DNA of 64,000 bases from Jezberella montanilacus (GTDB lineage: Bacteria > Pseudomonadota > Gammaproteobacteria > Burkholderiales > Burkholderiaceae_B): positions 62,001 to 126,000 of the forward strand of contig NZ_PVTV01000013.1 in NCBI RefSeq assembly GCF_003003055.1. Direction: 5' to 3'. The notes below the pieces were generated by a model. That model searched no databases, was not told where the DNA came from, and was given only the letters and a program-made list of their open reading frames with translations. Both the position numbers and the translations under genes were made by a program. Positions 1-64,000 of the stretch are shown piece by piece. The stretch's first letter is position 1, and every line of letters begins with the position of its first letter.

Positions 1-49
1 CACCACTGCTCGAGATCCCGGCTCGCCGGGGTTGTCAGCCCAGCATTAA

Positions 50-80
50 AAAAGACCTCGGACAGTGTTCGAGGTCTTTT
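50..80 (+). terminator. Intrinsic terminator of an upstream gene
   Basis: An 11-bp perfect stem (50-60 with 70-80, core GACCTCG/CGAGGTC) and a 9-nt loop are followed by a T-rich tail. An A-run precedes the stem, so it could work in both directions. A reading frame open from base 2 ends in TAA at 47-49 just before it, so the hairpin probably ends a gene whose body lies outside the window. That gene cannot be identified from about 15 codons. Confidence 0.65.
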
Positions 81-141
81 TATTGTTTGCAGTCGCCGTG
101 ATGCAGTAGCATCAGGTTAAGACCACCCGAAGGATACAACC

Positions 142-1416
142 ATGCACTTATCCGACTTGAAGTTCCTGGCTTGGATGCCAATGGATGGTATTCAGATCTT
201 TGCAGTCTTGTTTCTGACGTTTTTGATTGGTCTGCAACGAGAAGGTCACAAAGGTAGTGCCCAGCCTTTTTCATTTGGCGGCGTGAGAACTTATCCCATC
301 ATCGGCTTGGTTGGCTTTGCTGCATCGGTACTGGCGGGACAGAACTTGGCGCTCGTATTCATCGGCTTTGGGATTGTCGCTGCGTTTCTACTCATGGCTT
401 ACTGGCGCAAGGTGTCGGCCTCTGAGTACACGGGTGCAACGTCTGAGCTGATTGGCTTGGCTACCTATTTGATTGGGCCGCTTGTATATCACGATCAACT
501 CTGGATCGCCACTGCCATCACAGTAGCCAGCGTGCTGCTACTCGAACTCAAAGAGTTTCTCGAAGGCCTGGCAAAGAAAATAGAAGCCGCCGATATTCTG
601 GCTTTCACAAAGTTCCTGCTCCTATCCGCCGTCATTCTTCCGGTCCTACCCAATCATGCCTATACCGATTTTCAGATCAATCCGTTTGCGACCTGGCTAG
701 TTGTTGTGGCGGTCAGTGGCGTGTCTTACGCGAGTTACGTGCTGCAGCGAGTCGCCAAAGGCCATGGGGGCATCTTGCTGACCGCGCTTCTGGGTGGCGC
801 CTACTCATCCACCATTACCACCGTCGTGCTTGCCAGACGATCCCGCACCACCATGCAAGACAGAGTTTTCTCTGGGGGTGTGCTGATGGCCTCAGGGATG
901 ATGTATGGGCGAGTGGCGATTTTACTCGCCATCTTCAATCACGATTTGATGATGCGTCTGGCTGGCCCATTTGTCGCCTTGGCTGGTATTGCGATTGCAG
1001 GTGGCTTTATCTGGGCACGCACCGATTCAAGCCAAAACATCGAAACCCCCGAGACCAGCTCTGTCAAGAATCCGCTTGAAACACAAACAGCTTTTATTTT
1101 TGCCGGTCTTTTTATTGTCATGATCGTCGCCACCTACTTCGCAGTGCGCTATCTGGGAGCAGCCGGGATGTATGCGCTTGCTGCGGTCATGGGGGTAACC
1201 GATGTGGATCCTTTCATCATGAGCCTGACTCAAACTGCCTCAAATCTCGCCCCGACAGTGGTCACAGCCAATGCCATTTTGATCGCCACCGCCAGTAACA
1301 ATTTAGTCAAAGGGGTCTATGCCTACACACTTGCGTCGCGTAAAACGGCTAGCCAGAGCCTCATATTTTTAATCGCACTTGCACTCTTGGGTCTGTTACC
1401 CTTGCTATTTAGCTAA
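142..1416 (+). CDS. MgtC/SapB-like DUF4010 family membrane protein
   Basis: A 424-residue inner-membrane protein of unknown function. The N-terminal part (about residues 17-60) has the MgtC/SapB pattern: a hydrophobic helix ending in LIGLQREG, then GGVRTYPIIGLVG. The C-terminal half is the DUF4010 helical region. About 10-12 hydrophobic helices alternate with short loops, and a hydrophilic stretch near residues 290-315 (TDSSQNIETPETSS) separates two bundles. AAGGA 7 nt upstream supports the ATG. It is transcribed alone, 84 bp before the response regulator. MgtC-like proteins are linked to magnesium or stress physiology, but DUF4010 members have no settled role, so no substrate is assigned. 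The family call is fairly sure. Confidence 0.8.
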   Translation: MHLSDLKFLAWMPMDGIQIFAVLFLTFLIGLQREGHKGSAQPFSFGGVRTYPIIGLVGFAASVLAGQNLALVFIGFGIVAAFLLMAYWRKVSASEYTGATSELIGLATYLIGPLVYHDQLWIATAITVASVLLLELKEFLEGLAKKIEAADILAFTKFLLLSAVILPVLPNHAYTDFQINPFATWLVVVAVSGVSYASYVLQRVAKGHGGILLTALLGGAYSSTITTVVLARRSRTTMQDRVFSGGVLMASGMMYGRVAILLAIFNHDLMMRLAGPFVALAGIAIAGGFIWARTDSSQNIETPETSSVKNPLETQTAFIFAGLFIVMIVATYFAVRYLGAAGMYALAAVMGVTDVDPFIMSLTQTASNLAPTVVTANAILIATASNNLVKGVYAYTLASRKTASQSLIFLIALALLGLLPLLFS

Positions 1417-1500
1417 GCAAACGATACGCTATGCTTTGCGCCGAGCGGGTGATGATATTTACAAACCTCCCTCAACAGAATTTAAGTTAGGGGCATCACG

Positions 1501-1866
1501 ATGAACACGATACTAGTTATTGAAGATAACGAGCTCAACCTCAAGCTGATGGTTGATATTTTGACGATCAATGGATATCAGACCTTGGTTGCTCGGTCAG
1601 GTGAAGAGGGCATGAGTTTGCTCGCTACACAAACTCCCGACCTGATTCTGATGGATATCCGAATGCCAAGTATTAGCGGTATCGAAGCGCTTAGGCGGAT
1701 TAAGGCAAACACGAACCTCAACAGCATACCGGTCATTGCCGTCACGGCATCAGTCATGAATCACGATAAACAGTTGATCTTTGCAGCAGGATTTAACGAT
1801 TTTTTGCAAAAGCCAATCGAAATCCCTGTGTTTCTTGAGACCATTCGCAAGCACCTAGCTGCTTAG
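1501..1866 (+). CDS. Single-domain response regulator, DivK/CheY-like receiver
   Basis: A 121-residue protein that is only a receiver domain. It has the acidic pair E8-D9, phospho-acceptor D52 in LILMDIRMP, T82 in VIAVTAS and K104 in LQKPI. This is the full REC active site with no output domain. The EDNELNLKL start and the KPIxxPxFLxT end resemble DivK-like regulators that signal by protein-protein contact. A GGGG-containing ribosome site precedes the ATG. It converges on the sensor kinase with 7 nt between the stop codons. The kinase has no receiver of its own, so the two may be partners, but convergence does not prove it. Confidence 0.88.
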   Translation: MNTILVIEDNELNLKLMVDILTINGYQTLVARSGEEGMSLLATQTPDLILMDIRMPSISGIEALRRIKANTNLNSIPVIAVTASVMNHDKQLIFAAGFNDFLQKPIEIPVFLETIRKHLAA

Positions 1867-1873
1867 CAGAGCC

Positions 1874-3742
1874 CTATATCTGAGGTTCAAAAACAGGGAT
1901 TGAGAAGTAAAACCGCGATCCGTAACCTACCTCGGATTCCACTTTAAGCTGGCCGCCGTGCAGTTCAACCAGGCGTCTCGAAATCGATAGGCCCAGACCT
2001 GTGCCTTGATTAATTCGGTTGTGGAAATTGTCGATTTGCTTGAACTGCTCGAATACTTCTTCCAGCTCGGCTTCACTCATCCCGATACCGGTATCAATCA
2101 CCGCGAACTCCATCCATAAATCCGTCGCGGTGACCTCAACGGTCACTCGTCCGCCTGCTGGGGTGTATTTGATTGCATTCGCCAAAAGATTGATTAAGAC
2201 CTGTCGTAACTTTGTTTTATCTGCGTGACACAAGATCTCGGTTTGGATATTGACCGTTAGTTCAACCTGCTCTTTCTCAGCTCTATCTTGCACCATCACC
2301 ATGGTGTTCGCGATGAAATCATCCAACTCGAAATCAGTCACGACCAACTCGAGTTGGCCCGATTCAATTTTCGCTAAATCGAGGATATCGTTAATCAAAG
2401 TGAGCAAATGTTTGCCAGACAGATGGATATCACCAATGTATTCAGCCTGTTTCTCATTGAGACTACCAAATACTTTTTGTTGCAAGAGCTCTGAAAACCC
2501 GATGATGGCATTGAGTGGTGTGCGCAATTCATGCGACATGTTGGCCAGAAACTCAGACTTCGATCGATTGGCTAGCTCGAGTTGTTGGTGGCTCCAGAGC
2601 AACTGCTCGTGCTTGACGGCAATCTCACTTGTCCTTTTGGCTACCTTTATCTCAAGATCTTTATTTTGTTTTTCGATTTGCTCTTTTGTCTGTAGCAATT
2701 CATATTGAATTAAAGCCCGGTGGTAATAGTTATTCGTGATTTGAGCGTCTTTTTTCAGAAAGACCTTAATTGTAAAAAACAACAGGCAGTTCGCAAAGAA
2801 CGCAATCGCAAAAATGGGCGTAAGTAATCGGTAGTAAGCATCCAAATAGATATCACTGCCAAACGACACTTCAATATAAAAGGGGTAATCGCTGACTTTA
2901 GATAGGGCAATCATCCTTCTCTTGGTAGCGCTAGAACGTATTGAGTCATCAGGAGAGGTAATAAATACCGAGGAGTCGCTGAAACCTCGAATACTGGCGT
3001 CATTGTCCGTTTCGCTGGCTTTGAATCTGCCAGTGAGTGCTTCACTTTCTGGCCAGGCTGCGACAATTAACCCGTTGCGTCTGTACAAAATAATTGAGGC
3101 AGACCTGCCAATATTTGAAAAGATTGTTTTGTAAAATTTTGAGAAATTATCAATCGACATACCGATCAACACCACACCTAAAAATCGACCGGATGTGTCG
3201 TTGATACGCTGGCTCATGTAGAAAGACCATTTGCCAAAGTTATTAAACACTGGTTCACCGTAAAACACAGAGTCATCGTTGTGCGACTTCCACCAATCGT
3301 ATTGAAGTTTACCGTCAAGATTTATCTTGATCGGTGGATAGAATCTCGAAAAATTAATGACCTCACCATTTTTGTCTGTCACGATTGCAACATCAATCAG
3401 CGGGTTACTGTTGATTTTTTTTTGTAGATTTTCGTGAAAACTACGCTCAGCCATAGACGCTTTAAAACCAGCCTCGTCGGCGAAACGATTGCCATTAATT
3501 TCGTCTGTTATCGATTGCAGCAGCACAGTTGACGAAAAGAATGACTGGTTCGCGTGCGCAGAGATCGACAGAGATAAATTCTTGATGTTTTTCTTCCACT
3601 CGTTCTCTGCTTGAGTGTGTTCAAAATAAGCGAGCGTAAACGCCAGCAGCACGATAAACACAGCAAACACGACACCGCCGGTCAGAATCATGCCTCGATT
3701 ACTAATCGATATCGGCTTTTCTTCCAAGGCGGTGGTCTGCAT
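1874..3742 (-). CDS. Membrane sensor histidine kinase with extracytoplasmic Cache-like domain
   Basis: A 622-residue sensor kinase. TM1 (about 17-38) and TM2 (about 308-331) flank a periplasmic region of about 270 residues. That region reads like a double-Cache ligand domain (VAIVTDKNGEVINFSRFYP; FLGVVLIGMSID). A coiled-coil linker (about 335-390) leads to HisKA with the phospho-accepting H404 in NMSHELRTPLNAIIGF. A HATPase_c domain follows with N, G1 (DTGIGM) and G2 (GTGLGLSI) boxes. There is no receiver or HPt domain. Its ATG lies 3 nt after the stop of the crotonase gene, so the two are probably co-transcribed, an unusual pairing. The ligand cannot be read from sequence. Confidence 0.9.
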   Translation of the reverse strand: MQTTALEEKPISISNRGMILTGGVVFAVFIVLLAFTLAYFEHTQAENEWKKNIKNLSLSISAHANQSFFSSTVLLQSITDEINGNRFADEAGFKASMAERSFHENLQKKINSNPLIDVAIVTDKNGEVINFSRFYPPIKINLDGKLQYDWWKSHNDDSVFYGEPVFNNFGKWSFYMSQRINDTSGRFLGVVLIGMSIDNFSKFYKTIFSNIGRSASIILYRRNGLIVAAWPESEALTGRFKASETDNDASIRGFSDSSVFITSPDDSIRSSATKRRMIALSKVSDYPFYIEVSFGSDIYLDAYYRLLTPIFAIAFFANCLLFFTIKVFLKKDAQITNNYYHRALIQYELLQTKEQIEKQNKDLEIKVAKRTSEIAVKHEQLLWSHQQLELANRSKSEFLANMSHELRTPLNAIIGFSELLQQKVFGSLNEKQAEYIGDIHLSGKHLLTLINDILDLAKIESGQLELVVTDFELDDFIANTMVMVQDRAEKEQVELTVNIQTEILCHADKTKLRQVLINLLANAIKYTPAGGRVTVEVTATDLWMEFAVIDTGIGMSEAELEEVFEQFKQIDNFHNRINQGTGLGLSISRRLVELHGGQLKVESEVGYGSRFYFSIPVFEPQI

Positions 3743-3745
3743 GGA

Positions 3746-4549
3746 TTATTTCCTGTCAGCTTGCCGTGCCGCTTTCTTTGCCATGAAGTCATTTACAATC
3801 GCGGCGTGCTCTTCAGTTTTGTGGACAATGGCTTGATAGGCGGCAGACAACTCAAGCAAATTAGCCAGCGAGCTGGTTTGACCTTCGCGCAACAAGCGCT
3901 TAGTCATGCGTACAGCGTGAGGTGAGTTCACCGCCATCTTTCTGGCCAAGGTCTGCGCAGTCACAAGCAAATCTTCAGGTGCAACGACCCGAGACACCAT
4001 GCCCCAATCAAGCGCAGTTTGGGCATCAATGGGTTCACCGGTAAATGACATCTCTGCTGCACGTGCCATACCAATGACTCTAGGCAAAAACCACGCCCCG
4101 CCATCACCTGGCACAATCCCCACTTTGACAAAACTTTCAGCAAAAGTGGCTTTATCTGAAGCAACCCGCACATCGCACATGCAAGCCAAATCACAACCCG
4201 CGCCAACGGCCGGGCCGTTGACAGCCGCGATCACTGGCACCTCGATTTGATGAACAGCCAGTGGCAAACGCTGGATTCCGTGTCGGTACTCCTGACGCAA
4301 GACGGCGCTACTGAAACCATCACCGATTTGACGCTTCATTTCATCGATCTTACCGCCCGACGAAAACACAGTACCTGTTGCAGTAATAATGACGGCGCGC
4401 ACAGTTGGATCATGCTCTATACGGTCGCAGGCCGCCAAAATACCTTCTGTGATGCCAGTACCAGTGAGTGCATTGCGGGTTTCAGGATGATTCAAAGTCA
4501 AGGTCACAACACCTAATTCATCCTGCTCATACTTAACCACTTCGTTCAT
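3746..4549 (-). CDS. Enoyl-CoA hydratase/isomerase (crotonase) family protein
   Basis: A 267-residue crotonase-fold protein. It has the oxyanion-hole segments FSSGGKIDEM and AAVNGPAVGAGCDLA and the family block FVKVGIVPGDGGAWFLPR. Compared with classical enoyl-CoA hydratase, the two catalytic glutamates do not line up: the first is Asp (GAGCDLA) and the second falls on Phe (AESFVKVG). PGDGG keeps the Asp used by some isomerase-type crotonases. The family is therefore sure, but hydratase activity is not; isomerase, hydrolase or another CoA-ester reaction is equally possible. It lies upstream of the histidine kinase with a 3-nt gap and diverges from pyrF. Confidence 0.85.
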   Translation of the reverse strand: MNEVVKYEQDELGVVTLTLNHPETRNALTGTGITEGILAACDRIEHDPTVRAVIITATGTVFSSGGKIDEMKRQIGDGFSSAVLRQEYRHGIQRLPLAVHQIEVPVIAAVNGPAVGAGCDLACMCDVRVASDKATFAESFVKVGIVPGDGGAWFLPRVIGMARAAEMSFTGEPIDAQTALDWGMVSRVVAPEDLLVTAQTLARKMAVNSPHAVRMTKRLLREGQTSSLANLLELSAAYQAIVHKTEEHAAIVNDFMAKKAARQADRK

Positions 4550-4720
4550 CTTTTGTCATCCTAAGAAATTATTGTTTTGTCCGTCAGTGCTCATTCAATA
4601 CAAGCTTGCCACGTCGACGTTTACAATACCGATCATATGGTAGCTTGCAGGTGCGTTGTGGTCATTTAACCCTGTTAATGCTCAGAATCCAAGTTCTATC
4701 TGGTGTCAAACTAAATACTC

Positions 4721-5536
4721 ATGTCATTCATTCAAAAACTCAATCGTGCGTGGTGCGAATCGAACTCTCTGTTAATGGTGGGTTTGGATCCTGATACGAC
4801 GCGACTACCTGTCGAGCTGAAGGACAGACCTGACGCCATCTTCGAATTCTGCCGGCGAATCGTTGATGCGACGGCGCCTTACGTCTGCGGGTTCAAGCCC
4901 CAGATCGCCTACTTTGCCGCCGCAAGAGCCGAAGGTCAGCTCGAAGATATCTGCGCTTATATCCGTGAAAATCACCCAGAATTGCCAGTTGTACTGGATG
5001 CCAAGCGAGGCGATATTGGTGCAACGGCTGTGCAATATGCAAAAGAGGTGTTTGGTCGCTACGGTGCCGACGCAGTGACGGTCAGCCCCTACTTGGGATC
5101 AGACTCGGTCGAACCTTATTTAGACTGGGAAGGCAAAGGGGTAATCGTGCTGTGCAGAACCTCTAACGCTGGGGGTTCGGATCTTCAGTTTCTTGAAACG
5201 GACGGGATTCCGCTTTATATGCGGGTGGCTGACTTGGTGGCAAACAAATGGAACCGTAACGGCCAATGCGGCTTAGTCGTGGGTGCAACTTACCCAAATG
5301 AATTGGCTGCCGTGCGCAAAGCGATTGGTGACGACGTGCCGCTCTTGGTGCCGGGCATTGGTGCGCAGGGTGGTGATGTCGCAGCGACTTGCGCCGCAGG
5401 CTGTAACTCGAAAAAACAAGGGATGATGATTAATTCGTCACGCGCCATTCTCTATGCACAAGGGCCTGGTGACTGGACAGAAGCCGCGGGCCAGGCCGCG
5501 CTTGAAACACGTGATTCAATCAACGCACATCGATGA
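4721..5536 (+). CDS. pyrF: Orotidine 5'-phosphate decarboxylase (type 2)
   Basis: PyrF decarboxylates OMP to UMP, the last step of de novo UMP synthesis in the cytosol. The 271-residue length and the block [18 protein letters not shown], which holds the catalytic Lys/Asp set, match the longer class-2 family. [15 protein letters not shown] and [12 protein letters not shown] are further family signatures. The ATG at 4721 starts [11 protein letters not shown], a normal N-terminus. The longer frame upstream (from 4606) has no homology and is ignored. It converges on cinA with 14 nt between stops. The 171-bp gap upstream, shared with the crotonase gene, must hold divergent promoters, but no strong -35/-10 pair stands out. 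Confidence 0.95.
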
Positions 5537-5550
5537 TCCAAGGGGCATTC

Positions 5551-6075
5551 TTAACCGGGATGCTGTTGGGTTGCTTCACTAAAACAGTCGTATGCGGTGT
5601 CAAGTGCAAACTTTACTGAGGCTTCACGAACGGCGGACCGATCACCGTCAAAGACCTTTGAAACAGTTCTGATGCTCAGTGCGCCGTCAGTCTTTCGTAA
5701 GCCAAAACCGAAGCAGACAAACCCCACTGGCTTACCGGGTGAGCCGCCGCCGGGCCCAGCTATCCCTGTAATCGCAATGGCCAAACTGGCTTTTGGTGCT
5801 TTAGTGAGAACACCTGTTGCCATCTCGCCGGCAGTTTGCTCGCTCACCGCACCATAGGCTTTTAAGGTTTCGGTCGTTACACCCAGCTGTGCTTGTTTGG
5901 CCGCATTACTATAAGTGATCCATCCTTGATCAAACCAGCTACTTGATCCCGCAATGGCTGTGGCAGAGCCAGCTACCAGGCCGCCTGTGCAGGATTCTGC
6001 TGTGGCGAGCAAGCTTTTTCGGGCAATTAACGCTTGGCTTAAGCGAATCACTGACTGCTCGATCATTTCATTCAC
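5551..6075 (-). CDS. pncC: Nicotinamide-nucleotide amidase (CinA C-terminal/PncC family)
   Basis: A 174-residue CinA C-terminal domain protein. TAESCTGGLVAGSATAIAGS, YSNAAKQAQLGV, GAVSEQTA and AITGIAGPGG are the family motifs. Members deamidate nicotinamide mononucleotide to NaMN in NAD recycling. It lacks the N-terminal MoaB-like domain of full-length CinA, as is usual in proteobacteria. Its start overlaps the pgpA stop by 4 nt (ATGA), and it is the last gene of the ribBA-ribH-nusB-thiL-pgpA operon. Confidence 0.92.
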   Translation of the reverse strand: MNEMIEQSVIRLSQALIARKSLLATAESCTGGLVAGSATAIAGSSSWFDQGWITYSNAAKQAQLGVTTETLKAYGAVSEQTAGEMATGVLTKAPKASLAIAITGIAGPGGGSPGKPVGFVCFGFGLRKTDGALSIRTVSKVFDGDRSAVREASVKFALDTAYDCFSEATQQHPG

Positions 6076-6614
6076 ATTCGTTCTCCAAGCGCTACCAAGA
6101 TAGCTATCACCACCAAGGTATAAGCTGCGGCCGCGATATCGTCAAGCATGACTCCCAGGCCGCCTTTGATCTTGGCATCAATTTTTTTAATACCGCCAGG
6201 CTTCACAATATCAAAGAAACGAAACAAGCCGAGCGCAATTAACTGCCAGAACCAGTGTGAAGGCGTCAGCCACAACACCAACCAGAAAGCGACGATTTCA
6301 TCCCAGACTATGCCCACATGGTCATGTACACCTAAGGATCTGCACACTCGGCCACAAGCCCAACTACCGTAAGCAAAACCAACCACCAGAACAATCGCGA
6401 TGCGTAAATCAGTCTGGTAGCTGGCAGTCACGATCCAAAGCAACCAAGCAACCAAGCTACCCCAAGTGCCCGCGCCAGGGCGAAGCAAACCAGAGCCAAA
6501 ACCAAATGCCAACAATCGATTAGGTGAACTAAGCACCCATTTCAAGCTAGGCCAGACAGTACGATGTCGTGCTGACACCTTGAGAGGCGAATGCTCGTTC
6601 GAGTCAGGATTCAT
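6072..6614 (-). CDS. pgpA: Phosphatidylglycerophosphatase A
   Basis: PgpA dephosphorylates phosphatidylglycerol-phosphate in the inner membrane during phosphatidylglycerol synthesis. The 180-residue protein has the family start LLAFGFGSGLLRPGAGTWGS, the acidic site IVWDEIVAFWLVL and the FRFFDIVKPGGIK segment, plus four predicted membrane helices. It starts with an ATGA overlap on thiL and ends with an ATGA overlap into cinA, so translation is coupled through the three genes. The thiL-pgpA pairing is usual in proteobacteria. Confidence 0.94.
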   Translation of the reverse strand: MNPDSNEHSPLKVSARHRTVWPSLKWVLSSPNRLLAFGFGSGLLRPGAGTWGSLVAWLLWIVTASYQTDLRIAIVLVVGFAYGSWACGRVCRSLGVHDHVGIVWDEIVAFWLVLWLTPSHWFWQLIALGLFRFFDIVKPGGIKKIDAKIKGGLGVMLDDIAAAAYTLVVIAILVALGERM

Positions 6615-7579
6615 GCAGGCTCTTTAAAATGATCGTAACTGTCGGGCAATGCCTTGATTTCGTTCCGTGCGGCATCCAGCACAGTTAGACCAGAACGCTC
6701 AACGATCTGACCGATGCGAGTTAGACGAACATTAAGCGTGCGCCCAATGTGCTCAATAGCCATACGCTTCGATACCGCAGCAGTGAAGCACAGCTCATAT
6801 AAATCCCCGCCCCCCAAAGTCGTTTGACGGCGAGTTTCTATCGGTAGCTTTTGGATCACAGCATGCATTGGCAGCAAGGTCTCTTCAATCACTGCGCCAA
6901 CCTGACTTTGGGTCAAAATATGCCCCAGATCTTGCAGCAATCCATCTGACACGTCGATAGCACTGTGCGCATGGCCTAGCAGTGCGAGGCCGAGATCCAG
7001 TCGAGGGATGGGTTGCTCAAGGGCGCCTCGAGTGGCTGCCAACCAATCAGCTTGTAGCGCCAACTCACCACTGAGCATACGACAAGCTAGATCTGCTGCG
7101 CCCAATTCACCTGATATCCATATATCGTCGTCAACCGTTGCAGCGTTTCGTTTCAGGGCAAGCGCATCGTCGACTTCGCCAAATACCGTCACACTGAGCA
7201 CAATATCTCGTTGGCTACGAGTCGTGTCGCCGCCGATTAAGGGGCACTGATAACGATCCACCAGACTATAAAATCCATCTGCAAAGGCTCGGATCCAAAC
7301 ATCCGACCAGGTTGGCAGACCCAAGCCAAGCATGCATGCGACTGGCCTGGCACCCATCGCCGCCAGATCGGACAGGTTGACTGCAAGCGCCTTGTGACCC
7401 AACAGATAAGGATCAACATCAGAGAAGAAATGTCTGCCCTCGAGAAGCAAATCTTTGCTGACGGCCAAGCGTTTACCGGGTGAGACGGATAGCAGGGCAC
7501 AGTCATCCCCACCCCCTAATAACGAGGGGTCGACTGGACGCTTGAAATACCGCTCAATGAGATCGAATTCTGAGGCCAT
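6611..7579 (-). CDS. thiL: Thiamine-monophosphate kinase
   Basis: ThiL phosphorylates thiamine monophosphate to thiamine diphosphate with ATP. The 322-residue protein has the AIR-synthase fold: GGGDDCALLSV near the N-terminus (metal-binding Asp pair), AVNLSDLAAMGARP, IGGDTTRS, AIDVSDGLLQDL and the late TLGGGDLYELCF. It lies 18 nt after nusB and overlaps pgpA by 4 nt. Its product is the cofactor of the decarboxylase at 19260-20930, although that link is only general metabolism. Confidence 0.95.
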   Translation of the reverse strand: MASEFDLIERYFKRPVDPSLLGGGDDCALLSVSPGKRLAVSKDLLLEGRHFFSDVDPYLLGHKALAVNLSDLAAMGARPVACMLGLGLPTWSDVWIRAFADGFYSLVDRYQCPLIGGDTTRSQRDIVLSVTVFGEVDDALALKRNAATVDDDIWISGELGAADLACRMLSGELALQADWLAATRGALEQPIPRLDLGLALLGHAHSAIDVSDGLLQDLGHILTQSQVGAVIEETLLPMHAVIQKLPIETRRQTTLGGGDLYELCFTAAVSKRMAIEHIGRTLNVRLTRIGQIVERSGLTVLDAARNEIKALPDSYDHFKEPA

Positions 7580-7597
7580 CTCGAAGCCGCTCTGCAG

Positions 7598-8077
7598 CTA
7601 TCGGCGCGCCGCGTAGGCCGCCACCTCAACTGCGCGAACCTGTGCCGCCAACTTATCAAGCACACCGTTGACAAATTTGAAGCCGTCGGTGCCACCGAAG
7701 GATTTTGCCAGTTCGACGGCCTCATTGATCGCAACCTTATAGGGCACATCAATCTGATGAACGAGCTCAAAGCTGCCAATCAGCAAAATGCCGTGCTCAA
7801 TGGGCGAGAGTTCATCAAGCGGTCTGTCAATAAACGGGACAAATTGCTCGCGCAGGGCTGTCGCGTCTTTCATGACACCCATCAACAGCGTTCGAAACCA
7901 TTTGGCATCCGCCTGATCGAACTCTTCTTCGTCGCGCATGTGGGCTTCGATTTCACCTGCGTTGCTGAGGCTATCTGTCTTACTTAGTAACCAAGCGTAA
8001 ACACCCTGCAGGGCAAGCTCACGCGAGCGCCGGCGGGCGCTGCGGGGCGGCGTGCTGGCTGATTGCTCTTCACTCAT
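7598..8077 (-). CDS. nusB: Transcription antitermination factor NusB
   Basis: NusB binds boxA RNA with NusE (S10) during rRNA antitermination. The 159-residue all-helical protein carries the typical segments [26 protein letters not shown] and [15 protein letters not shown], ending with a [11 protein letters not shown] helix. The N-terminal stretch (about 18 residues, Ser/Thr/Arg rich) is a usual betaproteobacterial extension. Its ATG overlaps the ribH stop (ATGA), so the two are translationally coupled. Confidence 0.95.
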
Positions 8078-8565
8078 TCTTCGTCTTCTTCGTCTTCGTC
8101 TGCCTCAGGCTCAAGTGCAGATATTAAATTCGCCATCTCAACCGCGCAGCGGGCACAATCGCGACCTTTGTCAGATGCACGCTCTTCAGCCTGCTCGTCT
8201 GTGTCAGTGGTCAATACACCGTTCGCAATCGGGATGCTGGTCTCAAGCGCAATACGGCTAATTGCAGCGGCGCTTTCGTTACTGACGATTTCAAAATGAT
8301 AGGTCTCACCACGGATCACGGCGCCAAGGGCAATCAATGCGTCGAACTCGAGTGTTTCGGCCATTCTTGCCAAGGTAACGCCGAGCTCAAGCGCGCCGGG
8401 CACGCTAATGACCATAATGTCGCGCTCGTCAACACCGAGGTCTGCGAGTTCTTGGAGGCAAGCGTCTAGCTCCATCATGCCGATGTCTTCGTTAAAACGG
8501 GCACGAACGATGCCGATGTGCAGACCTTCGCCGTTCATGTCGATAGGAAGCGTAAATGGGCTCAT
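8074..8565 (-). CDS. ribH: 6,7-dimethyl-8-ribityllumazine synthase
   Basis: RibH condenses 5-amino-6-ribitylaminouracil with dihydroxybutanone phosphate, the penultimate riboflavin step. The 163-residue protein has [44 protein letters not shown] (catalytic His region) and [19 protein letters not shown]. The end is strongly acidic ([12 protein letters not shown]), a common tail in this group. It follows ribBA by 39 nt in the same direction and overlaps nusB by 4 nt. Confidence 0.96.
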
Positions 8566-8604
8566 GAGGCTTGTCCTTTGGGATGTTGGATGAATGTGTA
8601 TTGG

Positions 8605-9753
8605 TTAATACTGATCGGGTGAAGCGTAACCGTTAATCGTCAGGCCAAAGCCTGGCAAAATGCTGGGGATCTTGCGTGGACGGGCTAGCAAGCGCATCTG
8701 CCCAACATTGAGATCCCTAAGTATCTGTGCGCCAATGCCGTATGTGCGCAAATCCATGCGTCCCGGTTGCTTGCGTCCTTGGGGCATATTACTCGCATCC
8801 CAGGCGCTGATCTGATCTAGCAGGCGATCAGCAGGGCTATTGCAGTTCAGAAAAACCATGACGCCTGAGGGTGCAGCTTTGATCGTCGTGAGCGCACGTC
8901 CTACTCCCCAGGTGTGACCAGGGCCTTCAAGATCAAACAAATCAAGAACAGTGGTGGGCTCGTGAACCCTAACCAAGGTCTCGTGTTGAGGGTCTATTTG
9001 GCCAGAGATTAACGCCAAGTGGGGATGCCCCGTGACGGTATCCTGATAGGCGATCATCTCGAATTCGCCCCAAGCGGTTTGGATAGAGCGCTGACCCAAG
9101 CGGGTCAGGATCGATTCGTGCTGACTACGGTAATGGATCAGATCGGCAATGGTACCGATCTTGAGTTGGTGAGTTTTGGCGTATTCGACAAGATCCGGCA
9201 GACGGGCCATGGTGCCGTCGGCTTTGAGAATCTCGCAAATCACTGCTGCTGGGGTAAGGCCCGCCATAGCGGTGAGATCGCAACCCGCCTCAGTATGCCC
9301 TGCCCTAACCAGCACCCCGCCAGGTACCGCACGTAACGGGAAGATATGGCCAGGTTGCACTAAATCGCTCGGCTTGGCATTTTTAGCCACAGCTACTTGA
9401 ATGGTGCGCGCCCGGTCAGCGACTGAAATGCCCGTTTCGACCCCTTCTGCAGCTTCGATCGTGACGGTAAAGTTAGTGCCGAATTGGGTGCCATTTCGCT
9501 CTGCCATCAAAGGCAAATTCAGTTGACGGCAACGGTCTTCGGTCAAGGTCAGGCAAACCAAGCCACGACCGTGGGTAACCATAAAATTGATTGCTTCCGG
9601 TGTGACGAACTCAGCCGCCATGACCAAATCGCCCTCATTTTCGCGATCCTCTTCGTCGACCAGCACAACCATTCGACCGGCCTTGAGTTCTTCGACGATC
9701 TCGGCGACAGGGGATATAGCAGAAATTGCTTGACCAGCGTTATCAACAGGCAT
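8605..9753 (-). CDS. ribBA: 3,4-dihydroxy-2-butanone 4-phosphate synthase with degenerate GTP cyclohydrolase II domain
   Basis: The N-terminal half (about 1-210) is RibB, making dihydroxybutanone phosphate from ribulose 5-phosphate: [13 protein letters not shown] holds the acidic metal site, followed by [12 protein letters not shown]. The C-terminal half has the RibA fold (LVRVH near residue 260; [23 protein letters not shown]). The segment that should hold the three zinc cysteines (HSECLTGDVFGSxRCDCG in active RibA) reads [16 protein letters not shown] and has no cysteine. GTP cyclohydrolase II activity is therefore unlikely, and a separate ribA should exist elsewhere. It is the first gene of the operon. 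I found no FMN riboswitch upstream. Confidence 0.93.
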
Positions 9754-9783
9754 GGGAATGTTGTTTTCGGTTCTTAAAAACCT

Positions 9784-9812
9784 ATTATAGGTTCGAAGCT
9801 ACTGCGCTCACA
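9784..9812 (-). promoter_or_regulatory. Candidate sigma-70 promoter of the ribBA operon
   Basis: The minus strand has a perfect TATAAT (9784-9789), 30 nt upstream of the ribBA ATG. The position of the -35 box with a 17-bp spacer (9807-9812) reads TGTGAG, a weak match. The -10 box is convincing and the -35 box is not. The rest of the 9754-9936 gap shows no FMN aptamer consensus. Confidence 0.45.
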
Positions 9813-9939
9813 GACTGAGCCTCTCGCCTTGCAATCAGGCTGTCACTCGTGAATTGTTAACGATTTATGACATGTCATCAAATTTCCTTAGGAAAGCCAC
9901 TACACTGAGCTCTGGTTAGTTAAATAGTCAGGAGGGATG

Positions 9940-11631
9940 ATGGCAGAACAAGAGCTAAAACTCGCCGTGCCCAAACATTGTCGACGCGCCGTTGCAAAAG
10001 AGCTCGCTCGCGGCACGGTTACTCAGATCGCGCTTCGCGCGATGTATTTCGACACGATAAACCGCTCTTTGGTCAGCAAAAAAATTAGCTTGCGACTCAG
10101 ACAAGAGGGACGGCAGTGGGTACAAACGCTTAAGATGCTTGGCGAACACGTACTATCGCGCCTTGAACTTAATCACGACAGGCCTGGCCCCATTCTGGAT
10201 TTGAGCGTTTACGTGGGGACGCCTGCCGAGCCTGCCTTAGCCAGCCTGACGGAGCCTTTACAGGTTTGCTACGAGACCGTTGTCAAACGCGCCTTACGAA
10301 AAATCCGCACAAAACAGGGCACGGTTGAGGTCGCGTATGACTTGGGTTATCTCAACGCGGGTCAGTTAAGTCTGCCAATATCAGAGGTTGAGTTCGAGTT
10401 AGTGTCCGGCGACTTATCCGCAATTTTTCACTTGGGTAAAAAGTGGCAGCGGTCATTCGGTCTCATCTATGATGCCCGCAGCAAGGCAGAACGCGGTGAT
10501 CGACTCATGACGCTAGCGACCAAACTGAGTGTGGCAAACAGTGGCACTGTGGCTTCTGACTCGATCGATTCAAGCAAAGACATCGCCTGGTTCTGGGCGC
10601 AGCGCGGCATCGGTCCCGTGCTGCTTAAGCCCGAAATGGATATTGCGGCGGCCCTTTCGCGAGTCACAGCAGAGTGCCTGGATCAAATTGCGCGCAACGC
10701 AGCGATACTGGCTGAAGTCGATACGGCTAACATTTGTCGCGCCGGCACGCCAGATCACGTCCATCAATTGCGCGTGGGGATCAGAAGGCTTCGCTCTGCC
10801 TGGTCAATGTTTAACGGGTTGACTGCCCTGCCACCAATGGCTTTACGCGAAGAAATCAAAACGCATTTCTCGCAATTGGGGGGCACTCGCGACGACGATG
10901 TTCTGCGCGAGACTTGGCTACCCGTGCTTGAAGCCAGTGGTCAACCGCCCATTAAACTCGAGAGCGAAATGACGGCCGATAACGCGGGCGAACTGTGCGC
11001 AGGCCGAGAATTTCAAAGTTGGCTGCTTGATATGCTGGCTTGGTCAATCGGGGTGGACTTGTCGCCACCATCGCCACCAGTCAGCATCGCACTTGAAGCC
11101 GCGCCATTAAACGAGTCTGCTCCTGGCGCTGCGGATCCTGCTGTTGGGTCTGCGAGCTCGCAGAACACCCCTTTCGATGACAGGGCGACCGGCAACCTGC
11201 AGGCTCAGATTATCCCGCTGACACCCAAGGCAATCGTCGAGTTGACGCTGACGCAGACGCTATCGACCAAACTAAAAAAATGGCACAAAAGAGTAATCAG
11301 CGAGGGTTTGCATTTTGACAAGCTTGACATCGAAGCGCGTCACGAATTACGCAAACGAGCCAAGCGACTTCGTTACTGCTTGCAGTTCTGCGAGCCTCTC
11401 TTACCCGAAAACCGCCTGAAACAATACCGCAAGAGTCTGGCCGTGGTTCAAGATGTGTTGGGCGAAATGAATGATCTATCGGTAGCAAGCGAGCGTTTTG
11501 AGGGCTTGAAAACCACTCAGCCGCATGCCTGGTTTGCTGTGGGCTGGATTGCGTCCCGACTTGAGGTGTTGACTCAGGATGCAATGAAGGCGTTTAAAGA
11601 CTTGTCCGGAGCTGAGCGATTCTGGCGCTAG
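9940..11631 (+). CDS. CYTH-CHAD domain protein, putative inorganic triphosphatase
   Basis: A 563-residue two-domain protein. The CYTH domain (about 1-200) starts with the metal/triphosphate signature ExExK (MAEQELKLAV) and has basic strands such as SLRLRQEG and WVQTLKML. The CHAD domain (about 215-560) is helical, with conserved His/Arg lines VHQLRVGIRRLRSAW and LRKRAKRLRYCLQFCEP. A low-complexity linker lies near residues 385-420. CYTH-CHAD proteins of the YgiF type hydrolyse inorganic triphosphate, and CHAD binds polyphosphate. GGAGG (9931-9935) fits the second of two adjacent ATGs better, so 9940 is chosen; 9937 is the alternative. It converges on ftsY with a 4-nt gap. Confidence 0.85.
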   Translation: MAEQELKLAVPKHCRRAVAKELARGTVTQIALRAMYFDTINRSLVSKKISLRLRQEGRQWVQTLKMLGEHVLSRLELNHDRPGPILDLSVYVGTPAEPALASLTEPLQVCYETVVKRALRKIRTKQGTVEVAYDLGYLNAGQLSLPISEVEFELVSGDLSAIFHLGKKWQRSFGLIYDARSKAERGDRLMTLATKLSVANSGTVASDSIDSSKDIAWFWAQRGIGPVLLKPEMDIAAALSRVTAECLDQIARNAAILAEVDTANICRAGTPDHVHQLRVGIRRLRSAWSMFNGLTALPPMALREEIKTHFSQLGGTRDDDVLRETWLPVLEASGQPPIKLESEMTADNAGELCAGREFQSWLLDMLAWSIGVDLSPPSPPVSIALEAAPLNESAPGAADPAVGSASSQNTPFDDRATGNLQAQIIPLTPKAIVELTLTQTLSTKLKKWHKRVISEGLHFDKLDIEARHELRKRAKRLRYCLQFCEPLLPENRLKQYRKSLAVVQDVLGEMNDLSVASERFEGLKTTQPHAWFAVGWIASRLEVLTQDAMKAFKDLSGAERFWR

Positions 11632-11635
11632 CGAC

Positions 11636-12664
11636 TCAGTCCGCAACCAGCGCCCGGGCAAATTCATCAGCAACAAAAGGCTGCAAGTCTTCAATGCCTT
11701 CGCCCACCCCTATCCAGTAAACAGGGATAGGGCGGACGCCCCGGCTCGCTGCGGCCACTGCTGCCAATGTGCCGCCTTTAGCTGTCCCATCCAGTTTGGT
11801 GACAATCAGTCCGGTTAGCCCGATTGCTTCGTCAAAAGCCTTGATCTGCGACAGCACGTTTTGGCCAGTATTGCCATCCACTACCAGCAACACTTCGTGT
11901 GGCGCTTGCGGATCCGCCTTGGCGATCACTCTGCGGATTTTTTTTAGTTCATCCATCAGATGCAACTGAGTAGGCAGACGTCCCGCGGTATCCACCATTA
12001 CGACGTCCATACCCCGTGCGCGACCCGCATTGACTGCATCAAACGCTACTGCAGCAGAGTCACCACCGTCTTGGGCGATGACGGTCACGTTATTTCGATC
12101 GCCCCACTCAACCAGCTGTTGCCTGGCGGCCGCCCGAAACGTATCACCCGCAGCCAATAGCACTTTGGCACCCTGTTTTTGCAAGGTGAAGGCCAATTTG
12201 CCAATTGAAGTCGTTTTACCGGCGCCGTTAACCCCTGCGATCATCACGACCAAAGGCGTGACTTGACCCACTACAAAGGGTTTTTCAAGCACGCGCAGGT
12301 GATCACCAAGAATTTGCACCAATGCCTGCCTGACTGCTTCGGCATCTTCTATTTTGTCTTGTTTGACCCGGGTGCGCAGGGCGTCAAGCAACATACTCGT
12401 TGCAGCCACACCAGTGTCGGCCACTATCAGCGCGCTTTCAAGCTCTTCGAACAGGGCCTCATCAACACGCACCCCGACAAATAGACCGCCAATCGTCTGA
12501 CCAGTTCGGGACAAGCCCTTGCGTAAACGACCGAGCCAGGACGAGGGTGATACAGAAGCGGCAGGCTCTGGTGGAGCTTCGAGCGGCAAAGGGCTATCAT
12601 CCAACCGTTCTTGAGTTGGTTGATCGACGCTGGTTTGAGATTTTTTCTTAAAGAAACTAAACAT
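11636..12664 (-). CDS. ftsY: Signal recognition particle receptor FtsY
   Basis: FtsY is the SRP receptor GTPase that docks ribosome-nascent chain complexes at the inner membrane. From ATG 12664 the protein is 342 residues, [10 protein letters not shown]..., the usual start. Frames extending upstream to 12748 are unlike any FtsY. There is a short acidic/proline A-domain, then the N-domain, then the G-domain with GVNGAGKTTSIGKLA, DTAGRL and TKLDGTAKGG. Its start codon overlaps the rsmD start codon on the other strand within the tetranucleotide CATG, so its ribosome site and promoter lie inside rsmD. No clear Shine-Dalgarno sequence is visible. Confidence 0.94.
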   Translation of the reverse strand: MFSFFKKKSQTSVDQPTQERLDDSPLPLEAPPEPAASVSPSSWLGRLRKGLSRTGQTIGGLFVGVRVDEALFEELESALIVADTGVAATSMLLDALRTRVKQDKIEDAEAVRQALVQILGDHLRVLEKPFVVGQVTPLVVMIAGVNGAGKTTSIGKLAFTLQKQGAKVLLAAGDTFRAAARQQLVEWGDRNNVTVIAQDGGDSAAVAFDAVNAGRARGMDVVMVDTAGRLPTQLHLMDELKKIRRVIAKADPQAPHEVLLVVDGNTGQNVLSQIKAFDEAIGLTGLIVTKLDGTAKGGTLAAVAAASRGVRPIPVYWIGVGEGIEDLQPFVADEFARALVAD

Positions 12665-13229
12665 GGGTAAGAAGTATATTCGCATCGTGGCGGGACAATA
12701 TCGACGCGCACAGATTGAAGTGATCGAAGCAACCGGATTGCGCCCCACCCCTGATCGTGTACGGGAGACACTCTTTAATTGGCTGACCCATTTTTGGGGA
12801 GGTGAGTTTGACGATAAGCAGGTGCTGGACTTATTTGCAGGCAGCGGTGCACTGGGCTTTGAGGCAGCCTCCCGAGGGGTAAGGCAGGTGCAAATCGTCG
12901 AGCAAGACCGTCAGGCTCTGGCAGCACTGCGCACGTTAAAAACCAAATTAAATGCAACTCAGGTAGACATCTATGCTGGCGATGCGCTTGCGTATGTCCA
13001 GAAAGCGACTCATCCAGACTTTGATCTGGTGCTGTTGGATCCCCCTTTTTCGGGAGAATGGCTAGAAAAACTGTGGCCCCAGTTGCCAAAGTTGCTTGCA
13101 ACAGACGCTTTGGTCTATGTTGAATCGGGAAAACCCTTGGAAATCCCTGACAACTTCAAGATATTGCGCCAAGACCGCGCCGGAGTCGTACACTACTCAC
13201 TCATCCAGTTTGTTGCACTGCAAAAATGA
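12663..13229 (+). CDS. rsmD: 16S rRNA (guanine(966)-N(2))-methyltransferase RsmD
   Basis: RsmD methylates G966 of 16S rRNA. The 188-residue protein has [27 protein letters not shown], the SAM-binding motif [17 protein letters not shown] and the catalytic LLDPPF. ATG 12663 is the only reasonable start and shares two bases with the ftsY start on the opposite strand. Upstream it has no good Shine-Dalgarno sequence. It overlaps coaD by 4 nt (ATGA), the common rsmD-coaD pairing. Confidence 0.95.
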
Positions 13230-13729
13230 TCACTGCTATTTACCCTGGTACGTTTGACCCTCTCACCCGCGGCCACGAAGATCTTGTTCGGCGAGCGGCT
13301 GGTTTATTCGACCAAGTCGTCGTGGGGATTGCCCACAGTCGCAACAAAAAACCCTTCTTCTCGGTTGATGAACGCGTCGAAATCGCGTCAGAGGTCCTCG
13401 GCCACTACCCCAATGTTCGGGTAGCCAGCTTTGCCGGATTACTGAAAGATTTTGTCCGTGAGCAGGACGGCCGAGTCATTGTTCGCGGTTTGCGCGCTGT
13501 GTCAGATTTTGAGTTCGAATTTCAAATGGCTGGCATGAATCGTCACTTGTTGCCTGAAGTCGAAACCCTATTTATGACTCCGTCCGATCAGTATCAATTT
13601 ATCTCGGGCACCATCGTGCGTGAGATAGCAATGCTGGGTGGGGACGTTGGCAAGTTCGTGTTTCCATCGGTAGAGCGTTGGTTGCAAGAAAAAGCCAAAG
13701 AACGCAAAGAGCAAAGCTGGCCGCAATAG
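13226..13729 (+). CDS. coaD: Phosphopantetheine adenylyltransferase
   Basis: CoaD transfers AMP to 4'-phosphopantetheine in CoA synthesis. The 167-residue protein has the nucleotidyltransferase signature [15 protein letters not shown] (TxGH motif), [15 protein letters not shown] and the late SSTIVRE-like segment, here [15 protein letters not shown]. It is translationally coupled to rsmD and followed 28 nt later by the ferredoxin gene. Confidence 0.96.
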
Positions 13730-13745
13730 CGCTGTCACAGCTTAA

Positions 13746-14374
<629 letters not shown>

Positions 14375-14444
14375 AATCGAGATGGTTTGGGTGTTGCGAT
14401 AAACATGATGACAAGCTGCTCAGGATAACGCACAATCAGGCTCG

Positions 14445-14508
14445 TTGACTTATTGTTGGGTGCAACGATAAGATTCTGCAAGAAAAAACTAAATAACTAT
14501 AAAGTTAT
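14445..14508 (+). promoter_or_regulatory. Candidate promoter and inverted repeat before the Liv-type operon
   Basis: TTGACT (14445-14450) with a 17-bp spacer precedes ATAAGA (14468-14473), a plausible but weak sigma-70 pair. Downstream, ATAACT (14493-14498) and AGTTAT (14503-14508) form a 6-bp inverted repeat with a 4-nt centre, just before the ribosome site AGGAG. This could be an operator. No regulator gene lies next to this operon. Confidence 0.35.
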
Positions 14509-14526
14509 CAACACAGGAGACATCGC

Positions 14527-15801
14527 ATGACCCTCAATAGAAAAAGTACGCCTGCACTACCCACTCGTCGAAAAATCATCCAAAGTGCAGGCGCGGCAGC
14601 AGGTTTGTCAGCCATCGGATTGCCAGCGATTTCGTTTGCTGACGACAAGCCAATCAAAATCGGTATGCCCACTATCTTGTCAGGTCGCGTTGCCACACTC
14701 GGTATTTCGTCACGAAACGCTGTCATGATGGAAATTGAAAAGTTCAATGCCGCTGGCGGTTTTGGCGGTCGCAAAATCGAGGTGATTGTGCGCGACTCAA
14801 AAGGTGCTCCACAAGAGTCAGCGCGTATTGCGCGTGAACTCGTTAACAGCGAAGGTTGCGAACTGCTCATCGATGGTGAAGCGTCAACAGGCTCATTTGC
14901 GGTGCAAGAAGTTGCTCGAGATCTAGGTGTGTTCTGTATCCATACATGCTCAGAGACCTCGTCACTGAGTGCTGACCCTAAATTGCGCTCACCTTATAGC
15001 TTCAGATGCGCTCGCCAGGGGATTCATGACGCCATCATTGGTGGCTCTTATGCCGCTACGGTTGCTAAAGAGAAAGGCTTGAAGCGCTGGATGACGATTT
15101 CGCCTGATTACGCGTATGGCCGCGACACCACGGCTGAGTTCATGGAATACCTCAAACACTTCAATAAAGACATTGAAGTCATTGGTGAAGTCTGGCCCAA
15201 GATTTTTCAGCCCGACTACACCGAGTCGATCACCCGTCTGCAGCAAGGCAAACCTCAAGCCGTCTATTCGGCTTTGTGGGGTGGAGACTTGAGCTCTTTC
15301 ATCGACCAGGCAAGTATTTATGCTTTGTTTAAAGATATGCCCTTCTTTGCAGTAAGCATGGCTGACTACACGGTACTGACAGCAATTAAAGCAGTCCCGC
15401 CCAATCTGTATTCATGCAATCGTTACCTGAAGAGTTTCCCTAACACGGCAGCCAATACTGCCTGGGGCGACGCGTATTTTGCTAAATTCAAAGAGTACCC
15501 AACCAACTGGGCCTGGCAAAACGCGGCTGCAGTCAGCTTCATCACCACCGCCATGAAAAAGACCAACAGCATCGACAGCAAAAAACTATCCGAGGCCTTG
15601 CGGGGCATGACGATCGACTCCCCTTTCGGTGCAAACGGCAAAATCACCATGCGTGCTGAGGATCAAACCATTGTTGAATACGCTGATGGTTGGGGTGCCC
15701 TGATCAACAAAGAGCCCTACATGCCAACTCCGCAGGCTGGTGACTGGAAGGTTGTCTACGAACTCGAAGCCGAATGGAAAAAGCGCAAGGGCTATCTCTG
15801 A
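14527..15801 (+). CDS. ABC importer substrate-binding protein, Liv/urea type
   Basis: A 424-residue periplasmic receptor of the branched-chain amino acid/urea/amide family. The start has a Tat-like signal (PTRRKIIQSAG, then a short hydrophobic stretch ending SFA), so it may be exported folded. The mature part starts DDKPIKIGMPTILSG and has the type-I receptor fold (KIEVIVRDSKGAPQESARIA; WMTISPDYAYGRDTTAEFM). AGGAG precedes the ATG. It leads the operon receptor-LivH-LivM-LivG-LivF. Receptors of this family also take aromatic acids, amides and urea, so the ligand is open. The neighbouring 2-oxo-acid decarboxylase suggests a carboxylic acid. Confidence 0.88.
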   Translation: MTLNRKSTPALPTRRKIIQSAGAAAGLSAIGLPAISFADDKPIKIGMPTILSGRVATLGISSRNAVMMEIEKFNAAGGFGGRKIEVIVRDSKGAPQESARIARELVNSEGCELLIDGEASTGSFAVQEVARDLGVFCIHTCSETSSLSADPKLRSPYSFRCARQGIHDAIIGGSYAATVAKEKGLKRWMTISPDYAYGRDTTAEFMEYLKHFNKDIEVIGEVWPKIFQPDYTESITRLQQGKPQAVYSALWGGDLSSFIDQASIYALFKDMPFFAVSMADYTVLTAIKAVPPNLYSCNRYLKSFPNTAANTAWGDAYFAKFKEYPTNWAWQNAAAVSFITTAMKKTNSIDSKKLSEALRGMTIDSPFGANGKITMRAEDQTIVEYADGWGALINKEPYMPTPQAGDWKVVYELEAEWKKRKGYL

Positions 15802-15838
15802 TCGCTTTTGATTTTTCTTGATGTCTGCTTGAACAGAA

Positions 15839-15861
15839 TGCCGGATCGAAAAGATCCGGCA
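15839..15861 (+). other. Intergenic hairpin between receptor and permease genes
   Basis: A 9-bp stem (15839-15847 with 15853-15861, core GCCGGATC/GATCCGGC) has the stable GAAAA loop and no T-run after it. It lies in the 71-nt gap between the receptor stop and the permease start. Such hairpins often protect the receptor mRNA 3' end, so the receptor is made in excess of the membrane parts. Confidence 0.5.
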
Positions 15862-15872
15862 CGGAGATTTGC

Positions 15873-16778
15873 TTGGAACCAAACGCTTTATTTGAATGCT
15901 TCAGTGCGATGTCGTGCATCGTCACTCAAACCAGCGCGGGCCTTATCGTGGGTGCGCTACTATTTTTGGTTGCTGGCGGTTTGACCTTGATTTTTGGGGT
16001 GCTGAAGATAGTCAATTTTGCCCATGGCTCGCTTTATATGCTGGGCGCCTACCTGGCATTAAGCGCGTTTAGACTGACCGATAATTTTTTTATAGCCGTG
16101 ATCATCGCTGGCTTAGGGGTTGCACTGTTCGGCGTGCTATTCGAGCGGTTTCTCATGCGCCGCGTATATAACGCAGATGTGTTGATGCAATTACTGGTTT
16201 GCTACGCCGTCGTCTTAATTATGGATGATGCCGTCAAAATCATCTGGGGTGCTGAGTTTCAGTCAATGGGCATGCCTACCGAGTTTCAGCTTGCACCGCT
16301 CTTTATCGCAGGTGGAGTAGTACCCGTTTTTTACCTGTTCTTGATTTCTGCCGCAGGGGTCATTGCCGTTGCGCTTTGGTATGTGCTGACCCGTACCCGC
16401 ATGGGTAAGATTGTCCGTGCCGCCGCACACAATCCGTCGATGACCTCAGTGCTTGGATTGAACACCAGCTTAATTTACGCCGGCGTCTTCGCGATTGGTG
16501 GTTTGTTGGCTGGACTGGCTGGTGGGTTGGCGGCGCCTGTGCGATCCATGTCTTCTGGCATGGGATTCTCGATTCTGATCGAATCTTTTATCGTCACCGT
16601 CATTGGTGGCATGGGCTCTGTCATGGGTGCGCTGGTCGGTGCGCTGTTGATCGGGCTGGTGCGGTCTTTCGGCTCAATTGGGTTTCCGCTCTTTGTCGAA
16701 GGGCTCATGTTTTTGGCGATGGTGTTGATTCTGGTATTTAAACCAAGCGGACTGCTTGGCAAGGAGACTCGGATATGA
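15873..16778 (+). CDS. livH: ABC importer permease, LivH family
   Basis: A 301-residue inner-membrane permease with about eight hydrophobic helices. The family lines are FGVLKIVNFAHGSLYMLGAY near the start, then GMGSVMGALVGALLIG, the coupling-helix region. A TTG start at 15873 is preferred because GGAG (15863-15866) sits 6 nt upstream; the internal ATG at 15909 lacks a ribosome site. It overlaps the LivM gene by 4 nt (ATGA). Confidence 0.9.
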   Translation: MEPNALFECFSAMSCIVTQTSAGLIVGALLFLVAGGLTLIFGVLKIVNFAHGSLYMLGAYLALSAFRLTDNFFIAVIIAGLGVALFGVLFERFLMRRVYNADVLMQLLVCYAVVLIMDDAVKIIWGAEFQSMGMPTEFQLAPLFIAGGVVPVFYLFLISAAGVIAVALWYVLTRTRMGKIVRAAAHNPSMTSVLGLNTSLIYAGVFAIGGLLAGLAGGLAAPVRSMSSGMGFSILIESFIVTVIGGMGSVMGALVGALLIGLVRSFGSIGFPLFVEGLMFLAMVLILVFKPSGLLGKETRI

Positions 16779-17758
16779 CATCGCCAGCTTTTTTCAAGCG
16801 AGAATGGCTTTGGGCTGTCGCGATCATCCTGCTCTTGTTCGCACTACCGTCGCTCACGTCGTCCCGGACAGCTCAGGACTTTGTGGTTCGACTGGCCGCC
16901 TACGGCATCTTCGCTTCATCCTTAAACATCCTGGTAGGTTACGGTGGCATGGTGTCTTTTGGTCACGCCATGTTTTTTGGCGGTGGATCTTACGCCTTTG
17001 CACTGTTAATGCAAAAGGCTGGCACCTCAATCCCTGTCGGGATAGTGGGTGGCATAGTGTTCTGTGCGGCTCTGGGTTTCGTGATCGGGGCTATCTGTGT
17101 GCGTTTAAAAGAAATCTATTTTTCTTTCATCACGTTGGCTTTTCAAATGCTGGTGCACAGCGTGATCCTGACGTGGACTTCACTGACAGGTGGTGACCAG
17201 GGCTTGATGGGCGGTATCCCTCGTCGAGAGTTTTGGGGTATCAATCTCGCCAATAACACCACGTTGTATTTTTTTGCAGTGACTGTGGCTGTGATCTGTC
17301 TGTTGCTCATGCGATACATTCTTCAATCGCCTTATGGCTATACCTTGCGTATGGTGCGTGATAACGCCGATCGGGCAAGATTTCTGGGCATAGATGTCTG
17401 GCGAGTCAAGTTATACGCCTTCATCCTGGCTGCTTGTTTCGCGGGGATAGGGGGCATCATCATGGCTTTGTTTGTCTCTGGCGCCTATCCTGAGTTCAGT
17501 TACTGGACCACCTCAGGTGAAGCGGTCTTCATGATCATGATGGGTGGCTTGCATGTGTTTATCGGGCCTGTCGTCGGGGCCGCACTATTACTGATGTTCA
17601 ATGATGTGATCTCGCGCAACACGGAGTTTCACGGCTTAGCGCTTGGCATCATCGTGCTGGTGTTTGCACTCGGTTTTAAACGTGGCATCACTGATTTTGT
17701 CTTGCAAGCTTTTGCCAAACTTAAACATAAACGGACAACATCACATGCTAAGGGTTGA
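16775..17758 (+). CDS. livM: ABC importer permease, LivM family
   Basis: A 327-residue second permease, partner of LivH. It has the LivM signature GYGGMVSFGHAMFFGGGSYA, the VRLKEIYFSFITLAF segment and the late TSGEAVFMIMMGGLHVFIGP coupling region. About eight to nine membrane helices are predicted. It overlaps LivH by 4 nt and LivG by 14 nt, so the operon is translationally coupled. Confidence 0.92.
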   Translation: MTSPAFFKREWLWAVAIILLLFALPSLTSSRTAQDFVVRLAAYGIFASSLNILVGYGGMVSFGHAMFFGGGSYAFALLMQKAGTSIPVGIVGGIVFCAALGFVIGAICVRLKEIYFSFITLAFQMLVHSVILTWTSLTGGDQGLMGGIPRREFWGINLANNTTLYFFAVTVAVICLLLMRYILQSPYGYTLRMVRDNADRARFLGIDVWRVKLYAFILAACFAGIGGIIMALFVSGAYPEFSYWTTSGEAVFMIMMGGLHVFIGPVVGAALLLMFNDVISRNTEFHGLALGIIVLVFALGFKRGITDFVLQAFAKLKHKRTTSHAKG

Positions 17759-18497
17759 GAATCTCTGCAAATCCTTCGGTGGCGTTGTCGCCACATCAGA
17801 CGTGACGATTGAATTCCCCACGGGATCCTTAAGCGCAGTTATCGGGCCAAACGGTGCTGGCAAGACGACTTTTTTCAATTTGATCTCGGGTGCGCTGCCT
17901 CCAAGCTCAGGACGCATTCTGCTGGATGGTGTGAACATCGTCGGTCAATCCAGTAGTGACATTGTGCGTTTAGGTATCGGTCGGGCGTTTCAAGTTGCCA
18001 AACTGTTTAAGACTTTGACGGTTGAGCAATCACTGCGAGGCGCCTTGATGTCGCCGCTTGGTAAATCGCTGCAATTACACGGCAGTTTTCCGTTGAGCGC
18101 CACCAGAGACCGCGCCCATCAAGTGATGGAGCAGCTTGGCCTGCAATCGAAAGCAGATGTAGTCAGCGGCAATCTATCCCATGGGGACCAAAAATTATTG
18201 GATATTGCGCTGGCCTTGGTGCTGGATCCTAAAGTGCTCCTCCTGGACGAACCCGTAGCTGGGATGGGACCTGAGGAACGCGAGCAGATGATTGAGACCG
18301 TCTATGACCTCTGGCAAAAAGGCGGTTTGACGGTTGTACTGATCGAGCATGATATGGAGATCGTTTTCAGAATATCGCAACACATACATGTGTTGTCCTA
18401 CGGCAAAGTGCTGGCGCAAGGTAGTGCCGAAGAGATACGCAATAACCCAGCGGTCATTGAGGCTTACCTCGGCACACCTCAGGAGACGCACGCATGA
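17745..18497 (+). CDS. livG: ABC importer ATPase, LivG family
   Basis: A 250-residue ATPase. Walker A is GPNGAGKTTFFNL, the signature motif is the degenerate LSHGDQKLLDIALAL, and Walker B is VLLLDEPVAGMGPEE; the switch His lies in LIEHDMEIV. The true start is ATG 17745 (MLRVENLCKSF); the longer open frame upstream is non-homologous and runs through livM. It overlaps livM by 14 nt and livF by 4 nt. ATP hydrolysis powers import through LivHM. Confidence 0.92.
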   Translation: MLRVENLCKSFGGVVATSDVTIEFPTGSLSAVIGPNGAGKTTFFNLISGALPPSSGRILLDGVNIVGQSSSDIVRLGIGRAFQVAKLFKTLTVEQSLRGALMSPLGKSLQLHGSFPLSATRDRAHQVMEQLGLQSKADVVSGNLSHGDQKLLDIALALVLDPKVLLLDEPVAGMGPEEREQMIETVYDLWQKGGLTVVLIEHDMEIVFRISQHIHVLSYGKVLAQGSAEEIRNNPAVIEAYLGTPQETHA

Positions 18498-19207
18498 CGG
18501 CAACTATTCTCAACATCGACAAAATAAATGTCTTCTATGGCAGTAGTCAGGTGCTGTTTGATCTGTCGTTTGAGGTTCAGGCTGGTGAGACGCTGGCGTT
18601 GCTTGGGCGAAATGGTGCGGGAAAAAGCACCACCATGAAAACCATCGCTGGTGTTTTGAAAGCCAAAAGTGGCAACATCACCCTACACGACCAGTCGATC
18701 GTGCAACGCCCTGCGCATTTGATCGCACGTGCAGGGATTGGTTTTGTGCCTGAAGACAGGCAGATATTCCCCGATCTGACGGTAGAAGATAATCTCGATA
18801 TCGCCATCAAACGCGGGGCCAACGGGGAGGACGACTGGAGCATTGATCGCGTCTACAGCATGCTTCCCTTGCTCGAACCCCTCAAAGATCGGCTGGGTGG
18901 ACAACTCTCAGGCGGCGAGCAACAGATGCTCACGGTAGGACGTGCCCTGATGGGTAACCCGGATGTGCTGTTGCTTGACGAGCCAAGCGAAGGACTGGCA
19001 CCGATTATGGTTCAGAAGATCGGTGATTTGATCCATGCGCTTAAACAGCTGGGCAAAACCATCGTTTTAGCTGAACAAAATTTACACTTTTGTCTCGGGC
19101 TCGCTGATCGCGCAGTCGTCATTGATAAGGGCAGAGACGTCTTTTGCGGCACCATTGCAGAGCTGAACACCAGCGCTGACATCAAACAGAGATATCTGTC
19201 TGTGTAA
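18494..19207 (+). CDS. livF: ABC importer ATPase, LivF family
   Basis: A 237-residue ATPase that pairs with LivG. Walker A is GRNGAGKSTTMKT, the signature is LSGGEQQMLTVGRAL and Walker B is VLLLDEPSEGLAP. GFVPEDRQIFPDLTVEDNL is typical of LivF. It is the last gene of the operon and converges on the decarboxylase gene, with 52 nt between stops. A G-rich/C-rich imperfect hairpin lies in that gap but has no T-run. Confidence 0.93.
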   Translation: MTATILNIDKINVFYGSSQVLFDLSFEVQAGETLALLGRNGAGKSTTMKTIAGVLKAKSGNITLHDQSIVQRPAHLIARAGIGFVPEDRQIFPDLTVEDNLDIAIKRGANGEDDWSIDRVYSMLPLLEPLKDRLGGQLSGGEQQMLTVGRALMGNPDVLLLDEPSEGLAPIMVQKIGDLIHALKQLGKTIVLAEQNLHFCLGLADRAVVIDKGRDVFCGTIAELNTSADIKQRYLSV

Positions 19208-19259
19208 GATCGCTTCGCTAAAGGGGCGGGCGCTGAATACCAGCCAGTTGCCCCCCCCG

Positions 19260-20930
19260 TTATCCGCCGAAGCCATTGGCCACGATAACCTCGACCAGAT
19301 TGGGACGACCACTTTCAACCGCACGTTTAAGCACTGCCGACAGTTGCGTGGGATCAGTGACTCGCTGAGCAGTCAGTCCCAGTCCCTTGGCAACGCCGAC
19401 AAAATCGATCGGGGGATCAGTCATATCCATTGCCGTGAAGTGGTCAGTGCCTCGCATGGCGAGCAGGCGTTCTTTAATGATGCGATAGCTGCGATTATTA
19501 ATAATCACGTAAGTGATGGGCAGCTTGAAATGCGCTGCGGTCCAGAGCGCTTGGATGCCATACATCGCACTACCGTCACCAATGGTTGCAACCACCGGAC
19601 GCTCGGGCTGAGCCATACTGACCCCGACAGCACCCGGCATCCCAAAGCCTAAACCACCGCTGGCCAAGCTGTAGAACGACCGTCTGTCGTCGGCTGGGAA
19701 CATAATGGCAATCCCCGCAGAAGCAGTCAGCGTTTCATCAACCAAGATGACGTTTTTAGGCAAGACGTCGATCAGTTCAGCAGACAAGTAGCCCTGATCG
19801 ATCGGTGTGGTGTGCGCGGCCGCTGAAACCGCTTTTTTAGCTACGTCTCGTTTAGCAGACCAATTAATCTCTGACAGCGCTTGCACGCGTTGCAAAGCCT
19901 CTTGAGCATAGCCTTCGGCTCGCAGGCTTTTGATAACGGGCAACAAAGCCTTAATCGTTTCAGCGACATCGGCCCGAACGGCGTGGTGGGTTGGATAGTT
20001 TTTGCCAAGCTCCCAGTCACGTTCACTGATGTGCATCACTGGCATACCCTCAGGCAGGGGCTCTACATCGTTGCGCGGGGACATACGCAGTAAGTCAGCC
20101 CCCAGACAAAGGAGGTGATCATATTGCGATAGCGTCTGGCGGATTCTGACCTGATTACGAGTCAAGTCGCCCATGTTGCAAACGTGGCTGGCGGGATAGC
20201 GCGCGTTATAGGGCACCGACTCGAGGTATACCGCTGCGCCCAGCAATTCGGCCAACTCGGATGCTTCGGCAAACACATCCCCATCGGCGATCTCTTTACC
20301 AGCGATGATGACGGGGCGTTTGGCAGCGAGCAAAGTCTCAGCGAGCTGTTTAAGTTTGCTATCGTTGGGGCGATTGCCTGTGTCTACCCGGGTGGGGAAG
20401 CCAAAATCAATTTCAGCTTCTTCGTCCAGCACCGAGCCGGGCAAGCTCAAAAATACCGGTCCCATTGGTGGTGTCATCGCAATTTTGGCTGCACGTCGAA
20501 CAATACGTGGCAGATCCTCAATGCGCTGCACCTCGTATGACCACTTGACTAGCGGTGCAGCGATTTCAACTAATCGGTCATAGAGTAAAGGCTCTTGCAG
20601 GCCATAGCCCACCTCGTACTGACCGGCGGTGATTAGCAATGGGGATCCAGAGAACTTGGCGCTATAGATCGCCCCCATGGCATGACCCAAGCCCGGTGCG
20701 CAGTGCAAATTACAGGCAACCAATTTATTCGATGCGCGGGCGAAGCCGTCAGCCATTGCAACAACAATCGACTCTTGCAGGCCAAGCACATAGGTCAGTT
20801 CGGGAAACTTCGGCACGGCTTCCATGATGGCAAGCTCGGTCGTACCGGGATTACCGAACAAGTGAGTGACCCCTTCATCCAGCAGTAGACGGATAAATAA
20901 GTCGCGACCAGTGATTTTTTCTGTTGCCAT
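19260..20930 (-). CDS. Thiamine diphosphate-dependent decarboxylase, benzoylformate decarboxylase-like
   Basis: A 556-residue three-domain ThDP enzyme. The start GNPGTTELAIM, the cofactor-activating Glu in GLQES, and His in NLHCAPGLGHAMG align with benzoylformate decarboxylase (which has NPGSNEL, LQEA, NLHSAAGTGNAMG). The C-terminal ThDP motif runs from GDGSAMYGIQALW to the Asn pair in VIINNRSY. The active-site Ser is Thr here. Non-oxidative decarboxylation of an aryl or branched 2-oxo acid is likely, and acetolactate-synthase-like carboligation is less so. It follows the Ldh2-type dehydrogenase by 2 nt; a pair oxidising a 2-hydroxy acid and decarboxylating the 2-oxo acid is a sensible inference. 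Confidence 0.82.
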   Translation of the reverse strand: MATEKITGRDLFIRLLLDEGVTHLFGNPGTTELAIMEAVPKFPELTYVLGLQESIVVAMADGFARASNKLVACNLHCAPGLGHAMGAIYSAKFSGSPLLITAGQYEVGYGLQEPLLYDRLVEIAAPLVKWSYEVQRIEDLPRIVRRAAKIAMTPPMGPVFLSLPGSVLDEEAEIDFGFPTRVDTGNRPNDSKLKQLAETLLAAKRPVIIAGKEIADGDVFAEASELAELLGAAVYLESVPYNARYPASHVCNMGDLTRNQVRIRQTLSQYDHLLCLGADLLRMSPRNDVEPLPEGMPVMHISERDWELGKNYPTHHAVRADVAETIKALLPVIKSLRAEGYAQEALQRVQALSEINWSAKRDVAKKAVSAAAHTTPIDQGYLSAELIDVLPKNVILVDETLTASAGIAIMFPADDRRSFYSLASGGLGFGMPGAVGVSMAQPERPVVATIGDGSAMYGIQALWTAAHFKLPITYVIINNRSYRIIKERLLAMRGTDHFTAMDMTDPPIDFVGVAKGLGLTAQRVTDPTQLSAVLKRAVESGRPNLVEVIVANGFGG

Positions 20931-20932
20931 GA

Positions 20933-22009
20933 TTAAAGTCCTGCCAATTGATTCATCTTGTTGGGATCAAGCCCCAGTTTGCTTGCTGCAGCCAACATAT
21001 CGCGCCAAGTATTTTCATCAACAGGGATGCCCTCTGCAAGACGTTTTGTGCGTGAGACACGTTCTGGCTCACCAGCAAGCTTGACCCCGTCGGATCCCGG
21101 CATTGCTGGCGAGGCTTTGACCCATTGAACAAATTGCTGCATCTCTTCTTGAAACAAAGGGCCTTGACCGAACTTCTCTGGATCAAAAATAATCGTAAAC
21201 ATCCCGTTCAGGATTTCTTTACGGCCGTCTGCGGGTGTACGGCAAGTCATGCCCGCTGCCAGCGCGCCGCCCAGCAGTTCGCAGATCAAGGCCATGCCGA
21301 AACCTTTGTGCTCACCGAAGGTTCTCAATGCCCCGTAGGGTTCGATCACGCCATAACGGGGATCGGTAGTTGGATTCCCTTTATCATCCAGCATCTGGCC
21401 AGGTGGCAGTTGCTCGCCCTTGTTGTGCGCAACCCTTGTCTTCCCCTGCGCAACAACGCTAGTCGCAAAATCCAGCAAGATGGGCTCGCCCCCTCTGACC
21501 GGGATACCAACGGTAAATGGATTGGTGCCAAATCTGGCATCCGCACCACCCCAAGGCGCAACGATAGGGCGCGAGACAACATTAACGAAATGCAGCGAAA
21601 TCAGATTATGGGCAACGGCCATCTCGGCCCAGGCACCAATGCGGCACAAATGATGTGAGTTACCTAAGGCGACCATGCAGCTACCGTGCTGTTTAGCCCG
21701 TGCGATGCCAAGCTCCATTGCTTCGTGACCGATGACCTGACCGAAGCCATGTTGTCCATCAAGTGCCAACATGGCGCCGCCATCCATCCGCATCTCAATG
21801 TGGGCATTGGCCTTTAAACCACCACTCAAGAATGCTTCGGTGTAGCGCGGAAGCATACCCACGCCATGCGAGTCGTGGCCAGTCAAATTAGCCTGTACCA
21901 GGTTCTCTGTCACGAGTTCGATTTCACGGGCTTCACTGCCGTAACCAGCCACTAAATACCGCACAGCTGCGCTCAGTTTGTCGGCGGGTATCAAATGCAT
22001 CACTGCCAT
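20933..22009 (-). CDS. Ldh2/MdhA-family malate/L-lactate dehydrogenase-like oxidoreductase
   Basis: A 358-residue NAD(P)-dependent 2-hydroxy acid dehydrogenase of the family unrelated to classical LDH. It shows the catalytic block TGHDSHGVGMLPRY (H45-D46-x-H48), ALGNSHHLCRIGAW, RFGTNPFTVGIP and EHKGFGMALICELL. The start is ATG 22009 (MAVMHLIPAD), 7 nt after GGAG. The longer open frame to 22078 is not supported. It is co-transcribed with the decarboxylase. Substrates in this family include lactate, malate, ureidoglycolate, sulfolactate and diketogulonate, so the exact one is open. Confidence 0.86.
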   Translation of the reverse strand: MAVMHLIPADKLSAAVRYLVAGYGSEAREIELVTENLVQANLTGHDSHGVGMLPRYTEAFLSGGLKANAHIEMRMDGGAMLALDGQHGFGQVIGHEAMELGIARAKQHGSCMVALGNSHHLCRIGAWAEMAVAHNLISLHFVNVVSRPIVAPWGGADARFGTNPFTVGIPVRGGEPILLDFATSVVAQGKTRVAHNKGEQLPPGQMLDDKGNPTTDPRYGVIEPYGALRTFGEHKGFGMALICELLGGALAAGMTCRTPADGRKEILNGMFTIIFDPEKFGQGPLFQEEMQQFVQWVKASPAMPGSDGVKLAGEPERVSRTKRLAEGIPVDENTWRDMLAAASKLGLDPNKMNQLAGL

Positions 22010-22154
22010 GGTGTCTCCAGTTGTCGGTCTACTTTTGTTTTTTGTTGATAGGAGCATAGCGCAAGGCGGGACATTCACTCAATTGAAACATTAGCTGTCT
22101 AAGCTTCGCTGGCTTTATCAACCGTGTTTAGATTTCTTGCCAGCCTGTCAATGG

Positions 22155-23828
22155 ATGTCCACCATGCACTCTTTCGATTCAAAAACTAAATTTTTACTAG
22201 CTGCCGCGCTGAGCTTTGCCCTGAGTCAGTCAGTATTTGGGCAGCAGGCAGACCACCGCCCAGTCCTTAGAGTAGCGGTACAGCAAATTTTGACGAGCGG
22301 GGCGCTTGATCCGCTACGTGAGCAGAGTAATGTCGGGACACGCATCCTGCCGATGATATACGCCCCGCTCATTCAGCTCGACACCACCGGCGACCTCTCT
22401 GCACAACCCGCGCTGGCCGAATCCTGGAAGCGGATCGATGACAGGACTGTCGAATTCAAACTTCGCAAAGGGGTGAAGTTCAGCAACGGTGATCTCGTTA
22501 CCGCTGAAGATGTGGCGTTCAGCTTTGGACCAGAGCGCATGTTTGGGGTATCCAAACCACGCGAGCTGAATCAGGACTCCAAAACCATTGCGGTAGATAC
22601 CGGCAAAAAGAGCATCACGCTTGATCCCAATGGGATGGGCACACCTCCGCCAGAGGTCGTCGCGATCGCGAGAAACTTATGGCCTTCTCTGATCAGCGTC
22701 AAAGTCATTGACGCACAGACTGTGCAGCTGATCAATGCAGTGCCCGACGTGACACTCGAGGGTAGAGTTGCCCGTTTAGGTTCAGAGATCATCTCTAAGA
22801 AAGCGTATCTGGCCTCTAAGGACTGGAACGCTTGGTCGCAAGCCCCAATTAGTGCAGGACCCTACAAAGTCAAAGACTTTAAGCTTGATCGCCATGTCAT
22901 TTTGACTGCCAATGATGACTACTGGGGCGGTAAACCACCTGTCAAAGAAATTCAGTACATCGTCGTGCCCGAAGTTTCTTCTCGCATCAATGGATTGTTG
23001 TCGGGCGAGTATGACTTTGCAACGGACATCCCACCTGATCAGTTCAAAACAGTTGAAGCTAATCCCAAGTTTGAAATCTCGGGCGGCCCGATTCTTAACC
23101 ATCGTCTCGTTGTTTTCGATAAAAACACGGGCGCGTTGCAAAACCCGAAAGTTAGGCTGGCTATGGCACATGCTATCGACCGCGACGCCATCGTAGAAAC
23201 GATTTGGGCCGGACGCACCAGCGTGCCAGCGGGCTTGCAATGGGAATACTACGGAGACATGTTTATCAAAGACTGGCATGTACCCAAGTACGATCCCGTG
23301 CTAGCCAAAAAACTCTTGCAAGAGGCTGGCTACAAAGGCGAACCCATCCCCATGCGTACGCTCAATAACTATTACACCAATCAAGTGCAGACCGATCAGA
23401 TCATGCTTGAAATGTGGCGCGCTGTCGGTTTGAACGTACAAATGACCATGAAAGAAAACTGGCAACAGATCTTTGAGCAAGGTCCTACCCGAGGCGTGCG
23501 AAATTGGTCAAATTCATCGCCTTTCAACGATCCAGTTAGTTCTTTGGTTAACCAGCATGGCCCCAATGGTCAGCAGCAGCAAACAAAAGAATGGACGAAC
23601 GTTGAATTCAACAAACTGTCAGACGTACTTGAAACCTCTGTCAATTTGGCTGAGCGCAAGAAAGTATTTGCTCGCATGCTTGAAATCGCCGAGTACGAAG
23701 ATCCGGCTTACACCGTCTTGCATCGCAACGCTGTGTTCTATGCGAAGCGCAAAGACATTAGCTGGAAGCCTTCGCAATCTTTCATGATGGATTTTCGGGC
23801 GACTAATCTCAAACTTCCCCAGAAATGA
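22155..23828 (+). CDS. ABC importer substrate-binding protein, peptide/opine (DppA) family
   Basis: A 557-residue periplasmic receptor of solute-binding family 5. The signal peptide (about FLLAAALSFALSQSVFGQ) is followed by HRPVLRVAVQQIL, FKLRKGVKFSNGDLVTAEDV and KVRLAMAHAIDRDAIV, all family landmarks. Starts at 22155 and 22164 (both ATG) are possible, and neither has a strong ribosome site. It leads a seven-gene operon with translational overlaps. Family-5 receptors bind peptides, opines, nickel or glycosides. The phosphonate hydrolase encoded downstream suggests a phosphonate monoester or phosphodiester ligand (inference). Confidence 0.88.
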   Translation: MSTMHSFDSKTKFLLAAALSFALSQSVFGQQADHRPVLRVAVQQILTSGALDPLREQSNVGTRILPMIYAPLIQLDTTGDLSAQPALAESWKRIDDRTVEFKLRKGVKFSNGDLVTAEDVAFSFGPERMFGVSKPRELNQDSKTIAVDTGKKSITLDPNGMGTPPPEVVAIARNLWPSLISVKVIDAQTVQLINAVPDVTLEGRVARLGSEIISKKAYLASKDWNAWSQAPISAGPYKVKDFKLDRHVILTANDDYWGGKPPVKEIQYIVVPEVSSRINGLLSGEYDFATDIPPDQFKTVEANPKFEISGGPILNHRLVVFDKNTGALQNPKVRLAMAHAIDRDAIVETIWAGRTSVPAGLQWEYYGDMFIKDWHVPKYDPVLAKKLLQEAGYKGEPIPMRTLNNYYTNQVQTDQIMLEMWRAVGLNVQMTMKENWQQIFEQGPTRGVRNWSNSSPFNDPVSSLVNQHGPNGQQQQTKEWTNVEFNKLSDVLETSVNLAERKKVFARMLEIAEYEDPAYTVLHRNAVFYAKRKDISWKPSQSFMMDFRATNLKLPQK

Positions 23829-24817
23829 CATGGACTGATCCGACGGCGCAACCGTTACTCTGTGTTCGAGATTTAAAACTGGGTTTTCAGTATGACGATG
23901 GTCTGATCCCGATATTGCACGGGATAGACTTTGAGATCGACAGAGGCCAAGCGCTTGGTATTGTGGGCGAGTCGGGTTGCGGCAAAAGCATAACCTGGCT
24001 AGCAGCGCTTGGTTTGGCGGGTTCGCGCGCACGGTCCACTGGATCGATCACGCTTGATGGTAAAGAATTGCTGCACGCCGACGAACGTGTCATGACGACA
24101 GTGCGTGGACGTCGAATTGCCATGATTTTTCAGGACCCTTCTTCGTCTTTGAATCCAGCCCATCGAATCGGTTCTCAAATCGGCGAAGCGTTAACGCTTC
24201 ACCAAGGCTTACGGGGTGAGGCCTTGACCAGAGAAACTGTTCGACTGCTGGACCGAGTTCGAATCCCTCACGCTGCACAACGGGCGAAAGCTTATCCTCA
24301 TGAGTTGTCGGGTGGTATGAATCAGCGCGTCATGATCGCCATGGCGCTCGCTGGCAAACCTGATTTGCTTGTAGCTGACGAGCCGACTACTGCCCTGGAT
24401 GCCACAGTCCAAGCGCAAATACTTGAGTTGCTTAATGAGCTCAGACGCGAAACCGGGATGGCGCTGGTGATGATCTCTCACGATCTGGGCGTGATCGCGC
24501 AAGTAACGGAGCGCGTGATGGTCATGTATGCAGGGCTCATTGTAGAGTCGACTGAGACCGCAAACCTTTTTAGCAATGCCAGTCATCCCTATACCCGCGG
24601 CCTGTTATCTGCGCTGCCCGACATGGGTGAAACAAAACATCGGTTGACGACGATTGGCGGCACTGTGCCGGAAGCTGGCCGGCTGCCAAGCGGATGCAGC
24701 TTCCATCCTCGTTGCCAATACAAAGTTGAGCGATGTTCGATCGAAAGGCCTCTGCTAACCATGACAACGAGCCGCCACGCAGTCGCCTGCCATCGAAGCG
24801 GAGAGGTGGTGACATGA
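23825..24817 (+). CDS. ABC importer ATPase, DppD/OppD family
   Basis: A 330-residue ATPase. Walker A is [13 protein letters not shown], the signature is [15 protein letters not shown], Walker B is [13 protein letters not shown] and the switch His is in ISHDLGV. The C-terminal oligopeptide-transporter extension has [15 protein letters not shown], four cysteines that bind a [4Fe-4S] cluster in some members. It overlaps the receptor gene and the next ATPase by 4 nt each. Confidence 0.93.
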
Positions 24818-25809
24818 CTTCGTTATTGCGCGTCAACCAGCTTTGTAAAGCATATCTGATCAACAAGTCATCAGGATGGTTTGGTCACAAGCAGACTTTG
24901 CATGCGGTTGACGGTGTCAGTTTTGAATTATCGGCGGGCGAGACGCTCGGCCTCGTGGGTGAATCGGGCTGCGGCAAGTCGACTACAGCCAATTTAGTGC
25001 TGGGACTACTCGCGCCCAGTTCGGGTGAGGTAGTTTTTGACGATCAACCTGTCCATGCACAAAAAAACGCAACGTGGCGCGCAGCTCGCAAGCAAATGCA
25101 AATGGTCTATCAGGATCCTTTGGGTGCACTTGATCGCCGCCTGCGGGTTATCGATCAAGTCATCGAGCCACTTGACATCCAAAATATTCTGGATCGCGCC
25201 AGCCGTCGCGAGGCTGCGCTAGCGATCATGACCGCAGTCGGATTAAGTCAAAATTTATTTGAGCGCTACCCGCATGAGTTATCAGGAGGCCAAAGGCAAA
25301 GAGTGGTGCTCGCGCGCGCACTCATTCTTAAGCCCAAACTAATCGTTTGTGATGAGCCTATCTCTGCGCTTGATGTATCGATCCAGGCGCAAGTCATCAA
25401 TCTTTTGCAAGATATTCAAAAACAGATGAACCTTGCCATGCTGTTTATCAGCCATGATCTCAAGGTAGTCAATCACATCTGCGATCGGGTCGCAGTGATG
25501 TATCTGGGCAAAATTGTTGAGCAAGGGCCTGTTACTAAGGTCTTTACACGTCCTGCACATCCTTACACCCAGGCTCTCTTGTCTGCTGTTGCCTCACCCT
25601 TTAAACCTGACGCGACTGACAGGATCATCCTGGAAGGTGAGCCGCCGAATCCTGTCAATCGTCCCTCTGGCTGCGCGTTCCATCCTCGCTGCTCGAAGGC
25701 CAGTGAAATTTGCAAACAAGCGTCGCCCCGTCTGGGTCAGATCACTGATGCTCATCAGGTGAGTTGTCATCTCTATCCGCTAACAACAGTGGAAGCATCG
25801 CCATGCTGA
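24814..25809 (+). CDS. ABC importer ATPase, DppF/OppF family
   Basis: A 331-residue second ATPase. The ATG at 24814 overlaps the upstream TGA (ATGA); the open frame extending to 24733 lies within the previous gene and is not used. Walker A is [13 protein letters not shown], the signature is [15 protein letters not shown] and Walker B is [13 protein letters not shown]. The C-terminal Cys-rich extension [15 protein letters not shown] parallels that of DppD. It overlaps the permease gene by 7 nt. Confidence 0.93.
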
Positions 25810-26738
25810 GCTATCTGAGGGCGCGTCTTCTTCGCTCGCTGTTGACACTATTTTTGGTGATCAGTTTTACTTTTATCATTCTTAGATTGACCGGCGACCC
25901 CGCAATGATGATCTTGTCCCCCGACGCACCACCCGAAGCGATTGCGGCGTTTAGAGCAACGTGGGGTTTGGACACGCCATTGTGGCAACAGTTTCTGGGA
26001 TATCTATGGAACATCGCTCAGGGCAATTTTGGGGTGTCAATGCGTAACGGGAACTCCGCGATGGGGCTTGTCCTCGAGGCGGTGCCCGCGACACTGGCCA
26101 TTACCATCCCCGCGTTCCTTCTCAAGATTTTGCTTGGGATTCCGGCTGGTGTTTTAGCCGCTTTGTATCGAAACAGCTGGATTGATCGTCTATTGATGAG
26201 TTTGGCGGTAGCGGGGCATACCTTACCCAGCTTCGTCTTGGGGCTCTTGCTGGTTTTAATGTTTGCGGTGCGGCTCGGATGGCTACCGAGTGGAGGCTTT
26301 AATTCACCATGGCACGCACTCTTACCGATCGTGACATTAACGATCAGCGGGGCCGCCGTGTTGGCGCGTTACACCCGCTCGTCCATGCTTGAGGTGTTGG
26401 GACAACCCTATGTGAGGGCAGCGATCGCAAAAGGACTTACCTATCGCCAAGTGATTTTGCGCCATGCCTTACCCAATGCCGGTATGCCCATCGTGACAAT
26501 CGCTGGCCTGATGATGGGCGGCCTAATCGCTGGCGCCGTGGTCGTTGAAAACGTTTTCTCCTGGCCTGGTGTTGGCCGTTTGATGGTGTCTGCAGTGGGT
26601 AACCGAGACCTGGCAGTCGTTCAGGCAGCTTTACTGCTAATCACGGTGGCGATGATATCGGCCAATCTGCTGGTCGATGCGGCCTACGGCCTGATCGATC
26701 CCAGAGTGCGCAGCGGGTCAAGTGGGCGCAAATCATGA
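25803..26738 (+). CDS. ABC importer permease, DppB/OppB family
   Basis: A 311-residue permease with six predicted helices. [16 protein letters not shown] at the start (ATG 25803) and FTFIILRLTGDPA are typical. The EAA coupling loop RAAIAKGLTYRQVILRHALP contacts the ATPases, and the end VDAAYGLIDPRVR is diagnostic of DppB. It overlaps the ATPase upstream by 7 nt and the DppC gene by 4 nt. Confidence 0.93.
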   Translation: MLSYLRARLLRSLLTLFLVISFTFIILRLTGDPAMMILSPDAPPEAIAAFRATWGLDTPLWQQFLGYLWNIAQGNFGVSMRNGNSAMGLVLEAVPATLAITIPAFLLKILLGIPAGVLAALYRNSWIDRLLMSLAVAGHTLPSFVLGLLLVLMFAVRLGWLPSGGFNSPWHALLPIVTLTISGAAVLARYTRSSMLEVLGQPYVRAAIAKGLTYRQVILRHALPNAGMPIVTIAGLMMGGLIAGAVVVENVFSWPGVGRLMVSAVGNRDLAVVQAALLLITVAMISANLLVDAAYGLIDPRVRSGSSGRKS

Positions 26739-27583
26739 TCAACCAATGCCTGAAAGAGTGGAGGCGTTACCCCTGGCTAGTGAGAGTCGGTATCGTCTGG
26801 ATATTGATGATCTTAGTCGTGGCTATCCTTGCAGATTCGTTGGCTCCTTATACTTTCACGTCGCTTGACCTGAAAGCGCGACTTTCGCCACCCGCGTGGA
26901 TATCTGGCAATCTGAAGCACCTACTGGGTACCGATGAGTTAGGTCGCGATGTTCTTTCGCGGCTGATCGTATCAATCCGTGTGAGCTTACTGATCGCCGC
27001 TGCGAGCACGGTGATCTCTGCGGTCATTGGTGTTTCGTTAGGATTACTTTCAGCACACTTTCGCGGTTGGGTAGAACAAGGAATTTTGATCTTGGTGGAT
27101 TTTCAAGCCTCCATTCCTTTCATGATTATTGCGCTTGCCGTCTTGGCTTTCTTTGGTAATTCACTGCCCTTGTTCATCGGCCTGATGGGGTTTTACGGCT
27201 GGGAGCGCATGGCCAGAATTACCCGGGGACTAACGCTCGCAGCTAACGAGCAAGGTTACGCCAGTGCGGTTTATGCTCTGGGTGCCGCGCCGATGCGCGT
27301 ATACCTGAGACATATCCTGCCGAACATCGCCAGCAGCATCATCGTCAGCATGACGTTGACTTTCCCAGAGGTCATTCTGCTCGAATCCGGCTTGTCGTTT
27401 TTGGGTCTTGGCGTGCAACCACCGATGACCAGTCTGGGCAACATGGTTGGCTATGGTCGTGAATACGTGCAATCTGCGCCGTGGGTCTTACTCGCGCCAA
27501 GCTCTATTATTGTTTTCACTACTTTCTCGATCAGTATCGTTGGCGACTGGCTCAGGGATCGTCTGGATCCAACGTTAAGATAA
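26735..27583 (+). CDS. ABC importer permease, DppC/OppC family
   Basis: A 282-residue permease with six helices. HLLGTDELGRDVLSRLI is the DppC hallmark, and the coupling loop SAVYALGAAPMRVYLRHILP is followed by LLESGLSFLGLGVQPP. The end, IVGDWLRDRLDPTLR, is the standard terminus. It closes the transporter part; the hydrolase gene starts 22 nt downstream in the same direction. Confidence 0.94.
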   Translation: MINQCLKEWRRYPWLVRVGIVWILMILVVAILADSLAPYTFTSLDLKARLSPPAWISGNLKHLLGTDELGRDVLSRLIVSIRVSLLIAAASTVISAVIGVSLGLLSAHFRGWVEQGILILVDFQASIPFMIIALAVLAFFGNSLPLFIGLMGFYGWERMARITRGLTLAANEQGYASAVYALGAAPMRVYLRHILPNIASSIIVSMTLTFPEVILLESGLSFLGLGVQPPMTSLGNMVGYGREYVQSAPWVLLAPSSIIVFTTFSISIVGDWLRDRLDPTLR

Positions 27584-27605
27584 CCTCTCTTTAAGGTAAG
27601 ACAGC

Positions 27606-29150
27606 ATGAACGCATCCAAGAAAAATGTTTTGATGATTGTGGTCGATCAATGGCGTGGCGATACGTTGGCGAAACTCGGCCACCCTGTGATCAAGACACC
27701 GAACATTGATGCACTGTCGGCTGAAGGTGTCACCTTTGCTAAGCACTACACGCAGGCCGTACCGTGCGGCCCTGGTCGAGCTTCTTTATTGACAGGTCTG
27801 TACATGATGACGCATCGAGCGGTGCAAAACACCATCCCGCTCGACGCCCGTCACACCAATCTAGCACTGGAAGTACGCAAAGCGGGCTACGAGCCGGCCT
27901 TGGTCGGTTACACGACCACGACCCCTGATCCGCGTGAAACCGCCGCACAAGATCCGCGCTTTACCGTGCTGGGGGCTGATATGGAAGGCTGGCGTCCGGT
28001 TGGCTCCTGGGGCTTAAAAAACGAAGCTTATTTTGCCTGGGTTGCTGCCAACGGCTTTAACGTGCCAGCCAATCCTTATGAGATTTGGGCACCTATGGGT
28101 GCGACCGAAGATGATATTGGTGCCACCAACAAACCCAGTGTTGTCCCCGCAGAACTTTCAGACACGAATTGGTTCACCGAAAGAGCCCTTGAGTTTTTAC
28201 AAGGTACACAGCATAAGCCCTGGTTCTTGCATCTTGGTTATTACCGTCCGCATCCGCCGTTTACCGCGTGTGCGCCCTATCACGCCATGTACAACCCTGA
28301 CGATTGTCCGTCACCTGTGCGCGCTGAATCGCCGGCGGTTGAGGCTGGGCAACACCCGCTGCTCGATTTTTATATTCAAGCGGGCGAGCGCAAAAAGTTT
28401 TTTGAAAATGGTCAAGGCAAATCCGCAGATATGGCTGAGGCTGAAGTGCGCCAGATGCGCGCCAGCTATTACGGCATGATGAGCCATGTCGATGATCAAC
28501 TGGGCCGTGTGTTTGAATTTCTCAAGAAAACAGGCCAATGGGAAGACACCCTGATCGTCTTTACGAGTGATCACGGTGAGCAACTGGGCGACCATCATCT
28601 GCTGGGCAAGATTGGCTATTTTGATCAGAGTTTTCACATTCCGATGATCGTGCGCGATCCGCGCCCGGTAGCAGACGCAACGCGTGGCAGCCTTGTCAAT
28701 TCCTTTACTGAGACGATCGATACGATGCCAACGATCCTGGACTGGTTGGGACTTGACACACCCAGAGCCTGTGACGGTCAATCACTGATGCCCTTTGTTG
28801 AAACTGGCAGTGCGCCGGCGGACTGGCGGACCGAGGTTCATTATGAGTTTGATTTCAGGAACATTTTTTATTCAAAGCCTGAGGAATTTCTTGGGATTGG
28901 CATGGACGAGTCTTCATTATCTGTGATTCAGAACGAAGACTATAAGTACGTACATTTTGCCGCCCTACCACCGCTATTCTTTGACCTCAAGAAAGACCCA
29001 GGCCAATTTAATAACGTTGTTAATGATCCCGCATATACCTTGCAGGTGCTGAAAATGGCACAAAAGATGATTAACTGGAAAATGATCCACGCAGACCGTA
29101 CACTAACAGGATACGCAGCCTCACCAGAAGGGCTTACCTCGAGACTATGA
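27606..29150 (+). CDS. pehA: Phosphonate monoester hydrolase/phosphodiesterase, sulfatase superfamily
   Basis: A 514-residue alkaline-phosphatase-superfamily enzyme, clearly like rhizobial and Burkholderia phosphonate monoester hydrolase. It has the early metal Asp (IVVDQWRGD), the formylglycine site C54 in VPCGPGRASLLTG, MMTHRAVQNTIPLDARHTNL, LHLGYYRPHPPF and FTSDHGEQLGDHHLLGKIGY. C54 must be converted to formylglycine, and CGPGR departs from the CxPSR consensus in the same way as rhizobial PMH. PMHs cleave phosphonate monoesters and phosphodiesters promiscuously. No signal peptide is seen, so it is cytosolic and acts after import. It lies in the operon with the Dpp-type importer and overlaps the HAD gene by 4 nt. 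Confidence 0.88.
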   Translation: MNASKKNVLMIVVDQWRGDTLAKLGHPVIKTPNIDALSAEGVTFAKHYTQAVPCGPGRASLLTGLYMMTHRAVQNTIPLDARHTNLALEVRKAGYEPALVGYTTTTPDPRETAAQDPRFTVLGADMEGWRPVGSWGLKNEAYFAWVAANGFNVPANPYEIWAPMGATEDDIGATNKPSVVPAELSDTNWFTERALEFLQGTQHKPWFLHLGYYRPHPPFTACAPYHAMYNPDDCPSPVRAESPAVEAGQHPLLDFYIQAGERKKFFENGQGKSADMAEAEVRQMRASYYGMMSHVDDQLGRVFEFLKKTGQWEDTLIVFTSDHGEQLGDHHLLGKIGYFDQSFHIPMIVRDPRPVADATRGSLVNSFTETIDTMPTILDWLGLDTPRACDGQSLMPFVETGSAPADWRTEVHYEFDFRNIFYSKPEEFLGIGMDESSLSVIQNEDYKYVHFAALPPLFFDLKKDPGQFNNVVNDPAYTLQVLKMAQKMINWKMIHADRTLTGYAASPEGLTSRL

Positions 29151-29806
29151 GTCAAGCAAAAACAATACTGGGCGAATATCAGTCCCTGATCTTCGACTTG
29201 GATGGCACCTTGATGCACACTGAGCCCGACATCCGTAAAGCCATCAATGGCGCCTTGCGCGATTGCGGCTATCGTGAACTGCCCGTTGATCTGGTTTTAC
29301 CGAATCTCTACAGCACGCTGACGGACATCATTGCGGAGGCGACAGCATTGATCGACGTGCCGCCCTCAGCGATACCGGCTTTGCACGACGCTTACCGTAT
29401 CCACTACGTTGAGCAGGCGCATGGCGATTCAGTGCTGTATCCCGGTGTACTGGATTTCTTACAGGCCAGCGCCGCACGTGGCTGCGTCATGGCAGTCTGT
29501 ACCAACAAGAACGAAGCTTTTGCGCATCAGGCGCTTGAGCGAACAGGTGTTCACGATTTCTTTGTTTGTGTGACAGGTGGCAACACCACAGCGTATTCAA
29601 AGCCCCACCCAATGCCACTCGAGCACACGCTGGCACAAATGGGCACTCGAGCCAATGAATCGATTATGCTCGGTGATACGCACGTCGATGCGGCCACAGC
29701 ACAGAATGCGGGTGTGGCTTTCGCCCTGCATAAAAACGGTTACGGCGGGATAAGATTAGACGGATATCCGACACGAGCAAGTTTCAATAGCTACACAGAG
29801 CTTTGA
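29147..29806 (+). CDS. HAD-family phosphatase, phosphoglycolate-phosphatase-like
   Basis: A 219-residue HAD hydrolase. Motif I is IFDLDGTLMHTEPD (nucleophile and acid Asp), motif II includes AVCTNKN, motif III lies near SKPHPMPLEH and motif IV is IMLGDTHVDAATA. The alpha-helical cap (about 20-90) puts it with the Gph-type enzymes. The ATGA overlap with the hydrolase gene implies coupled function, perhaps removing phosphate from the phosphodiester or phosphonate hydrolysis product. The substrate cannot be read from sequence. It converges on the barrel gene with a 6-nt gap. Confidence 0.87.
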   Translation: MSQAKTILGEYQSLIFDLDGTLMHTEPDIRKAINGALRDCGYRELPVDLVLPNLYSTLTDIIAEATALIDVPPSAIPALHDAYRIHYVEQAHGDSVLYPGVLDFLQASAARGCVMAVCTNKNEAFAHQALERTGVHDFFVCVTGGNTTAYSKPHPMPLEHTLAQMGTRANESIMLGDTHVDAATAQNAGVAFALHKNGYGGIRLDGYPTRASFNSYTEL

Positions 29807-29812
29807 ACTAGT

Positions 29813-30634
29813 TTAGAAATCAATCGGCACTGAAAAGATAGCTTTGACTGTCCATGAGTCAGTGGATGAGTTCAAGCCACGCCCAATACCAAACTGAAAC
29901 GGTACGGGCCCTGCGTCAACGTAGGCGACTGCAAAGAGCGTCTGGCCCGTCGTCTGCAAGTTGACAGGGTAGTTCAGCGACCCCAGGTTTGAATAGTATT
30001 CAACGCCCAGCGAAAACCCTTCCGTGATCTCGCGCGAAACGCGACTGGCGAGATTGAACATTGGATTCTGGTTCGTGTAAGGCTGACTAAACGAAAAATC
30101 AAAAATCGGATTGACCACGACTAGCCATTCGTCAAAGTGCTTACCGATAATGAATCTCGCCTCGCCCGAATATTGTGACTGCTCGTATTGATACAGTGTG
30201 TTCGACAACTCAAAATTAACGCCCGCGAAGAAGCCATCCCCTTTCTTCTCTTGGATCGGCAGCCATTTGAGTCGGCCTTTAAAGCCAGCGTAATTCCATT
30301 GCGTGCCAACCATTACACTATTGACGTATAACCCCAACTCTAAATCATGCCCGAGCCCGTAGGCAAACTCAGGCGTGATACGCGTATTACCGTGATTCAT
30401 CACCTCACCCGGGTAACTTTGTGAGGTCAGGCCTGAAGGTGTCGAATTAACATGCAATTCAAGGCTGTACTCGCCTTTAGCGTTGATCTCGTCGTCGTAG
30501 ACCTGAATCTCGTCTTGCAGAACAGCATAGCTCGTGCTCAGCCACAAGGCCAAAAAAACCGTTGTAAGGCCTTGGAAAAATGACTGGAGCGAGACACTGA
30601 TGGTCTTTTGATTTGCTTGATAGGGGCGCTGCAT
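29813..30634 (-). CDS. Predicted outer-membrane beta-barrel protein of unknown function
   Basis: A 273-residue protein that I do not recognise by name. A signal peptide (about 15-38, FFQGLTTVFLALWLSTSYA) precedes a sequence rich in alternating polar/hydrophobic strands with many aromatic residues at strand ends (LELGLYVNSVMV, GFFAGVNFELSNTLYQYE, FSLGVEYYSNLGSL). It ends in Phe (SVPIDF), the C-terminal aromatic used by outer-membrane barrels. About 10-12 strands are likely. The 5' flank has TATAAC in a weak promoter context near 30676. It is a single gene converging on the HAD gene. Confidence 0.65.
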   Translation of the reverse strand: MQRPYQANQKTISVSLQSFFQGLTTVFLALWLSTSYAVLQDEIQVYDDEINAKGEYSLELHVNSTPSGLTSQSYPGEVMNHGNTRITPEFAYGLGHDLELGLYVNSVMVGTQWNYAGFKGRLKWLPIQEKKGDGFFAGVNFELSNTLYQYEQSQYSGEARFIIGKHFDEWLVVVNPIFDFSFSQPYTNQNPMFNLASRVSREITEGFSLGVEYYSNLGSLNYPVNLQTTGQTLFAVAYVDAGPVPFQFGIGRGLNSSTDSWTVKAIFSVPIDF

Positions 30635-30890
30635 GAGTAGATGCTTTGAGCAAATTAAGGGATAACCCTAGTTATAACCGATTAACCCACTGCCAAATTG
30701 TCATACAGGGTTCAGGTCAGATTTAAGTTTGCGTGTCGCGAGTGGCAGGCGCGCGTCCAAATAGTTACTTTTGCTTACCAAATAGTGTCCCGAAAGCAAC
30801 TAAATTGCCATGTTTACGTATTGTGCGGGCTGGTACCAACCTCTATCATTTGACGCCATTGAAACAATACAGTCCATACAGAAAGAAATG

Positions 30891-31244
30891 ATGGAAAAAA
30901 GAGTGACCACCCTCGAAGTTCGCATGGATCAAACAGCTCAATCGATTGATCGGCTCGATCGATCAATTACCGATTTACGCGTCGATATGGATAAAAGATT
31001 TATTCACGCTGAAGAAAAAATAGATAAACGATTTATTCATTTTGAAGAAAAAATAGACAAAAGGTTCATACATTTTGAAGAAAGGATAGACAAGCGGTTT
31101 ATTCATTTTGAAGAAAAAATAGATAAGAAATTTGCGCGAATCGAAGACATCATTGATCGCAAGTTTTCGTGGTCAATCGGCATACAAATTACCACCCTGC
31201 TCGCCATGATGGCGTTTATGGGCAAGATGGCGCAGTTCTATTAA
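30891..31244 (+). CDS. Coiled-coil membrane protein, paralogue A (five 11-residue repeats)
   Basis: A 117-residue protein from ATG 30891; an in-frame ATG at 30810 would add 27 residues with no match in the paralogues, so the shorter start is chosen. It has an N-terminal coiled coil (TTLEVRMDQTAQSIDRLDRS), then five 11-residue repeats of the form RFIHxEEKIDK (residues 36-90), then one C-terminal hydrophobic helix (ITTLLAMMAFMGKMAQFY). The architecture suggests an oligomeric coiled coil anchored by its C-terminus in the inner membrane. I know no function. The next copy starts 7 nt after its stop. The 256-bp gap upstream of the start shows no convincing promoter and no other gene. Confidence 0.75.
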   Translation: MEKRVTTLEVRMDQTAQSIDRLDRSITDLRVDMDKRFIHAEEKIDKRFIHFEEKIDKRFIHFEERIDKRFIHFEEKIDKKFARIEDIIDRKFSWSIGIQITTLLAMMAFMGKMAQFY

Positions 31245-31251
31245 GCACGCC

Positions 31252-31506
31252 ATGGAGAAAAGAGTCACCACCCTAGAAGTTCGTATGGATCAAACAGCTC
31301 AATCGATTGATCGTCTGGATCGATCAATTACTGATTTACGCGTAGATATGGATAAAAAATTTATCCATGCCGAAGAGAAAATAGACAGAAAATTTGCGCG
31401 AATCGAAGACATCATCGATCGCAAGTTCTCGTGGTCAATCGGCATACAAATTACCACCCTGCTCGCCATGATGGCGTTTATGGGCAAGATGGCGCAGTTC
31501 TATTAA
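31252..31506 (+). CDS. Coiled-coil membrane protein, paralogue B (two repeats)
   Basis: An 84-residue copy of paralogue A: the same N-terminal coiled coil and the same C-terminal membrane helix, but only two 11-residue repeats (residues 36-57: KFIHAEEKIDR, KFARIEDIIDR). It is 33 residues shorter than A, exactly three repeats. The stop-to-start spacer GCACGCC is identical to that before paralogue C, and no ribosome site is present. Translation therefore probably re-initiates after the upstream stop. Confidence 0.75.
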   Translation: MEKRVTTLEVRMDQTAQSIDRLDRSITDLRVDMDKKFIHAEEKIDRKFARIEDIIDRKFSWSIGIQITTLLAMMAFMGKMAQFY

Positions 31507-31513
31507 GCACGCC

Positions 31514-31735
31514 ATGGACAAAAGAGTCACCACCCTTGAGGTTCGTATGGATCAAACAGCAAAATCCATCGATCGTCTGGATCGATCCATTACTGATCTA
31601 CGTATCGACATGGATAAAAAGTTTATTCACGTCGAAGACATCATCGATCGAAAATTTTGCTGGACGATCGGCATACAAATTACCACCCTGCTCGCCATGA
31701 TGGCGTTTATGGGCAAGATGGCGCAGATTTACTAG
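31514..31735 (+). CDS. Coiled-coil membrane protein, paralogue C (one repeat)
   Basis: A 73-residue third copy with a single 11-residue repeat (residues 36-46, KFIHVEDIIDR) and the same C-terminal helix ending GKMAQIY. It is 11 residues shorter than B, exactly one repeat. The start MDKRVTTLEV differs from the A and B start by one residue. It is last in the tandem; the ModA-like gene starts 80 nt later. Confidence 0.75.
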   Translation: MDKRVTTLEVRMDQTAKSIDRLDRSITDLRIDMDKKFIHVEDIIDRKFCWTIGIQITTLLAMMAFMGKMAQIY

Positions 31736-31815
31736 GCGTTAGGTGCCTTCAGTTAATATTTACTTCAAGTCTGACGCCCGTCAACCAACGGCGTCAATAT
31801 CTGAGGGATCTTAAC

Positions 31816-32583
31816 GTGCGCAGCGCTGTCCTTAAACGATTCGGAGCCTTACTCATCACATCACTTGGTCTGTGTGACTGCTCCCGTGCGCAAACAGCTG
31901 ATTTAATTGTTTCGGCCGCAGCCAGTCTCACTAATGCTTTCACCGCATTGAGCCAATCCTTTGAAACGACTCATCCTGGCACAAAAGTCATCATGAATTT
32001 TGGTGCTTCCGATTCACTCATGATGCAGATCATCAATGGCGCGCCAGCGGATGTTTTTGCCTCCGCCGACCAAGTAGCGATGGACAAGGCGGTCACATTA
32101 AAAGGGGTGAACAGGGATAGCCGCCAGGATTTTGCTTCGAATCAAGTCGTTGTCATCGTGCCCGCGGAGAGCAAACTACGCTTGGCCGACCTCAAAGCGC
32201 TTGCTAGTCCAAACATTAAAAGGGTGACCTACGGCAATCCTGCCTCGGTTCCCATTGGACGTTATGCGCAGGCTGCCCTAGAAGCTGTAGGTCAATGGGA
32301 TGTTGTGGCCGCAAAGGCGGTTCTCGCCCAGAATGTTCGGCAAAGCCTCGATTACGTTGTGCGCGGCGAGGTGGATGCGGGCTTTGTCTTCGCGACCGAT
32401 GCCGCACTCGTTGGCGATAAGGTTCGCGTCGCCTATCGAGTTTCCTCCGCTATGCCCGTGACCTATCCGATCGCGGTCACTTCTACGACCAGACAGCCCA
32501 GGGCTGCGCACGAGTTTGTTGACTATGTTCTGTCTGCTCCAGGTCAAACGATTCTTGCCAAGTATGGATTTCTCAAACCCTGA
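31816..32583 (+). CDS. modA: ModA-like molybdate-binding periplasmic protein (orphan)
   Basis: A 255-residue periplasmic receptor from a GTG start at 31816 with GAGGGA 7 nt upstream; the longer frame overlaps paralogue C and is ignored. The signal peptide is about RFGALLITSLGLCDCSRAQ. The mature protein starts TADLIVSAAASLTNAF and contains GASDSLMMQIINGAPADVFASAD and a late YPIAVTS, the ModA/WtpA landmarks. No modB or modC follows; the next genes encode nitrile hydratase. It either uses a permease elsewhere or binds another oxyanion. The NicB-type enzyme at 35180-38854 needs molybdenum, but a link is only suggestive. Confidence 0.83.
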   Translation: MRSAVLKRFGALLITSLGLCDCSRAQTADLIVSAAASLTNAFTALSQSFETTHPGTKVIMNFGASDSLMMQIINGAPADVFASADQVAMDKAVTLKGVNRDSRQDFASNQVVVIVPAESKLRLADLKALASPNIKRVTYGNPASVPIGRYAQAALEAVGQWDVVAAKAVLAQNVRQSLDYVVRGEVDAGFVFATDAALVGDKVRVAYRVSSAMPVTYPIAVTSTTRQPRAAHEFVDYVLSAPGQTILAKYGFLKP

Positions 32584-32597
32584 GCGCTACATTTAGG

Positions 32598-32627
32598 TTC
32601 AACTCAGGCCGTGAATTCGGATACTAT
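32598..32627 (+). promoter_or_regulatory. Candidate promoter of the nitrile hydratase genes
   Basis: TTCAAC (32598-32603) and TACTAT (32622-32627) are 18 bp apart, 47 nt before the nthA start. Each box matches the sigma-70 consensus at four positions or so, which is moderate support only. Confidence 0.35.
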
Positions 32628-32674
32628 CGAAGTGATTAATTGAATACCAAAGTGAATACAAAAGGAGACGAGTG

Positions 32675-33280
32675 ATGAGTCAAAATCACCCTATTGCAAC
32701 TGAGCAGGCATCGGTAATAAAAAGAATCGAAGCAATCGAGTCTGTGATGAACGCTCAGGGCATGGAACCGGCCGCCGCTATTGAAAAAGCGCGGCACACA
32801 GCCGATGAGGCGTGGGTACCAGCAAATGGTGCACGAATGGTCGCTAAGGCGTGGACAGATTCTGCTTACCGCACACGTTTGCTTGCAGATGGCAAAGCGG
32901 CGGCAGCCGAGTTAGGTTTTGAAATGCCACCGCATCACCGTTATCTCGTCGCGCTCGAAAACACGCCTAACCTGCACAATGTCATCGTCTGTACCCTTTG
33001 CTCTTGCACGGCGTTCACAATTATCGGGCTACCGCCTGACTGGTACAAGGATCTCGAATACCGGGCGCGTGCGGTTCGAGAGTCTCGAACGGTCTTGAAA
33101 GAGATGGGGCTTGAACTACCCGCGACAACTGAAATCAAGGTTTGGGACACAACGACCGACACTCGATATATGGTCATCCCGCAACAACCAGCCGAAACCA
33201 TAGGATGGCCTGAAGACAAACTGGCAGGCATTGTTACGAAAGAGTCCATGATTGGCGTTGAACGCCTGATGGGGAGCTGA
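32675..33280 (+). CDS. nthA: Nitrile hydratase alpha subunit, cobalt type
   Basis: The alpha subunit binds the low-spin metal that hydrates nitriles to amides. The metal motif VCTLCSC is present (C106, C109, S110, C111), followed by GLPPDWYKDLEYRARAVRE. Thr at the second motif position (CTLCSC rather than CSLCSC) indicates cobalt rather than iron. The 201-residue length is normal. AAGGAG (32662-32667) sits 7 nt before ATG 32675, so this start is preferred over GTG 32672. The beta gene follows 4 nt after the stop. Thiocyanate hydrolase gamma is a related alternative, but the beta partner as a single full-length protein argues for nitrile hydratase. Confidence 0.9.
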   Translation: MSQNHPIATEQASVIKRIEAIESVMNAQGMEPAAAIEKARHTADEAWVPANGARMVAKAWTDSAYRTRLLADGKAAAAELGFEMPPHHRYLVALENTPNLHNVIVCTLCSCTAFTIIGLPPDWYKDLEYRARAVRESRTVLKEMGLELPATTEIKVWDTTTDTRYMVIPQQPAETIGWPEDKLAGIVTKESMIGVERLMGS

Positions 33281-33284
33281 ACTG

Positions 33285-33899
33285 ATGGATGGCATACATG
33301 ATTTAGGTGGCCGGCAGGGCTTTGGTACCGTCCAGTATGGTCGAGACGCAGCGGTTTTTCATGAAGAGTGGGAAAGAAAAGCCAACGCCCTATACGGATT
33401 GGCGGTTCGTCATGGGGTGTTCAATATGGACGAATACCGTCACGCAATCGAACGGATGTCGCCCCGCCATTACATGTCAGCAAGTTATTACGAACGCACA
33501 CTGACAAGTTTGGCAACTCTACTCGTCGAAAAAGGTTTAGTGACGCGAGAAGAACTCGAACACCTTGCAGGCGGCGCTTTCCCGCTTTCTGGGCCCAGCA
33601 CACCAGGTCGCAGTAATGCGGCTGATCGTCATCAGTTCAAGAAAGGTGATAGGGTTCGCGTGCGAAACGATTTCTTTGGTGGACACATCCGTCTGCCCGC
33701 GTATATCCGCGGCAAGCAAGGTGTTGTGGTTCATGAGACGCCAGCCTATCCATTCCCCGATGCGCATGCGCACGGCGTTCACGCTGCTGATGAGCCCACT
33801 TTTGATGTCGCCTTTCGCACTGAGGATCTGTGGCCAAACGCATCAGACTCAGCCATCGTACATGTGGGCGTATTTCAAAGCTACTTGCTACCGGCTTAG
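33285..33899 (+). CDS. nthB: Nitrile hydratase beta subunit
   Basis: A 204-residue beta subunit. The start MDGIHDLGGRQGFG is the family hallmark. The two arginines that hydrogen-bond the modified cysteines of the alpha subunit are kept, in AIERMSP and IRLPAYIRGKQG. The C-terminal SH3-like barrel (FKKGDRVRVRNDFF to VGVFQSYLLPA) is complete. In cobalt enzymes a small activator homologous to the beta N-terminus usually follows; here the next gene is ychF on the other strand and no activator is seen. The enzyme would need an activator from elsewhere. Confidence 0.9.
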   Translation: MDGIHDLGGRQGFGTVQYGRDAAVFHEEWERKANALYGLAVRHGVFNMDEYRHAIERMSPRHYMSASYYERTLTSLATLLVEKGLVTREELEHLAGGAFPLSGPSTPGRSNAADRHQFKKGDRVRVRNDFFGGHIRLPAYIRGKQGVVVHETPAYPFPDAHAHGVHAADEPTFDVAFRTEDLWPNASDSAIVHVGVFQSYLLPA

Positions 33900-33919
33900 C
33901 TCCCACGACAGACGAAGCC

Positions 33920-33956
33920 CAACACCTGTTTGAAACTTAACTTCAAGCAGGTGTTG
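33920..33956. terminator. Hairpin between convergent nthB and ychF
   Basis: CAACACCTG (33920-33928) pairs with CAGGTGTTG (33948-33956). The stem continues inward through a G-U pair and five more pairs (to 33934/33942), leaving a 7-nt loop. No long T-run follows on either strand, but its place between two stop codons fits a shared terminator or mRNA 3'-end hairpin. Confidence 0.5.
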
Positions 33957-33960
33957 AGTG

Positions 33961-35052
33961 TTAGACGTTAAACAAGAAGTTCATCACATCGCCGTCTTGG
34001 ACGATGTATTCTTTGCCTTCAGCACGCATTTTTCCGGCTTCTTTGGCGCCTTGCTCACCTTTGAAGGCAACAAAGTCCTCATAGGCAATCGTCTGGGCAC
34101 GGATAAAACCGCGCTCGAAATCTGTATGGATAACACCCGCAGCCTGGGGGCCCGTAGCACCGATCGGAACTGTCCAGGCACGCACCTCTTTCACGCCCGC
34201 AGTGAAATATGTCTGCAAACCAAGCAACTTAAACGCGCCCTGGATTAAGCGGTTTAGGCCAGGCTCGGTCATGCCCATATCAGCTAAGAAAACCCCCTTG
34301 TCTTCGTCAGGCAGATCTGCGATCTCGGCTTCGATGGCCGCGCAGATAGCGACGACCGGTGCATTGCGCTCAGCCGCGTAGGCGGTTAATTTATCGAGCA
34401 AGGGATTATCGATAAAGCCGCTATCGCTCACATTACCCACGTACATAGCTGGTTTGGCAGTGATAAAACATAAGGGTGCCAACAAGGCTAAGTCATCAGC
34501 ATCCATACCGAGAGCACGTATGGGTTTGGCCAAGTCCAACTGGGTGATACATTTTTCGATCAAACCAACCATTCGCTGGGCGTCTTTATCACCAGACCTC
34601 GCCGTCTTTTGAAAACGATGCAAGGCTTTTTCGGCTGTTTGCATGTCAGCGAGCGCGAGTTCGGTCTCGATGACTTCAATATCTGAGATCGGATCGACAC
34701 GACCAGCAACGTGAATGACATTGTCGTCTTCAAAGCAGCGCACCACGTTCACAATGGCATTGGTCTCGCGGATATGGGAAAGAAACTGATTGCCCAACCC
34801 CTCACCCTGACTGGCCCCTGCAACGAGACCTGCAATATCGACAAACTCGACGGTGGCATGAAGAATGCGCTCGGGATTGACGATTTCTGCTAGCTTATGC
34901 AACCGAGCATCGGGCACCTCGACCACGCCCACATTGGGTTCAATGGTGCAGAAAGGGTAGTTTTCAGCCGCGATACCCGCTTTGGTCAGCGCGTTAAATA
35001 AGGTTGATTTACCGACGTTGGGCAAACCAACGATGCCGCATTGCAGAGCCAT
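33961..35052 (-). CDS. ychF: Ribosome-binding ATPase YchF
   Basis: YchF is an Obg-family protein that binds ribosomes and prefers ATP. The 363-residue protein has [19 protein letters not shown], the [12 protein letters not shown] switch region, [20 protein letters not shown] (G3) and the C-terminal TGS-like part [11 protein letters not shown] to [15 protein letters not shown]. In many proteobacteria it lies next to pth; here pth is about 19 kb away, with the catabolic island between. Confidence 0.96.
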
Positions 35053-35094
35053 GAGAATCCCGAATATTTTTTAAATGAATAACTGAACAATGAC

Positions 35095-35145
35095 GCCAAA
35101 ATTGATTTTGGCCATAGATAACCGAAGAGTTTAACCGCTATGGCC
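35095..35145. other. Nested hairpins downstream of the nicotinate operon
   Basis: In the 127-bp gap between nicB and ychF, GCCAAAAT-TG-ATTTTGGC (35095-35112) is a perfect 8-bp inverted repeat. An overlapping pair GGCCATAG (35110-35117) and CTATGGCC (35138-35145) could form a competing stem. A third small stem (CTGAC/GTCAG) lies near 35159-35171. None has a clear T-run. They probably end the nine-gene minus-strand operon or serve as regulatory sites for ychF. Confidence 0.4.
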
Positions 35146-35179
35146 GACCATCCCCAAGACTGACGTTGTCAGGGGTTAA

Positions 35180-38100
35180 TCAAGGGAGTGCGGCAGCTTT
35201 GCGCAAAGCATCAATCTGCCCCTCGAGATTGCCCCACGCAGCCTTATCTGGCGCATATCTGGCGCGCATATAACGGACAAGCTCAGCAATCTCCTGTGTC
35301 CGAAGGTACTCGCCAAACGCGGGCATAAAACCAATATCTTTTGAGGCAGGATCGCGCACACCCTCAAGAATCACCCGAATCACATTATCCGGCCTGTCAC
35401 TATGTAAGTTCGTATTGAGTGCTAAGGGCACATTCATACCAAGCAGCTTGGGCCCCTGGCCATCATGGTGACAGGCACCGCAGGCCATCATGAACATCCG
35501 TTGAGCAGAGCCGGTCAGCGCAGGTGCGCTCTCCGCTGCTTGTGCAACAACAGCCTTCGCAAGCGCGGGGGTAGCCTGTTGAGCCTGAGTGTCTGACTGG
35601 TAGGACGCTAAATAATGTGACATGGCCCGTAAATCCTCTTGTGGCACCGTACTCAATTGCTGCACAACTGTCGACATGGGGCCTGAAGCACTGCCATGGT
35701 TCGGGCTAAAACCAGACTGCAGGTAAGTGAAAAAGTCTTGCTCTGTCCAGGGTACGGGCGCTCTGGACAGTGCAGTGAGTGCAGGGGCTTCCCATCCTTT
35801 TACCAGTGCCCCAGACAAAAAGGATTGACCGACTTGCTCAGCACCAAGCGCATTACGAGGGGTATGACAGGCGGTGCAATGCCCAGGGCCATTGACCAGA
35901 TACTCGCCCCGCAACCATTGCGCAGAAAGCTGCGGCTGCTCGGTCGCTAGCGGCTGAGGGTTGAGAAACGCTACGTTCCACAGCGCCATTAAGGGACGCA
36001 GACTAAAGGGGAAAGAAAGCTGAGCTTCCTGAACAACATTTTTCACAGGCTCCTGCGTCATTAGGTAGGCATAGAGCGCGGTGATGTCATCGCTTGTCAT
36101 CCTGGAAAACGAGGTGTACGGAAATGCAGGATACAAGTGCTGACCATCTCTGGATATACCTTGGCGCATCGCACGTTCAAACGCAGCAAGCGACCAATTA
36201 CCAATACCCGTTTGAGCGTCGGGAGTAAGGTTAGATCCATAAACGACTCCAAAAGGAGTCTGCATCGCCAGGCCACCTGCGAAAGGTTTACCACCCAGAG
36301 TCGTGTGACAGGACACACAGTTACCCAAATCTGCCAGCACCTTGCCCCGCGCGATGGTGTCGTCAGAATAGGTTGCGAGAGCGGGACGCGCAACCGGAGC
36401 GATTACTGAGCGCCAACCGAGCATTGCAGCGCCCGCCGTCAACATCCCCATCGCCAACAGACCAGCCCTCACCCAGACCTTGCGTCGACGAGGCCAGGCG
36501 GCATCGGAAGGCAGCTGGGCAGCTGGGGTCGCTGAAGCTTGGGTCGAACTGGTTTTGAAAGTGTCATCGGGCAAAGGATTTAACGCGGCGCGAATGATCT
36601 CTGCCGTAAATGGGGGCTGCCTGAACCGCACACCCGTCGCATCAAAAATCGCATTCGCAATCGCAGCCGTTCCCGGCACAGACGCCGACTCACCTGCCCC
36701 AAGCGCAGGTTCGTTTTGCCTGGGCATCTGCATCACTTCAATCACAGGCACTTCGCGGAAAGACAAGATCGGGTAGCTGCCAAAGTCACGTGACTGGATC
36801 GCATGCGTCTTAGCATCTGTGCGCACAGATTCATGCAAGGCGCGGCTGGTTGTCTGCACGACGTTGCCATGCACTTGTTGCTCAACCCCTTTGGGATTGA
36901 TCGTCATCCCGGCATCGTGTCCTACCACCACGCGCTTGACATGCACTTCACCCGTTTTACGGTTGACATCGACATCCGCCACCCAGGCCGACCAGGCAGC
37001 ACCAAAGCCTGGCCACTTGCTATGGATATAACGCGCATAGGCCAGACCCTGACCACTCAGGATGTCTCCCTGCGCCTGTTGCTGTTGTGGCGAAGCGTGC
37101 GCCTGCCAACTAGCTTTGTCAGCGGTCGCCTGCAATAACTCTCTGGCACGGGGATCATCGAGATAACGTAGTCTGAACTCGAGCGGATCCACCCCTGCAG
37201 CAGTTGCCAGTTCATCAATATAGGACTCATGCGCAAAAGAGTTGGGCAGCGCTGAGACGCCGCGCAACCATGAGGCACGCAAGATCGCAGGCATGTCATT
37301 GACAGTGACACGCAAATTGTCGATGCTGTATGGCGGACGGGCAGTTCTGTCACCCATCTCATAGGTCACAGCTTGTGGCTCAATCGTTCTGGTGAGCAAC
37401 AAGGCCAGCGTCGGCGCACCATTCGACGGATACGAAGTCGAAAAATCGTAAGCAGCGATCGCTCCGTCAGGAGTCAGACCACCCCGCACATCCATTAATT
37501 GCGCAGCGCCTTTCGGCTCCCACAGATTTTCTTGCTCACGCGTGAGCTGCACGCGCACCGAAGCACCCACTGCACGCGACAACAGCAAAGCATCGGCTGC
37601 GACATCATCGGCGCCATTTCGTCCATAACACCCCGCAGCTTCCATGCGTACAATTTCAATTTCATAGTCTGCCAGGCCCGAGAGACGCGCAAGGTCTGCG
37701 CGCAGGACATGGGGGTTTTGTGTCCCCGCCCAGACTGTCAAACGATAAGGATGCTCGGCAGTCACACGATCACCGTGCCAGGCAGCCACCGCACAGGAAG
37801 GCCCCATCGAGGCGTGCATCTGGTAGGGCCAGATGTATGTGCGGGCCATCTGTTGATCCGCTTGGCTCAACGCCTGATCGACATCGCCTTCTTCGACCAG
37901 ACGTCTGGGTGTAACAGGATTATTACGCAGCGCATTTTCTAAATTTGAGACATCGGGCAAACCTGGCCAGGATTTCCATTCAACGCTCAAGGCAGCGGCA
38001 GCAAGCTCGGCCTGCTCTTCGCGCTCGGCTACCACACCGATAAAATCACGAATCACCACGACGGCACGTATCCCGGGGATATGCGCAATAGAGGACTCAT

Positions 38101-38854
38101 CGACAGACTCTAGAAGATTGCCAATAAACTCGCCGTGATCAACCCCTGCGTAGGGAGGCCGGATCACACGACCATGCAACATTCCAGGCAGGCGCATGTC
38201 GTGAACGAAAGTCAGTTCTCCAGTGGCCTTGCCAGGGATATCCACACGCGGCAAGGACTGCCCGACTACTGTGTAATGTTCGGAAGACTTGACCTGCGCC
38301 GCCAGATCAAGCGTCAATCGGACCTGTTGCTGCCCGATTAACTGTGCATAAGATACTGAAGCGCCTGACAACCCCTCACGTAAAGAAACGACGCCTGCAC
38401 GCACTGTTAACTGTTCTATCTCTTTTGTATCGAAGTGCTGAGCGGCGAGCGTGAGCAAATACACCCGCGCCTGGGCCGCAGCGCGCCTGAGCGGTTCGCT
38501 ATGTAACTGGATCGAAGCACTTGCAATCGTCGGCCCCTGGTTAGGAGTAAGACCCGTATCACCCAGCACGACTTCTACGCTGGAGATGTCTACAGCGAGT
38601 TCTTCGGCGACGATTTGACCTAAGGCGGTACGAAGACCGGTACCCAGATCGACGTGACCATTTAACGCGACTACGCGGCCATCATTCCAGACCGACAACA
38701 ACACCTCAACGCCCTCGGCCGGGTTCGCCGCCACCATTGCAGGCTGCCCTTTAACAGGAGCGGGAGCAGGCAGAGGCTCACGCACAACTAACAGCACTCC
38801 TGCAGACTCTAAAAAGTCTTTACGGGTTCTTAGTTGGCGCGGCATCGTCGTCAT
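35180..38854 (-). CDS. nicB: Molybdenum hydroxylase large subunit fused to three-haem cytochrome c, NicB type
   Basis: A 1224-residue fusion. Residues about 40-760 are a xanthine-dehydrogenase-family molybdopterin subunit, with catalytic Glu E722 in PALGAGESASVPG. A membrane helix (about 790-810, AGLLAMGMLTAGAAMLGW) leads to three c-type haem sites: C846-x2-C849-H850, C993-x2-C996-H997 and C1125-x2-C1128-H1129. This is the architecture of Pseudomonas NicB, which hydroxylates nicotinate to 6-hydroxynicotinate with water and sends electrons to the respiratory chain through the haems. NicA is encoded 3 nt upstream. Other N-heteroaromatic acids are possible substrates, but the reductase and enamidase in the cluster favour nicotinate. 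It is last in the nine-gene operon. Confidence 0.87.
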   Translation of the reverse strand: MTTMPRQLRTRKDFLESAGVLLVVREPLPAPAPVKGQPAMVAANPAEGVEVLLSVWNDGRVVALNGHVDLGTGLRTALGQIVAEELAVDISSVEVVLGDTGLTPNQGPTIASASIQLHSEPLRRAAAQARVYLLTLAAQHFDTKEIEQLTVRAGVVSLREGLSGASVSYAQLIGQQQVRLTLDLAAQVKSSEHYTVVGQSLPRVDIPGKATGELTFVHDMRLPGMLHGRVIRPPYAGVDHGEFIGNLLESVDESSIAHIPGIRAVVVIRDFIGVVAEREEQAELAAAALSVEWKSWPGLPDVSNLENALRNNPVTPRRLVEEGDVDQALSQADQQMARTYIWPYQMHASMGPSCAVAAWHGDRVTAEHPYRLTVWAGTQNPHVLRADLARLSGLADYEIEIVRMEAAGCYGRNGADDVAADALLLSRAVGASVRVQLTREQENLWEPKGAAQLMDVRGGLTPDGAIAAYDFSTSYPSNGAPTLALLLTRTIEPQAVTYEMGDRTARPPYSIDNLRVTVNDMPAILRASWLRGVSALPNSFAHESYIDELATAAGVDPLEFRLRYLDDPRARELLQATADKASWQAHASPQQQQAQGDILSGQGLAYARYIHSKWPGFGAAWSAWVADVDVNRKTGEVHVKRVVVGHDAGMTINPKGVEQQVHGNVVQTTSRALHESVRTDAKTHAIQSRDFGSYPILSFREVPVIEVMQMPRQNEPALGAGESASVPGTAAIANAIFDATGVRFRQPPFTAEIIRAALNPLPDDTFKTSSTQASATPAAQLPSDAAWPRRRKVWVRAGLLAMGMLTAGAAMLGWRSVIAPVARPALATYSDDTIARGKVLADLGNCVSCHTTLGGKPFAGGLAMQTPFGVVYGSNLTPDAQTGIGNWSLAAFERAMRQGISRDGQHLYPAFPYTSFSRMTSDDITALYAYLMTQEPVKNVVQEAQLSFPFSLRPLMALWNVAFLNPQPLATEQPQLSAQWLRGEYLVNGPGHCTACHTPRNALGAEQVGQSFLSGALVKGWEAPALTALSRAPVPWTEQDFFTYLQSGFSPNHGSASGPMSTVVQQLSTVPQEDLRAMSHYLASYQSDTQAQQATPALAKAVVAQAAESAPALTGSAQRMFMMACGACHHDGQGPKLLGMNVPLALNTNLHSDRPDNVIRVILEGVRDPASKDIGFMPAFGEYLRTQEIAELVRYMRARYAPDKAAWGNLEGQIDALRKAAALP

Positions 38855-38857
38855 CGC

Positions 38858-39364
38858 TCAGCGCTCGCGTTGCGCATTCAACACAAGCCGGCTTGAGGCC
38901 TTTTTCACGGCCTCAATAATTTCAACATGAGTGCCGCAACGACAAAGATTTCCAGACAAGGCATCACGGATCTGCTGCTCTGTCGGCTCGGGCTGATCTT
39001 TTAAAAATGATACTGTCATCATGATCATTCCATTCAAACAATACCCACATTGCGCAGCCTGCGCATCAATGAAGGCCTGCTGCACGGGATGCAAAACCCC
39101 GTCTTTTGTTAATCCTTCCAGTGTGACAATCTCTCGATCCCGCATCTTACCCACAGGGATCACGCAGGATCTGGCCGCCACACCATCGACCAACACCGTG
39201 CAAGCTCCGCACTGCCCGAGCCCACAGCCATATTTCGGACCATTCAAGTTCAGATCATTGCGCAAGACCGTCATCAAGGAAGTGTCAGGGTCGGCTAACA
39301 ACTCGTGGGCGACACCATTGACACGCAAACTAACGGTTAGGGGGGAGATGTCAGCCTCACGCAT
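38858..39364 (-). CDS. nicA: [2Fe-2S] subunit of molybdenum hydroxylase, NicA type
   Basis: A 168-residue small subunit with two [2Fe-2S] clusters. The plant-ferredoxin-type site is YGCGLGQCGACTVLVDG with a later Cys in RSCVIP. The second site is QCGYCLNGMIM with NLCRCGTHVEI. Electrons pass from the molybdenum site of NicB through these clusters to the haems. It starts 2 nt after the ABC ATPase stop and ends 3 nt before nicB, so it belongs to the same transcript. Confidence 0.9.
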   Translation of the reverse strand: MREADISPLTVSLRVNGVAHELLADPDTSLMTVLRNDLNLNGPKYGCGLGQCGACTVLVDGVAARSCVIPVGKMRDREIVTLEGLTKDGVLHPVQQAFIDAQAAQCGYCLNGMIMMTVSFLKDQPEPTEQQIRDALSGNLCRCGTHVEIIEAVKKASSRLVLNAQRER

Positions 39365-39366
39365 CT

Positions 39367-40122
39367 TCAGACACTCAGGTACGCACGGCGAACATCTTCG
39401 TTTGCTTCGAGCTCTGCCATGCTGCCGTTAAATTGAATCTGGCCTTTTTCGAGAACATACGCACGGTCGCAAACCAACTGGGCGAAATGCAGATTTTGTT
39501 CTGAGAGCAAAATACTGACTCCCCGCTGTTTGAGTTCGACGATCATATTGGCCATTTGCTCCACAATGACAGGCGCGACCCCTTCAGAGGGCTCATCGAG
39601 CAATACAAGATAAGGATTCCCCATCAGCGTCCTGGCGACCGTGAGCATCTGCTGTTCTCCACCGCTCATTCTGCCACCGCGGCGCCGAGGCATTTCACCT
39701 AAGTTAGGGAACAATTTAAATAATTTATCACTCGTCCATACCGGTGCTGCAGTGCCATCTGGCCAAGCGCGTGCAGACTGTCTGCCCACCTCTAAATTTT
39801 CCATCACAGTCAGATCGGTAAAAATCCTCCGATCTTCGGGCACGAATCCCAACCCCAGAGAGGCGATCTGATGCGAAGGACGATTTGAAATATCTACCCC
39901 CATGAAATTAAGCTCGCCCCGCTTTTTCTCCATCAGGCCCATGATCGCTTTCATCGTGGTGGATTTTCCTGCCCCATTGCGTCCCATCAAGGCTACAACC
40001 TCGCCTCGCTTAACATGCAAACCCACGTCATCTAACACTTGTGCCGCGCCATACCAGGCGCAGAGACCTACAACATTGAGTAAGCGTTGTTCTTGATTCG
40101 TCTCGATAGGCTCAACCTGCAT
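39367..40122 (-). CDS. ABC importer ATPase, LivF family (nicotinate island)
   Basis: A 251-residue ATPase from ATG 40122 (MQVEPIETNQ); the open frame upstream to 40227 lies in the LivG gene and is not homologous. Walker A is GRNGAGKSTTMKA, the signature is MSGGEQQMLTVARTL and Walker B is LVLLDEPSEGVAP; FVPEDRRIFTDLTVMENL is a LivF mark. It overlaps livG by 11 nt and lies 2 nt before nicA. It probably powers uptake of the pyridine carboxylate. Confidence 0.92.
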   Translation of the reverse strand: MQVEPIETNQEQRLLNVVGLCAWYGAAQVLDDVGLHVKRGEVVALMGRNGAGKSTTMKAIMGLMEKKRGELNFMGVDISNRPSHQIASLGLGFVPEDRRIFTDLTVMENLEVGRQSARAWPDGTAAPVWTSDKLFKLFPNLGEMPRRRGGRMSGGEQQMLTVARTLMGNPYLVLLDEPSEGVAPVIVEQMANMIVELKQRGVSILLSEQNLHFAQLVCDRAYVLEKGQIQFNGSMAELEANEDVRRAYLSV

Positions 40123-40897
40123 GCGCACGCTCCGCAGTCTTGTCGAGCTTAAAGGTTTTACCTGTTCCGAAATAGACTTCCTGCACTTTGGGATGATGAC
40201 GGATTTCATCGGGCTGACCCTGCGCAATCAGCCTGCCTCGCGCCAATACAATCATTCTGTCGGCGTACGCGAACACCACATCCATGCTGTGTTCGGTAAA
40301 CAGCACTGCCATATTGCGCTCAAGCACGAGTTTTTTGGTCAGTGCCATCAAATCATTTCTCTCTTTGGGCGCCATGCCTGCAGTCGGCTCATCCATCAAC
40401 AACAAACGTGGCTCATTGGCCAGAGCAATGGCAAGCTCAACGCGCTTAATATCACTGTAAGCCAGAGCGGTGCACGGCCTGTCGGCCTGTTCCAACATAC
40501 CCACCTGCTCGAGTAGTCGCATAGCCTGTTCACGCCCATGCTTGTTCGCAGGCGACCAGAAAGTAAAGATTTTTTTCTGATGCGACAATAAGGCCATCTG
40601 TATATTTTCAACGACAGTCAGAGAGGAAAATGTTTCAGCAATCTGAAACGTTCGTCCCACGCCCTGCCGCCAGATCTGACGAGGAGGCAGACCAACTAAT
40701 TCAGTTCCATCAAGACTGACTGAGCCACGATCAGCACGGATCTGGCCATTGATCATATTAAAGGTTGTGGACTTGCCCGCGCCATTTGGACCAATCAGCG
40801 CGAGCAACTGACCCGCCTGCAACTCGAAATCGATCCCATCGACAGCTTTGACACCACCAAACGATTTACCTAGTCCCACCACTTTCAACAGGCTCAT
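40112..40897 (-). CDS. ABC importer ATPase, LivG family (nicotinate island)
   Basis: A 261-residue ATPase with Walker A GPNGAGKSTTFNM, a degenerate signature region ALAYSDIKRVELAIAL, Walker B LLLMDEPTAGMAP and switch His in LFTEHSMDVV. The replacement of LSGGQ by LAYSD resembles the LSHGD change in the LivG at 17745. It overlaps the fused permease gene by 4 nt and the LivF gene by 11 nt. Confidence 0.92.
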   Translation of the reverse strand: MSLLKVVGLGKSFGGVKAVDGIDFELQAGQLLALIGPNGAGKSTTFNMINGQIRADRGSVSLDGTELVGLPPRQIWRQGVGRTFQIAETFSSLTVVENIQMALLSHQKKIFTFWSPANKHGREQAMRLLEQVGMLEQADRPCTALAYSDIKRVELAIALANEPRLLLMDEPTAGMAPKERNDLMALTKKLVLERNMAVLFTEHSMDVVFAYADRMIVLARGRLIAQGQPDEIRHHPKVQEVYFGTGKTFKLDKTAERAHAG

Positions 40898-42828
40898 GGT
40901 TTGGCTCCAGATTGAGCGCGATCAAAGTCTGGAGTCTTAACTTGTTTTTTAGTTGTCAGTCGCTCAGCGATCAGCTTCGCGTAGCCCGCAACCCCTTGAG
41001 GAAAGAGCAAGACAAGCAGAAGAATGATGCCGCCCAGCGTCGCTCGCCAATATTCGGTATTTCGAGCCACGGCATCATGAAGCCATGTAAACAGTACCGA
41101 ACCAAAGATCGAACCCGATAAGGTTTGAATCCCACCAAGCAGCACCATCACTAGGCCATCTACAGACCTGCCAACACTCACTGCATCAGGCGAAATGCTA
41201 CCTTTTGAAAAAGTGAATATCGCCCCGGCCAAGCCCGCAAATCCTCCAGCGAATATGAACGCTAGCCACTGCACACACGGTACATTGATACCGATTGCAT
41301 CAGCCCGCAAGGCTGAGTCACGGCTCGCTCGCATGGCAAAACCAAAGGGTGAAAACAGAATACGCCTGAGCATCCAGATGCTGATGACCACTAACCCGAG
41401 TGTCAGCAGAAAATAGTTCTTCTTATCGGCCAACCATGGTTCAGGCCAGACGCCAGTCAGACCGTTACTGCCGCCGGTTAAAGCGTCCCACTGAAAAATA
41501 ACTGCCCACGTAATTTGTGCGAAGGCAAGCGTTAACATCGCCAGATAAACCCCTGACAACCGCACGCAAAACCAGCCAAAAACAACCGCGCCTAATGCTG
41601 CGATCAGTGGTGCAATAAGCAGAGAGGCTTCCATCGGCAAACCTGCTGCACGCACCAACAAGGCAGCGGCGTAGGCTCCCAGTCCAAAATATGCCGCATG
41701 CCCAAATGAATGCATGCCAGCAGGACCCATGATGAAATGTAGACTCACAGCAAACAGGGCAGCGATCAGCAAGTCTACCCCCAGCACCACAAAGTAGGGG
41801 GATTGCGCAGTTAAAAACGGTGCTAACACCAGCAGCGCCACCAAGCCCCAAACAGCTAACTGTGCACCGCGCGAGCTACGCCGCAAGGGTGCTTCGATTT
41901 CTGCAGCGTGACGTGAACGGGATTGCGCACGCCCCATCAGCCCCCAGGGTCGGAAGATCAGTACAACCGCCATCACGAGAAATTCAACGACTAGCGTTAG
42001 CTTTGAGAAAGAAATGTGGATGCCAAACAAATCCACAACACCCAGCCAGATACAGATTGCTTTCATTTCTGCAATCAACAGCGCTGCAACATAAGCGCCC
42101 GGAATCGAGCCCATCCCACCGACCACGACCACCACAAAGGCGGCCCCAATCGTATTCAGATCCATCTCAAGATTAGCGGGTTCTCTGGGTAACTGCAACG
42201 CGCCACCCAAGCCAGCCAGCAGCGCGCCCAACGCAAACACCGCCGTAAATAACCAAGCCTGATTGACGCCGAGGGCGGCCACCATTTCACGGTCTTGCGT
42301 CGCGGCACGGATCAGTGTTCCCCAGCGTGTTCGCGTTAATAACAACCATAACGCGCATAACAATACGGGTCCCACAACGATTAAAAACAAATCATAAGAA
42401 GGAAATTGTCGGCTGAGAATTTCTACCGAACCCTTCAGTCCCGGCGCTCGAGGCCCAAGAAGTTCTTCCGCCCCCCAGAACCACAACACCGCGTCTTTAA
42501 TCACAAGAACAAGTGCGAAGGTTGCGAGCAATTGAAATAATTCTGGGGCACGATAGATGCGTCGCATCAGCGATATTTCGATCACGGCGCCAAGCAAGCC
42601 CACAATAAGCGGCGACAAAATCAAGGCTGGCCAGAAACCAATTGTCGAAGACAAGATATTGACAAAAGAATAGGCAATATAAATGCCCACCATGAAAAAA
42701 GAACCATGGGCAAAATTCACAATTCTGGTGACGCCAAAAATCAGCGACAGACCTGCCGCCACCAGAAAAAGTGAAGAGGCACTCGCTAAACCGTTGAGTA
42801 GCTGAACGACGAAACTCGAAAAGTCCAT
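40894..42828 (-). CDS. ABC importer permease, LivH-LivM fusion
   Basis: A 644-residue fusion of both permeases. Residues about 1-300 are LivH (FGVTRIVNFAHGSFFMVG; GGMGSIPGAYVAALLI). A basic linker (GRAQSRSRHAAEIEAPLRR) leads to LivM at about 330-620 (GMHSFGHAAYFGLGAYAAA; CVRLSGVYLAMLTLAF; VSVGRSVDGLVMVLLGG). About 16-18 helices are predicted, so one chain could form the whole channel. In contrast, the first Liv system (15873-17758) has separate proteins. Its start is 21 nt after the receptor stop. Confidence 0.9.
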   Translation of the reverse strand: MDFSSFVVQLLNGLASASSLFLVAAGLSLIFGVTRIVNFAHGSFFMVGIYIAYSFVNILSSTIGFWPALILSPLIVGLLGAVIEISLMRRIYRAPELFQLLATFALVLVIKDAVLWFWGAEELLGPRAPGLKGSVEILSRQFPSYDLFLIVVGPVLLCALWLLLTRTRWGTLIRAATQDREMVAALGVNQAWLFTAVFALGALLAGLGGALQLPREPANLEMDLNTIGAAFVVVVVGGMGSIPGAYVAALLIAEMKAICIWLGVVDLFGIHISFSKLTLVVEFLVMAVVLIFRPWGLMGRAQSRSRHAAEIEAPLRRSSRGAQLAVWGLVALLVLAPFLTAQSPYFVVLGVDLLIAALFAVSLHFIMGPAGMHSFGHAAYFGLGAYAAALLVRAAGLPMEASLLIAPLIAALGAVVFGWFCVRLSGVYLAMLTLAFAQITWAVIFQWDALTGGSNGLTGVWPEPWLADKKNYFLLTLGLVVISIWMLRRILFSPFGFAMRASRDSALRADAIGINVPCVQWLAFIFAGGFAGLAGAIFTFSKGSISPDAVSVGRSVDGLVMVLLGGIQTLSGSIFGSVLFTWLHDAVARNTEYWRATLGGIILLLVLLFPQGVAGYAKLIAERLTTKKQVKTPDFDRAQSGAKP

Positions 42829-42849
42829 CAGATATTCATACCATCCGGA

Positions 42850-44064
42850 TCAATCGGCGGGACGTAATTTCTTGACGATTTCGGCTGAAGGTAAGACAGC
42901 CGCTCCATTTACGTAGCGATAGCCCACCATGACGCCTTTACCGTTATCGTTTTTAGTACGACCCACATAACCACCCATCGTGGACTGATGATCTTCTGCA
43001 CGATAAACGATCGGACCAAAAGGTGTCGCAACACTCAGCCCTTCAAAGGCAGCGATTAACTTGTCAGTATCTGTGCTTTGCGCTTTTTTGATACCGGCGG
43101 CTAAAGAGATAATTGACGAATACCCTACGATCGAACCGAGTCTTGGGTAATCTTTAAATCTATCCTGATAGGCTTTCAAAAAGGCCTGATGCTCAGCTGT
43201 CTCGATTCCGTACCACGGATAACCCGTTACCAGCCAGCCATTCGGTGCTTCGTCCTTGAGAGGATCCAGATACTCCGGCTCTCCGGTCAGCAAGCTCACC
43301 ATATCGCGATCCTTAAACAAGCCACGCGTATTGCCCTCCCGAACAAAGCGAGACAAATCCGCACCGAACAAGACGTTAAAAATAGCGTCTGGTTTTGCGT
43401 CGGCTAAGGCCTGCACAACGCTGCCCGCATCAACCTTACCTAATGGAGGCGCTTGTTCGGCCACAAACTCAACATCTGGCTGGGCTTGCTTGAGGAGTTC
43501 TTTGAACGTTGCTGCCGCGGATTGACCGTACTCATAATTGGGAAATACAACCGCCCAGCGTTTTCTTTTCATCGCAGCGGCTTCAGGTACCAGCATGGCG
43601 ACTTGCATATAGGTTGACGGACGTAACCGGAACGTATAGCGATTACCGTTTTGCCACACGATCTTATCGGTTAAGGGCTCACTGGCCAGAAAAAACATTT
43701 TTTTCTGCTTTGCGAAATCCGTTAATGCCAAACCAATATGCGAAAGAAATGAACCCGTTAACACATCAACCTTGTCGCGCGACACTAACTCCTCAGCCAC
43801 CCTCACGGCGTCACCTGGGCTGGCATTGTCATCCCGCGTGATGAGCTCAACTTTTTTACCGTTGAGCCCTCCCGCCGCGTTGATCTGTTCGACCGCGAGC
43901 TCCATGCCCTTTTTATAGGATTCAGTAAATGCGGGTTGAGCTTTATAACTATTGATCTCGCCGATTTTGATCACGTCTTCGGCGCAAGCGAACAATGCAG
44001 TCGATGCAAGCACGGCTGCGACCAAGCTTTGTCCAACGATCCGGCAGGCAGTACGATGCTTCAT
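42850..44064 (-). CDS. ABC importer substrate-binding protein, Liv type (nicotinate island)
   Basis: A 404-residue periplasmic receptor. The Sec signal peptide (about QSLVAAVLASTALFACA) is followed by EDVIKIGEINSYKAQPAF, QINAAGGLNGKKVELITRDD and WAVVFPNYEYGQSAAATF, typical of type-I receptors. It lies inside the nicotinate operon, 45 nt after the DUF1185 gene, so nicotinate or a related pyridine carboxylate is the likely ligand (inference from context only). Confidence 0.87.
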   Translation of the reverse strand: MKHRTACRIVGQSLVAAVLASTALFACAEDVIKIGEINSYKAQPAFTESYKKGMELAVEQINAAGGLNGKKVELITRDDNASPGDAVRVAEELVSRDKVDVLTGSFLSHIGLALTDFAKQKKMFFLASEPLTDKIVWQNGNRYTFRLRPSTYMQVAMLVPEAAAMKRKRWAVVFPNYEYGQSAAATFKELLKQAQPDVEFVAEQAPPLGKVDAGSVVQALADAKPDAIFNVLFGADLSRFVREGNTRGLFKDRDMVSLLTGEPEYLDPLKDEAPNGWLVTGYPWYGIETAEHQAFLKAYQDRFKDYPRLGSIVGYSSIISLAAGIKKAQSTDTDKLIAAFEGLSVATPFGPIVYRAEDHQSTMGGYVGRTKNDNGKGVMVGYRYVNGAAVLPSAEIVKKLRPAD

Positions 44065-44109
44065 GATGTAGTCCTCTAAAAAGGGGTCGAATTCAATGAT
44101 GTCTACTAC

Positions 44110-44694
44110 TTAACGTAAGCCATCTTTACCGACGATTTCGTGGGCTTGCAGTCCACCGATTCGAGGTAAGGGTCGTCCACTATCCGTTACTGCAACTGCC
44201 ACTACTATTTCGTTTGCAAACGGCGCGTCAGTTACGCGTGCTTCGATCGCATCAAAATGACTACGTACAAACGCTGCATCTTTATGGCCGAGCGGCACAT
44301 CGATGGCAGCACCCGGCGCGCCACGCTTTTTGCTCGAGGGGACCAGGGCAGCACCGTGCGAAACCGCTAAGCGCAACGGCGCGCCGAGTTTAGGATGCAA
44401 GATCGCCGCCGCGTGTTCGAGTTCACCCGCCTCACCTACGATTGCGGCTTTTCCATAACTTTCAGCTTGCTCAGGTGTAATTCGAAGTGCCGATACACAA
44501 CGCTCTCCTAGTAACTTACCTAGTTCTTCGCCGACATCCATCAGTTCGCTTAAGTCCTCAACGTACTGACCAGCAAAGGGATTTTGAATCACAGCAATCG
44601 CCACGGCCCGACGTGTCGGCTGCGTAAGCGCGCGTCCCATTTCTGTATGCACTTCTTCCACCTGAACAATTATTTTTCGTATCTTCGCTTTCAT
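44110..44694 (-). CDS. DUF1185 'amino acid synthesis' family protein
   Basis: A 194-residue protein. ATG 44694 (MKAKIRKIIVQVEEVHTEMG) overlaps the UPF0280 stop as ATGA; the longer frame to 44742 is not supported. RRAVAIAVIQNPFAGQYVEDL and AALVPSSKKRGAPGAAIDVPLGH are marks of DUF1185, a family that keeps the name 'amino acid synthesis' without biochemical proof. Its tight coupling to UPF0280 and the 6-hydroxynicotinate reductase suggests a shared role in ring reduction or opening. No catalytic residues can be named. Confidence 0.82.
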   Translation of the reverse strand: MKAKIRKIIVQVEEVHTEMGRALTQPTRRAVAIAVIQNPFAGQYVEDLSELMDVGEELGKLLGERCVSALRITPEQAESYGKAAIVGEAGELEHAAAILHPKLGAPLRLAVSHGAALVPSSKKRGAPGAAIDVPLGHKDAAFVRSHFDAIEARVTDAPFANEIVVAVAVTDSGRPLPRIGGLQAHEIVGKDGLR

Positions 44695-45569
44695 GTATTC
44701 GCCATCCTTGAACAAGTCGACATCTCGGTGCTCGTGACCCAACCTTGGCAGGTTATCACTGCTGAAATAATCAGGCCTTTATTTTTTAACTCCCTTGCCC
44801 GCGTCAAGCCTTGCTGCAAAGCAGCATGAATATCGTCTTCACTCAGCGCAGGCACCTCAACCGTGACCAGTATTTCACCCAGATCAGAATCATCTTTAAG
44901 CGTGTTGGCTGGAAGACGGACGATGCGCGGATCATCCACATTGACTTCATTGGCAATCACCGTCGCCGCGGCATCGGCGCGGGCAGCCGTACTCGCCAGT
45001 ACCGTCACACTATCTGCCAGTCCAAGCGAATGACTGCGTCCACGCCAGCCGCTCGTCGCCACGCCCTGAACACCTGAATCCTGCGTGAGCTCAAACACCC
45101 CATCTACTGGAATGCCTGCTTGAACCATGCTTTCACTGAGTCGCGACAAATCTGCAAACAGACCGATTTTCAGGCTATGTCCCGGCGCCATATGAACGGC
45201 TATATCACCACCATTATTGATCCACGCCCGACTGATGCCCGGCAACCTGTAATCCTCTATCAATGTTTGTGCCACGGCACCCGCTACGGCCGCCATCGGC
45301 GTAATGAAGTCGTCTGTGCAGTCATGGCACGCTTGCCACATTGTTTTCGCAATCGGTCCCAGCACAAGACAATCTACTCCAACGGGTTGACGTAACGAAG
45401 TCAGCTCGCTCGTCAATTCGTTTAAGACACTTTGGAATCTTTTCCAGGCCGCTGCATGGGCACGCTCCACCGCCGCGTACTCACCCTCAGCGTAAGCGAT
45501 GATATCGATTGGCCCATGCTGAAAGTGTCGTCGTCCATCCTGCAAAACTGCGGAGATCGGTTCCTGCAT
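44691..45569 (-). CDS. UPF0280 (ApbE superfamily) protein
   Basis: A 292-residue protein of the UPF0280/COG2122 family, distantly related to the ApbE flavin transferases. Landmarks are TPMAAVAGAVAQTLIEDY, AWINNGGDIAVHM and GVATSGWRGRSHSLGLADSVTVLA, which echo the ApbE NxGGD and final active-site region. It lies 3 nt after the reductase and overlaps DUF1185. A maturation role, such as flavin handling for the reductase, is possible (inference); no activity is established for this family as far as I know. Confidence 0.83.
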   Translation of the reverse strand: MQEPISAVLQDGRRHFQHGPIDIIAYAEGEYAAVERAHAAAWKRFQSVLNELTSELTSLRQPVGVDCLVLGPIAKTMWQACHDCTDDFITPMAAVAGAVAQTLIEDYRLPGISRAWINNGGDIAVHMAPGHSLKIGLFADLSRLSESMVQAGIPVDGVFELTQDSGVQGVATSGWRGRSHSLGLADSVTVLASTAARADAAATVIANEVNVDDPRIVRLPANTLKDDSDLGEILVTVEVPALSEDDIHAALQQGLTRARELKNKGLIISAVITCQGWVTSTEMSTCSRMANT

Positions 45570-45572
45570 CGT

Positions 45573-47189
45573 TTAGCCCAACATGGGTGGTTGACCGAGA
45601 GGCCATGGACTCGCCTCAACTGGCCCGATCCACTTGACTGCCTGAGGAGCACCGTCGTGGTGCCAAGCGCCCTGGCCGACAGACTGCTCAAGCGTGCGCA
45701 CATAGTCCATATGCCCGCCTAAGCGTTGATAGTCCGAGAGCTTCATACTGAACTCGATCGGTGCCACGATCGCTGGCGTGGGAACGGTGCCAAAGCTGTT
45801 ATCCGGCATCCGCATCACATCGACCATCACCGTGATCCCCCCTCCCGGCCATACATAAGCCGGCGCGCCACCACACGTCACATTCACCAGTGATTTTTTA
45901 ATCGCCTGAGTCAACAACACAGGGTTTTCAGTCACACCCGCCCTGAGACTCCCCCCCGCACCAGCCAGGAACATGACACTGGTGAGCGAGGGCTCACAGT
46001 TTTCGCCAATTCGATCAACGACCTCCTGCACCTTCGCAGGGATTACTGCTTCCACCGGACGTAGCTGGTCATCCAGTACGTACCAGCTCGCATGCTCACC
46101 GGTTGTCGAGGTCATTAATAAACGCAATCCTGGCCAAGCCACTTTTTCGTCCCACCCTTCTATGATGGCTAAAGGGTCAGCAAGATCTGTGCCGCCCCAG
46201 CCGGTACCGGGATTCGCAACTTGAAAATACCTGCCCGGTGTGGATCTCCGCCCTCGCATCACGATTCCAGATGCACGCATATCCAGGCATTTGCCCGCCT
46301 GATGCTCGGTCAGTACACCGGTGATGTGGTCGTCCACTACCACCACCTCATCCGCCAAGCCTGAAAACTGCAGCGCGAAAATTCCGATCGTTGCCGAGCC
46401 ACAGCCCACACGCATACGCCGTTCAGTTACGCCGTTCACAATCGGGGCCTGTCCTGCTTGAACAACCAGTTGCGCACCACCGTCGATAGAGAGTTCTACC
46501 GAGCCTTTGTTGCCTAGCGCAAGCATGGCTTCCATCGTCACGCGGCCTTCTTTTTTACTGCCGCCGGTCAAGTGATGCACACCACCTAATGAAAGCATTT
46601 GAGAGCCGTACTCTGCCGTCGTGACATGGCCAATCACCTCACCTTTGACCCGCACATGCGCCTGTTCAGGCCCCAGGTATCTGTCAGTATCAATTTTGAC
46701 CTTGAGGCTGCAATAACTAAAAATACCCTCCGTCACGACGGTCACCAGATCCACACCAGATACTTTTGAGGCAACAATGAATGGAGCAGGCTTATAGTCA
46801 GGGTATGTCGTAGAGGCACCGACCCCTGTTACGAACACATTCTGATCAAGCAACGGACTCCTCTGAGCAGATGCATGCCCCGCCTTCAGGCTCGAAGCAG
46901 CCGACACAAAGTTAACGGGTTCTGACGCAGCCTGTGTGAGTCCTTTCTGTAGGAACACGACCGGGTCCACACGCACTAATATCCCGGCCTGATTGGCGTA
47001 GCGATCACAGGCACCGCTTCGCCCCTCGCTGATCTGGCACAGCACTGGACAGGCATTGCAGGCAATTTTTACCTCACTGACTTTCGCATTCCTGAGAACG
47101 GCGCGATCTGGAGCTACAGCCGGTGTTTGCACATTCATGTCCGGGAGCCCATCCGTTTTTGTGTGTTCCGTCATATTCCAGGTCGACAT
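45573..47189 (-). CDS. hnr: 6-hydroxynicotinate reductase-like [4Fe-4S] protein
   Basis: A 538-residue protein resembling the 6-hydroxynicotinate reductase of Eubacterium barkeri, which reduces 6-hydroxynicotinate to 1,4,5,6-tetrahydro-6-oxonicotinate. Near the N-terminus four cysteines form an iron-sulfur site: C44, C47, C51 and C61 (CNACPVLCQISEGRSGAC). Later blocks include GVGASTTYPDY, YGSQMLSLGGVHHLTGGSK and RVGCGSATIGIFALQ (T267). It is the first gene of the operon, so its promoter near 47220-47290, with two operator-like repeats, controls all nine genes. The electron donor is unknown. The family name is well supported by the neighbouring enamidase and NicAB. Confidence 0.85.
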   Translation of the reverse strand: MSTWNMTEHTKTDGLPDMNVQTPAVAPDRAVLRNAKVSEVKIACNACPVLCQISEGRSGACDRYANQAGILVRVDPVVFLQKGLTQAASEPVNFVSAASSLKAGHASAQRSPLLDQNVFVTGVGASTTYPDYKPAPFIVASKVSGVDLVTVVTEGIFSYCSLKVKIDTDRYLGPEQAHVRVKGEVIGHVTTAEYGSQMLSLGGVHHLTGGSKKEGRVTMEAMLALGNKGSVELSIDGGAQLVVQAGQAPIVNGVTERRMRVGCGSATIGIFALQFSGLADEVVVVDDHITGVLTEHQAGKCLDMRASGIVMRGRRSTPGRYFQVANPGTGWGGTDLADPLAIIEGWDEKVAWPGLRLLMTSTTGEHASWYVLDDQLRPVEAVIPAKVQEVVDRIGENCEPSLTSVMFLAGAGGSLRAGVTENPVLLTQAIKKSLVNVTCGGAPAYVWPGGGITVMVDVMRMPDNSFGTVPTPAIVAPIEFSMKLSDYQRLGGHMDYVRTLEQSVGQGAWHHDGAPQAVKWIGPVEASPWPLGQPPMLG

Positions 47190-47232
47190 TTAGTCAAAAG
47201 ATTGCGGGAGGCATCGCTTTTTATATTTTTTT

Positions 47233-47275
47233 AATGTAGCATTCACTAAACATAAAATGTTGCACTTACTACATA
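47233..47275. promoter_or_regulatory. Two tandem TetR-type operator candidates in the hnr/tetR intergenic region
   Basis: Site 1 (47233-47252) has a perfect left arm AATGTAGC and a poor right arm. Site 2 (47256-47275) reads AATGTTGC-N4-ACTACATA, three mismatches from the perfect repeat upstream of nadC (51986-52005). The site centres are 23 bp apart. Site 2 overlaps a possible -10 of the hnr promoter on the minus strand (TATGTA, with TTGGTT 16 bp upstream), so binding would block the operon. The 246-bp region is AT-rich and otherwise empty. Confidence 0.6.
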
Positions 47276-47435
47276 TTTTTTATTAAATTTAAACCAAATC
47301 CCCTTGCCTTGCAACGGTTGAGCAGGTCCTGGCTGACCAAGCCTGAAAGCTTAGTGCTAGAAACTTTGTTCGCGTTCGAGCATTTATGGAACAATACCTC
47401 CAGACCGGCGTGACCACTCTCTCATAATTTCAAAG

Positions 47436-48107
47436 ATGACTGTTAAAAAACAGACGGTAACCAACTCTCCACGCAAGACCGGCGCACGCGAGCGAGCAGC
47501 AAAAACCACGCGTGACACGATCCTGCGTGCGGCGATAAAGGTTTTTTCAAAATACGGTCTCAGCGGCGGCAGCCTGGAAAAGATTTCTCGGGCAGCTAAA
47601 TCCCATGACAGAATGATCTATTACTACTTTGGGAATAAGGACGGATTGTTTGTCGCCGCGCTCGAGGAAATTTACCGCAGATTTAATGAAGCAGAAGCCG
47701 CCCTAGAGCTCGACCTGAACGATCCCATCGCTTCGATGCGCCTGATTATCGCGTTTATCCTGCACTATTATCGCGATCACCCTGAATTCATCGCCATTCT
47801 CAATAGCGAAAATTTGCTGCGAGGACAGCACATATCAAAATCTAGTACTGCAAAAGAATTTTCCATTGCAGCGATCGGTGTCATAGACAGAACCTTGCAG
47901 GTTGGCACGCAAAAGGGTTTGTTCCGCCCCGGTCTTCGCTCGCGCGATATCTATTTGATGATCGCCTCACTCGGTTATTTTTATCAATCCAATCGTTTTA
48001 CGCTCACTGCTTTTCTGGGCGAAAACCTTGAATCGCCAAAGATCTTCTCTGAATGGGAAGACTTTGTTACCCACTCGGTATTGCGCACTTTATTGATTGC
48101 AAACTAA
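47436..48107 (+). CDS. TetR/AcrR-family transcriptional regulator of the nicotinate island
   Basis: A 223-residue regulator. The N-terminal helix-turn-helix (about 26-72) reads DTILRAAIKVFSKYG...LEKISRAAK...MIYYYFGNKDGLF, the TetR signature. The C-terminal ligand domain (about 80-220) is all-helical. It diverges from hnr and is followed 26 nt later by the enamidase gene, so it is probably a pathway-specific repressor that also controls itself. 6-Hydroxynicotinate or nicotinate is the natural guess for its inducer. Pseudomonas nic clusters use a MarR-type regulator (NicR) instead. Confidence 0.88.
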   Translation: MTVKKQTVTNSPRKTGARERAAKTTRDTILRAAIKVFSKYGLSGGSLEKISRAAKSHDRMIYYYFGNKDGLFVAALEEIYRRFNEAEAALELDLNDPIASMRLIIAFILHYYRDHPEFIAILNSENLLRGQHISKSSTAKEFSIAAIGVIDRTLQVGTQKGLFRPGLRSRDIYLMIASLGYFYQSNRFTLTAFLGENLESPKIFSEWEDFVTHSVLRTLLIAN

Positions 48108-48133
48108 AAACAATGTCTCAGGGAGCAGGTTAA

Positions 48134-49324
48134 ATGGCAGAAGTACAAAGTTCAGAGAGCGCCGGCAAAGTCGTGATTAGAAATATTGGCTTGCTTTTGT
48201 CTGGCGATATTGACCAGCCTATTCTTGATGCGGACACGATCGTCTCGGTTGATGGCATCATCACCGCAGTTGGAAAAGAAAAAGACTGCGATATCAGCCA
48301 TGCGAAAACAGTGATCGATGCGCGCAAGACTTGTATCGCGCCAGGATTAATTGACAGCCATGTTCACCCCGTCTTTGGCGACTGGACGCCCAGGCAAAAC
48401 CAGCTGGGCTGGATTGAATCCACCATGCACGGTGGCGTCACAACAATGATCTCTGCCGGAGAAGTCCATCTGCCCGGCAGACCAAAAGACATTGTCGGCT
48501 TAAAAGCGCTGGCGATTACTGCACAGCGTGCCTTTGACAATTTTCGTCCTGGCGGTGTGAAGGTTCTGGCGGGTGCACCTGTGATTGAAAAGGGTATGGT
48601 TGAACAGGACTTTAAAGAGCTGGCTGAGGCTGGTGTCACGCTTCTGGGTGAAGTAGGACTAGGTTCCGTGAAGGCGGGCGAAGAAGCGCAACGCATGGTC
48701 GCATGGGCGCGTAAATACGGAATCCAGAGCACCATCCATACGGGAGGCCCCTCCATTCCGGGCTCGGGACTGATTGACAAGGATGTCGTCCTCGAAGCCG
48801 ACGCAGATATCATCGGCCATATCAATGGCGGCCATACCTCACTTTCCGAACAACACGTCTGCGAGCTATGCGAAAAATCCTCACGCGGGATCGAGATTGT
48901 TCACAACGGTAATGAGAAAATTGCCATCGCAGCCGCACAAGCAGCCATTGCACTCAAATGCCCTCACCGCGTGATACTCGGAACAGATGGCCCTGCGGGC
49001 TCAGGTGTTCAGCCCTTAGGTATGTTGCGTATGATTGCCTTGCTCTCGAGTCTGGGCAACATTGCACCTGAGCTTGTGCTGTGTTTTGCGACCGGTAACA
49101 CGGCGAAAATGCGCCAGCTGAACTGTGGTCTGATCGAACCCGGGCGCAGCGCTGATTTCGTCATCATGGATCGCGCGCAACACACGGCAGGTCGGGATCT
49201 GCTCGAAAGCTTAAGCCTGGGCGACATACCTGGCATTGGTATGGTCATCATTGATGGGATTGTGCGTTGTTGCCGCAGTCGCAATACGCCGCCAGCGACT
49301 GAAATACCGCATGTCATTAATTAA
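48134..49324 (+). CDS. ena: Enamidase (1,4,5,6-tetrahydro-6-oxonicotinate amidohydrolase)
   Basis: A 396-residue amidohydrolase very like enamidase of Eubacterium barkeri, which hydrolyses 1,4,5,6-tetrahydro-6-oxonicotinate to 2-formylglutarate and ammonia. Shared segments are VIRNIGLLLSGDI, HGGVTTMISAGE, PGRPKD, HTGGPSIPGSG and SRNTPPA near the C-terminus. Metal ligands are H76 and H78 (DSHVH), E173 (GEVGLGSVK), H202, H229 (GHINGG) and D285 (GTDGPAG). GGGAGCAGG lies just upstream of the ATG. It is co-transcribed with tetR. Its stop overlaps that of the convergent phnN fusion within the palindrome TTAATTAA. Confidence 0.9.
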   Translation: MAEVQSSESAGKVVIRNIGLLLSGDIDQPILDADTIVSVDGIITAVGKEKDCDISHAKTVIDARKTCIAPGLIDSHVHPVFGDWTPRQNQLGWIESTMHGGVTTMISAGEVHLPGRPKDIVGLKALAITAQRAFDNFRPGGVKVLAGAPVIEKGMVEQDFKELAEAGVTLLGEVGLGSVKAGEEAQRMVAWARKYGIQSTIHTGGPSIPGSGLIDKDVVLEADADIIGHINGGHTSLSEQHVCELCEKSSRGIEIVHNGNEKIAIAAAQAAIALKCPHRVILGTDGPAGSGVQPLGMLRMIALLSSLGNIAPELVLCFATGNTAKMRQLNCGLIEPGRSADFVIMDRAQHTAGRDLLESLSLGDIPGIGMVIIDGIVRCCRSRNTPPATEIPHVIN

Positions 49325-51104
49325 TTCTGTAGCCGCTGTCTTGTTGCGCTGCCTGCACGGCGAGCGCCAATCTGGCTGGGTCGCTCGCTTGTACGAGATA
49401 CAAACTTTCACCCGCTTGAACCTGCTCGCCAGCTGATTTCAATAAATCAACCCCTGCGAGGTGATCGGTGGGAGCACCCGCGGTACGTGCAATGCCGGAG
49501 ATTACAAAGCCATCTATTCGCCTGATCGTGCCCGCAGCCCTAGCCTGGATTGCCTCACGCTTAACGTTTGAAAAATCGTAATCAGTCTGACGGCCCTGCT
49601 TGTCTATTATCCTGTCGAGCGCTTGTCGTGCTGCCCCACTGGCGAGCAACTCATACGCTCTTTTTCGTCCCGCCTGAACAGAGCCTACGCTTTCGTCCAA
49701 AGCCAATATCTGACTGGCGTAAAAAAGTGATTTTTCTAACAGATCACTGGGTGCCTCAGGGGAGTGATCGAGCACTTGCAAGACATCCCTGACCTCCAGG
49801 GCAGGACCGATACCTCGACCAATAGGTGAGTCCCCATCCGTCGCAAAGGCTTTCACCACCAGCCCTAGCTGCTGTCCCACTCTTTCAAACAGCTGAGCCA
49901 GACTCTCCGCATCTTCTTTTGATTTAACCTTACCTGACGACGTGTAGGGAATATCAATCACCACATGGGTTGAACCTGCCGTATATTTTTTTGACAAAAT
50001 TGATGCAACAGACCAGGATCTCGTGTCCAGCCCAAGTGGTCTCGTGAGGGCGTTCATGACCTCATCGAGTATCGAATGGTTGAGTTTGCCGTTCCAGGCG
50101 ATACAAGCGTTTGTTTCAAGCACACAAGCCCTGAGCTCAGCGGGCGTGAGATCGACTTTTGCAAGGACCTCCATTGCGTCTGCCGTACCTGCCGCAGAAG
50201 TGATTGCTCTGGAAGACGTCTTTGGAATAAGTAACCCATGCGCCGCGATAATAGGGATGACCACCATCGTGACTCGGCTGCCTGGAATCCCACCCATTGA
50301 GTGTTTATCGACAACCATTCCGCTTGGCCAGCTAATGCGGGGCACGGTTTGCGAACGTGCTTTGGCAATCGAAATAATCTCTTCTAACTGCAAATCGTGA
50401 GTGCAAGCAATCAGGAAAGCGTGCAGAGCAGATTCTGTATGCTCGTGGTTGACAATTGCTTTGATCAACTCCTGATACTCTGAGTCGGTCGGCACACCAC
50501 CAGCAATTTTTTTATACACCGCGCGCAACGATGGTGGTGCAAGATTGACTCGCGTCAATAATGCTGCCACAAAACGCTCGATCCCCACTTCAAGTGTTAG
50601 GTCATTCGTGACACGGATAACCTCTACCTGCGAGGGAAATTCTTGCGTTTTTCTTGCGAGTCGCTTTGCAACATCATCGGGCTTCTCGCGCCCCCTTGCA
50701 ACTAATCGATTCATTAGCACCTCTGCAGGCGCAGTGATTTCAACGACAATCAGAGAAGGAATTTGTTGCGCAAGTTGCGCAATCATTGCACGCGATCCAT
50801 TTGCAATCACGTGTCTACCCGAAGCAAGCTCTTGCTTGAGCTGTGCGGACAGGCCGTAATGTAAACCATGTGCTTGCCAGGCAATCAAAAACTCTTGATT
50901 AGCCTGCCTGGCCAGAAACTGCTCGGTCGTACACGCCTCATGATCCTCGCCGGGTGAACCCGCCGGTCGCGTGATGACACGCCGCGCATAAATAAAATTT
51001 TCAGCAGGCAACAGCTTCCGGGCACCATCAATCAAACTATCTTTACCAGCCCCACTCGGGCCGACAATAAAGAAAAAGCAACCCGGCAAGGCGTTGCGCA
51101 TCAT
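49317..51104 (-). CDS. PhnN - AMP-phosphorylase-type fusion protein
   Basis: A 595-residue fusion. Residues 1-190 are PhnN (ribose 1,5-bisphosphate phosphokinase, making PRPP): P-loop GPSGAGKDS at 15-23, ARRVITRP and MNRLVARGRE. Residues about 195-570 are a nucleoside/nucleotide phosphorylase: VDKHSMGGIPGSRVTM from 265, PKTSSRAITSAAGTAD from 294, and SPIGRGIGPALEVRDVL. These match archaeal AMP phosphorylase, which yields ribose 1,5-bisphosphate, rather than thymidine phosphorylase DeoA. The product of the second domain is the substrate of the first, so the chain could channel ribose 1,5-bisphosphate to PRPP. It overlaps nadC by 4 nt, so it is translated with it. NaMN is the proposed substrate (inference). 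Confidence 0.87.
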   Translation of the reverse strand: MMRNALPGCFFFIVGPSGAGKDSLIDGARKLLPAENFIYARRVITRPAGSPGEDHEACTTEQFLARQANQEFLIAWQAHGLHYGLSAQLKQELASGRHVIANGSRAMIAQLAQQIPSLIVVEITAPAEVLMNRLVARGREKPDDVAKRLARKTQEFPSQVEVIRVTNDLTLEVGIERFVAALLTRVNLAPPSLRAVYKKIAGGVPTDSEYQELIKAIVNHEHTESALHAFLIACTHDLQLEEIISIAKARSQTVPRISWPSGMVVDKHSMGGIPGSRVTMVVIPIIAAHGLLIPKTSSRAITSAAGTADAMEVLAKVDLTPAELRACVLETNACIAWNGKLNHSILDEVMNALTRPLGLDTRSWSVASILSKKYTAGSTHVVIDIPYTSSGKVKSKEDAESLAQLFERVGQQLGLVVKAFATDGDSPIGRGIGPALEVRDVLQVLDHSPEAPSDLLEKSLFYASQILALDESVGSVQAGRKRAYELLASGAARQALDRIIDKQGRQTDYDFSNVKREAIQARAAGTIRRIDGFVISGIARTAGAPTDHLAGVDLLKSAGEQVQAGESLYLVQASDPARLALAVQAAQQDSGYRIN

Positions 51105-51931
51105 TCATCTAGTCCAATATCGACGATGGGTGCGGCCTGCGTGATCTTGCTGGTTGAAATGTAGTCTACGCCAGTCAGTGCTATCTCGCGAATCGTGTCG
51201 ATCCTGATACCGCCAGAGGCTTCAATCTTTGCGCGACCATCAATTATTTTGACGGCAGTTGTCATGTCAGCAATCGACATGTTGTCGAGCATAATCACGT
51301 CGACCCCGGCTTCAAGCGCCTCAGCCACTTGATCTAACCGATCACACTCGACTTCTATCTTCGTCAGCACAGGTAGATTTTTACGTGCCCGTTCGACCGC
51401 TTTTACGATGCTGCCGGCAATGGCGATGTGATTATCTTTCAACATTACGCCATTATCCAGACCAAGACGATGATTCAAGCCACCACCACAAGTTACCGCA
51501 TGTTTTTCGAGCATCCGCAGACCCGGTGTTGTTTTTCTTGTATCAATCAGACGGGTTTGTGTACCCTCAAGTGCTTGCTTGTAACGCGCTGTTTCGGTCG
51601 CAATCCCGCATAACAACTGCAGGATATTTAAGGCGGGGCGCTCTGCCGTCAAGATACTGCGAGCAGGCCCAGACACCGTGAGGATGCGCTTACCCTTTTC
51701 GACTTTATCACTGTCTTTCACCAGACACGTGACCTGCAGTCTCGCGTCATAACGCGTCAAAAGTCGGGCCGCGACCTGTATGCCAGCAATGATCATCGGC
51801 TCACGCGCGTTCATATGGAAGGTACCGACAGCATCTTCATCAATCATGAGTTGCGCAGTCAAATCGCAACAACCAATGTCTTCGGTCAACCACAGATCGA
51901 TCAATCGGTCTGTTTGAAAAATGTCATACAT
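51101..51931 (-). CDS. nadC: Nicotinate-nucleotide pyrophosphorylase (quinolinate phosphoribosyltransferase)
   Basis: NadC converts quinolinate and PRPP to NaMN, CO2 and PPi. The 276-residue protein keeps the active-site set: R98 (AERPALN), T131-R132-K133-T134 (DTRKTTPGLR), H154-R155 (GGGLNHR), K165 with N167-H168 (LKDNH), and EVE, MLDN and EASGGI loops. The nearby change NILQLLCGIAT differs from the usual RLSGIAT. The related ModD proteins differ in context and in these loops. GGGG sits 7 nt before the ATG. It is first in a two-gene operon with the PhnN fusion, downstream of a perfect operator. It is probably a catabolic copy beside a biosynthetic nadC elsewhere. Confidence 0.9.
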   Translation of the reverse strand: MYDIFQTDRLIDLWLTEDIGCCDLTAQLMIDEDAVGTFHMNAREPMIIAGIQVAARLLTRYDARLQVTCLVKDSDKVEKGKRILTVSGPARSILTAERPALNILQLLCGIATETARYKQALEGTQTRLIDTRKTTPGLRMLEKHAVTCGGGLNHRLGLDNGVMLKDNHIAIAGSIVKAVERARKNLPVLTKIEVECDRLDQVAEALEAGVDVIMLDNMSIADMTTAVKIIDGRAKIEASGGIRIDTIREIALTGVDYISTSKITQAAPIVDIGLDE

Positions 51932-51985
51932 AAAACGACCCCTTTGACTGTAGGTGCTGCATGATTTCTGCTGCTAAAGAATATT

Positions 51986-52005
51986 AATGTAGCAAACGCT
52001 ACATT
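51986..52005. promoter_or_regulatory. Perfect inverted-repeat operator between nadC and the Bug receptor gene
   Basis: AATGTAGC-AAAC-GCTACATT is an exact 8-bp inverted repeat with a 4-nt centre. It lies 54 nt before the nadC ATG and 134 nt before the receptor ATG, inside an AT-rich 202-bp divergent region. The same motif in degenerate form recurs upstream of hnr. It is the likely binding site of the TetR protein at 47436-48107. Confidence 0.7.
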
Positions 52006-52139
52006 TTTTTCTATATTAAATTAATTTCATTTTTTCTGCAATCTGCAGTAAAACTAGATTGTTATTGCAATTGAGAAATCGCTTATTGATATTTTTCTAA
52101 TATCCTCTAAGCGAAAGACACACACAGGAATCCTTGATT

Positions 52140-53135
52140 ATGCGTCATGCTCTTGCCTTCAAAGCGATACAAGCTCTTGCAATACTGACATATGGACTCG
52201 GTGCCATTTCCCAGGCTGCCGCACAAGAAAAGGCAGAGCAATTCCCCAGCAAACCCATCAACATTACTGTCACCTTTCCTCCCGGAGGCGGGACTGATGT
52301 GTTAGCGCGACTGATTGGCAATTACTTGCAAGACAGCACCGGACATTCCGCAATTGTTGAAAATCGTCCTGGCGCCAGCGGAAACTTAGGCGCTCGATAT
52401 GTAGCGGGGCGTGCGCCCGACGGCTACTCGTTACTGATGGTAAACAGTTCTTTTGCTGTAAACCCCGGCGTGTTCAGCAACTTAGCTTTCGATCCAAAAA
52501 AGGATTTTGTTCCCATCATCAATGTAGCGTTTGTTCCATCCGTACTGATTGTGCCAAGCGACTCACCGTATCAATCTTTATCTGACATGCTCAATGCGGC
52601 AAAACCTGAAAAGAATTCGGTTTCCTACGGATCCTGCGGTAACGGGACTCCCCAGCATCTTGCTGGAGAAATGTTGAATATCAGCGCCAAAACGCATATC
52701 ACCCACATCCCATACACGGGATGTGGACCAGCACTGAAAGACGTGCTGGGAGGTCAAGTTCCGATGGCGATTATTACTGCGTCCAGTGCGAGCGCACAAA
52801 TACAGGCTGGACAGGTACGTGCGCTTGCCGTCACGTCGCAAGAGCGCTCACCACTGATGCCAAACATCCCAACGGTTGCAGAACAAGGCTATCCCGGCTA
52901 TCAGTTGAACCAATGGCATGGTTTGCTCGCACCAGCGGGTACGCCTGTGGCTATTCAGAAAAAGCTCTATGACGACCTGGTTAAAGTGCTGGAGCGTCAA
53001 GAGATCAAAGACAAACTTGCCTCGCTCGGATACACCCCTGCAAAAGATGGTCCGTCTGCATTTCAGCTCATTCTGAATTCAGATATCGACCGCTTTGCTA
53101 TGTTGACGAAAGAGATTGGATTGAGGGCAGATTGA
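52140..53135 (+). CDS. Bug/TctC-family tripartite tricarboxylate receptor
   Basis: A 331-residue periplasmic receptor. The signal peptide (ALAILTYGLGAISQAAAQ) precedes FPSKPINITVTFPPGGGTDVLARLI, the family mark. NRPGASGNLGARYVAGRAPDGYSLL and LAPAGTPVAIQKKLYDDL follow. ATG 52140 is taken as start; TTG 52134 is an alternative, as AGGA lies at 52126-52129. No tctA or tctB membrane genes are near, the rule for Bug receptors in Bordetella relatives. Divergence from nadC across a shared operator suggests an aromatic pyridine carboxylate such as quinolinate (inference). Confidence 0.9.
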   Translation: MRHALAFKAIQALAILTYGLGAISQAAAQEKAEQFPSKPINITVTFPPGGGTDVLARLIGNYLQDSTGHSAIVENRPGASGNLGARYVAGRAPDGYSLLMVNSSFAVNPGVFSNLAFDPKKDFVPIINVAFVPSVLIVPSDSPYQSLSDMLNAAKPEKNSVSYGSCGNGTPQHLAGEMLNISAKTHITHIPYTGCGPALKDVLGGQVPMAIITASSASAQIQAGQVRALAVTSQERSPLMPNIPTVAEQGYPGYQLNQWHGLLAPAGTPVAIQKKLYDDLVKVLERQEIKDKLASLGYTPAKDGPSAFQLILNSDIDRFAMLTKEIGLRAD

Positions 53136-53140
53136 ATTTT

Positions 53141-53878
53141 TTACTCTGCATACTGTAAGGCTACCCAGGCCACACAAAGCGGCCCCGCATTAAACAGACC
53201 GTGCAGCAGGATTGAGGCTCCAACCCCTCGCTGCACTCGTATCCAGCCAAGTACCAGACCAGTCAGCCATTGGGGCGTCACCAAAATCATCATCACCCAC
53301 CACTGCACATCGCCGAATACATAATTACGAAGGTGGACAGCTGCAAAAGCCAAGGCGACGAGATGAAAAACCCACGGAAATACCTTGTGATAACGTCGCC
53401 CCCACCTAAACACCCAAGCCCGAGGCTCGGCAGAGAAGTAACTGATAAAGAGAAGCAAAGCAACTGTCAGTGCCAAGAGCACGGAGGCCCAACTTTGAAG
53501 ACCATAGACCAGAACAACCCCCATAGAGGGAGTAACCCAAAACAGGCTTAGCGGTCTTCGCAGGCAGTACCTGAACAGTAGCTCCTCCACTAGGGGAGCC
53601 CATAAAATTGCCTGCAACCAAGGCAGATCATTGACATTGATCCGATGCGTCGCACCACTCGCTTCAAAAGCTTCGAGAACAAGCGGGCCCAACACAAAAA
53701 TATTCAGTATCCATAACGTGGCAGCCCAAGCGAATAATCGACCCATGCCAAGACCGGGAAACCAATCGCGCAGACGCCCTGCTAAGGGTGGCGCGACGCG
53801 AAGCGTACGTTTCAAATGGGGACTGAGGATAAACCGGAAGCAAGCACGCCACTCCGCTCGCAAGCGCTGTGTCGTCAT
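53141..53878 (-). CDS. CPBP family intramembrane metalloprotease (CAAX/Abi type)
   Basis: A 245-residue membrane protein with about six helices. Motif 1 is [11 protein letters not shown] (EExxxR), motif 2 is the [12 protein letters not shown] region and motif 3 is LLHGLFNA (HxxxN-like). These are the catalytic motifs of CPBP glutamic-type intramembrane proteases. The substrate is unknown; members are linked to CAAX processing or to bacteriocin immunity. Its ATG overlaps the pth stop (ATGA), so it is co-transcribed with pth. Confidence 0.82.
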
Positions 53879-54471
53879 GCGGGGTTGTCGCGATGAAGTT
53901 GCTCAGTCGCTTTGACAAAATCTCCCGCCAGCAATAAAGGCATCACAGCGCGACAGCGTGTGATTGCACCATCAATCATCGTCTGATCTTCGCGGCGAGG
54001 GGGATGCAAGACAAAATCTACAACTTGTTGCTGCAGGTTCAAGGTTCTGGGATGCCCGATACCGATTCGCATCCGCCAGAAGCCCAGATCCCCCAGCGCG
54101 GCAGCGATATCCTTTAAGCCATTATGACCAGCGTGACCGCCACCAAGTTTGACTTTGACTTGACCAGGTAACAAATCCAGCTCGTCGTGGAGGACCAAGA
54201 TAGCCTCGGGTTTGAGCTTGTAAAAACGGGCTAAAGCACCCACACATTGCCCCGAGCGATTCATATACGTTTGGGGCTTAGCGAGAAATATTTGCTCCCC
54301 GTGAACTCGCGCCTTGGCGACTGAGCCGGCAAAGGATTTTTCTAAGGTGAACGAGCAACTGAGATCACGCGCAACTTCGTCGGCCAACCAGAAACCCGCG
54401 TTGTGCCGGGTTCGTTCGTAATCTGTACCCGGGTTACCGAGTCCGACGATCAATTTGATTGGTGTTGACAT
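53875..54471 (-). CDS. pth: Peptidyl-tRNA hydrolase
   Basis: Pth releases tRNA from stalled peptidyl-tRNA. The 198-residue protein from ATG 54471 begins [20 protein letters not shown], then [11 protein letters not shown] (catalytic His), [23 protein letters not shown] and [15 protein letters not shown]. The open frame upstream to 54522 is not homologous. It follows rplY after a terminator-like hairpin and is coupled to the CPBP gene. Confidence 0.95.
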
Positions 54472-54520
54472 GAGCGGGCTTGAAACCAAGCGATGAGTCA
54501 AACGAAAAATGAAGCGCTGC

Positions 54521-54557
54521 AAACAAAAACCTCATCCAAGCTAAGCAGGGATGAGGC
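54521..54557 (-). terminator. Intrinsic terminator after rplY
   Basis: On the minus strand, CCTCATCC (54549-54556 complement) pairs with GGATGAGG (54530-54537 complement), an 8-bp stem, followed by TTTTTGTTT. It lies 26 nt after the rplY stop and before pth, so part of the prs-rplY transcript should end here. Confidence 0.7.
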
Positions 54558-54582
54558 TTTAATCACTGCAGTGATCGACGCT

Positions 54583-55182
54583 TTAAGCAGCTGTATCAGC
54601 AGCAGCTTCGTCTTTACCACCACCTTTCACAACGGCTGTAACGAGTACAGGATTGGTATCGGTACCGTGGGGGACGTAGCTTACGCCCTTGGGTAACGTG
54701 ATCTCAGCCAGATGGATTGAGGCGCCCCCAATCAGCTTGGACAAGTCGACCTCGATGAAAGCAGGCAAATTCGCAGGCAAACAAGCGATATCGATCTCAT
54801 TAAAGATATGAGAAATGATGGCAGCACTGAGTTTCACGGCAGGTGAGGTTTCGGCGTTGATAAAGTGCAGTGGCACTTTAGTATGCAAAATCTGATCCGC
54901 AGAAACGCGCTGGAAATCAACGTGCATGACCAATTGCTTATATGGATGCCATTGAACAGCACGCAGCAGCACTTGCTGATCGTGACCTTCAATTTTCATA
55001 TCCAAAATGGATGAGTGAAACGTCTCTTTGCGCAGAGCGTGATAGATTTCATTGTGATCGAGTTCAACGTTCAGCGGTTGGTCTTTACCACCGTACACGA
55101 TGGCCGGAACACGACCCGCGTGGCGCAGGCGGCGGCTCGCACTCGATCCCTGTACGCTACGTAATGTTGCATTGAATTGCAT
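54583..55182 (-). CDS. rplY: 50S ribosomal protein L25/general stress protein Ctc
   Basis: A 199-residue long-form L25. The 5S rRNA-binding domain (about 1-95) has [21 protein letters not shown] and [20 protein letters not shown]. The C-terminal TL5/Ctc domain (about 96-190) has [16 protein letters not shown] and ending [18 protein letters not shown], with an Asp/Ala-rich tail. It lies 105 bp after prs. A 9-bp hairpin with one G-U pair (55254-55262 with 55271-55279) lies between them and has no T-run. Confidence 0.95.
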
Positions 55183-55287
55183 GGTAGATACTCCAAAATA
55201 AGCGCAATCGCGCCGGTTGTTTAGACAACGACCGAAAACCAGTCGCTGTTATGTTGGCTCGCCGCGACCAGCGAACCAAGCATTCTT

Positions 55288-56238
55288 TTAATCGACGAAC
55301 AGTGAGCTAACTGACTCTGCGTTCGAGATTCTCAAAATAGTTTCACCTAACAAAGCCGCACAAGATAATGCGCGAATTTTAGGGCAGGCTTTCGCCTCAT
55401 CCGACAAGGGGATGGTGTCGGTTACAACCAATTCATTTAGCTCTGAGGCGGCAATGCGTTCAACTGCACCGCCTGACAAAACTGAGTGCGTGCAGTAGGC
55501 ATAAACCGCCCCTGCGCCGCGCTCTTTCAAAGCTTGTGCTGCTTTACACAGGGTGCCTGCCGTATCGACCATATCATCCATGATCAAACAGGTGCGACCG
55601 TCTACCTCGCCAATGATATTCATGACTTCGGATACGTTTGCCCGCGGACGGCGTTTATCAATAATCGCCAGATCAGCTTCAAGCTGCTTGGCCAGCGCCC
55701 GAGCCCGGACCACGCCCCCAATGTCAGGCGATACCACTACCAGGTTCGACAGGTTGCGGCGCCAGATGTCACCCAATAAAATCGGACCCGCATAAATATT
55801 ATCAACCGGTATATCAAAAAAACCTTGGATCTGATCTGCATGCAAGTCCATGGTCAGCACGCGATCAACGCCAACTACTTGCAACATATTTGCGACGACT
55901 TTAGCCGAAATCGCAACACGCGCTGAACGAGGACGACGGTCTTGACGGGCATAACCAAAATACGGGATCGCGGCGGTAATGCGGCGGGCAGAAGCACGTC
56001 TTAGCGCATCGACCATGACCATGACTTCCATGAGGTTGTCGTTGGTGGGCGCACAAGTTGGCTGCAACACAAACACGTCTTTGCCGCGAACGTTCTCGTT
56101 GATCTCAACCATCACCTCGCCATCAGAGAAACGTCCCACGGACATTTTACCGAGTGACATATCAAGATGGTTAACGACATCAACAGCCAGCCTAGTATTG
56201 GCTGTGCCGGTGAAAATCATGAAACTATCAGTACCCAT
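55288..56238 (-). CDS. prs: Ribose-phosphate pyrophosphokinase (PRPP synthetase)
   Basis: Prs makes PRPP from ribose 5-phosphate and ATP. From ATG 56238 ([18 protein letters not shown]) it is 316 residues; an upstream in-frame ATG at 56259 is less likely. Motifs are [50 protein letters not shown] (divalent metal site) and [14 protein letters not shown] (PRPP signature). It is transcribed from its own candidate promoter downstream of tRNA-Gln. It supplies the general PRPP pool, so the proposed catabolic PRPP cycle in the island would not depend on it except to prime. Confidence 0.97.
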
Positions 56239-56310
56239 GGCTAAGGCAATCGCAGACAAAGAAACAGCATCAAATGAAAAAGCTGCTGAACCTACTAACG
56301 CAGATCAAGC

Positions 56311-56339
56311 TTTTTATATGCTTGACGGGCCAAGTTCAA
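56311..56339 (-). promoter_or_regulatory. Candidate promoter of prs
   Basis: On the minus strand TTGAAC (56334-56339) precedes an A/T-rich -10 region (TATAAAAA, within 56311-56318) at 15-17 bp. It lies between tRNA-Gln and prs, about 75 nt before the prs start. Confidence 0.4.
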
Positions 56340-56356
56340 CAGCTTCGCAGTGTGGG

Positions 56357-56430
56357 CTGGGGAAGAAGGATTCGAACCTTCGCATGCCGGAATCAAAATC
56401 CGGTGCCTTAACCAGCTTGGCGACTCCCCA
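56357..56430 (-). tRNA. tRNA-Gln (anticodon TTG)
   Basis: A 74-nt gene. The acceptor stem TGGGGAG pairs with TTCCCCA and includes the U1-A72 pair typical of tRNA-Gln. The anticodon arm is CCGGA-TTTTGAT-TCCGG with anticodon TTG, and the T arm is GAAGG-TTCGAAT-CCTTC. The discriminator is G. The genomic 3' end reads GCCCA, so a correctly placed CCA is not encoded and must be added. The gene starts one base after the ispE stop codon, so both are probably cut from one transcript. Confidence 0.95.
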
Positions 56431-56431
56431 A

Positions 56432-57331
56432 CTAACTTTCTAACCAGTGCCGCAGTGGGTGTTCAGTTAACCCGCTACAAGCAAATATAGCCTGTATCGG
56501 TACTTGCTGACTACCGCCTGCAACAGCGGTAACTTCTTTATGCAATTCATTCAGTATTTTCTGACGAACCAACTGAGCCTCGTCTGGATCAGTGGACTGT
56601 GTAAAAAAACAAGCCCCAGACCCTGTCATCCGAGCATGACAACCGGCTTTAACAAGCCATTTGTACACGTCTTGCATAACGGGGTACATACTCAGAACAA
56701 CCGGCTGTAGGTCATTGTGACCAAAACCAACTGGATTGCCAGAAAAGTCCGTTATTTTGACCTGTGGCGTGTTTCTTGTCAAATCACTAGACTGGAAAAC
56801 ACCTACGGTGGGGACATTTTGCACGGGTTGAATCACAACGTAGGCCTGAGGGGGCAGGTCAACCGCTGTCAAGCGCTCGCCGATGCCTTCCGCAAACGCA
56901 TTTTGCCCAAAAATAAATACGGGGACATCCGCACCGAGCTCAAGACCAATCTGCATGAGCGCCTGGCGGCTTAAACCAGTTTGCCAGAGTCGGTTAAGCG
57001 CAATTAAGACCGTCGCCGCATCGCTTGATCCACCACCTAAACCACCTCCGGTGGGGATTCTTTTATCCACTCGAATCGCTGCGCCTCGTTTCACACCCGT
57101 GACACGCTGCAATGCTTTGGCAGCCCTCACCACGAGGTCATCATGCGGCGCAACCCCAGGCATGTCGCTCTCTCGGATAATTTCAGAGGAGTCCGTTGCA
57201 TCGATGTGAATGGTATCTGCCAAATCAATGAACCGGAAGACCGTTTGAAGCAAATGGTATCCATCAGCGCGACGGCCCACGACATGCAGAAACAAATTCA
57301 GCTTAGCGGGTGCAATCAGATCGTAAAGCAT
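56432..57331 (-). CDS. ispE: 4-diphosphocytidyl-2-C-methyl-D-erythritol kinase
   Basis: IspE phosphorylates CDP-methylerythritol in the MEP isoprenoid pathway. The 299-residue GHMP kinase has APAKLNLFLHVVGRRADGYH, the ATP loop PTGGGLGGGSSDAATVL, LGADVPVFIFGQNAFAEGIG and MTGSGACFFTQ. It lies between lolB (34 nt upstream) and tRNA-Gln (1 nt downstream), the usual betaproteobacterial order. Confidence 0.96.
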   Translation of the reverse strand: MLYDLIAPAKLNLFLHVVGRRADGYHLLQTVFRFIDLADTIHIDATDSSEIIRESDMPGVAPHDDLVVRAAKALQRVTGVKRGAAIRVDKRIPTGGGLGGGSSDAATVLIALNRLWQTGLSRQALMQIGLELGADVPVFIFGQNAFAEGIGERLTAVDLPPQAYVVIQPVQNVPTVGVFQSSDLTRNTPQVKITDFSGNPVGFGHNDLQPVVLSMYPVMQDVYKWLVKAGCHARMTGSGACFFTQSTDPDEAQLVRQKILNELHKEVTAVAGGSQQVPIQAIFACSGLTEHPLRHWLES

Positions 57332-57365
57332 GATGTGTCAGTGAACAGTGATGAATAATTGACAA

Positions 57366-57929
57366 TCAATCAACGATCAAACGGATCGAGAGCTGTTGAC
57401 CGGCGAGATCCCGCCTGAGTGCAATTGCCCGTGGCCCGAGACCATCGTACTTTGACAGATTGACCTGCCAGCCATCTTGCGTAAATCCCGTCAGATGCCC
57501 CAATTCATCCCGGCTCAAGTCTCGAACAGTACTGGCAGCGTGTTTACTTAACCGTCCCCTTAACCAATCGCGCAAATCCGATACCGGCATGTTCTGACCA
57601 ATCGCGATCTGTATCAGTTCATCCGGACTGGTTGCGCTGATCGTCTCCCCGTTAGATCGAGTCAATACCGCCTCGCGAGAATTAACGCTAACCCGGGCGA
57701 GCGTGCCCCCCATGGGTGAAATCAAATCCAATAACAACGTGTTACCCCGATCTTGCCAGGCAAAGCCACCCTGACTGTTCTCGGGATTTTGGTTAAATCT
57801 TTGAGACTGAACGGCAAACCGACCTGATCGAGCAAAGTCAGCAGTTGACACTGGTGCGGGTATTTCTGTGACTGCACAACCTGCTAAAAGCATGAGCCCT
57901 AAAGCAATGGCCAACACCCAACGAATCAA
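57366..57929 (-). CDS. lolB: Outer-membrane lipoprotein insertion protein LolB
   Basis: LolB is the outer-membrane lipoprotein that receives lipoproteins from LolA. The best start is TTG 57929, which overlaps the TPR gene stop as TTGA and gives 187 residues with the signal MIRWVLAIALGLMLLAGC. LLAGC is the lipobox. Open frames further upstream lie in the TPR gene and are non-homologous. FARSGRFAVQSQ, FAWQDRGNTLLLDLISPMG and a late WQVNLSKYDGLGPRAI fit the LolB fold. Confidence 0.88.
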   Translation of the reverse strand: MIRWVLAIALGLMLLAGCAVTEIPAPVSTADFARSGRFAVQSQRFNQNPENSQGGFAWQDRGNTLLLDLISPMGGTLARVSVNSREAVLTRSNGETISATSPDELIQIAIGQNMPVSDLRDWLRGRLSKHAASTVRDLSRDELGHLTGFTQDGWQVNLSKYDGLGPRAIALRRDLAGQQLSIRLIVD

Positions 57930-59800
57930 GGTGCGACCCCGAATCGCTTCATCGTCTCGACCAAAGTCGCGTTGCCGGCCTCTTTGGCAAGCCCTTCTCG
58001 CCACAGCGCACGCGCTTTGTCTTGGTCCCCTTGAGCCCAGTAAACCTCGCCCAGATGAGCAGCGATATCCGCCTCTGGGCGTTTTACATACGCGCGCATT
58101 AAGATTTGCACCGCAGCGGGATAGTCGCCCATTCTGAACTTGACCCAACCCAGGCTATCCATAATGAAAGGATCGTTCGGCGCAAGTTCACTCGCCTTAT
58201 TGAGCAAGATCAATGCCTCATCGAGACGGATATTGCGATCGGCCAGTGCGTAACCCAAGGCGTTGTAGGCGTGAGCATGACGTGAATCAAGAACAATGAC
58301 TTGCCTGAGCAGTCGTTCCGCCTCAGGTAAGTTGTTTTGCTGCTCGTACAACATAGCTAGATCGTATTTGACGCTTTTCGAGCTGCCTCTTTCTTTGTCA
58401 GCTGCTTGCAAGCGTTTGATTGCTTCGTCGATTCTCTTTGCGTTTCGAAGCACTTGACTGGTTGTCACCAGAACCACGTCAGCAGACTCGTCGTCCTCAG
58501 GCTGAGCCGCATCAAGAATGGCTACCGCCTCATCGATACGGCCTTGTTTGCCACGAATAACGGCCTGACGCATTTGCGCGGCAAAGACCGCATTCGATGG
58601 ATCTTTGATCAACGACAAATCAGCATAGGCTTCGTCGAACTTGCCGATCTCTTCTAAGACACCCGCACGAAACTGATAGGCATCCGATAAAGCAACCCCT
58701 GCATCAGACGCACCATCTGGGCCGGCACTTTTGCGCTGAGTTTGCACGTTAATGAACTGATCGATGAATTTTTTTGCGTCCTGCCATTGCTTGGCACGCG
58801 CAGCCAACTGCGCTTGCACAAACAACAGTTCAAAATCTTCAGGAGCGTTACGCAACATGCTTTGCACTTCAGCCATTGCCTCACTGTAGCGGCCGCGCTC
58901 GGACAGTTGACCTGCGAGCAAGAGCCGCACTCGGCGCGCCTTGGGCTGTCTTTTTGTAAACGCGGCAACCTCAGCCATGGCACCATCTGCATCGACGGAC
59001 ATCCCGTACTCAAGAACTCGAGCCGCTGCGTCTTCAGAGTTAGGGTTGGCTCCCAGCGCAATACGCGCCTCAGCAAGTGCTTGCTTTGAATCGCCAGACG
59101 ATTGCGCCATGTCAGCCAGAGCAAGCCGAGCAGCCGGTAGATTTTTGACTGAACTCTGATTGATCGCTTCAGACAAGATGCTGAAGGCTTCTTGCTTATT
59201 TTGCATTCGAGCAAGCGTTGTCACAGCCTGAGTGATTGCAGCTGGTTTGTCAGTGGATTTATCGATGCGCTTGCGCAAAGCTTGCGCCAAACCAGTTGTT
59301 TGACCAGCAGCCGCACCCAGCGCCAATTCAGTTGAGACGGCCTCATCGTCGTTCGGGGCAATTCGCAGCCAAGTGCGGCTCGCGTCGAGCGCACCTGTCA
59401 AATTGCCGCCAGCCAGATAAAACTCGAGGGAGCGTCTTGCCAAGCGCGGATCGGCGGTCTCGCGAGCCAAGTCGGCCAGCGTATTGCCGGCGGCAAGGTA
59501 ATTGCCCCGCTGAGCCGCGATTTCTGCGGCCAGAATTTTGAACAAGATGGTGCCAGTTAACGTAACATCTGGCAATTGATTGGCGTGCAGCCGAATCACC
59601 TCGGTTTCAGATTTCGCCCGCCCGCCGTTGGGGCCAGTCGCTTGCGCTAAAGCCCCCGCAGATGCCTGAACGGCGACTGTACAGCCAGCGCTCAGCAGAA
59701 GGCGAGCGCCCAACTGCCTTGAAAAAAACTGAGTAACGCCAAGGGATTTAGGGGTGAACTTCACGCGAGACGACCGGTTGATGGCACAATGATTTGACAT
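57926..59800 (-). CDS. TPR-repeat protein encoded upstream of lolB
   Basis: A 624-residue protein. A signal-like stretch (about 28-53, LGARLLLSAGCTVAVQASAGALAQ) suggests export to the periplasm. The rest is a long alpha-helical array of TPR units; the clearest are DSRHAHAYNALGYALADRNI, APNDPFIMDSLGWVKFRMGD and RPEADIAAHLGEVYWAQGDQ near the C-terminus. TPR proteins at this place next to lolB are common in Betaproteobacteria, with a presumed scaffold role, perhaps in envelope assembly. It diverges from mutM with only 25 bp between start codons. Confidence 0.85.
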   Translation of the reverse strand: MSNHCAINRSSRVKFTPKSLGVTQFFSRQLGARLLLSAGCTVAVQASAGALAQATGPNGGRAKSETEVIRLHANQLPDVTLTGTILFKILAAEIAAQRGNYLAAGNTLADLARETADPRLARRSLEFYLAGGNLTGALDASRTWLRIAPNDDEAVSTELALGAAAGQTTGLAQALRKRIDKSTDKPAAITQAVTTLARMQNKQEAFSILSEAINQSSVKNLPAARLALADMAQSSGDSKQALAEARIALGANPNSEDAAARVLEYGMSVDADGAMAEVAAFTKRQPKARRVRLLLAGQLSERGRYSEAMAEVQSMLRNAPEDFELLFVQAQLAARAKQWQDAKKFIDQFINVQTQRKSAGPDGASDAGVALSDAYQFRAGVLEEIGKFDEAYADLSLIKDPSNAVFAAQMRQAVIRGKQGRIDEAVAILDAAQPEDDESADVVLVTTSQVLRNAKRIDEAIKRLQAADKERGSSKSVKYDLAMLYEQQNNLPEAERLLRQVIVLDSRHAHAYNALGYALADRNIRLDEALILLNKASELAPNDPFIMDSLGWVKFRMGDYPAAVQILMRAYVKRPEADIAAHLGEVYWAQGDQDKARALWREGLAKEAGNATLVETMKRFGVAP

Positions 59801-59825
59801 AGTCTTTGGATGTTAGCACTTACCC

Positions 59826-60653
59826 ATGCCCGAACTACCAGAAGTTGAGACAACCAGAAGGGGAATAGATTCCATCGCGACCGGCCGCCGCCTGCTGGAA
59901 ATGGTGGTTCATGAGCACCGCATGCGATGGCCTATACCCAAAGAATTGCCGGGATACGTTCAAAACCAGACCGTGCGGGCCTGCCGCCGTCGTGGCAAAT
60001 ATCTGCTGATCGATTTCGATGCCGGGACAATGATTATCCATCTGGGCATGTCAGGATCCCTGCGAAGCGTCCAAAAAGGTTCACTGCTTCGCACCCACGA
60101 TCATGTCGAACTGCACTTCGGCCATCAAACGTTAAGGCTGCACGATCCGCGCCGTTTCGGCTCAGTGCTTTGGCATCCCTTTGAGAACGGCCCTGTTGAG
60201 ACGCATCCCCTGTTAGCCAAGCTGGGCATAGAACCGTTCGATCCGCAATTTGACGCAAGCTTATTGCACCGAGGCCTCGCCAATCGTCAAATGCCCATCA
60301 AACAGGCTTTGCTCGCCGGTGACGTCGTTGTCGGGGTAGGCAATATTTACGCCTCCGAGAGTCTGTTTCAAGCCCGTATCAATCCTAAAACTAAGGCGGG
60401 CCGGATATCGCTGGCCAGATGCGAAAAATTAGTCGTCGCCATTAAAAACACGCTCGACGCTGCGCTCACTTCGGGCGGCAGCACCTTGCGTGACTATGTC
60501 AATGCGACGGGTGAGCCCGGCGCCTATTTCACGCTGCATGGCGCAGTCTACGAACGCGCCGGCCAGCCCTGTAAGGTTTGTGAAACGCCGATCAAGAAGA
60601 TCGTTCAAGGACAGCGTGCCACGTACTACTGTGCTAATTGTCAAAAAGCCTGA
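59826..60653 (+). CDS. mutM: Formamidopyrimidine-DNA glycosylase
   Basis: MutM excises 8-oxoguanine and FapyG and nicks the abasic site. The 275-residue protein has the catalytic N-terminus PELPEVETTRRGI (P2, E3 after Met removal), YLLIDFDAGTMIIHLGMSGSL, GVGNIYASESLF with the helix-two-turn-helix, and the C-terminal zinc finger CKVCETPIKKIVQGQRATYYCANC. It is a single gene; its promoter must lie within the start of the divergent TPR gene. Confidence 0.97.
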   Translation: MPELPEVETTRRGIDSIATGRRLLEMVVHEHRMRWPIPKELPGYVQNQTVRACRRRGKYLLIDFDAGTMIIHLGMSGSLRSVQKGSLLRTHDHVELHFGHQTLRLHDPRRFGSVLWHPFENGPVETHPLLAKLGIEPFDPQFDASLLHRGLANRQMPIKQALLAGDVVVGVGNIYASESLFQARINPKTKAGRISLARCEKLVVAIKNTLDAALTSGGSTLRDYVNATGEPGAYFTLHGAVYERAGQPCKVCETPIKKIVQGQRATYYCANCQKA

Positions 60654-60680
60654 GGTCGCTGCAAACCAGACCTCCTCGCT

Positions 60681-62096
60681 TCAACTTTGCAATATCTTGC
60701 CGGGATTCATTAGATTATCCGGGTCAAGCGCGCGCTTGATTCGTTTCATGAGTGTCAACTCGAGCTCGCTCTTGTAGCGCGGTAATTCGTCCCGTTTGAG
60801 CTGACCGACACCATGCTCGGCGCTGATCGAACCCTGGTGAGCGTGCACACTATCGTGAACAATTTGATACACCTCATATTGACGGTTCATGAGATCTTCT
60901 TCAGTTTGATCTGGCGCATTCGCAACGTTGTAGTGCAGATTACCGTCACCCAGATGACCAAAGATGATGTGTTTAATCCCTGGAAACGAGGCTTGCAAAG
61001 CTGCGTTGGTGGTTCGGACAAACGCTGCGATCACTGAAATCGGAATCGACACATCATGTTTGATGCTTTTACCCAGCTCAGCCTCTGACAGCGGAATACT
61101 CTCGCGCAGGTGCCACATTGCTTTGCTTTGCGCAATGTTTTCGGCAATTGCGGCGTCGGTAATCAAGCCGTCTTCAATCGCAGCACCCAACACGGTCTCA
61201 AAGCGTTCTTGCGCGTGCTCAGCGCTTTCACTATCCGACAGTTCAAGCAAGGCAAACCAGGGCGATTTAGCTGAAGGGCCATCAAACGGAATACGTTGCT
61301 GGGGGTACAACTTCACTACCCCTTCCAGCACATGGCCTTCCATCACTTCAAAGCCAGTGAGCGACGCGCCAAAACCAGCGCGTGCTCGTGACAAGAATGC
61401 GACCGCATCCTCCAGCGTGTTCAAAGCCAGCATAGCGGTTCGTTGCGCAACGGGCAACGGGTAGAGCTTCATTGCGGCCGCGGTGATGATACCAAGCGTC
61501 CCTTCGCTACCAATGTACAAATCACGTAAGTCATATCCAGTATTGTCTTTACGCAAGCCGCGCAACCCGTGCCAGATTTCCCCTTCGGCGGTTACCACTT
61601 CAAGGCCCAGAGTGAGTTCACGTGCGTTGCCGTAGCGCAAGACCTGAGTGCCACCAGCGTTGGTGGCCAGATTACCGCCAATGGTGCAACTGCCTTCAGC
61701 TGCCAGACTGAGCGGAAACAATCGTCCCGCACCACGCGCAGCCTCCTGTAGCGATTGCAAAATACAGCCAGCCTCGACAACCATCGTGTCATTATCCGTG
61801 TCGATTGACCGCACCTGATTCATTCTGGCGAGCGAAATCACCACTGCCTGACCCGACTGATCGGGTGTGGCGGCCCCGCAAAGACTGGTATTGCCGCCCG
61901 AGGGGACGACCGGAGCACGATGCAAGGCGCACAACTTGACGACCTTAGCCACCTCTTCAGCACTGGCCGGTCTGACCACCGCCTGAGCTTGGCCTTGAAA
62001 CCGTCCACGCCAATCCGTCAAGTAAGGCGCAGCAAGCTCGCCCGTCAAAACCTGCTCTGATCCAAGCAAATCTTGCAATGACTCAACTAAATTCAT
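60681..62096 (-). CDS. FAD-linked oxidase, GlcD/D-lactate dehydrogenase type
   Basis: A 471-residue flavoprotein. ATG 62096 (MNLVESLQDLLGS) is 6 nt after GGAG; the open frame to 62108 is not preferred. The PCMH-type FAD domain has VVPSGGNTSLCGAATPDQSG and FPLSLAAEGSCTIGGNLATNAGG. The C-terminal substrate domain ends HLGDGNLHYNV and SAEHGVGQLKRDEL...DPDNLMNPGKIL. It oxidises a 2-hydroxy acid such as D-lactate, glycolate or 2-hydroxyglutarate, passing electrons to a membrane carrier. The substrate is not resolved by sequence. Confidence 0.9.
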   Translation of the reverse strand: MNLVESLQDLLGSEQVLTGELAAPYLTDWRGRFQGQAQAVVRPASAEEVAKVVKLCALHRAPVVPSGGNTSLCGAATPDQSGQAVVISLARMNQVRSIDTDNDTMVVEAGCILQSLQEAARGAGRLFPLSLAAEGSCTIGGNLATNAGGTQVLRYGNARELTLGLEVVTAEGEIWHGLRGLRKDNTGYDLRDLYIGSEGTLGIITAAAMKLYPLPVAQRTAMLALNTLEDAVAFLSRARAGFGASLTGFEVMEGHVLEGVVKLYPQQRIPFDGPSAKSPWFALLELSDSESAEHAQERFETVLGAAIEDGLITDAAIAENIAQSKAMWHLRESIPLSEAELGKSIKHDVSIPISVIAAFVRTTNAALQASFPGIKHIIFGHLGDGNLHYNVANAPDQTEEDLMNRQYEVYQIVHDSVHAHQGSISAEHGVGQLKRDELPRYKSELELTLMKRIKRALDPDNLMNPGKILQS

Positions 62097-62185
62097 TTCT
62101 ACTCCCAAAATCTTAGGTCCGTCCTTGGCTCAAGGGGGATGTATGGCAAAATTGACAAATTGCCAAGCCCGCACACCTTTGGAGC

Positions 62186-63580
62186 ATGCACGTGCCAGTT
62201 GAAAAGTCGTTTCCTGTAGCCGCGTTTAAAGCCTATGATATACGAGGCATTGTCCCAGATGACTTGAATCCCTCTTTTGCACGAGAACTTGGCCGAGGGC
62301 TTGCTGCCCGCGCCCATCAAGTGGGCGTCGCCACCTTAGTAGTCGGTCGCGATGGCCGCTTAAGCAGCCCCGAGCTGGCTGAAGCCTTGCAACAAGGCAT
62401 ACGAGACGGCGGAATCAACACTATTGACGTGGGTCAAGTACCCACCCCGCTGGTTTATTTTGCTGCCTATACATTGAAGACCGGCTCAGGTGTCGCGGTA
62501 ACCGGCAGTCACAATCCACCTCAATACAACGGCTTCAAGATGATGATGGGTGGTGGCTCGCTGCACGGCCAAGCCATTATCGAGCTACGCGACGAGGTTC
62601 GTGCCGGGGCAGCAATGGCCAGCTCACCAGGCACAGCCGAGCAGGTCGACATCGTCACGCCCTATCTGGCACGCGTGTTAGGCGACATCAAACTCAGCCG
62701 TCCCATGAAAGTGGCGATTGACTGCGGCAATGGCGTAGCGGGTGCCATCGCCCCCAGATTATTCCGTGAAATGGGTTGCGAAGTCACTGAACTGTTTTGC
62801 GAAGTCGACGGCACCTTCCCGAATCATCATCCCGATCCCGCTGATCCCCACAACCTTGAAGATTTGATTCATTGCTTGAAAACCACGGATTGTGAAATCG
62901 GCCTGGCGTTCGACGGTGACGGTGACCGCCTCGGTGTCGTCACCAAACAAGGCGAGATTATCTGGCCCGACCGTCAGCTGATTTTGTATGCAAGGGATGT
63001 GTTGGATCGGGTGCCGGGCGCCACCATTATTTACGACGTCAAGTGCAGCCGGCACGTGGCGGTTGAAATCCGACGTGCTGGTGGAACACCGCTGATGTGG
63101 CAAACCGGTCATTCATTGATCAAAGCCAAACTCGCTGAAAGCGGCGCCCCCCTCGCAGGTGAAATGAGCGGTCACGTTTTCTTTAAAGAACGCTGGTTCG
63201 GTTTTGATGATGGCCTGTACACCGCCGCCCGCCTGCTTGAAATTCTGTCCCGCTCGGACGATCCCTCAGCCGTGCTGTCCGCCTTGCCGCAAGGGGTATC
63301 GACCCCTGAGCTCAAGCTTGAAATGAAAGAAGGTGAACCCCATGCGTTGATTAAACGCCTTCAAAGCGAAGCGACGTTCCAAGGCACCACCGCTATCGTG
63401 ACAATCGATGGCCTAAGGGCTGAGTTCGCCGACGGTTTTGGCTTAGCACGTGCCTCGAACACCACACCCGTAGTGGTACTGCGCTTCGAGGGGGATACGC
63501 CTGAAGCGCTTGAACGCATCAAACAGGCCTTCCGTGAACAGCTTTTGGCACTGGCGCCTGACGCCAAATTACCTTTCTAA
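62186..63580 (+). CDS. algC: Phosphomannomutase/phosphoglucomutase
   Basis: A 464-residue alpha-D-phosphohexomutase. It has AFKAYDIRGIVPDDL, the phosphoserine loop VAVTGSHNPPQYNG, the Mg site AFDGDGDRLGVV, the sugar loop GEMSGHVFFKERW and the C-terminal phosphate-binding RASNTTPVVVLRFEG. It interconverts hexose 1- and 6-phosphates for LPS and exopolysaccharide precursors. The pgi gene starts 15 nt downstream in the same direction, so the two probably form an operon around glucose/fructose/mannose 6-phosphate. Confidence 0.94.
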   Translation: MHVPVEKSFPVAAFKAYDIRGIVPDDLNPSFARELGRGLAARAHQVGVATLVVGRDGRLSSPELAEALQQGIRDGGINTIDVGQVPTPLVYFAAYTLKTGSGVAVTGSHNPPQYNGFKMMMGGGSLHGQAIIELRDEVRAGAAMASSPGTAEQVDIVTPYLARVLGDIKLSRPMKVAIDCGNGVAGAIAPRLFREMGCEVTELFCEVDGTFPNHHPDPADPHNLEDLIHCLKTTDCEIGLAFDGDGDRLGVVTKQGEIIWPDRQLILYARDVLDRVPGATIIYDVKCSRHVAVEIRRAGGTPLMWQTGHSLIKAKLAESGAPLAGEMSGHVFFKERWFGFDDGLYTAARLLEILSRSDDPSAVLSALPQGVSTPELKLEMKEGEPHALIKRLQSEATFQGTTAIVTIDGLRAEFADGFGLARASNTTPVVVLRFEGDTPEALERIKQAFREQLLALAPDAKLPF

Positions 63581-63595
63581 TAAGGGTTACCAATC

Positions 63596-64000
63596 GTGAC
63601 TTCCCTGGCGAACAGTCCTGCATGGAAAGATTTTTGCGGTGCAGTCAAGACTAGTGAGATCGGCGCACACGCCCTTCGCATCCTTGACGCTGCTGGCTTA
63701 TCTGTTGACTTAAGTACGCAGCGGCATTCGGCAGACGTGGAAACCGCCGGCAAGCAATTGCTCAAGGCTCAGGGGTTTGAGTCAGCTCGCACGCAGCTAT
63801 TTAACGGCAGCCCAATTAACTGGACCGAAAATCGTGCAGCCTGGCACACTGCGCTGCGCGCCACCGAACCGCCTGTCGCAGTTGCAGAGCTCATCAAGCA
63901 CGAACGTGAGCGTATGCTTAGCTTCGTTGATCAAGCCAACGCAAAAAACCAATATCGTAATGTCGTGCACTTAGGTATTGGCGGTAGCGACTGGGGCCCT
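63596..64000 (+). CDS. pgi: Glucose-6-phosphate isomerase, N-terminal part (cut by window end)
   Basis: The frame opens at GTG 63596 and runs off the window, giving 135 residues. SLANSPAWKDF, LFNGSPINWTENRAAWHTAL and the closing VVHLGIGGSDWGP are clear Pgi landmarks. The full family length is about 520-550 residues, so roughly a quarter is present. Pgi interconverts glucose 6-phosphate and fructose 6-phosphate. Only a weak GGG lies upstream, and the start is set by homology and by the nearby stop of algC. Confidence 0.93.
   Translation, partial: MTSLANSPAWKDFCGAVKTSEIGAHALRILDAAGLSVDLSTQRHSADVETAGKQLLKAQGFESARTQLFNGSPINWTENRAAWHTALRATEPPVAVAELIKHERERMLSFVDQANAKNQYRNVVHLGIGGSDWGP

Follow-up and report, generated by a model that had tools for sequence, protein, structure and literature searches.

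To understand the function of a nadC gene that lies close to nicotinate-degradation genes in Jezberella montanilacus, we analyzed a stretch of 64,000 nucleotides of its genome (assembly GCF_003003055.1, contig NZ_PVTV01000013.1, positions 62,001 to 126,000; hereafter the window). On the minus strand, nadC overlaps by 4 bases (ATGA) a gene that encodes a fusion of PhnN with an AMP-phosphorylase-like domain, and the surrounding genes encode a periplasmic binding protein, a regulator, and NicA/NicB-like, Hnr-like and enamidase-like proteins. The features of the region are the following (window positions):

51101 to 51931, minus strand: NadC, quinolinate phosphoribosyltransferase of the module clade
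49317 to 51104, minus strand: PhnN + AMP-phosphorylase-like fusion protein (595 aa)
50559 to 51083, minus strand: PhnN (ribose 1,5-bisphosphokinase) domain of the fusion, residues 8-182
49320 to 50540, minus strand: nucleotide-phosphorylase domain of the fusion, residues 189-595, proposed NaMN phosphorylase
51986 to 52005: perfect palindrome AATGTAGC-AAAC-GCTACATT in the nadC/tctC intergenic region, probable operator
52134 to 53135, plus strand: TctC/Bug27-type periplasmic binding protein, divergent from nadC, probable quinolinate receptor
48134 to 49324, plus strand: enamidase-like amidohydrolase (Ena)
47436 to 48107, plus strand: TetR-family regulator, inferred to repress both units
47256 to 47275: degenerate copy of the operator (13 of 16 positions) in the hnr/tetR intergenic region
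47233 to 47252: degenerate copy of the operator (12 of 16 positions) in the hnr/tetR intergenic region
45573 to 47189, minus strand: 6-hydroxynicotinate reductase-like protein (Hnr)
44691 to 45569, minus strand: PRK04334-type (apparently UPF0280-like) protein of the nicotinate cluster
44110 to 44742, minus strand: AA_synth-family protein of the nicotinate cluster
42850 to 44064, minus strand: LivK-like ABC substrate-binding protein
39367 to 42828, minus strand: LivHM-like permease and two LivG/LivF-like ATPases
38858 to 39364, minus strand: NicA-like 2Fe-2S subunit
35180 to 38854, minus strand: NicB-like molybdopterin/cytochrome c subunit

We first analyzed the two overlapping genes by profile searches. 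NadC scored 316.9 bits against TIGR00078 (cut-off 198.4) but only 115.2 bits against ModD (cut-off 178.85), and was therefore not assigned to ModD. It is the only nadC match in the genome, and the motif residues R131 K132 T133, N152 H153 R154 and K164 were invariant in 6 of 6 aligned. Residues 8-182 of the fusion scored 183.9 bits against TIGR02322 PhnN (cut-off 156), and 24 of 24 aligned fusions matched this family at E <= 0.001. In contrast to the PhnN of phosphonate operons, which belongs to the same kinase family, this domain is fused to a phosphorylase domain, and among the ten window proteins scanned no other one passed a phosphonate-family cut-off (TctC matched PhnD at 20.4 bits, cut-off 261.1). 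Residues 189-595 form an AMP/thymidine-phosphorylase-type domain that scored 519.5 bits against NF003338 (cut-off 434), a 'thymidine phosphorylase' subfamily in name rather than by tested function, 117.5 bits against thymidine phosphorylase TIGR02643 (cut-off 570.7), and 364.2 bits against the AMP phosphorylase equivalog TIGR03327 (cut-off 535). The first-pass annotation had described this domain as AMP-phosphorylase-type; by the NCBI equivalog cut-off it is not an AMP phosphorylase. Moreover, the match starts at profile position 84, so the window copy lacks the part that aligns to the first ~83 residues of that enzyme (an extra stretch lies there in three related loci, L039, L059 and L060, but not in two others, L038 and L058). 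The best solved structure was nevertheless archaeal AMP phosphorylase 4ga5, both by sequence and by fold of the predicted model (pLDDT 91.8; 4ga5_A Foldseek E 9.1e-37, TMt 0.78).

The structural similarity leaves open nucleotide salvage, in which the phosphorylase would split AMP, CMP or UMP as the archaeal enzyme does and the PRPP made would feed NadC. In line with this, generic bacterial homologs of the phosphorylase have a Prs-like gene nearby in 15 of 18 loci; phosphorylase next to a PRPP-synthetase-like gene is thus a wider pairing, and the fusion alone does not prove NaMN as substrate. However, the phosphorylase domain of the module has clade-specific residues (R250, S269, N338, H343 and W364), with R250 and H343 present in 73 of 73 module proteins and 0 of 27 generic homologs. 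In this comparison, 12 of 85 module sequences were dropped because the motif filter missed them, and 5 flagged columns in the PhnN region were not used because they compare unrelated domains. The constancy of S269 and N338 is partly built in because these residues lie in the peptide patterns used to find the loci; the short signature DKHSMGG is in only 50 of the 73 proteins and CIAWNG in 68. Because nucleotide salvage does not explain the pairing with a special NadC or the co-occurrence with nicotinate pathways described below, we consider it unlikely.

Next, we determined whether the pair is conserved. In 76 of 78 related loci with enough upstream sequence, the fusion follows a module-type NadC on the same strand, whereas 0 of 18 loci with generic homologs of the phosphorylase had a NadC match. 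Two Pseudomonas loci have the fusion without an adjacent nadC. In 14 Cupriavidus-type loci about 1 kb separates nadC and the fusion, with a MarR gene there. The module NadCs (75 loci and the window) form one clade, 51-100% identical to each other (median 74) and at most 46% identical to 15 other NadC copies. In 29 of 50 module genomes nadA has another nadC beside it, so there the module copy is not the biosynthetic one. Pattern matches to the fusion in viral contigs were not confirmed (0 of 42 and 0 of 63).

We then searched the module genomes for nicotinate-degradation genes, using as NicX probe a protein annotated in Pantoea sp. At-9b. Hnr was found in 20 and NicX (>=50% identity) in 25 of 50 module genomes, without overlap, so that 45 encode one of the two nicotinate pathways, against 34 of 396 other genomes of the order. 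The three module genomes in a sample of 399 genomes of the order all have one. NicX matches of 34-40% identity were treated as other paralogues, the 50% line having been set after seeing the gap in the scores; counting them, 27 of 50 module genomes have NicX, two of these beside Hnr in the same genome, the union stays at 45 of 50 and the background becomes 48 of 396 (one-sided Fisher 6e-30; 0.002 within the order sample). These Fisher values overstate the case because the genomes are related and were picked by hand. Of the 5 genomes with neither gene, two are those of the Pseudomonas loci without adjacent nadC, and one of the other three carries an enamidase-like gene at a contig end. Either pathway lies beside the module in some genomes: Hnr and/or Ena are inside 16 of 85 loci, and nicC, D, E, F and X homologs are beside the module in 5 others, although in 20 of the 25 NicX genomes NicX is not within 20 kb of the module. 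The pair is therefore not found mostly in genomes without nicotinate-degradation genes; the opposite outcome is one that the first-pass annotation had named as refuting its proposal.

In the window itself, the neighboring genes are as the first-pass annotation described them. The NicA-like subunit is 59% identical to annotated nicA, and the NicB-like subunit 48% to annotated nicB and 53% to the Pantoea homolog. The Hnr-like protein has no Pfam or NCBIfam hit but matches at 66% over 41 aa the 5' end of a gene annotated hnr in CP030828.1, and the LivK-like protein and the permease and ATPases match at 24% and 27-39%, respectively, the LivK near nicA/nicB and hnr and the liv genes of the same record. 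The PRK04334-type protein scored 357 bits against NF003322 (cut-off 290) and the AA_synth-family protein matched PF06684. The amidohydrolase matched Pfam Amidohydro_1 but passed no NCBIfam cut-off among the matches examined, and its specific name, which follows the first-pass annotation, is tentative. The regulator matched TetR_N and TetR_C_29 and has a homolog in 11 of 85 module loci.

The divergent TctC protein was closest to Bug27 (2qpq, E 2.2e-139), published to bind quinolinate with a KD of 136 nM (PMC11452294). Residues G21, T22, S74, C136, Q142, C165 and T183 of the published docked site are kept, as are the published Phe12 and Asn228 if taken as F16 and N227 of the chain. TctC matches of 25-38% were taken as other paralogues and not counted, and other transporter types lie nearby elsewhere. 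The repeat that the first-pass annotation had reported as an operator linking the two units also exists: the operator-like palindrome AATGTAGC-N4-GCTACATT at the nadC promoter recurs in two degenerate copies at the hnr promoter, and both sites are found again in L061 and L099, two of the related loci. However, there was no promoter match in 7 of 16 loci scanned, and over 80 loci a scan at 12 of 16 positions gave 60 hits against 29 in shuffled sequence, so single weak hits mean little. A further hit inside tctC (52521, 13 of 16 positions) was taken as chance.

A 2024 paper noted bug27-nadC-phnN neighborhoods and read them as NAD salvage, in which imported quinolinate is made into NaMN and NAD by NadC (PMC11452294) and the PhnN part would simply supply PRPP. 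As in the quinolinate salvage of Bordetella and streptococci, the module combines NadC with a Bug-type receptor, and nadA is missing in some genomes: 17 of 50 module genomes lack it, so NadC there could serve NAD salvage. The window's genome also lacks nadA and a nadB over cut-off (the best match, 370 bits against 452.75, is succinate dehydrogenase, TIGR01816 911.1 bits against 727.35) but has PncB. NadC is thus not part of a complete de novo pathway in this genome. However, NAD salvage leaves the phosphorylase domain unexplained (the word does not occur in the main text of that paper), and does not fit with the second nadC beside nadA in 29 of 50 genomes or with the association with nicotinate catabolism genes. 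Moreover, NAD probably needs only a small flux and not a dedicated PRPP regenerator. We therefore regard this reading as improbable. In contrast to the quinolinate salvage of Bordetella and streptococci, the module lies with nicotinate-catabolic genes and TetR or MarR genes in a number of genomes. A valve on the NAD pool, in which the fusion breaks down NaMN to limit NAD synthesis or recycle nicotinate, would use the same chemistry as the pathway proposed below, and PncB is present, but it does not explain a second NadC, a Bug27-like receptor gene and placement in nicotinate-catabolic clusters, and seems very unlikely.

Altogether, these results support, by inference, the cycle proposed by the first-pass annotation, to which we assign a probability of approximately 0.78. 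A Bug27-type receptor would help import quinolinate, NadC would join it to PRPP giving nicotinate mononucleotide (NaMN), CO2 and PPi, the phosphorylase domain would split NaMN with Pi to nicotinate and ribose 1,5-bisphosphate, and the fused PhnN domain would rephosphorylate the latter with ATP to PRPP (net: quinolinate + ATP + Pi -> nicotinate + CO2 + ADP + PPi). Nicotinate would then enter the neighboring NicAB-Hnr-Ena route or, in other genomes, the NicC/NicX route (probably the Eubacterium-type and Pseudomonas-type pathways, respectively), to which the module would add an upstream entry, and could also feed NAD synthesis through PncB. No activity has been measured; the activities of these proteins, NaMN as the phosphorylase substrate, the catabolic flux, import and the identity of the repressor are all inferred. 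In addition, deleting bug69, a paralogue of bug27, in Bordetella bronchiseptica did not impair growth on quinolinate (PMC11452294). We found no description of this pathway or of an NaMN phosphorylase among the titles and abstract openings examined, in a search that left out most subscription journals. A similar chemistry is that of the archaeal AMP phosphorylase pathway (AMP phosphorylase, R15P isomerase and type III Rubisco; PMC9700705), in which a nucleotide is phosphorolysed to free base and ribose 1,5-bisphosphate by an enzyme of the same fold; here the phosphorylase is fused to PhnN, R15P would return to PRPP instead of going to Rubisco, and the proposed base is nicotinate. If the proposal is true, it provides a complete gene set for bacterial use of quinolinate in which a coenzyme-precursor enzyme is recruited into catabolism with PRPP as a recycled carrier. 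It would also correct the annotation of these genes, which in the two annotated records seen are labelled nadC (pyridine nucleotide biosynthesis) and phnN (phosphonate metabolism). Finally, in two Cupriavidus loci a MarR gene like that of the Pantoea nic cluster lies directly upstream of nadC.

To characterize the gene pair, we first analyzed the sequence, domain composition and predicted structure of its 2 products. The window lies within contig C3 of a 3.16 Mb genome given as 100% complete, and the 2 genes are located on the minus strand and overlap by ATGA:

51101-51931, minus strand: NadC
49317-51104, minus strand: a 595-residue fusion protein, of which residues 8-182 pass the PhnN cut-off and residues 189-595 are a phosphorylase of the AMP/thymidine phosphorylase type

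AlphaFold produced a confident model of the fusion protein (mean pLDDT 91.8), and a Foldseek search with this predicted structure ranked the archaeal AMP phosphorylase entries 4ga5 and 4ga4 first. However, neither the AMP phosphorylase equivalog cut-off (364.2 bits against 535) nor that of thymidine phosphorylase was reached. Some of the related fusions (loci L039, L059, and L060) carry an extra stretch between PhnN and the phosphorylase core, where the N-terminal domain of AMP phosphorylase would lie, but the window copy has none.

We next analyzed whether the pair is conserved. Among 399 genomes of the order, 31 have a homolog at E <= 1e-60, one of which (genome G337) matches only residues 216-586. 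Of the 30 genomes whose locus was fetched, 3 are of the fusion type (genomes G000, G119, and G317) and 27 are generic, with no PhnN P-loop. None of the 18 generic loci fetched with about 14-16 kb has a NadC match. Scanning a collection of 84,980 species genomes with an alignment of 6 fusions identified 188 relatives, of which the best 80 were kept (loci L061-L140), and to these we added 5 loci, 2 from the genomes (L038 and L039) and 3 from plasmid records (L058-L060). Of the resulting 85 loci, 76 have a module-type NadC of at least 200 matched residues, which in all 76 is located upstream of the fusion on the same strand. One of these, L131, has only 212 matched residues and contains a stop in its first part. 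In 2 other loci NadC is cut by the contig end, 5 loci end before a nadC could be seen, and the remaining 2, from Pseudomonas (L106 and L126), have enough upstream sequence and no nadC. The only nadC of these 2 Pseudomonas genomes is 43% identical to the module NadC. In 14 Cupriavidus-type loci 0.96-1.02 kb separates the 2 genes and a MarR-family gene lies nearby, on the other strand between them in the 2 loci inspected (L104 and L107). In addition, a FRG-domain protein of unknown role lies near the module in 21 of the 85 loci (one member of this cluster was tested by Pfam).

To determine whether the module NadC differs from the biosynthetic enzyme, we compared the module NadCs (75 loci and the window) with 15 other NadC copies from 15 of these genomes (13 second copies and the single copies of the 2 Pseudomonas). 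Module NadCs are 51-100% identical to each other (median 74) and at most 46% identical (median 41) to the other copies, and on a midpoint-rooted tree they form one clade with local support 0.934. We then searched 50 genomes behind 50 of the 80 loci, which were chosen by hand favouring isolates and lineage spread. All 50 have nadC and 33 have nadA. Importantly, in 29 of these 33 genomes another nadC lies directly beside nadA, so the module copy is a paralogue of the biosynthetic one. Seventeen genomes lack nadA; 16 of those have only one nadC, and one (G441) has a second NadC-like copy. The window's own genome has one nadC, no nadA, no nadB above cut-off (the best match is SdhA), and a nicotinate phosphoribosyltransferase.

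To analyze the link of the module with nicotinate catabolism, the same 50 genomes were searched for Hnr, using the window protein as query, and for NicX, using the protein annotated as 2,5-dihydroxypyridine 5,6-dioxygenase in Pantoea sp. At-9b. Hnr was found in 20 of the 50 genomes and NicX at 50% identity or more in 25 (27 when weaker matches were counted). At the 50% line the 2 sets do not overlap, so 45 of 50 genomes have one route. The 5 genomes without either are G400, G401 (the locus of which, L066, has an enamidase-like gene at the contig end), G405, and the 2 Pseudomonas. In the 399-genome order sample, Hnr is in 30 genomes and NicX at 50% or more in 7 of 26 matching genomes, 37 genomes in all. 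The 3 module genomes are all among them, leaving 34 of 396 (one-sided Fisher p = 7e-4 within the sample, and 2e-34 for 45/50 against 34/396). When the weak NicX matches were also counted, the background was 48 of 396 (p = 0.002 and 6e-30, respectively). Note that the relatedness of the genomes and our choice of them make these values too optimistic, and that G119 is in both sets (as G426). Physically, Hnr lies in 14 and Ena in 12 of the 85 loci, and either of them in 16. Five of the 25 NicX genomes (three Pandoraea, Cupriavidus plantarum, and C. pauculus) have nicC, nicD, nicE, nicF, and nicX homologs within about 20 kb of the pair, and in the 2 Cupriavidus loci a MarR gene like that of the Pantoea nic cluster directly precedes nadC. 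In the other 20 genomes NicX lies farther away or on another contig.

We also examined the transport and regulatory genes around the pair. The relevant features in the window are the following:

52134-53135, divergent from nadC: TctC gene, closest to Bordetella Bug27
51986-52005, nadC/tctC region: perfect palindrome AATGTAGC-AAAC-GCTACATT
hnr/tetR region: 2 degenerate copies of this palindrome
47436-48107: TetR

The best match of the TctC protein is the Bug27 structure 2qpq (E 2e-139). Bug27 binds quinolinate with a KD of 136 nM (PMC11452294), and the residues of its docked quinolinate site are kept in the window protein (Phe12 and Asn228 of the published numbering correspond best to F16 and N227 of the deposited chain). 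However, deletion of the paralogue bug69 in B. bronchiseptica did not impair growth on quinolinate (PMC11452294). A Bug27-like TctC of at least 45% identity is present in 25 of the 85 loci, and other loci have LivK-type (11), NitT-type (7), MFS (12), or TRAP (6) transporter genes near the pair (names partly assigned by eye). In L039, an aldehyde:ferredoxin-oxidoreductase-like gene (12971-14680 of that locus, named by eye only) follows the TRAP transporter beside the module. A family that includes a methyl-accepting chemotaxis receptor with Cache domain (one member tested) lies near the module in 13 loci, and its members are possible quinolinate or nicotinate sensors. We then scanned 16 loci, chosen by hand, for the palindrome. 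Matches of 12 of 16 positions or more lie upstream of both nadC and hnr in L061 and L099, of nadC in L066 and L083, and of hnr in L069, L093, and L039. L100 and L115 have one about 240 bases before the fusion, and the other 7 loci have none at these promoters. The first-pass annotation had proposed that an operator repeat links the nadC unit with the nicotinate genes, and these results support this link in the window's nearer relatives, although binding of the TetR to the repeat is inferred.

To identify residues that could distinguish the phosphorylase domain of the fusions, we compared 73 module proteins (of 85 attempted) with 27 generic homologs from the order. Five clade-specific positions were found: R250 (73/73, generic M 27/27), S269 (73/73, generic C 26/27), N338 (73/73, generic G 27/27), H343 (73/73, generic L 27/27), and W364 (72/73, generic Q 24/27). 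The constancy of S269 and N338 is partly built in because these residues lie inside the 2 peptide patterns by which the loci were found, which R250, H343, and W364 do not. Against archaeal AMP phosphorylase, WGGALNLAPADD becomes WNGKLNHSILDE. In thymidine phosphorylase structures this stretch probably borders the base, so a changed base preference is plausible, but the substrate is inferred.

Altogether, these results are probably best explained by the cycle put forward in the first-pass annotation, although the activities of these proteins, including NaMN phosphorolysis, are inferred. A catabolic flux through NadC needs one PRPP per quinolinate, and the fusion supplies what is needed to recover it: phosphorolysis of NaMN to ribose 1,5-bisphosphate and the ATP-dependent return of the latter to PRPP. 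The 3 enzyme families are all known, but no description of the pathway or of an NaMN phosphorylase was found in a literature search that covered few subscription journals; novelty of the pathway as a whole is the bolder reading. The published reading for Variovorax and Jezberella, where nadC and phnN were seen next to bug27, is NAD salvage (PMC11452294). The main text of that paper does not contain the word 'phosphorylase', and this alternative leaves the phosphorylase domain, the second NadC, and the nicotinate-catabolic context unexplained. Likewise, AMP-type salvage leaves the NadC partner and the clade-specific residues unexplained. Finally, in 15 of the 18 loci with generic bacterial 'thymidine phosphorylase family' genes (L040-L057, mostly of the DKHC/WGG type), a Prs-like gene, 22-29% identical to the window's prs, is present within the fetched ~14-16 kb and mostly directly beside the phosphorylase gene, suggesting that a phosphorylase together with a PRPP-synthetase-like gene is a general pairing.
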